From the IMG/VR virus record IMGVR_UViG_3300025853_000489, positions 1 to 28,748 of that record: a stretch of DNA of 28,748 nt. One strand, given 5' to 3'. This DNA comes from a virus. The notes below the pieces were generated by a model that saw only the letters and a program-made list of their open reading frames with translations, ran no database searches and was not told the origin of the DNA. How positions within the stretch are numbered: position 1 is the first letter of the stretch; each line of letters opens with the position of its first letter. This document shows, in pieces, positions 1-28,748 of this stretch. The position numbers were made by a program, and so were the translations under genes.

Positions 1-1
1 T

Positions 2-340
2 GTACAGCCAGACAATGTCTACAACTTGGTTCGCGAGATAGCCGACGAGATGGGCATCAAGAACGTAGACAAGTTTGTCAGTACGCCGCCCACAGAACCT
101 CCGCCTCCGAGTGCGCAAGAGCAGCTACAACAGGTCCAAGCCCAAGCGATGATGACACAGGCGCAAGCCACGCAGCTTGAAGCAGAGGTCAAGGCAAAAG
201 AACTTGAAATCAAAGCAGCCAAGCTGGAACTTGAGCGAGTAGAGATAGAACACGACATGGCGGTCAAGCGCGAAGAACTAAAGCTCAAAGGCATTGAGCT
301 TGGATTTGAAATGAACTCTGACAAAAACATAAAGGCATAG
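2..340 (+). CDS. Portal (head-tail connector) protein, C-terminal end, partial
   Basis: The open frame runs in from the left edge, so only the last 112 residues are visible. The segment starts with a short helical stretch, then a Pro-rich hinge (TPPTEPPPPS), then a long Gln/Ala- then Lys/Glu-rich heptad-like helix ending in KNIKA. A Pro hinge followed by a charged coiled-coil tail is typical of the C-terminus of podovirus portal proteins. There the tail projects from the dodecameric ring at the DNA-packaging vertex. Its place at the head of the structural block, before scaffold and capsid, fits. A TTG at 26 could be taken as a start, but the frame continues upstream with plausible coding sequence. 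The identity is inferred from tail composition and gene order. A different head protein with a coiled-coil tail is possible. Confidence 0.6.
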   Translation, partial: VQPDNVYNLVREIADEMGIKNVDKFVSTPPTEPPPPSAQEQLQQVQAQAMMTQAQATQLEAEVKAKELEIKAAKLELERVEIEHDMAVKREELKLKGIELGFEMNSDKNIKA

Positions 341-342
341 AC

Positions 343-645
343 ATGGCTTACCAGAATAACATTGCTTCTCGCATTATCAGCAGCGAGAATATCACCAGCA
401 CAGGCACCAGTGCGCAGAGCGGACGTGCTCCCTTTGGTTGCACCATTGCTCGCATTGCTACCAGTGCTGCTGTTAATATCGTAATCGGACCTAACCCAAC
501 TGCCACGGCAGCGGGTACGCGCATTGACCCGGCCGATGCAGCTTACTTTGTGATCAAGGGTGATACCGACCCCAGTGCCACAGATGGAGAAAAGATTGCT
601 AGCATTGGAACGGCCACGGTAAACGTTACGTTCTTGGAGGGATAA
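343..645 (+). CDS. Small beta-rich virion-type protein, paralog A of a tandem pair
   Basis: 100 residues, short hydrophobic beta-like segments rich in Ser, Thr, Ala and Gly, no signal peptide. It aligns along its length with the next gene: both start MA-QN, share TS-GTS, PFGC--ARIA and NPTA, and end with DG-KIA-I and LEG. It starts 2 bases after the preceding stop. Position between portal and tail fibres suggests a virion component, for example a head decoration or a small knob on the fibre base. No fold is recognised with certainty, so the role is inference. The single conserved Cys sits in PFGC. Confidence 0.75.
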   Translation: MAYQNNIASRIISSENITSTGTSAQSGRAPFGCTIARIATSAAVNIVIGPNPTATAAGTRIDPADAAYFVIKGDTDPSATDGEKIASIGTATVNVTFLEG

Positions 646-978
646 ATGGCTCGCCAGAACGTCTACGCCTATCGTATCAATTCTAACGAACAGCTCACTT
701 CTTCTGGAACCTCTGTTGCATCTGGTCCTACTCCGTTTGGCTGCAACGTGGCAAGAATCGCGTGTCACGGAGCTTCCGGGTCTCCGCTGACTTTCTTTGA
801 AGTTGGTACAAATCCAACTGCTCTAACAGACGGAACGTCCACGTTTATTCACGATGGAGACGAAAATTATATCACAGTCAGTCCGTCAACGACTCCCGGA
901 GGAACTGACGGTGACAAAATAGCGGCAATTGTTACAAACGGAAGCGCAAACGTATTTATTAGCTGGTTGGAGGGGTAA
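646..978 (+). CDS. Small beta-rich virion-type protein, paralog B of a tandem pair
   Basis: 110 residues, directly abutting paralog A: the stop of A is followed at once by this ATG. A strong Shine-Dalgarno (GGAGGG) lies inside the last codons of A. Compared with A it has about ten extra residues spread over the centre and a second Cys (ARIACHG), while the N-terminal PFGC--ARIA block and the C-terminal LEG end are retained. The pattern suggests tandem duplication followed by divergence. A small surface or decoration protein is the best guess from context. No enzymatic motif is visible. Confidence 0.75.
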   Translation: MARQNVYAYRINSNEQLTSSGTSVASGPTPFGCNVARIACHGASGSPLTFFEVGTNPTALTDGTSTFIHDGDENYITVSPSTTPGGTDGDKIAAIVTNGSANVFISWLEG

Positions 979-2028
979 GTGGCTACTAACAAAAAAATCA
1001 CAGAGCTTACAGAACTTGAAGAAGCTGATCTGGCCGATGATGATGTTCTGCCAATTGTAGACATCAGTGCAGGCCAGACGTTCAAGGTTCGTAAATCAAC
1101 CTTGGCCAGTGCGCTGGCTGGTGTTGCCAGCATTGCAGCTACAACTCCGGTAGCCGTAGACCAAGCCACTGGTGCCGTGACTGTCAGCCTAGACACAGTT
1201 CCTATAACCAGCGGTGGCACAGGTGCTACCACAGCTGCTGGAGCACGTACCAACCTTGGAGCCATTAGTGATCCCACGGACACACGTGGTGATATTATTA
1301 CCCGTGGTGCCAGTGCCTTGCAGAAGCTGGGCATCGGCAGTTCAGGAACTGTCCTCAAGTCTGATGGCACAGATGTTGTATACGGCAGCATAGCAACCAG
1401 TGAGCTAAGTGGTAACATCGACCTGACCACGCAAGTTACCGGCACTCTTCCGCTGGCCAACGGTGGCACCAATGCAACCACCGCAAGCGGCGCTAGGACC
1501 AGCCTTGGCCTAGGCAGCATTGCCACGCAGGACTCCAGCAGTGTTTCGATCACTGGTGGTTCGATTACCGGCGGCTCGATCAGCGGAATTACTGACCTAG
1601 CTGTAGCAGACGGTGGCACTGGAGCCAGCGATGCGGCAACCGCTAGGACAAACCTGGGCGTGGCTATCGGCACGGACGTACAGGCGTATGATGCAGACAA
1701 CGCCGTCACCGATGCAGCACAGACGTTCACGGTGAGCCAGCGTGGAACTATCACTACGGACAATGACTTGTCGTTTGATCAGAACGCCACGAACAACTTC
1801 AAATGTACCCCCACCGGCACAGGCACTCTGACGTTCACCAACCACACCGCTGGACAGTCAGGCAACATCTTGCTGGATAACTCTGGCGGTCACGCGATCA
1901 GCTTGGCAGCTACGACCAAGGGTGATGCAAACTTGGCGACCACGATCAGCACCGCTGGCACCTACTGGCTGTCGTACTACGACGACGGCACGAACGCCTA
2001 TGTGGTCACCAGCGCGGTGTTTGCCTGA
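979..2028 (+). CDS. Tail fibre protein with GGTGA-type repeats
   Basis: 349 residues from a GTG start with GGAGGGG just upstream. Residues 1-45 resemble the N-terminal attachment region of phage fibres ([20 protein letters not shown], then an [10 protein letters not shown] segment). The middle carries three copies of a [16 protein letters not shown]-like motif at residues 79-94, 162-177 and 212-226, typical of trimeric fibre shafts. A short SITGGS/SISG repeat sits near 190-203. The C-terminal 100 residues are beta-rich and polar, a plausible distal domain. The gene overlaps the next by one base (TGATG), so fibre and receptor-binding protein are translationally coupled. Assignment as fibre is strong. 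Whether it binds the receptor or only carries the next protein is not visible. Confidence 0.85.
1213..1656 (+). repeat. Three dispersed GGT(G/N)A fibre repeats inside the tail fibre gene
   Basis: Copies at 1213-1260, 1462-1509 and 1612-1656 encode related 15-16-residue units of the pattern GGT-A-TA--ART-LG. They are separated by about 250 and 150 bases. At nucleotide level they share GGTGGCAC and GC(T/A)AGGAC-type blocks, enough to allow recombination between fibre genes. Confidence 0.7.
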
Positions 2029-4397
2029 TGTCAATAATCCAAGGCAACTCTAAATCGTCTGCGGCTGGCGGTTACACCATCGACCAGTCGATCCGGTTTA
2101 ATGACGATGATTCTGCTTATTTAGAATGGTCTGGTTACAGCGGATCACCGACGAGCGGCACTGATTGCACTTTTTCATTTTGGGTAAAGCGTTGCAAATT
2201 AGGCGCTACGCAAGTCTGTATCTACGGCGGCGATGCAAGCGGCTCGACCTATGAGGGCATACGGTTTGACTCTGACGACCAGTTTCGAGTTTTCCAAGCA
2301 AGCAGTGCCTACGACATAATTACAAGTCAAGTTTTTCGGGACGTTTCGGCGTGGAGTCATTTTGTAGTTGCTTTTGATACAGATAACGGCACCGCTGCTG
2401 ACAGAATTAAAATCTATCACAACGGATCAAGGATCACTGATTTCAGTCTGGAAACAAACCCGTCATCTGGATATGTCACAAACTTCAACACGGGTGGTGC
2501 TGGTGAGGCAATTCAGGTTGGTCGAGAAGGAGGTAATTCACAATTTCTTGACGGCTATCTAGCCGAAATTAACTTTGTAGACGGCCAAGCACTAGACCCA
2601 ACCAGCTTCGGTGAAACCAACGCTGACACCGGACAGTGGGTGCCGGTGCGTTACACTGGCTCTTATGGAATAAACGGCTATTACATCACAGGCGCTGACA
2701 GTGCTGATCTAGGTGCTGACGACAGCGGCAACGGCAACGACTTTACCAGCAGTGGCTTGACTGCGGCTGATCAGACGTTGGATACGCCGACTGATAATTA
2801 CGCTACGCTTAATCCTCTTCTTAAACACAGCAGTGTAACCCTTGCGGATGGAAACCTAGAAGCCTCTGCCGGCACAAACGGCTGGTTTGGTTCTATTGGT
2901 ACGGTAGGTATTAAGCTTGGCGATAAGGTTTATTTTGAGGGTAAATGCCTGACCAACACTCGTCTTTATTTTGGCCTGTCCCGTGTAAACGGCAGTGGCG
3001 GAACGATCAGACCAGAAAGCGACAGTACCTTTGAGGGTGGACAAAGCGACACAGATTATATGTGGCGTGTCACCGATGCCAACACAGTTTATTACCAGAC
3101 CACAAACCAAAGCGTTACGGTTTCGGCAGTAGCAGTAAATGATATTGTTGGCTGTTCAGTTGATACTGATGGCACGGTAAAGTTCTATAAGAACGGAACG
3201 GAAATACACTCTTTTTCGACGACGCTAGTTGCCGGTGATACGTATATGCCGGTGTATAGCGTAAACGGTGCTACCAGTACCGAAAAATGGGAAGCACGAT
3301 TTGGCTCAACCGGCATATCGCATCAGCCCACAGGATTTAGCTTGCTGCGAACATCCGATATGGACGACCCAACCATTGCCGATCCTTCGGCGTACTTCCA
3401 AATTTCTCTTTGGAATGGCAACGGTTCGACGCAGACTATTACTCAAGATGGCAATAGTACGTTTCAGCCCGGATGGATTTGGTCGAAAGGCAGAAATAAC
3501 TTACAAGAGCATGTTGTTTTTGACGAAGTGCGTGGCACTACTAAATATCTTAAAGTTTCTCCCGCTGGAACAGAAGGTACACAATCAGGTGTTACCGCAT
3601 TCAACTCCGATGGATTTGATTTAGGTTCGTGGGCTGTCACAAACGGCAGCGGTCAAACGCACGTTGGGTGGCAGTGGAAAGCTGGTGGCACCAGCGGCAG
3701 CAGCAACACTGATGGCAGCATCACGTCAACGGTGTCGGCTGATACGACAAGTGGCTTCAGTATTGCTACATACACAGGAAACGCTACGGTTGGTGCTACA
3801 GTCGGACATGGTCTAGGTGTTGCGCCAAAAATGGTTATAGTTAAAAGCCGTTCGAATAGTGAAAACTGGGTTGTTGGTCACGACAGCATGGGCTGGACTA
3901 AGGGGATTTATTTGAATTCTACTTCAGCACCATTTACCTTAGACATTTACTGGAATAACACCGCACCTACTTCTTCTGTTGTTGAATTACATGACCATGT
4001 AACCACAAATGGTAGTGGCTATACATATGTAATGTATTCGTTTGCAGAAGTAGAAGGCTTTAGCAAATTCGGCAGCTACACCGGCAATGGTTCCACTAAT
4101 GGTGCATTTATTTATACAGGTTTCAAACCTGCTTTTGTCTTATGGAAACAATACACAAATCTAGGAACAAATTCTTGGGGCATTAGAGACTCGGCCCGTG
4201 ATCCATATAATGTAGTCGAGTCGGTGCTTAGACCCGACACCTCCGCTGCGGAAACGACAGCATCAAGTGCTTATGCCGATTTTCTTTCAAATGGTTTCAA
4301 GCTACGAGCAACTGACGGCTTCGTAAATAAAGCATCATCAAATTATCTATACATGGCATTTGCCGAATCACCGTTCAAAACAGCAACTGCCCGATAG
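2028..4397 (+). CDS. Large tail receptor-binding protein with LamG-like and SPRY-like domains
   Basis: 789 residues, the largest adhesion gene here. Residues about 15-200 look like a concanavalin/LamG sandwich: SIRFNDDDSAYLEWS, then TFSFWVKR, then IKIYHNGSRI, then LDGYLAEINFVDG. Residues about 275-425 resemble a SPRY/B30.2 fold (KVYFEGKCL, then CSVDTDGTVKFYKNGTEIHS). The C-terminal half has two GNGST blocks, HVGWQWKAGG and an end of the form YLYMAFAESPFK, which recurs at the C-terminus of phage tail proteins (DUF7483-like). Such tandem lectin-like domains bind cell-surface glycans. It overlaps the fibre gene by one base and is followed by a chaperone-like gene. A receptor-binding role is inferred from domain types and context. 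Confidence 0.75.
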   Translation: MSIIQGNSKSSAAGGYTIDQSIRFNDDDSAYLEWSGYSGSPTSGTDCTFSFWVKRCKLGATQVCIYGGDASGSTYEGIRFDSDDQFRVFQASSAYDIITSQVFRDVSAWSHFVVAFDTDNGTAADRIKIYHNGSRITDFSLETNPSSGYVTNFNTGGAGEAIQVGREGGNSQFLDGYLAEINFVDGQALDPTSFGETNADTGQWVPVRYTGSYGINGYYITGADSADLGADDSGNGNDFTSSGLTAADQTLDTPTDNYATLNPLLKHSSVTLADGNLEASAGTNGWFGSIGTVGIKLGDKVYFEGKCLTNTRLYFGLSRVNGSGGTIRPESDSTFEGGQSDTDYMWRVTDANTVYYQTTNQSVTVSAVAVNDIVGCSVDTDGTVKFYKNGTEIHSFSTTLVAGDTYMPVYSVNGATSTEKWEARFGSTGISHQPTGFSLLRTSDMDDPTIADPSAYFQISLWNGNGSTQTITQDGNSTFQPGWIWSKGRNNLQEHVVFDEVRGTTKYLKVSPAGTEGTQSGVTAFNSDGFDLGSWAVTNGSGQTHVGWQWKAGGTSGSSNTDGSITSTVSADTTSGFSIATYTGNATVGATVGHGLGVAPKMVIVKSRSNSENWVVGHDSMGWTKGIYLNSTSAPFTLDIYWNNTAPTSSVVELHDHVTTNGSGYTYVMYSFAEVEGFSKFGSYTGNGSTNGAFIYTGFKPAFVLWKQYTNLGTNSWGIRDSARDPYNVVESVLRPDTSAAETTASSAYADFLSNGFKLRATDGFVNKASSNYLYMAFAESPFKTATAR

Positions 4398-4406
4398 GAG
4401 GCACAC

Positions 4407-4973
4407 ATGACGACAATCTATAAATGCTGCCACGGGCAGACAATCCGACCGGGCAAGGCGTGGACCGATCAGACCGGCGTGACGCATCCGGCAAGCTGGC
4501 ACACGTACAGCGCAGAGCGGAAAGCAGAGCTTGGTATTACCGAGATAGTGCAGCAACCTGCGCCGGATAGCCGGTTGTACAACTGGAGTTACAACGACGA
4601 CGGCACGGTCAACAGCACGGCTAAGTCGCTGGACGACGTAAACGAAGTCGATGAGAACGGCGATCCGATCATGGAAGACGGCGTTCAGGTCGTTACCAAG
4701 GGCGTCAAGTCGAACCTGATTGCAGAAGTCAAAGCGCAACAGGGCGCACTGCTTGCCCAGACTGACTGGGCCGTGATCCGCAACGCTGACACTGGTGACG
4801 CAATCCCGGCGAACATTGCAACTTGGCGTGCAGCTATCCGGTCCAAGGCCACTGAGATGGAGACGGCTATCACTGCCGCCGCAGACACTGATGCGGTAGC
4901 TGCGTTGTTCGTCAGCTACGACGTTGATGGGAACAAGTCTGGCATCCTGTACGACTGGCCTGAGCTTGATTGA
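4407..4973 (+). CDS. Tail fibre assembly chaperone-like protein
   Basis: 188 residues, preceded by AGGAGG at good spacing. The C-terminal half has the layout of tail-fibre assembly proteins: a helix around KSNLIAEVKAQQGALLAQTD, then WAVIRNADTGDAIPANIATW, then a terminal helix and a short end. The LLA-TDW...IP...W pattern is shared by many phage tail-fibre chaperones. The N-terminal part (residues 1-85) is polar with two adjacent Cys (KCCHG). It lies directly after the large receptor-binding gene, as expected for a dedicated folding or trimerisation helper. Whether it stays in the virion cannot be told from sequence. Confidence 0.65.
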   Translation: MTTIYKCCHGQTIRPGKAWTDQTGVTHPASWHTYSAERKAELGITEIVQQPAPDSRLYNWSYNDDGTVNSTAKSLDDVNEVDENGDPIMEDGVQVVTKGVKSNLIAEVKAQQGALLAQTDWAVIRNADTGDAIPANIATWRAAIRSKATEMETAITAAADTDAVAALFVSYDVDGNKSGILYDWPELD

Positions 4974-5170
4974 TGTTTTATTATCTGTCCGTAATTCTGC
5001 TACCCCTGATGATGGCCAGTGGTTCTCAAGTAAGTGAAAAGTCAATGACCGGGCCGTTTGAAACAAAAGAACAGTGTGAACTCTATAAGCTCTCTATTGA
5101 AAACACTATAACACAAATGCCAAGCGTTGAGTTAATAAAGTCATCCTGTGAACAAAACCTGGCAGTTTGA
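4973..5170 (+). CDS. Small exported or membrane-anchored protein, unknown function
   Basis: 65 residues from ATG 4973, overlapping the previous stop (TGATG). An in-frame TTG one codon earlier is less likely. Residues 1-17 form a hydrophobic stretch (FYYLSVILLPLMM) that can act as a signal peptide or anchor. The rest is polar with two Cys (residues about 35 and 59) that could form a disulfide outside the cytoplasm. A superinfection-exclusion or envelope role is possible but not supported by any family match I can name. Its TGA stop forms part of the -35 box of the next promoter. Confidence 0.6.
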   Translation: MFYYLSVILLPLMMASGSQVSEKSMTGPFETKEQCELYKLSIENTITQMPSVELIKSSCEQNLAV

Positions 5171-5195
5171 CAAACCTTTGTAATCGTGCTATAAT
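5167..5195 (+). promoter_or_regulatory. Consensus sigma70 promoter
   Basis: TTGACA at 5167-5172 and TATAAT at 5190-5195 are separated by exactly 17 bases, so both hexamers match the bacterial housekeeping consensus in all 12 positions. A start near 5202 would leave a leader of about 12 bases that includes an AAGGAAG ribosome site before ATG 5214. The TGA stop of the preceding gene is the TGA inside TTGACA. It should let host RNA polymerase transcribe collar, scaffold and capsid genes independently of the upstream fibre genes. It shares spacer sequence with the promoter at 20292-20320. Confidence 0.9.
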
Positions 5196-5213
5196 AGGAA
5201 AAGGAAGTGAAAG

Positions 5214-5702
5214 ATGACGGTAGAATCCGCCAGCTATATTAGCCAGCTTAACACGGCATACCCGGCAGCTGGCGATAACATCTCCGAAGGAGACGATCAT
5301 CTCAGGCTAATCAAGTCTGTCCTACAGACCCAGTTTCCTAATCTGTCTACCACAGCTGTAAACCCTACTGCTGCACAGATGAACAAGCTGGGCTTCCAGA
5401 CCGGCAGTGTTTTGATGTACGCCTCTAATACCATTCCTACCACCCAGACCATCAGCGGTCTTAACGACTTTTTGCTATGCGACGGTAGCTCATATTCTAC
5501 CACAACGTATTCAGATTTGTACGCCGTGATAGGCACCACCTTTGGCGGATCAGGTTCTAACTTTAACGTACCGGATTATCGCACATATTTTCCCGTAGGT
5601 GTGGGTGGCAGCTTTGTGCTAGGAACAGCGGTGAGCGCAAGCGCAGCCACTGGTACAGACACCCTGAAGGTTCAGCCAATTAACTTTATCATAAAGAGCT
5701 AA
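5214..5702 (+). CDS. Phage tail collar-domain protein
   Basis: 162 residues. Residues 1-50 carry a segment common at the N-terminus of short tail proteins (AYP, then ISEGDDHLRLIKSVLQTQFP). Residues about 62-128 match the tail collar domain: GSVLMYAS, FLLCDGSSYSTTTY, DLYAVIGTTFGG, FNVPDYR-YFPVG. The domain is found in short tail fibres of many phages. There is no long shaft after it, so this is a short collar or fibre-tip protein. It is the first gene after the promoter at 5167-5195 and has an AAGGAAG ribosome site. Confidence 0.85.
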   Translation: MTVESASYISQLNTAYPAAGDNISEGDDHLRLIKSVLQTQFPNLSTTAVNPTAAQMNKLGFQTGSVLMYASNTIPTTQTISGLNDFLLCDGSSYSTTTYSDLYAVIGTTFGGSGSNFNVPDYRTYFPVGVGGSFVLGTAVSASAATGTDTLKVQPINFIIKS

Positions 5703-5703
5703 C

Positions 5704-5955
5704 ATGGCAATCAACTACAGAGGCGAGCGGTTCTCAGGATATAACAAGCCAAAGAGGACTCCGGGCAAATCCAAGAAGTTTGCCGTGCTTGCAAAGCAGG
5801 GAGACAAAGTCAGGCTGGTCAGGTTCGGTGATCCGAATATGTCTATCAAGAAGGACCAGCCAAAACGTCGCAAGAGTTTCAGGGCTAGGCACAAATGTGA
5901 CACCAGCCCGCCTAGTAAACTAACCGCAAGATATTGGTCTTGCAAAAAATGGTAG
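5704..5955 (+). CDS. Small basic DUF6321-like phage protein
   Basis: 83 residues, strongly basic. The order GYNKPKRTPG, KKFAVLAKQGDKVRLVRFGD, KRRKSFRARHKCD, SKLTARYWSCKKW is a conserved pattern in small proteins of many aquatic phages (DUF6321 family, from memory). Two Cys near the C-terminus (HKCD and WSCKKW) are conserved in the versions I recall. The function is unknown. It may bind nucleic acid or act in head assembly, judging by charge and its place just before the scaffold. It starts 1 base after the collar stop. Confidence 0.75.
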   Translation: MAINYRGERFSGYNKPKRTPGKSKKFAVLAKQGDKVRLVRFGDPNMSIKKDQPKRRKSFRARHKCDTSPPSKLTARYWSCKKW

Positions 5956-5963
5956 GAGACACC

Positions 5964-6035
5964 ATGCCTTACAAAGAACCTTATAAGCAGAAACCCAAAC
6001 CAAAGAAAAATAAAAAAGGTGGAAACCGTTACTGA
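5964..6035 (+). CDS. 23-residue Lys-rich micro-protein
   Basis: The frame starts at ATG 5964 behind a good ribosome site (TAGGAGAC) and ends with a TGA overlapping the next ATG (TGATG). The product, starting MPYKEPYKQKPKPK, is Lys/Pro/Tyr-rich with no hydrophobic part. SD, stop-start overlap and tight fit between two genes argue that it is translated. It could be a DNA-condensing or packaging micro-protein, or act only as a coupling leader for the next gene. No family is recognised. Confidence 0.5.
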   Translation: MPYKEPYKQKPKPKKNKKGGNRY

Positions 6036-6259
6036 TGGACTCTAGAGAAAGAGCCAACCAAGCTAGTGCAATTTTGAACAACCCTGTATTCAAAGACACA
6101 CTAGAACGAATCAGCAATGACTTGATCTCTCAATGGGGCATAGCTGACACTACACAAGAGAGAGAACTATGTTGGATGAAACTTAATGCTTTGCGTTCCA
6201 TACAGGAAGACCTTGAAGCAACCATCCATAGCGACAAAATTGAAAACACAGAAAGGTAA
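6035..6259 (+). CDS. Small conserved helical phage protein, unknown function
   Basis: 74 residues, all helical in character. The order ILNNPVFKDTLERISNDLI, then W, then ERELCWMKLNALRSIQEDLE resembles a group of small proteins found next to portal and capsid genes in many tailed phages. The start is coupled to the preceding 23-residue frame, and the scaffold begins 5 bases after its end. A role in head assembly or packaging is suggested only by position. No catalytic motif is visible. Confidence 0.65.
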   Translation: MDSRERANQASAILNNPVFKDTLERISNDLISQWGIADTTQERELCWMKLNALRSIQEDLEATIHSDKIENTER

Positions 6260-6264
6260 ACAAA

Positions 6265-7245
6265 ATGAGTGAGGCACAGACCAATCCCGAAGGGGAAGTC
6301 GAACAGCCAAAGCTTAACATGTTCGATGTCATGTTTGGAAGTGAGGAGACCACCAATCCAGAACAAGCAGTCGAAGAATCTGACGATACGGGAGAGGAGT
6401 ACGAAGTCGCCGAAGCTGAAACCTTTGATGAGGAAGAAGCGGAGGAAGCTCTCGAATCTGACGAAGTAGAGTACGAGGTAGAAGAACCGGATGCCCAGAC
6501 GGACACCGCATACACTGTCAAAATCGACGGTGAAGAATTTGAGGTTACTCTTGACGAGCTACGGAACGGATACCAGCGGCAAGCGGACTATACCCGTAAG
6601 TCGCAGTCTTTAGCGGAACAGCGTAAAGCCTACGAAGCCAATCTACAGGCCGTTCAAGCAGAGCGTAATCAGTATGCGCAGGTGCTTGAAAACATGTCAG
6701 CTAATCAGAATGCTGAACTACAGCGTTATGAAAACATTAACTGGCAGGAACTCAAAGACAGTGACCCCATGGAATACATGGAGAAACGGTTAGAGTACCA
6801 AGAGGCCAAGGAAAAGATTTCTGAACTGAACAACGAGCGTTATCGGGTTCAGCAGCAGAACGAAGCAGAAATGGCCAGTGTGCTACAGGAAAAAATTCAG
6901 AACGAAGCTGAACTTCTTGTTAAACAATTGCCAGAGTACGCCGATCCTAATTCTACTCTGAAGAACGACCTGCGCAACTATGGGCTAGGTCTGGGCTTTT
7001 CAGAGCAGGAGATAGATGGCATCACCGATCACCGGGTCGTCATGGTTCTACACAAAGCCATGATGCAAGACCAGATGTCGAAAGGTGTTAAAAGGGCCAA
7101 ACCAGTTCCCAAGGTTGTTAAGTCTGGTACACCGCAGACCAAAGCTCAGAAAGCTAAAAAGTCTGTGCAGGCTAAACGAGAAAGACTAGCGAAAACAGGT
7201 AGTGCACGTGATGCTGCGGATGTTTTTCTGGACTTAATCTCATAA
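6265..7245 (+). CDS. Capsid scaffolding / assembly protein
   Basis: 326 residues directly upstream of the major capsid gene. Residues 1-85 are extremely acidic (runs of Asp/Glu such as DEEEAEEALESDEVEYEVEE). Residues about 90-120 hold a compact KIDGEEFEVTLDELRNGY unit. Residues about 115-230 are a long Gln/Glu/Arg coiled coil. The last 50 residues are strongly basic (KAQKAKKSVQAKRERLAK), as expected for the capsid-binding tail of scaffolds. Such proteins direct procapsid assembly and leave before or during packaging. Length, charge layout and position agree. No protease domain is visible, so the scaffold is probably released or cleaved by others. Confidence 0.8.
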   Translation: MSEAQTNPEGEVEQPKLNMFDVMFGSEETTNPEQAVEESDDTGEEYEVAEAETFDEEEAEEALESDEVEYEVEEPDAQTDTAYTVKIDGEEFEVTLDELRNGYQRQADYTRKSQSLAEQRKAYEANLQAVQAERNQYAQVLENMSANQNAELQRYENINWQELKDSDPMEYMEKRLEYQEAKEKISELNNERYRVQQQNEAEMASVLQEKIQNEAELLVKQLPEYADPNSTLKNDLRNYGLGLGFSEQEIDGITDHRVVMVLHKAMMQDQMSKGVKRAKPVPKVVKSGTPQTKAQKAKKSVQAKRERLAKTGSARDAADVFLDLIS

Positions 7246-7266
7246 CCCTATAAGGAGGGACTACAC

Positions 7267-8226
7267 ATGGCACAGCCTACTGGTGTTTACGTCACCTTCT
7301 CCTCTGCCGGTCTTCGCGAAGACTTGGAGAATGTGATCTACGATATCTCGCCGACTGATACGCCGTTCATGTCAATGGGCGGTCGCATGGACGCGATTGC
7401 AGTCAACCACGAATGGCAGACGGATGCTCTTGCGTCGGCTGCTGACAACTTTAACGAAGAGGGCGCGACTCTTACGGCTGCTGAACCAGCTGCTACGACT
7501 CGCGTTGGCAACATCTGCCAGATCAGCCTGAAAACCACGCTGGTCTCCGGTACTCTTGACGCCGTTAGCAAAGCGGGTCGTCGGGAAGAACTGGCGTATC
7601 AGATGTCCAAGCGTTCCAAGGAACTGAAGCGTGACATGGAACGTGCGATGGTTGGTGTTAATCAGTCCAAAACTGCTATGGCCGCTGACAGCACCGTGCG
7701 TAAACTCGGCTCGCTGAGTTCGTGGGTCACGACCAATGCTAGCGTCGGAAGCGGCGGCACGGCAGCTGGGGCTGGCGGTAATGGTACTGCTCGTACTGAC
7801 GGTACTGCACGTACCTTTACTGAAACTCTGTTGAAAGCGTCGATCCTGTCCGCTTACGACGAAGGCGCTGACATCAAGTATCTGATGATGGCTCCTTCGC
7901 AGAAGCAGACTTTCTCCAGCTTCGTTGGTGTTGGTGGAGCGTCGGGCGTTAGCAACTTCAACGACGTTGCTGACCAGCGCATCATTGGCGGCATGGACGT
8001 GTACGTCAGCGATTTCGGTGAGATGGCGGTTGTTCCTAACCGCTTCCAGCGTTCTCGCGATGTATGGCTTCTCGATCCGGAATACTACGGCGTGGCTTAT
8101 CTGCGTCCGTTCTTCCAGCGCGAAGTTGCCAGCACGTCTGACGGCGAACAGCGTGCGATCATCGCCGAGTACACTCTCGTTTGTAAGAACGAGAAGGCGC
8201 TCGGTGCGGTCTACGATCTGTCGTAA
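7267..8226 (+). CDS. Major capsid protein, SU10-like (DUF5309 type)
   Basis: 319 residues, preceded by AAGGAGGGA, the strongest ribosome site in the block. The N-terminal order LRE-LENVIYDISPTDTPFMS, HEWQTDALA, EEGA, TTRVGNICQI, VSGT-DAV-KAGR-EELAYQ, KRSKELKRDMERAM is characteristic of the SU10-type HK97-fold capsid family. A Gly/Ala-rich flexible loop lies around residues 165-180 (GSGGTAAGAGGNG). The C-terminal part contains KYLMMAPSQKQTFSSF and a beta-rich end. It builds the icosahedral head. It is followed by a stable hairpin at 8234-8258, as is common after capsid genes. Confidence 0.92.
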   Translation: MAQPTGVYVTFSSAGLREDLENVIYDISPTDTPFMSMGGRMDAIAVNHEWQTDALASAADNFNEEGATLTAAEPAATTRVGNICQISLKTTLVSGTLDAVSKAGRREELAYQMSKRSKELKRDMERAMVGVNQSKTAMAADSTVRKLGSLSSWVTTNASVGSGGTAAGAGGNGTARTDGTARTFTETLLKASILSAYDEGADIKYLMMAPSQKQTFSSFVGVGGASGVSNFNDVADQRIIGGMDVYVSDFGEMAVVPNRFQRSRDVWLLDPEYYGVAYLRPFFQREVASTSDGEQRAIIAEYTLVCKNEKALGAVYDLS

Positions 8227-8233
8227 GCCACAA

Positions 8234-8258
8234 GGGGGAGGGCCACGTGCTCTCCCCC
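8234..8258 (+). terminator. Post-capsid hairpin (terminator or mRNA stabiliser)
   Basis: GGGGGAGGG at 8234-8242 pairs with GCTCTCCCCC in 8250-8258 to give a 9-pair stem (one G-T) with a 7-base loop (CCACGTG). Only ATTCT follows, so there is no real U-tract. It may terminate partially, so that capsid mRNA exceeds downstream mRNA, or protect the capsid message from 3' exonucleases. Confidence 0.7.
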
Positions 8259-8277
8259 ATTCTAACAAGAGGTTATC

Positions 8278-8586
8278 ATGAACGACCCTATTAAAACCAA
8301 GTTTCGCTACGACCACAATGAAGACAAGGTTATCCTCCAGAATGTGCAGGACGTTGAGCCTCTGCTGGAACTTAACAAGAAAGAGATGAACGGCGACTCC
8401 ATGTACGGCATCGGAGAAAACGCTGCCGGTATGCGAAAGGTTGCCAGCATTCCGTTGGTTGTCATTGAGAAATGGAAGCGTGAACTTGGCGTCGATATCA
8501 TGAACAAGAATGACTGGCCCAAGATTAAACAACTGCTGAACGATCCTGAGAACAGGTTCCTTCGCACACATGAGAGCCATCTGTAA
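8278..8586 (+). CDS. Conserved phage protein next to capsid, unknown function
   Basis: 102 residues, mixed alpha/beta, no membrane segment, with AGAGG before ATG 8278. Its C-terminal half (VVIEKWKRELGVDIMNKNDW, PKIKQLLNDPENRFLRT) looks like a motif I associate with phages that carry SU10-like capsids. The next gene starts on its last bases (TAATG). Placement between capsid and adaptor suggests a head or connector accessory. No domain name can be given. Confidence 0.65.
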   Translation: MNDPIKTKFRYDHNEDKVILQNVQDVEPLLELNKKEMNGDSMYGIGENAAGMRKVASIPLVVIEKWKRELGVDIMNKNDWPKIKQLLNDPENRFLRTHESHL

Positions 8587-9236
8587 TGAGCCTTTCAACG
8601 TACTCAGAGCTGAAGACCAGCGTAGCCAACTACCTGAACAGGGAAGACCTTACCGATGTCATTCCTGATTTCATCACGCTTACTGAGAACCGTTTGAACA
8701 GGGAACTGCGCATCCGTGCAAACGTGACTAGGGCGCAGACAACTACCACGTCTGGTACAGCCTTCTATGATCTACCAGACGATCTGATTGAGCTACGGAA
8801 CATAACCTATGACACCACGTCTTCCAGCTATGCTCTGTCTTATCTATCTCCTGAATCGCTCAGCAGAGAGTATGGCACAACGTCCAGTGGTTTTCCACGG
8901 GCCTATACTAACATTGGAAAGACGTTTAAGCTCTCGCCAACTCCAGATGCTGCATATACTGTAAGCATCAACTACTTTGGCAAACTGAACCCACTGTCTG
9001 ACAGTGTGACCACCAATAACATCTTGGCAGAGTTTCCTGATCTGTATCTGTTTGGTTCTTGCATGGAAGGTGCCATTTATCTGAACGACACAGAGCAGCT
9101 ACAGCGATTTGGTGGCATCTTTCAGAAAGCCATGGACGATATCAAGAAGTCTGAAGACTCTGCCCGGTACGGTGGCACGGTGATGACCATGAGCGTACAG
9201 GGCGATCCCGGCTCGCTTGTGCGCAGGGGTGCCTAG
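8586..9236 (+). CDS. Head-tail adaptor protein, SU10-type
   Basis: 216 residues. The N-terminus (YSELKTSVANYLNREDLTD, IPDFITLTENRLNRELRIR) is the typical helical start of phage adaptor proteins that dock under the portal. A beta-rich centre follows (FYDLPDDLIELRNI), then a YFGKLNPLSD segment and a helical end with LYLFGSCMEGAIYLND. Adaptors form a twelve-fold ring joining the portal to the tail nozzle. Position after the capsid and before the nozzle-like gene fits. Confidence 0.8.
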   Translation: MSLSTYSELKTSVANYLNREDLTDVIPDFITLTENRLNRELRIRANVTRAQTTTTSGTAFYDLPDDLIELRNITYDTTSSSYALSYLSPESLSREYGTTSSGFPRAYTNIGKTFKLSPTPDAAYTVSINYFGKLNPLSDSVTTNNILAEFPDLYLFGSCMEGAIYLNDTEQLQRFGGIFQKAMDDIKKSEDSARYGGTVMTMSVQGDPGSLVRRGA

Positions 9237-9380
9237 ATGCCTACCAACTGGGTAATAGAAAACTTTTGTCTGGTTCAAGAAGAGGGTGGTAACATCCTGA
9301 TGGAGGACAGTGACCTTGTGTCTCTGCAAGAGTTTGACTCCACCACATGGACTGAACAGACAGCAACTGGCGCTGGTTAA
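9237..9380 (+). CDS. 47-residue acidic protein between adaptor and nozzle genes
   Basis: The frame runs from ATG 9237, right after the adaptor stop, to TAA 9378-9380. It overlaps the next ATG by one base (TAATG). AGGGG lies 8 bases upstream. The product is acidic, with ENFCLVQEEGGNILMEDSD as core, a beta-hairpin-like pattern also seen in short phage virion proteins. The function is unknown. Close coupling on both sides supports translation. Confidence 0.65.
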   Translation: MPTNWVIENFCLVQEEGGNILMEDSDLVSLQEFDSTTWTEQTATGAG

Positions 9381-10951
9381 TGGCAAAAGAACTTTTCAAC
9401 GTAGCAGCAACACCACAGAGCGGCTTTTCGCTGAACAAGGACTTGTCACCGTATGACATGCCCCCTACGTTTTTCAGCGATGTTCAGAACGCTCGCTTTC
9501 TAGATGGCAAAGCTGGTAAGATACTTGGACACACTTCTGTCCTAGGTACTCCCACCGCTGCTCCCTATTGGGCTATCAGCTGGCTACAGGGTACTACCAA
9601 CCTGTGGATATATGGTGGCCTGACTGAGCTATATAAGATCAGCGGTGTTACGCACAGCACTGTCACACGGTCAAGCGGGTCTTATACAACCCTTGCCGGA
9701 ACAGAGAACAACTGGCAGGGCGGTGTACTAGGTGGCGTACTGGTCTGCACCAACGGTCTAGACGTTCCCCAGAGCTTTACCCAAGCTGGCTCACTGTTTA
9801 CTGATTTGCCTGACTGGCCGTCTACACTGCGTTGTAAGACAATTGTGCCATTTAGAAACCACTTGGTTGCACTGAACCTGACAGACAGCAGCGTTGAAAA
9901 ACCGTTTACCATCCGGTGGAGCGATGCAATACCTGCCGGTGCAGCTACTAATGGTGCAAACACTTGGAACACTGCCAGCACAGCCAGTGAGTCAGCAGAG
10001 ACTTCACTGACTGGTACCAAGGGCCACGTGCTCAATGGTCTTCAACTTGGCAACGAGTTGATCATCTACAAAGAAGACAGCATCTACGGCATGAACTACG
10101 TGGGTGGTTCGTTCACGTTTAACATTCGCGAGAAGTTCAAAGACACTGGTCTGTTTGCCAAGAACGCTGTGATAGACCTTGGCGATGGCAGTCACGTGAT
10201 GATGTCTACCAACGACGTGATGGTACATAACGGTAACTCTATCAGGAGTGTTATTGACGACAAGGTCAAGACATTCTTGTTCTCCGAGATCGACTCCACG
10301 TACTACTACAAGACGTTCTTGGCACACAACAAGATCAGAAACGAAGTCTGGATTTGCTTCCCACAGACGGGAGCTACTAATGGTTTCCCCAATGCTGCCC
10401 TGATCTGGAACTACAGAGAAAACACTTGGACCTTCCGTGACCTTCCTAATGTAAACTTCATTGCCAAGGGTCTGGTCAATCCTGCACTGACCAACACATG
10501 GACAGCATCAACCAGCACATGGGAAAACAGTACCTTAGCATGGGCGCAGCAGGAATACAACCCGGCCATTGACTCGCTGCTCATGTGCGGCACAAATGAT
10601 ACAAAGCTGTACTTGGCAGACAGTGGCACCACGTTTGATGGCACTAACTTTATAACGCGACTAGAGCGAGTTGGTTTGTCGGCTGGCCGCACTGATGCAG
10701 TTAAGTCGATCACCCGTGTCTATCCTAGGATCGAAGGTACTGGCACGGTGAACATCAGCATTGGCTCTGAGCTACAACCGTTCCAAGGCGTGTCTTATAA
10801 TGACCCGGTGGCGTTTGAGATAGGCACAGACTCAAAGGTAGACTGTAGGGTGCGTGGCAGGTACATGGCGATCAAGATTGAAAGTCAAGCTGCCAGCCAG
10901 TTCAGGTTGTCTGGCTACGCCGTAGAATCAGAGGTTGTGTCTGACCGATGA
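9380..10951 (+). CDS. Tail nozzle / tail stabilisation-type protein
   Basis: 523 residues, beta-rich with many aromatic residues. The start (FSLNKDLSPYDMPPTFFSDVQNARFLDGKAG) and repeated short beta blades (WISWLQG-type, NLWIYGG, GNELIIYKEDSIYGMNYVGG, VWICFPQTG, ALIWNYRENTWTFRDLP) are typical of the large tubular tail proteins of podoviruses that extend the adaptor and close the DNA channel. Length and position agree. It overlaps the next gene by 4 bases (ATGA). A fibre-attachment function is also likely, as nozzles commonly dock the fibres. Confidence 0.75.
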   Translation: MAKELFNVAATPQSGFSLNKDLSPYDMPPTFFSDVQNARFLDGKAGKILGHTSVLGTPTAAPYWAISWLQGTTNLWIYGGLTELYKISGVTHSTVTRSSGSYTTLAGTENNWQGGVLGGVLVCTNGLDVPQSFTQAGSLFTDLPDWPSTLRCKTIVPFRNHLVALNLTDSSVEKPFTIRWSDAIPAGAATNGANTWNTASTASESAETSLTGTKGHVLNGLQLGNELIIYKEDSIYGMNYVGGSFTFNIREKFKDTGLFAKNAVIDLGDGSHVMMSTNDVMVHNGNSIRSVIDDKVKTFLFSEIDSTYYYKTFLAHNKIRNEVWICFPQTGATNGFPNAALIWNYRENTWTFRDLPNVNFIAKGLVNPALTNTWTASTSTWENSTLAWAQQEYNPAIDSLLMCGTNDTKLYLADSGTTFDGTNFITRLERVGLSAGRTDAVKSITRVYPRIEGTGTVNISIGSELQPFQGVSYNDPVAFEIGTDSKVDCRVRGRYMAIKIESQAASQFRLSGYAVESEVVSDR

Positions 10952-11208
10952 GCAGAGAGTTTCTACGGTTTGATCCAACGCTTGCGCCAAGTGATCCACA
11001 AGACCTTCCTCGTTTTCTGGACGAGATGTTTCAAGAAATCAGAACGGTCCTAGAGCTAGTAAGAGACGGACACCTAGACGTTCAGAACGTAGCGCCAACA
11101 AAACCACAACAGGGTGATATACGATATGCTGATGGCACTAACTGGGACCCCGGAAGCGGAGAAGGAATATACTTTTACAACGCCGCTGGAGCATGGACTA
11201 AGCTATAA
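10948..11208 (+). CDS. Small tail-associated protein with YADG/GEG motif
   Basis: 86 residues starting on the previous stop. N-terminal helices (LPRFLDEMFQEIRTVLELV) are followed by a C-terminal beta unit PTKPQQGDIRYADGTNW, DPGSGEGIYFYNAAGAW. The KP--GDI-YADG--W-PG-GEG-Y-Y---W pattern is widespread in small phage tail or fibre-base proteins. The C-terminal coding region overlaps the next frame by about 83 bases, the longest overlap on the + strand. The function is unknown. Confidence 0.7.
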   Translation: MSREFLRFDPTLAPSDPQDLPRFLDEMFQEIRTVLELVRDGHLDVQNVAPTKPQQGDIRYADGTNWDPGSGEGIYFYNAAGAWTKL

Positions 11209-11614
11209 GCTAGTAAATCACAACAGCCATCTGTTGATGAAGAAACTTGGAGAAGGTTTCGAACACATAGAAAAGTCAATAGTAAAAAGCAACTGCTCTG
11301 ATCTGTATGACGCAGAGGACATTGTAAAAAGAGTTCTGAACAAACAAAGCGACTTATGGGTATCCACGGACTCTGACAATAATACAAAGGGTGTTCTTGT
11401 CATAGGCTTTGGAGAGATGCCAAAGGGGCGCATAATCGGGGCAGAAGCTATGGGTGGTAAGTTTGATTTCAACGTGATCACACCTGTGATAGCAGACTAC
11501 TACAAAAAACTAGGCTTTAAGTTCTTTGAGATGACAGGACGAAAAGGTTGGGAAAAGATAATGGAACCTCTTGGATACGAATTTAAGACGATAACACTGA
11601 GAAAGAAGCTGTAA
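11126..11614 (+). CDS. GNAT-like acyltransferase-fold phage protein
   Basis: About 162 residues from ATG 11126 (AGGGTG lies 10 bases upstream). GTG 11114, ATG 11132 and ATG 11237 are alternatives, and only the last would remove the overlap with the previous gene. The core fits the small GNAT-like proteins of podoviruses, like T7 gp13 in position: FEHIEKSIVKSN, then SDLWVSTDS and GVLVIGFGEM strands, then a C-terminal KFFEMTGRKGWEKIMEPLGY block. The canonical acetyl-CoA P-loop (Q/RxxGxG/A) is not evident, so catalysis is doubtful. A virion morphogenesis role is more likely. The start is uncertain. Confidence 0.7.
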   Translation: MLMALTGTPEAEKEYTFTTPLEHGLSYKLVNHNSHLLMKKLGEGFEHIEKSIVKSNCSDLYDAEDIVKRVLNKQSDLWVSTDSDNNTKGVLVIGFGEMPKGRIIGAEAMGGKFDFNVITPVIADYYKKLGFKFFEMTGRKGWEKIMEPLGYEFKTITLRKKL

Positions 11615-11615
11615 G

Positions 11616-12485
11616 ATGAGTAAAATATTCGGATCACCACCGCCCGTAGTTGTATCTACGCCGTTTCAACAGACCAGCAGTGGCTCGTCTGAGATCAAGC
11701 CGTATGCTCCGGTAGAACCGTTTATTGAGCAGCTGCTTCCAGAGGTTCGGGAGACGTTTACACAGGCACCTGAACTGTTCACTGGTTCGTTGGTGCCGGA
11801 AGACGCTGCCCAAACGCTGGCAGCTAGGGACATTTATGGACAGGTAGGACAGACAGCTGCTGGCTTAGCTCCTCAGTTTATGCAGCTTGGCCAAGCCGAC
11901 ATCGCCCGTGGATTGGCCGACCCAAGTCAAGACCCTATCTACCAGCAGCAGCTTGGTGTGATTGCACAGCAGGCTAGGGAGATGACTGAGAGAGACAAGC
12001 AGCTTGCCCAACAGCAGGCGATCCAAGCTGGTCAGTTTGGTCTAGGCTCTACTGCCCTAGGCGAACTGGAGACCATGCAGCAGCAGAAGCGGGAAGAGCT
12101 TGCACAGCGCCAAATGGCCACTGCGCTACAGCAGGCTGAAGCCCGCAGGATTGCAGCTGCGCAGAGAGCACCGGGAGCGGCACAGCAGGCTCTGCAAGCG
12201 CAGATGACGCCTGCAACGCTACAGGAAGCGATTGGCAGGGATGTAGAAGCTAGGCAGGCAGCAAGAGCTACAGACGCTGCACGGCTGGCGCAGCAAGACC
12301 AAGAGGCCCGCAGAGCACAGCTGGTCACCATGGCCAACCTGTTTGGTGGTCTGGCCGGTCTGGGCAGCAGCACACAGATGCAGCAAACGTCCAGCGGCTT
12401 TGGTAGTCAAGGATTTGCTGGCGGAGCAAGTCCGTTCAGTCAGCTGGTCAGTGCTGCCGCCACAGGTGCTAGGTTCTTAGCTTAA
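11616..12485 (+). CDS. Gln/Ala-rich putative internal virion (DNA ejection) protein
   Basis: 289 residues. Residues 1-45 are Pro/Ser-rich, residues 60-230 are a long Gln/Ala/Arg helix (for example LAQQQAIQAGQFG, then LETMQQQKREELAQRQMA). The C-terminus is hydrophobic and Gly-rich (LFGGLAGLGSS, GFGSQGFAGG). That layout, with a GSTALGELE turn in the helix, is common in proteins stored inside podovirus heads and ejected with the DNA to span the cell envelope. It opens a run of four such genes. No enzymatic domain is visible. Identity rests on composition and gene order. Confidence 0.6.
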   Translation: MSKIFGSPPPVVVSTPFQQTSSGSSEIKPYAPVEPFIEQLLPEVRETFTQAPELFTGSLVPEDAAQTLAARDIYGQVGQTAAGLAPQFMQLGQADIARGLADPSQDPIYQQQLGVIAQQAREMTERDKQLAQQQAIQAGQFGLGSTALGELETMQQQKREELAQRQMATALQQAEARRIAAAQRAPGAAQQALQAQMTPATLQEAIGRDVEARQAARATDAARLAQQDQEARRAQLVTMANLFGGLAGLGSSTQMQQTSSGFGSQGFAGGASPFSQLVSAAATGARFLA

Positions 12486-12496
12486 GGAGAAAAACA

Positions 12497-12958
12497 ATGG
12501 GTGCCTTACTTGGAAGCAATTTTGGAAGCGCTGTAGACCCTTCTAAAGCTAAGTATGATCTTGACACTGGCGAACCAGAAAACTTAGAAGCTCTTAAATT
12601 AGACGCAGAGTATGATCCTGAAACAGGAGAGCCGGTAAACGAATCTGCTAAAAAACTAGAACAAATGTTTGAGGAAGAATCAGAAGGCTTTGATCTAAAA
12701 AAATATACTGACATTTTAAGTGAAAGTGACTTTGTAAGCTCTGGTAAACCTACGTCAAATCGTCCATTGTTTACACAGCGTCCAGAAAGCGGTCCAAGAG
12801 TTCCAACGGGCAGCGTGAGCTACCGACCAACTCAAAGCCCTTACCAAGTACCCAGCTACCTGATGAGTTCAGCGCAGTACAACGAACAGATTTCCAAGAT
12901 GCTCGGCGGCTTGCTGTCTAGGAGCATCCGCAGCAACCCCATTAAACTTCTGGTGTGA
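12497..12958 (+). CDS. Acidic virion-region protein with a tandem 19-residue repeat
   Basis: 153 residues, SD AAGGAGAAA. Residues 20-38 and 39-57 are tandem copies of a YD-(D/E)TGEP-N motif. The rest is acidic to about residue 75, then disordered and Pro/Ser-rich, ending with a short amphipathic helix (MLGGLLSRSIRS). It sits among ejection-type genes and may be a linker or assembly partner. No family is recognised. Confidence 0.6.
   Translation: MGALLGSNFGSAVDPSKAKYDLDTGEPENLEALKLDAEYDPETGEPVNESAKKLEQMFEEESEGFDLKKYTDILSESDFVSSGKPTSNRPLFTQRPESGPRVPTGSVSYRPTQSPYQVPSYLMSSAQYNEQISKMLGGLLSRSIRSNPIKLLV
12554..12667 (+). repeat. Tandem 57-base coding repeat (2 copies)
   Basis: Copies at 12554-12610 and 12611-12667 both start TATGATC(C/T)TGA and encode YD-(D/E)TGEP followed by a helical end (ALKL/AKKL). 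The protein copies are more alike than the DNA, so the duplication is old and held by selection on the peptide. Confidence 0.65.
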
Positions 12959-12966
12959 GATAGATT

Positions 12967-14310
12967 ATGGCTGAACAGCGTAATAGCGGACTTTTAAGTC
13001 AGGGTACGGGCCTTGATCCGTTTATAAACCGTTTCAAACAGGCGTATGAACAGCAGGGCGCATTGGGCGCTATTGCGCAGGCTGGTGGGGGTCTTCTAGA
13101 CCTTTTACAGCTGGGCGGCACTATGGCTGTTAACGAGGCTCTTCCAATTCTATATGGTCCAGAAGAGGCAAAGCGACGTCGCTTAGAAATACCATACCTT
13201 GAAAGAAGTGCCACGGCCAGAGAAATGGCAGACGTGGTGGCACGATCAGAGGGTCGCCTACCTCCTGTAAGAAGGCAGGATGTTCAAGCCATGCCCGGAC
13301 CTGCTCCTACAGGCAGGGTTGTTCCCTCTGTAGAACAGCGCGTAGCAGCAGACAGGGCTGAACGTGCAGAACTGGCTAGGCTTGGCCAAGTTGTAACTGC
13401 CGCTGCACCAATAGACAGAACAGACGGAAAGACGGGAGCAGAGGTTTATATGCAGGAAGCTGCTCGTCTCAGGGAGGCGGAGAAGCAGCAAGAAGCAGCC
13501 GCACTGAAACAAAAAATAGACCGGGATAACGCAACTGGCACCCCCAACATTATGCCGTATGTTTTAGCCGGTGATAATCAAGCACAAAATGCGCGTGAGC
13601 GTTCTTTCCTAGAGCGCATGGCTCAATCAGGTCTGTTGTCTACCCTACAGGGCATGGCACGTGCAGAGCGCCAGTACGGCGTTGGTCCTTTGGCTGCGTT
13701 CAGTGAGTCTGCTCTGGATGTACAGGCCGCTAGGAGTGCTGCTGAGCAGGAGGCAGCAAAGAGACAGTCTGAGGGAGCAGATCGACAAGCTAAGATACTT
13801 GCGGAGCAGATTAAAAAGTCTGGTCCTTCCAAACTTACTGGACCTATAGACAAAAGACTGACTTCGTTTAGAAACAATTCAGAAGCTCTGAACACAATAA
13901 ACAGATATCTAACAATTCTGACATCTGGTCAGACAGGTGGTATAGCTGGTAAAATGGATTCAGGTATTGACGCTCTTGCCTCTTTGGTTGGCCTAGGCTC
14001 TGGTAGTCAGGCGTCCAAAGCTGAAGCAGCCAGATCGTTATTGTTGTCTACAATAAGCAGCCTGAAACAAACTGAAGGCCAGATTTCTAAATATGATTAT
14101 GAAGAAATCGAAAACTATCTTAAAAAGCCAAATTCTTGGTTTATCAACAACGAAAAAATAGCAAACCAGCTTAGAAATCTAAGGCCAGTAATTCAGAGAA
14201 CTCTGTCGCAAGATGCAACGCTCATACGAGAATCAGGACGCGATCCGGCAAAATACAGCGGATACGATAATATCAAATTGTCTACTCCCGGCAGGACTAT
14301 AAACGAATAG
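12967..14310 (+). CDS. Putative internal virion (ejection) protein, 447 residues
   Basis: The N-terminal part has a hydrophobic Gly/Ala stretch (residues about 33-60, GALGAIAQAGGGLLDLLQLG) able to enter membranes. The centre (150-300) is a charged Ala/Gln/Arg coiled coil (AARLREAEKQQEAAALKQK, then AAEQEAAKRQSEG). The C-terminal 130 residues look globular and helical (LNTINRYLTILTSG, then YDYEEIENYLKKPNSW). Ejection proteins combine such coils and membrane-active segments. Position between two similar genes supports the reading. No named domain. Confidence 0.6.
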   Translation: MAEQRNSGLLSQGTGLDPFINRFKQAYEQQGALGAIAQAGGGLLDLLQLGGTMAVNEALPILYGPEEAKRRRLEIPYLERSATAREMADVVARSEGRLPPVRRQDVQAMPGPAPTGRVVPSVEQRVAADRAERAELARLGQVVTAAAPIDRTDGKTGAEVYMQEAARLREAEKQQEAAALKQKIDRDNATGTPNIMPYVLAGDNQAQNARERSFLERMAQSGLLSTLQGMARAERQYGVGPLAAFSESALDVQAARSAAEQEAAKRQSEGADRQAKILAEQIKKSGPSKLTGPIDKRLTSFRNNSEALNTINRYLTILTSGQTGGIAGKMDSGIDALASLVGLGSGSQASKAEAARSLLLSTISSLKQTEGQISKYDYEEIENYLKKPNSWFINNEKIANQLRNLRPVIQRTLSQDATLIRESGRDPAKYSGYDNIKLSTPGRTINE

Positions 14311-14318
14311 GAAAAAAC

Positions 14319-17300
14319 GTGGCTCAAAAGCAAATATACACTTTGTATAACGGCATGGAAGTAAAACTTCCTGTCGGTCTTTCTCAAGACGAAGCTGACA
14401 ACCTGATTGCCAAAGCTCTTCCGGGAGTTGCGCTGGGTGCTGGTACTTTCTACGATCTTGAAAAAGAGTTTGACATCTCTTCAAGCGTGGACAATGCTGG
14501 TCTTCGCTTTGATCTTGCATTGGCCAAAGATAATCCAAAAGAGGCCAAGGCTGTTCTGGACGCCCGTCTGGGCAAAGACGGATGGGGTCTAAGCGATTTT
14601 GGTGAGTTTTATGCCAATCCTATCGGTCTTCGTCGTCTCGGTATGGAGCCTAAAGACAACCGAAAAGTTTTGATAGACGGTATAAGCAACAATGTCTACG
14701 ATCTTGTAGACCTTGTGCCAGAGATTGCCACTGGTGTTGGCGCTTTGGCCGCTGAATTGTTAGTACCAGTGCCGGGAACGGGTGCAGCCGGTGCGGCCGC
14801 CGTGGGAGGCTTCCTGTCGTCCTTTACCGCAAGACAATTGGTGGCTAGATCAGTAGCAGCGGGAGCAGGAGATGTAACTGCTAATCTTGGTCTGGAAGCC
14901 GTTCAGACATACCGTGGTAATCAATACGAAGACCTTGGTGAAATACTCTCCGATGCTGGAACACAAGGCGCAGTGGTTGCAGCAGCGTCTCTGGGTCTTG
15001 GTCTGCCGTTCACGGCTATTGCTCCAGTGGCAGGCAAGATCAAAAACGTAGCAAAAGAGAACATAGACAACGTAACTACGAACCAAGGTATAGCGGTTAC
15101 CGCTGAGTCTGCAAAACAGGCAAGGCAGGAAGCTGTTGACTTCCTCAGAGCGCAGGGCGTTCCTGAAAATGAAATACAAGACATTGTCCCATTGATCACA
15201 TTGAAACACCAGCTTGGCGACTCTGGTAACCTGTTTGCCAAGTTTGCTATTGTCTCTGAAGGCGCTGGCGCAAAGAACTTGGCCGATAGTCTTCCGGCAA
15301 AGGGTCTGGAGTTTCTGGACAAGATCGACAGTTTCTTCAGGCAGGGACAGGCCGCTGGCAGAAACCCTGCGGAAATTGCAAAACAGCTTAGAGAAACCTT
15401 GACCCAAGCAGAGCTACAAACTGCTAAAAACATACAGAAGGAGATTGACACTGCCTATAAGCAGATGTCCAAAACATCTGTGCAGAGAGACAGGGCGGAA
15501 ATAGGAGACTTGATAGAACTTCAGGCCAACAACCAGTTGCGCTACATGATGAAGAACTTTGACGAGTCTCCTGAGCTATATGCAAGCCCTGATCTAGACC
15601 TTGACAATCTGTACAAGACAACGGTAGACGGCGATCTTGTTGCAGACTTGATTAACAAATTGTCCGGGGAGTATTCTAGGGGTGCTGAGGACGTAATAGC
15701 TATTCTCAATAAGACCTCTAATGGTTTAGGAGATCGTCTTCAGAAAGTTATAGACATCGAGGACGGATTTGCCGTTGCGAAAAAGGCAGACGAAGCTATT
15801 AGTGAACTGGACGACCTGATAACAGAGATTGGTCTGGGGAAAGGTTTTGCAGCCGATCTAGCGGCCTATACTAATAGGTCCTCTAAGGAAGCCAAAGAAG
15901 AGATCGCGTCTGTGACTGCCAGAGACCTATACGAGCTTGATCGAGCTATCCGACAGAACATCTACAAAGGCAGGCTGGATCGTAACGGTATAAGAGAGGG
16001 CGTCATAGCTTCCAAAGAAATCTTGGACACCATGGACGAGATTGTAAGCCCTGACTTCTCTGCCACTTTCCGCCAAGTCAACGCTGACTATAAAAAGGCA
16101 ATCGCACCGTTTGCCAAGGGTCTGGGCAAATTTGAAAACAGTACCGCCCAGACAGTTCCAGAGTATGTCAAAGACCTTGTTACCGGACGTAAGACGCAGG
16201 TGTTTGCTGAGCTTGTAGAAACCCTAGACGACATGCTGACTGGCATTGAAAAGGCTGGTGGCAAAGCTGCCAACGTTATGAGCGCAGACGAGGTCTTGGG
16301 GGAAGTTGCCACCCAGTACATGCGGTATCATAGAGACAGGTTTAATCTCACTAGGGCAAGCCTAGACACAGACGATATCCCTACGCTGCGTCAGAATGCC
16401 AGAGAAGCCCTCAAACAGATTGACGATCTGAAAAACAGAGAGACAACTCCCAGAGCTAAGAAGGCATTTAACAGGCTGTTTAACAACCAAGCGTTTACAG
16501 AGTACAGGAAAGCTCTAGAAAGCCTGTCTAAGGGCAATGTACGCGCAGCGGAAAAGCTCAAGATGCAGCTGAGCTACGAAGAGGCTGGTCAGTTTGTAGA
16601 CAACATTGCCAAACTTGGTCGCAACCTGAGAGACGCTGATCTGGATACAGCTGTTGAGCAGTACCGGGCTATCAAGGCCATTGAGCCAAGAGGCACCGAC
16701 TTTTATAACCTGATGCTCTACTCTGAGATTTTTGATCGCGTTAAGAAGATAGCGGGACAGAACCCCCAGACGAGAAACCAAGCTCTTAAAGCATGGGCCG
16801 ACGATATCGTTGCTGCCAATAACGTATCTCCGGCTGCGCTGAAAGAGCTTCTGGGCAGCGGCAAGGAGGGGACCAAAGACCTGTACAAGCCGCTTATGCA
16901 GATGGCCAATGTGATACAGGGTGGCTTCAACCTTGATCCCACGGCTGGTGCTATCAGTGCAGCGGGACAGCCTCTGATGGGCATACGTGGTCTGATAAAC
17001 TTCTCAGCTGGAGCAGCATTGAAACCAGTTGTGTTCATGGGGATGCTCAAGTCGTATGCCCCCGGTGGTCGCTCTTGGAAGGCTGTTAATGCTGCGATCA
17101 ATGGTGGAGAGAGCATAGAGCAGGTGGCCAAAAACTCAAAACTGAACAAGAATGCTCAAGTTGCCTTGAAAGCTGCAAACGCAGGCGCAGCCAAGATACT
17201 GGCAGGGAGAGATGGTCTGTTCGCAGCGTCGGTAGCAGCGTACATGAACGAGGCTGACGAAAGGCTACCAAACGAAAACACGCCGGTAGTTCCTGTCAGA

Positions 17301-17489
17301 CAGCGGACTGGGGCAGAGGCTGAGGCAGAGAGACAGGCTGAACAGCAGCAGCAACAGTCGGCTCTGTCTGCCGACACTGGTATAGCTGCAATACAGCAGA
17401 TTGCCAGCATGTTACAGCCGCAGCAGATACAAGGTGTAGGCACCTCCGGTCTTGAAGAGGGTGCTCAGATAGCAAGGAGTGCGGCCTGA
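14319..17489 (+). CDS. Giant internal virion (ejection) protein, 1056 residues
   Basis: GTG start at 14319, 8 bases after the preceding stop, with TAGGA as ribosome site. Residues 1-40 form a small domain (YTLYNGMEVKLPVGLSQDEA). An AVLDARLGKDGW motif follows near 79. Residues about 135-250 hold several Gly/Ala-rich hydrophobic helices (IATGVGALAAELLVPVPG) likely to insert in membranes. Residues 260-870 are long charged helices. Residues 900-980 have a second hydrophobic segment (GIRGLINFSAGAALKPVVFM), and the end is Gln-rich (EAERQAEQQQQQS). Podoviruses keep one such giant protein, the counterpart of T7 gp15/gp16, for DNA injection. No lysozyme or transglycosylase motif is seen. Confidence 0.7.
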   Translation: MAQKQIYTLYNGMEVKLPVGLSQDEADNLIAKALPGVALGAGTFYDLEKEFDISSSVDNAGLRFDLALAKDNPKEAKAVLDARLGKDGWGLSDFGEFYANPIGLRRLGMEPKDNRKVLIDGISNNVYDLVDLVPEIATGVGALAAELLVPVPGTGAAGAAAVGGFLSSFTARQLVARSVAAGAGDVTANLGLEAVQTYRGNQYEDLGEILSDAGTQGAVVAAASLGLGLPFTAIAPVAGKIKNVAKENIDNVTTNQGIAVTAESAKQARQEAVDFLRAQGVPENEIQDIVPLITLKHQLGDSGNLFAKFAIVSEGAGAKNLADSLPAKGLEFLDKIDSFFRQGQAAGRNPAEIAKQLRETLTQAELQTAKNIQKEIDTAYKQMSKTSVQRDRAEIGDLIELQANNQLRYMMKNFDESPELYASPDLDLDNLYKTTVDGDLVADLINKLSGEYSRGAEDVIAILNKTSNGLGDRLQKVIDIEDGFAVAKKADEAISELDDLITEIGLGKGFAADLAAYTNRSSKEAKEEIASVTARDLYELDRAIRQNIYKGRLDRNGIREGVIASKEILDTMDEIVSPDFSATFRQVNADYKKAIAPFAKGLGKFENSTAQTVPEYVKDLVTGRKTQVFAELVETLDDMLTGIEKAGGKAANVMSADEVLGEVATQYMRYHRDRFNLTRASLDTDDIPTLRQNAREALKQIDDLKNRETTPRAKKAFNRLFNNQAFTEYRKALESLSKGNVRAAEKLKMQLSYEEAGQFVDNIAKLGRNLRDADLDTAVEQYRAIKAIEPRGTDFYNLMLYSEIFDRVKKIAGQNPQTRNQALKAWADDIVAANNVSPAALKELLGSGKEGTKDLYKPLMQMANVIQGGFNLDPTAGAISAAGQPLMGIRGLINFSAGAALKPVVFMGMLKSYAPGGRSWKAVNAAINGGESIEQVAKNSKLNKNAQVALKAANAGAAKILAGRDGLFAASVAAYMNEADERLPNENTPVVPVRQRTGAEAEAERQAEQQQQQSALSADTGIAAIQQIASMLQPQQIQGVGTSGLEEGAQIARSAA

Positions 17490-18055
17490 TGGTAGATTTT
17501 TTCAAGGAGTTTAACCAAGCTGCCCAGAAACAAGGCGCTGCGCCTGTAGTAGACTACGCCAAAGAGCAGGCCATGAAAGGCGCTGCTGGTCTTGCTGCCA
17601 TGGGCGCTGCTGCCGCTCTTGGTCCGGAGAACATAGAGGAAATCCGACAGACAGGCAGGGACATAGACGACAGGTTTGGTCCTGACATACGATTGATGCG
17701 CGATCAGCTGCCAGAGGGCATGTCTCTGTCCGCACAGCCCAACTACCTAGACCCAATGGCCACCACTGTAACACCTAGCGTAGACCTGTCCGCTATCAGT
17801 CCCTATCTGCAAGGCCAAGCGCAGGCAACCATGGGCCAAGGTGGGCTACTTGGTTACAACATTGACGCACAGGTGCCAATGGGTGACTTTACCGGCACAC
17901 TGAACTATGGCCCACAAGGTGGTACAATGGGTGTCAACTATGCGCAAGATGGTTTCAGTGCTTCTGTTAATGCTCCTGTGCCTGAGCGAACCGCTAGCGT
18001 TAAAGGCTTGCTCGACAACATCACCGCAGGCTTCCGGTATACAAGCAGGTTCTAA
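17489..18055 (+). CDS. Small virion-region protein with hydrophobic N-terminal helix
   Basis: 188 residues, starting on the TGA of the giant gene (TGATGG). Residues 28-45 are a Gly/Ala hydrophobic helix (MKGAAGLAAMGAAAALG). Residues 60-75 are charged. The C-terminal 90 residues are Gly-rich with alternating beta-like pattern (LLGYNIDAQVPMGDFTG, LNYGPQGG, GVNYAQDGFSASV), resembling short porin-like hairpins. It may be the last of the ejected proteins. The function is not recognised. Confidence 0.6.
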   Translation: MVDFFKEFNQAAQKQGAAPVVDYAKEQAMKGAAGLAAMGAAAALGPENIEEIRQTGRDIDDRFGPDIRLMRDQLPEGMSLSAQPNYLDPMATTVTPSVDLSAISPYLQGQAQATMGQGGLLGYNIDAQVPMGDFTGTLNYGPQGGTMGVNYAQDGFSASVNAPVPERTASVKGLLDNITAGFRYTSRF

Positions 18056-18056
18056 G

Positions 18057-18677
18057 ATGCAAGAGATTTTCAAAATGCTTGAGCAGATGCGCCGAGAGAA
18101 CTACGGTGAGCCTATGCCCGCTAATCCTGCCGGTCTTCTTGGAGCGTCTCCTGCCCAAGCTGCGTCATCTTCTCCCGACCCGTTGCAGTCAATTATAAAC
18201 AGGACTCTACAGGAAGAGGGAGGATTTCAAAATAGAAAAGATGATAGGGGTAATTTTATAAATGGCCGTCTTGTCGGAACTAAATACGGAATAACTCCAA
18301 AAGCATGGGCAGAACATACAGGAATGCCTGCCAAAGACATAACGGAAGATACAATCAAAGGCTTAAACCTAGACCAAGCTCAGGAGTTTTACAGGAGTAA
18401 GGCCCAAAAAGAATTTAAGTTAGACAGGTATCCCGAAAACCTCCGGCCTCAGATTTTCGACATTATGACTAATTTTGGGTACACTGGCGGAATGAAAGTT
18501 TTACAAAGAGCCGCTGGAGTAGAGAAGGACGGCAGGTACGGTCCTAAGACAGCAGAGGCAATTAAAAATTTGTCTAATTCTAAACTTGCACAAGCTAGGT
18601 GGGACAGTTATTCAAAAGAACTAAAGAAAAAAAATCCGGGATGGAAGACGAGAACATTTAGTTTTGCGGTAGATTAA
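18057..18677 (+). CDS. Endolysin: GH108-type muramidase with peptidoglycan-binding end
   Basis: 206 residues from ATG 18057; the frame stays open further upstream, but that overlaps the previous gene by 150 bases. Residues 45-120 match the N-acetylmuramidase (GH108) domain: LQEEGGFQNRKDDRGNF with the catalytic Glu in the EGG motif (Glu53/54), then GTKYGIT and AW. Residues 130-175 fit the PG_binding_3 type end (PQIFDIMTNFGYTGGMKVLQ, then KDGRYGPKTAEAI). It cleaves the glycan backbone of peptidoglycan. The first 42 residues are an extra helix plus Ala/Ser/Pro linker, not a signal peptide. It opens the lysis cassette but also adjoins the ejection genes, so a virion-bound role is possible. Confidence 0.85.
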   Translation: MQEIFKMLEQMRRENYGEPMPANPAGLLGASPAQAASSSPDPLQSIINRTLQEEGGFQNRKDDRGNFINGRLVGTKYGITPKAWAEHTGMPAKDITEDTIKGLNLDQAQEFYRSKAQKEFKLDRYPENLRPQIFDIMTNFGYTGGMKVLQRAAGVEKDGRYGPKTAEAIKNLSNSKLAQARWDSYSKELKKKNPGWKTRTFSFAVD

Positions 18678-18678
18678 A

Positions 18679-19041
18679 ATGGAAGGCGGTATCGACATAC
18701 GGCTGGTGGTCACCATTGCCGGTATCCTGTTCAGCGTGGCAGGAGCCAGTGCGGTGGCCAAGATGCAGATCAAGGACATCATTGAAAAGATGGCCGACAT
18801 GGAGAAGCGTCTGCGCCAGATGGACTCACGTGGTGACAAGTTGGTCACAGCCACGGAGACACAGGAACAGAGAATCAGTGTATTGGCAAAGATGGCCAGC
18901 CCTGAGAACCTGCGCAGAGATCACATGCAATTAGCAGAACTTTTGACCACAGTCAAGCAACTTGAAAAATCTTATGACCGACTTTATTCCATGCACAATG
19001 GCAAACATCCGCCTGTATCAGACGTAAGAAAGGCAGACTGA
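18679..19041 (+). CDS. Membrane-anchored coiled-coil lysis protein (inner-spanin-like)
   Basis: 120 residues. One N-terminal membrane helix (residues about 8-27, RLVVTIAGILFSVAGASAVA) is followed by a long charged coiled coil (IKDIIEKMADMEKRLRQMD, then LAELLTTVKQLEKSYDRLY). A type II anchored periplasmic coil next to endolysin and holin is the layout of inner-membrane spanins. No outer-membrane partner lipoprotein was found in or beside it. It overlaps the next gene by one base (TGATG). A holin-regulator role is the alternative. Confidence 0.6.
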   Translation: MEGGIDIRLVVTIAGILFSVAGASAVAKMQIKDIIEKMADMEKRLRQMDSRGDKLVTATETQEQRISVLAKMASPENLRRDHMQLAELLTTVKQLEKSYDRLYSMHNGKHPPVSDVRKAD

Positions 19042-19484
19042 TGGGTATACCCTTTGAACTGATCACCATGCTAGGCTCTGGGCTGCTGTCCGGGGTAATG
19101 ACACTGTGGAGCCAGAACCAGAAGGCCAAGCAGGACGCATTCAACAGGGCCATAGATGGTCTTGCTGCGCAGTCACAGGCCACGGACTTGGCCCGCAGGT
19201 ACGAGAACAAAGGCTTCCAAGTTACCCGCAGGATCATTGCCCTGATGGCTGTGTTTGCTGTGATTGTCTGGCCAAAGGTGGTGGCAGTGTTCTGGCCTGA
19301 GATACCTGTCAACGTTGGCTACACTGAGTTTAATCCCGGTGCGCTGTTTGGTATTTTTGAGGGATCAGAAGAGATCAAGTGGCAGAGCCTGAAAGGCTTG
19401 GTCCTGACACCGCTGGATACACATTTGCTCAGCGCGATCATCGGGCTGTACTTTGGTGCTTCAATGGTAAAGAATGCGAGATAA
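19041..19484 (+). CDS. Holin, 3-TM family
   Basis: 147 residues with three membrane segments: about 8-23 (ITMLGSGLLSGVMTLW), 64-85 (RIIALMAVFAVIVWPKVVAVFW) and 127-142 (THLLSAIIGLYFGASM). A charged amphipathic stretch (QNQKAKQDAFNRAIDGL, then ARRYENKGFQVTRR) lies between the first two. This is the pattern of the GTA/phage holin_3TM family. Holins collect in the inner membrane and open it at the lysis time. It follows endolysin and the coiled-coil anchor gene, completing the cassette. Confidence 0.8.
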   Translation: MGIPFELITMLGSGLLSGVMTLWSQNQKAKQDAFNRAIDGLAAQSQATDLARRYENKGFQVTRRIIALMAVFAVIVWPKVVAVFWPEIPVNVGYTEFNPGALFGIFEGSEEIKWQSLKGLVLTPLDTHLLSAIIGLYFGASMVKNAR

Positions 19485-19486
19485 AA

Positions 19487-19777
19487 ATGTTTGGATATAA
19501 CCCATATGGATATGGTCTGCTGTCTCAGATGCCCATGCAGCAGGCTCCGCAAATCGTTCAGCAACCGCTGCTGAGTGCTGCCCGTGGCATAGGATCGTCC
19601 TTGCCAGACTACGCTACGCAACAGCTTCCACAAAATACTCCGGTTCAGAGCACCCTTCTTGGGCCTATCTTTGCAGCGATGCCGCAAATTATGCAAAACT
19701 TGCCAGACCTTCCCAGAGGCGGGCTTCTTGGGCTAGCTATAAATGCTCTTAAAGATGAGATAGCAAGGAGGGGCTAA
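19487..19777 (+). CDS. Last + strand gene, small Pro/Gln-rich hydrophobic protein
   Basis: 96 residues from ATG 19487, 2 bases after the holin stop. An upstream in-frame start would overlap the holin gene by about 100 bases and is not preferred. The product starts MFGYNPYGYGLL, has a Gln/Pro-rich middle and a hydrophobic C-terminal helix (GLLGLAINALKDEIARRG). The function is unknown; a lysis accessory or minor virion protein is possible. Its stop codon lies inside the hairpin at 19770-19788. There is no strong ribosome site, so translation may be coupled to the holin. Confidence 0.55.
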   Translation: MFGYNPYGYGLLSQMPMQQAPQIVQQPLLSAARGIGSSLPDYATQQLPQNTPVQSTLLGPIFAAMPQIMQNLPDLPRGGLLGLAINALKDEIARRG

Positions 19778-19814
19778 CCGTTGGCCCCCCACGGGTGTAT
19801 TACGGCACCACCCG
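19770..19814. terminator. Convergent-junction hairpins, likely bidirectional terminator
   Basis: Two stems lie where the opposing gene blocks meet. GGGGC(T)AA at 19770-19777 pairs with TT(G)GCCCC ending at 19788, with a 3-base loop and one G-T pair. CGGGTG (19792-19797) pairs with CACCCG (19809-19814). Neither is followed by a U-tract, so termination may be Rho-assisted or partial. Being inverted repeats they can act in both directions. Confidence 0.55.
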
Positions 19815-19818
19815 ATAG

Positions 19819-20238
19819 TCAGCTAAGTTCTATCTGCCTAGCCTTCTTTTCTTCCGGTACTTCCCGTACCAGTTTGATGCGCAGGATACCGTCGTTCAGA
19901 CCAGCATCCTGTACATTTACATGCTCGCCCAATAGAAACAGCTTCTTGAACGGGCGGAACGCAATGCCTCCATATATAATCTCGGCATCCTTGTCTTCAT
20001 GTTTGACACCGTTGGACGTAACAGACAGAATGTCTTCCTTTACGTGAACGGAAATGTCCTCCTTCTTAAATCCGGCAACGGCCATGGTGATCTCATAGCT
20101 GTCTTCCCCCAGCTTTACAACGCTGTGCGGTGGGAAGTTCTGGTTGCCTGACATTACTTCTGCAACCTTGTGCATATTGTCAAACAGGCGCTCAAATCCA
20201 AGAGCAGAGTCCGATATGGACGGGAACATAATAGTCAT
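19819..20238 (-). CDS. Small heat shock protein (Hsp20 / alpha-crystallin family)
   Basis: 139 residues, usual length for bacterial IbpA-type chaperones. The alpha-crystallin domain spans about residues 36-127, with ITMAVAGFKKEDISVHV, a GGIAFRPFKK loop and the signature GILRIKLVREVPEEKKA near the end. The N-terminal arm (FERLFDNMHKV) is typical. It holds unfolding proteins without ATP. Similar genes occur in T4-like cyanophages. It is the last gene of the - block but has its own promoter (20292-20320) and a structured leader that can hide its ribosome site, so temperature control is likely. Confidence 0.92.
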   Translation of the reverse strand: MTIMFPSISDSALGFERLFDNMHKVAEVMSGNQNFPPHSVVKLGEDSYEITMAVAGFKKEDISVHVKEDILSVTSNGVKHEDKDAEIIYGGIAFRPFKKLFLLGEHVNVQDAGLNDGILRIKLVREVPEEKKARQIELS

Positions 20239-20242
20239 TTGT

Positions 20243-20261
20243 TTCTCCCAATTGGCAAGAA
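20243..20261 (-). promoter_or_regulatory. ROSE-like RNA thermometer hairpin over the hsp20 ribosome site (candidate)
   Basis: Read on the - strand the RNA has UUCUU-G-CC (20261-20254), loop AAUU (20253-20250), then GGGAGAA (20249-20243), 4 bases before AUG. CC pairs with GG, the G at 20256 is bulged, then UUCUU pairs with the rest of the SD: one U-G, three A-U, one C-G. ROSE elements have a UYGCU strand opposite the SD with this same bulged G. Here UUGCC faces GGGA, so the outer pair changes on both sides. Weak pairs should melt with heat. Confidence 0.55.
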
Positions 20262-20264
20262 TTA

Positions 20265-20285
20265 GAGGCCCAGGATTGGCACCTC
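20265..20285 (-). other. 5' leader hairpin of the hsp20 transcript
   Basis: On the - strand GAGG (20285-20282) pairs with CCUC (20268-20265), and CC (20279-20278) pairs with GG (20270-20269), with a 2-base bulge and a 7-base loop. It begins at the transcription start expected from the promoter at 20292-20320. A stable 5' hairpin ahead of the SD hairpin is usual in ROSE leaders. Confidence 0.4.
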
Positions 20286-20291
20286 AAAAAA

Positions 20292-20320
20292 AGTATACCA
20301 CAAAACCATAGGTTTGTCTA
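20292..20320 (-). promoter_or_regulatory. Sigma70-type promoter for hsp20
   Basis: On the - strand TAGACA (20320-20315) and TATACT (20297-20292) are 17 bases apart, each one base off the consensus. The expected start is near 20285, giving a 47-base leader. The TAG of the upstream oxygenase gene is the first half of the -35 box. The spacer starts AACCTATG, nearly the same as in the promoter at 5167-5195. It lets hsp20 be transcribed apart from the long replication operon. Confidence 0.8.
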
Positions 20321-20878
20321 CCTAAATGGTGGACCCCATGCCCAGCCGGTCAGGCTATATCGCACACCTTTGATAACAGGCTGTACCCTGTGGTAGTAGT
20401 AAGACGGGAAGATCACGATCTTGCCTGCTCTTCTCAAGGCAGGCTCAGGGATCACGCGCTTCCTGTACGGAGCACTGGGAGACCCCCAGCTGAACTGAAA
20501 GTCTCCCCCTTCGTAGTCTTCATTGAGCACAACGTTGAACGTCAGCTTGCGGCATTTGTTCCCCGGCTGCACATCGTGGTGCCACCCGTACCTCTCCTGC
20601 ATAGTGTACTTGCTCAGCTGTAGGTTCTCTAGCTCGGTCAGGTCAAACAGCCAACCCATCTCAAAGTTGGCCGTCTGAACCCAATCAAAGACAATCGACC
20701 TGAACTTCTCGTCTTCCAAGGCATAGATGGAATTGTTTCTGATCTGTGTCTTTGTCTGACCGTCTAGCACCTGTGCCTCCTGCTCTTCGAAGTTCTGGCT
20801 CAGCTGCATAACAGCTTTGCAGAACTCCTCCGGCATGTCAGGCACTGAGCCACCAGAGTAGTAGATGTCACCGTACAT
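20318..20878 (-). CDS. 2-oxoglutarate/Fe(II)-dependent oxygenase (PKHD-type)
   Basis: 186 residues. The iron facial triad is visible: His100-x-Asp102 in YGWHHDVQPG and the distal His163 in IFPSYYYHRV. Arg173 (GVRYSLTGW), ten residues on, fits the 2-oxoglutarate carboxylate. Between them lie FNVVLNEDYEGGDFQF and the IVIFPSY strand of the double-stranded beta-helix. This matches the prolyl-hydroxylase-like family common in cyanophages and other marine phages. Substrate is unknown: protein side chains or modified nucleic acid bases are both possible. It overlaps the preceding small gene by 11 bases, so it belongs to the replication operon. Confidence 0.88.
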   Translation of the reverse strand: MYGDIYYSGGSVPDMPEEFCKAVMQLSQNFEEQEAQVLDGQTKTQIRNNSIYALEDEKFRSIVFDWVQTANFEMGWLFDLTELENLQLSKYTMQERYGWHHDVQPGNKCRKLTFNVVLNEDYEGGDFQFSWGSPSAPYRKRVIPEPALRRAGKIVIFPSYYYHRVQPVIKGVRYSLTGWAWGPPFR

Positions 20879-20984
20879 TCTTACCAGCTTCCCTGATCTG
20901 GTCTAGTGTACGCCCACAGCCTGTGCAGTAGGTCTTTGTCTGATCCAGCTTGCACTGCTTCTTACACACCGCAACTTCCTCCAT
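20868..20984 (-). CDS. 38-residue DUF1289 four-cysteine protein
   Basis: The frame from ATG 20984 overlaps the RNR end by 23 bases and the oxygenase start by 11. The product has C-KKQ-C at residues 7-11, then eight residues to C-TG-C (residues 20-23), followed by GRTLDQI. That C-x3-C-x8-C-x2-C plus GRTLDEI pattern is the DUF1289 signature of small proteobacterial proteins, thought to bind metal. The final Trp of the family is missing. The function is unknown. Phage copies may accompany the iron enzyme downstream or the RNR. Confidence 0.75.
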   Translation of the reverse strand: MEEVAVCKKQCKLDQTKTYCTGCGRTLDQIREAGKNVR

Positions 20985-22644
20985 GTCCGGTGATGTCACA
21001 GATGTCGTGGGTTTCAATTGACTCTTCAAACTCTTCTCCAAGTTTATCGGCAGCTTCAGTGTAAGGCACACTGCTAAGAGGCTGTCCCCCTCTGCATCCG
21101 TCCGGATACACGGTGAAACCACGCAGCCTGTGAGCATAGCTGGCAAGAGCATCGGCAAAATCATCGACCGTATCTTCATTGTTCAGCTTGCTCCCCCACT
21201 GGGGCAGATTGATCGTGCTACTGATAGACATATCTACGTAGTCTTGGACATCTGCTTGAAACTTCAACCTGCGCCGGTAGTCCTCGGCCAAGTCCAGTGC
21301 GGACTCGATGTTGTCAGGCTTGACACCGTACAGGTCAATGATCTCTTGCGCTGCGCTGTCTACAACGTACTGGTAGTGCCACTTGTTTCCGCCCTTCAAA
21401 TATCTGCGCTTGTACGCCACGGCAAAGATAGGCTCCACACCAGTGCTAGTGCCAGCAAGAATGCCAATGCTGCCAGTAGGGGCAATAGCCCGATTAGCAA
21501 CAGGACGACTAATTGAAAGCAGGTCAGCCATTGTACGGCTAGTGTCGTCGCTGATGCCTTGATAGACAGCCAGCCACTTATGAAGCTCGTCGGTAACTTC
21601 ATACTTACTTCCCTTTTTGATCAGCCATTCGTGCATACCCATCAGGCCAAGGCCCAGCCTGCGGTTCTTTTCGCGCGTCTTATAGACAGCCTCATAGGGC
21701 AGCTTGGCTTTCAACGTGCCGCAGATCAGGAACTTGGTTGCCAACTCTACGATCTGACTGAACTCTTTCAGATCGTCAACGCGACCAAGGTTGATACTAC
21801 CAAGATTGCACACGTCACTGTCGTCAGCACTTGTGACCTCTGTGCAGGCGTTACGTAGGGTCTCGTTCTCCTTGTCGAAGAAGTTGAAACTGAATCCCGG
21901 CTCAGCTGTTCTAAGAGCTTGACGTACATTAGTCCTAAAGACATCCCCAACTTCTCCGGTCTTCCAGTAGTTCAACAGCCACTCTGTGTCATAGTTGACA
22001 CTGATCTTAGTCATGTCCAGCGGTGCATGGAAGTTAAAGTCCTGCTCCTTGACTTGACCAACACTGAACCCAGTTGATCCTACCGGCATGTCGTACCAGT
22101 TCTTGCTGGCCAAGAACGTCTCCACGTCCCTGTGCTTCCAGTTCAGGCTGGCATAGATGGCAGACCTGCGGCTCCCTCCCTGCATGACCCTGCGTCCGAT
22201 CTCGTTGATCATCTGCATCTTGGGGATAGGACCACTGGCCAGCCCACCCGTCTTGCTCAGACCAGAACCCTCCGGACGATACACCGAGTAGTCAATACCG
22301 ATACCACCGCCCGTCATCAGACAGGACTCGGACTTCCAGCTAAGGTTTGCCCAGTCCTCCCGACTGTCCTCCTCTGCCCGGAGCAGGTAGCAGTTGTTAA
22401 AGAACTTGTTTGGTCTCCCAGCATAGTACAGGTAGCGACCACCGGGGATAAACTTCAAGTCCCGGATGATCTCTGTCAGTGCTTCCACCTCGTCGTCTTT
22501 CAGCACCCCCTTGCAGACATCCTCTGCCAGCGTCTTGGCCAAGTCGGACCACGTGTAGCAGCTTTGGTGTGCGTACTTCTGTTTGAAGATGTCCTCGCTG
22601 AACTTGCTACGGAACATCGGATTTTCATTGCTCTTAAAAGTCAT
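20962..22644 (-). CDS. Ribonucleotide reductase, class II (adenosylcobalamin-dependent) type
   Basis: 560 residues. It reduces ribonucleotides to deoxyribonucleotides. Key residues: Cys85 in NNCYLL, the finger loop N265-A-C267-T-E269 with the thiyl Cys267, and Cys279 in VCNLGSINLG (redox partner). A PTGSIGILAGTSTGVEP loop lies at 389-405, and a C-terminal Cys pair (549 and 558) serves re-reduction. The end of the barrel reads SISSTINLP and GFTVYPDGCRGGQPL, the class II pattern, and the YY pair that relays the radical in class I is not seen. No ATP-cone precedes it, and neither a small subunit nor an activase is in the window. It overlaps neighbours by 11 and 23 bases. Confidence 0.88.
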   Translation of the reverse strand: MTFKSNENPMFRSKFSEDIFKQKYAHQSCYTWSDLAKTLAEDVCKGVLKDDEVEALTEIIRDLKFIPGGRYLYYAGRPNKFFNNCYLLRAEEDSREDWANLSWKSESCLMTGGGIGIDYSVYRPEGSGLSKTGGLASGPIPKMQMINEIGRRVMQGGSRRSAIYASLNWKHRDVETFLASKNWYDMPVGSTGFSVGQVKEQDFNFHAPLDMTKISVNYDTEWLLNYWKTGEVGDVFRTNVRQALRTAEPGFSFNFFDKENETLRNACTEVTSADDSDVCNLGSINLGRVDDLKEFSQIVELATKFLICGTLKAKLPYEAVYKTREKNRRLGLGLMGMHEWLIKKGSKYEVTDELHKWLAVYQGISDDTSRTMADLLSISRPVANRAIAPTGSIGILAGTSTGVEPIFAVAYKRRYLKGGNKWHYQYVVDSAAQEIIDLYGVKPDNIESALDLAEDYRRRLKFQADVQDYVDMSISSTINLPQWGSKLNNEDTVDDFADALASYAHRLRGFTVYPDGCRGGQPLSSVPYTEAADKLGEEFEESIETHDICDITGHGGSCGV

Positions 22645-22813
22645 TGCAGTCCACCGGCCTCAAGTTGAATTTATCTAGGTTGTCTTCTACGTACTCACGG
22701 AAGAAGTCTAACAGTGTGAGCGAGTCAATGTCAAGCAAGTCAATGATCTGCTCACAGCTGTACGCATCCGCTATGTCTCTCAGCTGTTCTTCAGAAAGTA
22801 TGGCCACTGGCAT
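22634..22813 (-). CDS. Small acidic protein upstream of RNR, unknown function
   Basis: 59 residues from ATG 22813, behind GGGGGAGA, overlapping the nuclease end by 23 bases and the RNR start by 11. An upstream in-frame start would extend it inside the nuclease gene without a ribosome site. The product is a short acidic helical protein (EEQLRDIADAY, then EQIIDLLDIDSLTLLDFFREY, then EDNLDKFNL). The DLL-I----LLD-F--Y--DN pattern recurs in small proteins of the replication region of marine podoviruses. The function is unknown. Confidence 0.65.
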   Translation of the reverse strand: MPVAILSEEQLRDIADAYSCEQIIDLLDIDSLTLLDFFREYVEDNLDKFNLRPVDCNDF

Positions 22814-23615
22814 TCTCCCCCGGCTCCACAAGGAACACCGGGCGTCCAGACCTGAACTTGGTCTCAAACTTCTCCCAGCACGTGTGCTTGTGAGAACAAT
22901 ATGAACAATTGACGCCCAGCTTCTTGCCTCCGCTAGGTCGGTCATGTACCGGCTCAAAAGCCCGCTCAGGCGGTTCTGGCTGCGATACGGCCTTCTTGAT
23001 CTCTGCGATCTTCATCTCCGTGTTCTCCAGCTGGGAGTGCGTATACGTGGCAAGCTCTCCGCTGGACTTGTCAAAGGCCAAGAACGTACCACGGGTCTTG
23101 CCTAGTGCGTTACCATAGCCGCTGATCTGGCTGATATACCCAAAGGCATCGTCATCGGGCAGTGTACCGTTCTTGAACTTCTTCATGCTGTACGACGAGG
23201 CGGACTTGATATCGACCAACTCGTCGTCTATGAAGCAGTCGATATGCCCCTTGATCCCATCGACCTCGATCTCTGCTTGCTGGTTCGAGACATGATGACC
23301 AGCTTCTTTAGCAAGGTAGATCAACAGTGCCTCAACGATGTCACCGATCATGAACTTCAACCGGGTCTGTGGGCTGAAGTCTTCTGCTTGATCGTCGCCG
23401 TTGATGTCGTACCACAGAGAGCGAGAACACGGCTTGCCAATGTTAGACATCCGCAGCCTTGGCTTGGACTCTGCCGTCCCCATCCACAGTTGTCTCCGCA
23501 CTGCGTCCATCACCGTGCTGCCTAGGGCGAACAACGCCTCTTGGTCTGGATTCTTGGTTCCTTGGTCTACCAGCTGATAGATGTCATCTACCAGTGTGTC
23601 AATTGTCTTCGTCAT
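22791..23615 (-). CDS. Cas4-like PD-(D/E)XK exonuclease with four Cys
   Basis: 274 residues. Nuclease motifs appear in order: GDIVEAL with Glu95, GHIDCFID with Asp126, LVDIKSA with Asp135-Ile-Lys137, and GYISQISGYGNAL with Gln163 and Tyr167. Four cysteines (63, 237, 240, 246, the last three as C-x2-C-x5-C) match the iron-sulfur clasp of Cas4/AddB-type nucleases. In podoviruses such an enzyme can fill the role of T7 gp6 exonuclease: host DNA degradation, primer removal and recombination. No Cas1/Cas2 or repeats are near, so a CRISPR role is not suggested. It starts 17 bases inside the preceding gene. Confidence 0.85.
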   Translation of the reverse strand: MTKTIDTLVDDIYQLVDQGTKNPDQEALFALGSTVMDAVRRQLWMGTAESKPRLRMSNIGKPCSRSLWYDINGDDQAEDFSPQTRLKFMIGDIVEALLIYLAKEAGHHVSNQQAEIEVDGIKGHIDCFIDDELVDIKSASSYSMKKFKNGTLPDDDAFGYISQISGYGNALGKTRGTFLAFDKSSGELATYTHSQLENTEMKIAEIKKAVSQPEPPERAFEPVHDRPSGGKKLGVNCSYCSHKHTCWEKFETKFRSGRPVFLVEPGENASGHTF

Positions 23616-24213
23616 ATTTCACCTTTACAATGTTTTTGTGACGCTTTGCTTTTCCGTTCTTAACCTTACTGAGTTCAGATTGATTGTACCCATGACACTC
23701 AGCGAACTCTCTCATGGACATGTCCGTGACCCTGTGTTGAACACCGTTGTCATAAGTGATGGTAAACGGTCCTAGGTACTTTGGGTTGTTGATGCCCCGC
23801 AGCTTGTCCCTGAACTCTTCGCCATAACTCTTGACTGGTCTGAAGAAACGCTTGCCACCGATGTTCTTGTTATAGAAGTTATCGTCTTCAAGAACATTCA
23901 GATCGACCTGCATCTTCATCTCGTTGTAGTACAGGTCACGCTTGTTTCTACATAACAACAAAATTGCAAAGGTGAACTGCTTCTTTCCAAGTTTGGCTAT
24001 CAATGGTGCCAACTCCTTGGAACTTGAGCTATAGTACCTCCAGTTGCTCTCCGTTGTACGCTTTCCCCGACTGGTTCTGTATAGGTGCTTGCATCCTATG
24101 TAGCTTTTGCCTGACTCCTTGTGGGTGATGCGGTAGACAAATCCAAAATGGTCTCCCGGATTGAACTCGCCTACCGCATCTATGTCCCAATGTCCGTACT
24201 TAGAACGGGACAT
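23599..24213 (-). CDS. GIY-YIG endonuclease (SegE-like) with C-terminal DNA-binding region
   Basis: 204 residues. Residues 23-45 hold the GIY-YIG pair (GFVYRIT and KSYIGCKHLY). Next come NWRYYSSSSKEL and LGKKQFTFAILL, then Glu98 in LYYNEMKMQ as the likely metal ligand, and FYNKNIGGK at 113-121. The C-terminal part (MREFAECHGYNQSELSKVKN, GKAKRHKN) looks like a helix-turn-helix end that binds DNA. The position between SSB and exonuclease, with 14- and 17-base overlaps, is where T7 has its Holliday-junction nuclease. A resident recombination nuclease is therefore more likely than a mobile homing gene, though both are possible. Confidence 0.8.
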   Translation of the reverse strand: MSRSKYGHWDIDAVGEFNPGDHFGFVYRITHKESGKSYIGCKHLYRTSRGKRTTESNWRYYSSSSKELAPLIAKLGKKQFTFAILLLCRNKRDLYYNEMKMQVDLNVLEDDNFYNKNIGGKRFFRPVKSYGEEFRDKLRGINNPKYLGPFTITYDNGVQHRVTDMSMREFAECHGYNQSELSKVKNGKAKRHKNIVKVKYDEDN

Positions 24214-24646
24214 CGTCGTTCAGATCATCCTTCTTGGTATCTTTACCGAAAGACTGATCGCTGTTGTCTCCCACGTACTCAATGGGATCAGTGATCTTCA
24301 CAGCGTTCAGGAACGTGGTAACGCCCGTGCCGTACTTATTGTTGTACGGCTTCTGGCTCACGCGCACAGCTGCTTTTGATCCGTTAGACAACATCCGTGG
24401 GCCTGTGTAGTCCTTGCCGTCAGCATCGAACAGCTTAGGCTCATAGTTGCTCTTCAGCTGGACATAGGGCAGGCCATCCATCTTGCCCTCCTCCTGCTTG
24501 ACGTTCAAGCCTAGCTTACGGGCTTGGGCAAGCTGGTCTCCCTCCAAGGCCAAGGCAACCGAGTAGCGGTCGAACTTGTCTTTCACGTCGAACAGATAGG
24601 GGAAGTACATGATTCCTTCGAGGTAGTGTTGTGCATTAGCAGGCAT
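24200..24646 (-). CDS. Single-stranded DNA-binding protein
   Basis: 148 residues from ATG 24646, which overlaps the polymerase stop by one base (TAATG). Beta-strand-rich OB-like core (YFPYLFDVKDKFDRYSVALA, then LPYVQLKSNYEPKLFDADG) and an acidic C-terminal tip KDDLNDDVPF. The acidic aromatic tip is the partner-binding tail of T7 gp2.5-type proteins, which recruit polymerase and helicase. Its coding bases also encode the start of the GIY-YIG gene. It coats single-stranded DNA at the replication fork and should promote annealing. Confidence 0.85.
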   Translation of the reverse strand: MPANAQHYLEGIMYFPYLFDVKDKFDRYSVALALEGDQLAQARKLGLNVKQEEGKMDGLPYVQLKSNYEPKLFDADGKDYTGPRMLSNGSKAAVRVSQKPYNNKYGTGVTTFLNAVKITDPIEYVGDNSDQSFGKDTKKDDLNDDVPF

Positions 24647-26295
24647 TAATGTATCTCGCTCCAGTTGTTTCCGATTTGTACGTCGCAGTCTAGCTGGCAA
24701 CGTAGTTTGTACGCCTTGTTGACCTGACGTATAGATAGTATAACACAATCTCTGGCAAGGTCAACATCTTTAGCATCACTTTCTATAACTAATTCGTCAT
24801 GCACCATGGCTACGATCTTGGCATCTGCTTGTCTCCTTCTCAGGTGATAATCAACGTACATAAACCACTTCTTCATCAGGACGGCGCTAGAGCCTTGGAT
24901 CAGGGTGTTCAGGCTGGCGTGTCCTGATCTGACCCTGAGAACTCTGCCGTCTAGTCCTTTCAGCTTGCCGACTGATTCTCCCTTGTGTATGACCGCTTCG
25001 CTCAGCCTCTTATATGCTGGCATGTTTGCCATAAATCGCGCCCTAAGTTGAGCACCATCTTTGGCAGAGCCGTTGACCACCGCTCCGATCTTTGCGTCTC
25101 CTGCTCCATAGAGAAGCGCATAGATGAACGTCTTAGCTTGGTCTCTAGTCTCCAGACCAGCCATCTGTTGGTTAGCAGTATGTACATCGCCCTCAAGTAT
25201 TTCACGTGTGAACCTCTCATCATCCATATAGTGTGCCAGCACCCGTAGCTCTAGGCCAGCTGCGTCTGTGTCTAGCAGCTTCCTGCCCTGCGGGGCTTCG
25301 AACAACTCTCTACAATCTTTGCCATACTCCACGCGCACAGCTGGAACCTGTTGCAGGTTGGGACTGACGCAACTCATACGGTTAGTGATAGCCCCTAGTG
25401 TGCGATACCTGCAATGCACCCTAGACTCCGCTGAGCAGGCTTCGATCCATGCCTTGACCAGTGCAGACCGCTTCTGTAGCAGAAAGTATCTGGCCAGCTT
25501 CTGTGCCACGGGCAGACTGCACTTGGATAGTGTCTTCTCGTCTACCTTTGCCCTGCCGCTGGGCGTTAGCTCCGTGGGTTTCCAACCTAGCTCGATCAGG
25601 CGCTCTGCGATCTGCTGTCTGCTTGCCGGGTTGAACTCCGTGACCTTGTCCTTCAGACGCTTGCCCGTCTTCTCCGAGTATCTCTCCTGTACAATCGGTG
25701 GGAACATGCTGACGCACTCGGCTGCGATCCGGTCCTGTTCAAGCGCCAGCCTGTTATAAAGCTCAACGGCCTTGTGCTTGTTCAGACCAAAACCATTGCC
25801 GCTCACCCGGTCAGCAACGATGCGCATCCTGTGCTCGTCCCTGATCGACTGTTCGCTGAACTCGTCCTCCATCTCTGCCCATAGTGTCCAATGCAGGTGC
25901 ATACATACCTTCACGTCTTGGATGCAGTAGTCTCGCATCTCATCCGTGTACCTGCTAAAGTCCCCACTGAACTCGGCCTTGTGTTTGCCTAGGCGTTTGC
26001 CCCATGCGTCAAGGCTGTGCCCTCCCTCCCGTGACGGGTTCTCCATCATGGACAGGACCAGTGTGTCCACCATCTGGTCGAACTTCAGCCGGACACCCCA
26101 TAGCTTGGCCAGCACAGGGAAGTCAAAGCTCAGCCCGTTGTGCGCAACCACCTCTTGGAACTTATCAAGATAGTCCTGTAGACCGTCGGCCTGTGTCCAG
26201 ACCCTGATGCCAACATCCGAGTCAAAGGTGACCACGCAGTGTATCACACTGGCATCAAGGCTGTCGGTCTCTATGTCTAGGTAGCAGGCTCTCAC
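24646..26295 (-). CDS. DNA polymerase, family A (T7 gp5-like) with 3'-5' exonuclease
   Basis: 549 residues from GTG 26295, which shares GTGA with the ThyX stop and has GGAAG 5 bases upstream. Another GTG at 26331 adds 12 residues without a good ribosome site. Exonuclease motifs: DIETDSL (Asp7, Glu9), AHNGLSFDF (Asp58) and YCIQD (Asp127). Polymerase motifs: A DTDAAGLELR (Asp342, Asp344), B RDQAKTFIYALLYGAG (384-399) and C VHDELVIE (His499, Asp500). The residue matching E. coli Pol I Phe762 is Tyr392, as in T7. This favours fast, faithful synthesis and is linked to virulent phages. No uracil- or helicase-fusion domain is present. Confidence 0.95.
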   Translation of the reverse strand: MRACYLDIETDSLDASVIHCVVTFDSDVGIRVWTQADGLQDYLDKFQEVVAHNGLSFDFPVLAKLWGVRLKFDQMVDTLVLSMMENPSREGGHSLDAWGKRLGKHKAEFSGDFSRYTDEMRDYCIQDVKVCMHLHWTLWAEMEDEFSEQSIRDEHRMRIVADRVSGNGFGLNKHKAVELYNRLALEQDRIAAECVSMFPPIVQERYSEKTGKRLKDKVTEFNPASRQQIAERLIELGWKPTELTPSGRAKVDEKTLSKCSLPVAQKLARYFLLQKRSALVKAWIEACSAESRVHCRYRTLGAITNRMSCVSPNLQQVPAVRVEYGKDCRELFEAPQGRKLLDTDAAGLELRVLAHYMDDERFTREILEGDVHTANQQMAGLETRDQAKTFIYALLYGAGDAKIGAVVNGSAKDGAQLRARFMANMPAYKRLSEAVIHKGESVGKLKGLDGRVLRVRSGHASLNTLIQGSSAVLMKKWFMYVDYHLRRRQADAKIVAMVHDELVIESDAKDVDLARDCVILSIRQVNKAYKLRCQLDCDVQIGNNWSEIH

Positions 26296-26918
26296 AGGTA
26301 CTTCCAGCTGACAGGAAACTCTGTGGCACACGTTTCTGATATCTTCAATGCTACCTCTCTGGTCTCTTGCTGGGCGTCTGGTGCCAGCCTGAGCTTGCAG
26401 ACCCGGCTGAAGGCGTACAGGCTACCAGTCCAGTACCACTCGGTATACATGGACTGCGGCAGCACGGCACGTGCCTGCTCAGGACAGACGCCAAGCTCTA
26501 TCATGTTGTCATACGTGGTCACAGCGGTGCGCACGGCTTCGTCGTACATCTTGCTGACCAGCTTAGGGCTTTGCACGGCTTGATCCGTTGATCCCTGCTT
26601 CTTGTCGTCAGCTGCCTTGCGCCATTTGTCCGGGCTGTAACAGCTGGGCTGCTCACTGACATACCTGCGGCTGACCTCGTTCCAGACCAGACCAACTTGG
26701 TGCTTGGCCAGCTGTCTGGCAACGAACACAGGCGCTTTGATATGGAACTGCAAACTGGTGTGGGCAAAGGGGGACCAGTGCTGATGGTCTGCCAAGTACT
26801 TGATCAGCCGTTCGTCTCCCGGCTCCATCTGTAGGTGTACCTTGCTGAAGCTCACGCGAGCAGCATTGACCACGCTCAGGTCGCTGCCCATCTTGTCTAT
26901 CAATCCTACCTGTATCAT
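26292..26918 (-). CDS. thyX: Flavin-dependent thymidylate synthase ThyX
   Basis: 208 residues. It makes dTMP from dUMP using FAD and methylenetetrahydrofolate. The substrate region shows HWSPFAHTSLQFHI, VARQLAKHQVGLVWNEVSRRY and, near the end, LRLAPDAQQETREVA. The usual RHRxxSxNExSxRY signature is altered: KHQ (72-74) replaces RHR, the Ser is absent and one residue is added before NE. Asn80, Glu81, Ser83 and Tyr86 are kept. Such forms are known in marine phages as I recall. It couples with RNR to supply thymidine for replication. It overlaps neighbours by 4 bases on both sides. Confidence 0.92.
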   Translation of the reverse strand: MIQVGLIDKMGSDLSVVNAARVSFSKVHLQMEPGDERLIKYLADHQHWSPFAHTSLQFHIKAPVFVARQLAKHQVGLVWNEVSRRYVSEQPSCYSPDKWRKAADDKKQGSTDQAVQSPKLVSKMYDEAVRTAVTTYDNMIELGVCPEQARAVLPQSMYTEWYWTGSLYAFSRVCKLRLAPDAQQETREVALKISETCATEFPVSWKYL

Positions 26919-27058
26919 CCTTGTCCTCGCTGCTTTTTCTTCATGCCATAGAAGGGCGAACGCTTGCCTATCTTTTTCTTATGGTTGAACGGCCTAGGCT
27001 TGCGACGACGTTTGACCTTGGTCCTTGGGGTGTAGTTGTTCTCTGCTCTCTTGGCCAT
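26915..27058 (-). CDS. 47-residue Lys/Arg-rich protein
   Basis: The frame from ATG 27058 overlaps the primase-helicase stop (TGATG) and ends with TGA sharing ATGA with thyX. About 20 of 47 residues are Lys or Arg (KVKRRRKPRPFNHKKK in the middle, ending KKKQRGQG), with no hydrophobic segment. A nucleic acid-binding or host-RNA polymerase-interacting peptide is possible. Coupling at both ends supports expression. It resembles in charge, not in sequence, the micro-protein at 5964. Confidence 0.65.
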   Translation of the reverse strand: MAKRAENNYTPRTKVKRRRKPRPFNHKKKIGKRSPFYGMKKKQRGQG

Positions 27059-28704
27059 CAAAACTCATCCTGTTGGTGCGTTACATTTAGTCTACCAGAT
27101 GTCTTGTCATAGAACAAGCGGTCACATGCTCCCACGTCTCCGGTGTACCTGCACTTCAGAACCCGCAGCGTCGTGGTGTTGCATTCTACCACATCGTCGC
27201 TCTGGGTGTTACGCTCTAGGCTGATCACCGTGTCACTGATCTGGGCGATGCCATGGCTACCACGCAGGTGACCAAGGTTGACCTCCACGCCTTCTTCGTG
27301 AGACCTGTCGCTGCCTAACCTGCGCAGGTGTGTAACCAAATGGATCGAACATCCTGTCTCCTCTGTGACCTGTCTGAGCAGTGTCATGGTACGGTCTATG
27401 GCCTTGCGCTCGTCCGTGATCTCCAGACCACTGACCAAGATGCTCAGGTGGTCTATGAAGATGGTAGAGCAGTCTAGGCCTTGCACCATGTACCGCACCC
27501 GGTCTAGCAGGTCGTCCATCTCTAGGCTACCAAAATGGTCGTAGATGAACACCCTGCCAGTACCCAGAGTACAGTCAAAGTATTCTCTGATCTGTTCTTT
27601 AGAATACTTACTGAATACTTCGTTCAGATGCAGTCTATCACTTGCTTCTACCGCCAAGATACCACGCCGTGTGCGGTCCACCGACTCTTCCAAGGCAATG
27701 ATCCCGATGTTTTCATCGGTGTTCTTCAGCAGGTAGTGCTGTAGCTCGCGCAGGATACTGCTCTTGCCCACGCCTGTACCAGCTGCCCATGTGACGATCT
27801 CCCTGCTCCGGGTTCCCAGCGTCTTGGACTGTAGCTGTGGCCAAGGGAAGTCAACGCTGGCCAAGTTCTGCTCAGACCACAGCCCGTCGAAATCGGTAGC
27901 TGCGTTCTTGATCCCTGCCGGGGTGTAGCAGCTGGCGTTCTTCAGGCTGGCCAAGAACAGGTCTTCCTTGTCCTGTCCGCTGTACTCGCAGGCGTCCTTC
28001 AGGTCTAGGCTGACAATAAACGCCTTACCCGGCCTGAGCAGTTTGGCGCACTGCTCCGCTGACTCCTGCGCCCTAGGCTCGTTGTCAAAGCAGATGAACA
28101 CCCGGTTGAACGTCTCCAGTAGCTCTAGGTTGTTCTTAAAGTCCCTAGCTGCGCTGGCTTGGCCGCTCTTGATGCTCAGGGCGTTGACAATGGGCTGACC
28201 CCGTCTGGTTATGGTCTGGGCGTTGTTAGGTATCCCGTTGGCCATCTGGAACGCTGCCAGTGCGTCTGCCTCGCCCTCTGTTACGATAATAGTCTTGGAC
28301 TTCTGGCCAACTGTCTTGTTCAGTGTGTGCGTCCCAAATAGCGTGCAATTTTTGAAGTCTCCATCTGTGCTGAATTGTTTACCCTTGTGCCTGATCTTCT
28401 TGGCTACCGCCAGACCGTCTTGGTCATGGTAGGGGAAGACCACGGCCATGTCGTTTGCAGTTACGTTGTAGTAGTCTGTAACTGCTTGGCTGATCTTGCG
28501 ATCTGCCCATGGTTTGTCAGGTCCAGTGTCCTTTGGAACGTATTCTACCACGTTGTCTACCTCCTGATCTCTGGTGACCTGCTCACAGCTGAAGCAGTAG
28601 GTATGCCCATCGTCGTACATGGTCAGGGCATCGCTGCTTCCGCAGTCTGGACAAGGCTGGTGCGTCTTGACCGCCTTGGAACCTTCGTGTTCTTCTAAGA
28701 TCAA
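27058..28704 (-). CDS. DNA primase-helicase, T7 gp4-like
   Basis: 548 residues from a TTG start at 28704 with GAGGAG 8 bases upstream; no ATG fits. Domains in order: zinc finger C18-PDC-C21 and C37-FSC-C40 for primer template recognition; Toprim-like primase core with TEGEADAL (142-149) and ICFDNE (204-209); RecA-type helicase with Walker A GTGVGKSS (309-316), Walker B TIFIDH (414-419), the sensor His in LVTHLRR (456-462) and the RGSHGIAQISD end (481-491). It unwinds DNA and primes lagging-strand synthesis as a hexamer. It works with the polymerase and SSB in this operon. Confidence 0.95.
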   Translation of the reverse strand: MILEEHEGSKAVKTHQPCPDCGSSDALTMYDDGHTYCFSCEQVTRDQEVDNVVEYVPKDTGPDKPWADRKISQAVTDYYNVTANDMAVVFPYHDQDGLAVAKKIRHKGKQFSTDGDFKNCTLFGTHTLNKTVGQKSKTIIVTEGEADALAAFQMANGIPNNAQTITRRGQPIVNALSIKSGQASAARDFKNNLELLETFNRVFICFDNEPRAQESAEQCAKLLRPGKAFIVSLDLKDACEYSGQDKEDLFLASLKNASCYTPAGIKNAATDFDGLWSEQNLASVDFPWPQLQSKTLGTRSREIVTWAAGTGVGKSSILRELQHYLLKNTDENIGIIALEESVDRTRRGILAVEASDRLHLNEVFSKYSKEQIREYFDCTLGTGRVFIYDHFGSLEMDDLLDRVRYMVQGLDCSTIFIDHLSILVSGLEITDERKAIDRTMTLLRQVTEETGCSIHLVTHLRRLGSDRSHEEGVEVNLGHLRGSHGIAQISDTVISLERNTQSDDVVECNTTTLRVLKCRYTGDVGACDRLFYDKTSGRLNVTHQQDEF

Positions 28705-28748
28705 TGTACGCTCTCCTCTTCTAACTCTATCTCGTACTCTGGTGACTG
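28701..28748 (-). CDS. C-terminal end of an upstream acidic gene, partial
   Basis: The open frame enters from the right edge on the - strand and ends with TGA 28703-28701, overlapping the TTG start of the primase-helicase. The last 15 residues are QSPEYEIELEEESVH. The acidic tip hints at an SSB-like or other DNA-binding protein tail, but nothing more can be said. Its stop overlap continues the coupling pattern of the operon, so the operon starts outside the window. Confidence 0.5.
   Translation of the reverse strand, partial: QSPEYEIELEEESVH

What the first reader, a model, noticed from the sequence alone, without database searches (positions are those of the whole stretch)
20239..20290. Candidate RNA thermometer (ROSE-like) controlling a phage hsp20
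The 47-base leader of hsp20 can form two hairpins. The second places CC, a bulged G, and UUCUU opposite the SD GGGAGAA with an AAUU loop, 4 bases from AUG. ROSE thermometers of bacterial small heat shock genes have a UYGCU strand facing the SD with the same bulged G. The strand here is UUGCC facing GGGA, with the outer pair changed on both sides. A phage that senses heat through its own mRNA to make a chaperone has, as far as I know, not been described.
Basis: partly seen in the sequence, partly recalled or inferred. Interest (0 to 1): 0.85.

Follow-up and report, generated by a model that had tools for sequence, protein, structure and literature searches.

The report
ROSE-type thermometer leaders on phage hsp20
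The messenger RNA of this phage's small heat-shock chaperone gene begins with two small hairpins, the second hiding the ribosome-binding site much as in bacterial ROSE heat sensors, and the same layout sits in front of nearly every phage hsp20 gene examined, so many aquatic phages probably control this chaperone with an RNA thermometer that has gone unrecognised.

Summary
The 47-nt leader (20285 to 20239, minus strand) is two bulged-G hairpins between a predicted extended -10 promoter and the ATG of an Hsp20 gene. A covariance model trained on 9 leaders from other phages, with this phage's clade excluded, hits the window once, exactly there (E 2.2e-5), and finds the hsp20 leader in 63 of 68 other viral loci. 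A shape descriptor gives one hit on both strands of the window and, in 568 kb of related viral DNA, nearly only hsp20 start codons. Covariation is strong (97.8% of cells paired; 152 double-change cells against 37 in shuffles). In other phages the anti-SD is the canonical ROSE motif UYGCU (91 of 92); here it is UUGCC facing GGGAG, a double compensatory change. Isolated Pelagibacter, Methylophilales, Agrobacterium and Sinorhizobium phages and cyanophages share the layout. Closest family: Rfam ROSE_3; phage copies score below its cut-off. Heat response is inferred, not shown: folding energies predict only gradual opening. The Hsp20s keep the residues needed for IbpA self-repression, so aggregation sensing is a live rival. 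Phage thermometers are known (lambda cIII, SPbeta blyA); I found no report of one on a phage chaperone.

The parts
20292..20320 (-). predicted sigma70 promoter of hsp20: TAGACA (20320-20315), 17-nt spacer, extended -10 TGgTATACT (20300-20292); predicted start of transcription at G20285
   Evidence: hexamers and 17-nt spacing kept in clade relatives L005-L011 while spacer sequence changes
20265..20285 (-). hairpin 1: GAGGU(G)CCA-AUCC-UGG/GCCUC, stable, bulged G at 20280
   Evidence: dG37 -8.3; clade covariation; family covariation
20243..20261 (-). hairpin 2, predicted thermosensor: UUCUU(G)CC-AAUU-GG/GAGAA, bulged G at 20256, pairs with the SD
   Evidence: dG37 -3.1; R2 model match; descriptor
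20243..20249 (-). Shine-Dalgarno sequence GGGAGAA inside hairpin 2, 4 nt before AUG
19819..20238 (-). hsp20 (small heat shock protein, 139 aa; keeps F35 and R95, the equivalents of E. coli IbpA Y34 and R93)
   Evidence: PF00011; residue alignment

Best explanation
The hsp20 leader is a short, two-hairpin ROSE-type RNA thermometer carried by the phage. Transcription from the phage's own sigma70-type promoter starts at the base of hairpin 1 (inferred from a conserved promoter). Hairpin 1 is a stable 5' cap and folding guide (inferred). Hairpin 2 pairs the Shine-Dalgarno sequence with a UUGCC strand interrupted by a bulged G (pairing shown by covariation and model match), keeping translation low (inferred). 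Warming loosens this weak hairpin, ribosomes bind and the chaperone is made (inferred from the tested Pseudomonas and E. coli elements of the same design, not shown here).
For: Window matched once, and exactly at the leader, by a model built from other phages. The same model finds 63 of 68 hsp20 leaders with one weak off-target. The descriptor is nearly hsp20-specific in 568 kb and unique in the window. Covariation. UYGCU facing AGGAG in 91 of 92 parsed leaders. The same two-hairpin layout stands behind sigma70-like promoters and behind T4-type late promoters TATAAATA, which argues for an mRNA function. Rfam ROSE_3 aligns end to end with relatives: Melnitz-3 34.1 bits, E 6.7e-4; L014 27.6 bits. 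The proven E. coli ibpA thermometer (Rfam ROSE_2) and a ROSE_3 leader (L095) are matched in register by the phage model. Hairpin 2 is weak and hairpin 1 stable across the family (medians -1.9 and -8.9 kcal/mol), as in Pseudomonas, where hairpin 2 melts and hairpin 1 does not (PMC3669281).
Against: No temperature experiment exists. Predicted SD accessibility in the leader rises only from 0.08 (25 C) to 0.22 (55 C), and with 30-60 nt of coding sequence the SD pairs instead with UUCCC in codons 5-7, with little change with heat. The window itself gets no Rfam ROSE hit even at E 10. Its anti-SD is UUGCC, not the defining UYGCU. The transcription start is predicted, not mapped.
Confidence: 0.78

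Rival explanations
1. The leader is mainly an autoregulatory site that senses unfolded protein: free phage Hsp20 binds the two-hairpin leader and represses its own translation, and aggregates made during infection titrate Hsp20 away and release the block. It may act together with melting.
For: E. coli IbpA represses its own mRNA through its ROSE leader and needs R93 and an aromatic at position 34 (PMC10474464). Phage Hsp20s keep Arg at that site in 93 of 100 (Lys in the other 7) and an aromatic in 100 of 100; the window protein has R95 and F35. Hairpin 1 keeps its bulged G and shape throughout, more than a simple cap would need. Many carriers are marine phages, whose hosts probably see little temperature change within one infection (general knowledge).
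Against: No binding data for any phage Hsp20. The Arg may be kept for chaperone structure. The R97/K98 pair of IbpA is only partly kept (window K, L). In bacteria both modes coexist, so this complements more than replaces heat sensing.
Confidence: 0.35
2. The hairpins only stabilise the transcript (5' stem-loop against RNases) and set a constant low translation rate, with no sensing.
For: Hairpin 1 sits at the predicted 5' end and is stable; a protective role is discussed for Pseudomonas hairpin I (PMC3669281). Computed SD opening with heat is modest.
Against: It does not explain conservation of a weak SD-pairing hairpin with a bulged G and the UYGCU motif in 91 of 92 leaders, nor the restriction to hsp20.
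Confidence: 0.12
3. Chance hairpins in a short leader.
For: Single leaders of this length often fold; hairpin 2 alone reaches its strength in about 3% of shuffles.
Against: Joint chance 0 of 300 in the window and at most 1% in all 54 leaders; covariation; unique, exact model hit.
Confidence: 0.01

Closest known systems
Rfam ROSE_3 (RF02523) and the short ROSE-like thermometers of Pseudomonas ibpA (PMC3669281)
   Same: Two hairpins spanning a roughly 50-70 nt leader of a small heat shock gene; hairpin 1 of GAUGCC..GGGUC type with a bulged G; hairpin 2 with a bulged G in the strand facing the SD.
   Different: Carried by phages; phage copies score below the Rfam cut-off of 43 (best genuine phage 34.1) and the window has no hit. 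The window's anti-SD is UUGCC paired to GGGAG instead of UYGCU to AGGAG. Driven by phage sigma70-like or T4-type late promoters.
E. coli ibpA thermometer, Rfam ROSE_2 (RF01832)
   Same: Its last two hairpins, including both bulged Gs, align in register with the phage model.
   Different: Longer leader with an additional upstream hairpin; sequence largely different; bacterial.
ROSE-G motif (PMC12857270)
   Same: Bulged-G anti-SD hairpin, a recent variant of ROSE.
   Different: CUGCU with a second bulged G on the SD side, upstream of ABC transporter genes; the phage hairpin has no bulge on the SD side.
Known phage RNA thermometers: lambda cIII, SPbeta blyA fourU (PMC10586365), Caudoviricetes sigma70 gene (PMC11182007)
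   Same: Phage mRNA leaders proposed or shown to respond to heat.
   Different: Other classes, other genes (lysogeny regulator, autolysin, sigma factor) and single cases, not one element conserved across phage groups on a chaperone gene.

Membership tests
ROSE-type RNA thermometer | lies in the 5' leader of a small heat shock gene and ends at its start codon | tested here: met
   PF00011 E 2e-15; element ends 4 nt before AUG
ROSE-type RNA thermometer | two to four hairpins, the 3'-proximal one containing the SD | tested here: met
   covariation in relatives
ROSE-type RNA thermometer | bulged G in the strand opposite the SD | tested here: met
   G20256 in the window; shuffles rarely give such a hairpin; UYGCU context in 91 of 92 relatives
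ROSE-type RNA thermometer | anti-SD sequence U(U/C)GCU | tested here: not met
   window has UUGCC with a compensating SD change AGGAG to GGGAG; met in 91 of 92 other phage leaders
ROSE-type RNA thermometer | stable 5' hairpin, weak SD hairpin | tested here: met
   dG37 -8.3 and -3.1 in the window; family medians -8.9 and -1.9
ROSE-type RNA thermometer | SD hairpin opens with heat and translation rises | tested here: inconclusive
   calculated opening is gradual and context-dependent; needs experiment
Rfam ROSE_3 (RF02523) | score at or above the gathering cut-off of 43 bits | tested here: not met
   no hit in the window; relatives up to 34.1 bits
fourU thermometer | four consecutive U paired with the SD | tested here: not met
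   the strand opposite the SD is UUCUU(G)CC
IbpA-type self-repressed sHsp | Arg at the IbpA R93 site and an aromatic at the Y34 site | tested here: met
   R95 and F35 in the window; 93 of 100 and 100 of 100 in the phage set
IbpA-type self-repressed sHsp | protein binds its own leader and represses translation | not testable with these tools
   needs binding and translation assays

The most novel reading that the evidence does not exclude
A phage-wide class of hsp20 leaders works as a dual sensor: the weak SD hairpin responds to heat and the two bulged-G hairpins bind the phage's own Hsp20, so chaperone output follows the load of unfolded protein during virion assembly as well as temperature, in hosts (cyanobacteria, SAR11) whose own hsp20 control may differ.
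Probability: 0.3. Interest if true: 0.85.

Novelty: new variant of a known kind. Interest (0 to 1): 0.74.

Why it matters
Phage RNA thermometers were counted in single cases. This would make one conserved RNA element a near-constant part of a common phage auxiliary gene, across cyanophages, pelagiphages, methylophages, rhizobial jumbo phages and many uncultured viruses, and would link phage chaperone supply to temperature or protein stress in the ocean. It gives a ready, checkable set of leaders in isolated phages. It also shows that current Rfam models miss a large divergent branch of ROSE, and it supplies a natural compensatory variant of the bulged-G core (UUGCC/GGGAG) for testing what the motif needs.

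Tried and rejected
Rfam scans of the window at gathering and up to E 10 found nothing, so the family link rests on relatives and my own models. MAFFT alignments of mixed leaders misplace the hairpins (A1, A2, A4, A5, A10); I used only subsets that align cleanly (A3, A11) and models built from them. Model R1, built from one freshwater clade, missed the window; R2, from a different set, found it. Folding-based SD opening was examined as support for heat sensing and did not settle it. No nucleotide match of window 12001-28748 to any isolated phage. FourU rejected (no UUUU opposite the SD). A full-scoring ROSE_3 hit in 'Pseudomonas phage Y7' (L095) was treated as probable bacterial DNA, because the record is marked unverified and the element scores like a host ibpA leader; it was not counted as a phage member.

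Full report
WHAT IS THERE. The window is a 28,748-base viral record. hsp20 (19819-20238, minus strand; PF00011) is the last gene of the minus-strand block, which carries a T7-type primase-helicase, a family A DNA polymerase, ThyX, a ribonucleotide reductase and, just upstream of hsp20, a 2OG-Fe(II) oxygenase. It faces the plus-strand structural and lysis genes. The 47 bases before its ATG fold into two hairpins with one bulged G each: GAGGU(G)CCA[AUCC]UGG/GCCUC and UUCUU(G)CC[AAUU]GG/GAGAA. The second holds the SD GGGAGAA. An extended -10 promoter with 17-nt spacing ends at 20292, which puts the start of transcription at about G20285, the first base of hairpin 1. In relatives L005-L011 the promoter hexamers and spacing stay while the spacer sequence changes.

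CHANCE. I wrote a parser for bulged-G hairpins and applied it to real leaders and to shuffles that keep dinucleotides and the SD. In the window, 0 of 300 shuffles had both hairpins as strong; in all 54 leaders tested the joint rate was at most 0.01. A fixed descriptor (two bulged-G hairpins, the second pairing a GGA-containing SD, then a start codon) scanned at every ATG/GTG/TTG on both strands gave one hit in the window, the hsp20 start. In 568 kb of related viral DNA it gave 75 hits, of which all but one lie at hsp20 starts (two loci score at two neighbouring start codons). The descriptor was written after seeing the family, so its sensitivity is not independent evidence, but its near-absence of off-targets is informative.

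RELATIVES. tblastn-confirmed relatives came from IMG/VR and isolated phages. Leaders read show the same anatomy in phages whose leader sequences cannot otherwise be aligned: Pelagibacter phages HTVC103P, HTVC115P, HTVC008M and Mosig, Methylophilales phage Melnitz-3, Agrobacterium phage Atu_ph07, Sinorhizobium phage Phosso, cyanophages S-PM2, P-SSM4, S-CRM01, Sf-FR1 and (with a variant motif) S-TIM5, and phage C48C1 (loci L082-L094). In 92 parsed leaders the strand facing the SD reads UUGCU (63), UCGCU (28) or ACGCU (1), that is, the ROSE motif in 91; hairpin 1 carries its own bulged G in a YGY context in 90.

COVARIATION. In a clean alignment of 14 freshwater phage leaders, 96.0% of pair cells are standard pairs against 48-64% when partners are slid, and 8 of 18 pairs change on both sides. 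In model-fitted alignments the figures are 95.7% and 97.8%, with 152 double-change cells against a shuffled mean of 37; these two alignments lean towards the structure by construction. Hairpin 1 carries most of the covariation because the SD strand of hairpin 2 is constrained. Within the window's own clade hairpin 1 has two pairs changed on both sides.

HELD-OUT TEST. Model R2 was built from nine leaders of other clades. Over 68 viral loci it found 63 hsp20 leaders and one weak off-target. In the window it has exactly one match up to E 10: 20285-20236 (minus), 28.2 bits, E 2.2e-5. Eight of ten clade relatives also match. It matches the proven E. coli ibpA leader in register (11.9 bits, E 0.008 in 701 bases; the same stretch is Rfam ROSE_2, 100.4 bits) and an Rfam-positive ROSE_3 leader (L095). 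In one metagenome-assembled genome full of T4-like phage contigs, six of seven further hits examined precede hsp20. An earlier model, R1, from a single clade did not find the window.

FAMILY. Rfam ROSE_3 is the closest model and aligns end to end with L014, Melnitz-3, Atu_ph07 and C48C1, but every genuine phage score is below the cut-off of 43 and the window has none. So I do not file the window as a member of ROSE_3; it is a ROSE-like element of a divergent phage branch. The Pseudomonas work (PMC3669281) shows that a two-hairpin ROSE is enough for heat control, that hairpin 2 melts while hairpin 1 stays closed, and that deleting the G of the motif blocks induction.

MECHANISM. Shown: conserved pairing of the SD, conserved bulged Gs, hsp20 specificity. 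Inferred: repression at low temperature and release on warming. Not shown: any heat response. Nearest-neighbour energies give hairpin 2 -3.1 kcal/mol at 37 C and a melting point near 57 C; SD accessibility in the leader rises from 0.08 at 25 C to 0.22 at 55 C, and in longer constructs the SD pairs with UUCCC in the first codons. Such models omit the non-canonical pairs known in ROSE, so I treat this as inconclusive. A second input is plausible: E. coli IbpA represses its own ROSE leader through R93 and an aromatic at 34 (PMC10474464), and phage Hsp20s keep these sites (93 of 100 and 100 of 100; R95 and F35 in the window; numbering checked on MG1655 ibpA).

NOVELTY. Full-text searches found no report of a ROSE element on a phage gene or of a thermometer on a phage chaperone; subscription journals are not covered. 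A cyanophage Hsp20 has been shown to be an active chaperone in vitro (PMC5028025).

HOST. The host of this phage is unknown; its polymerase is nearest to Pelagibacter phages and its capsid protein to uncultured phages from Manatee Spring, with Pelagibacter and rhizobial phages following. This suggests, but does not show, an alphaproteobacterial host, a group in which ROSE elements are native.

Noticed in passing
L192 5424-5478 (E. coli MG1655 ibpA leader): The last two hairpins of the E. coli ibpA thermometer, including a bulged G in the upstream hairpin (GACCU(G)UCCA..GGAAGGUC), match the phage model in register; the bulged G of hairpin 1 seems to be a shared, little-discussed feature of these leaders.
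   Followed up: partly
L196 4-63 (G024:C219): A leader with hairpin 1 of the same type but without a ROSE anti-SD motif lies before a non-hsp20 89-aa phage ORF; hairpin 1 may be reused elsewhere.
   Followed up: no
L181, L182 and G024 (bins labelled Gammaproteobacteria and Rhodobacteraceae): These metagenome bins hold T4-like phage contigs with hsp20; G024 has at least eight strong hits of the phage leader model, so the bin is mixed with many phages.
   Followed up: partly
L095 (Pseudomonas phage Y7, OQ572409, unverified): Carries an ibpA-like gene with a full-scoring ROSE_3 element (69.2 bits); probably host DNA in a phage record.
   Followed up: no
window 14319-17489 (+): 1056-aa ORF among the structural genes with only very weak PHROG matches; possibly an internal virion protein.
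   Followed up: no
window 20318-20878 (-): The 2OG-Fe(II) oxygenase gene ends inside the -35 box of the hsp20 promoter; in Pelagibacter phage HTVC008M (L083) a 2OG-Fe(II) oxygenase also neighbours hsp20.
   Followed up: no
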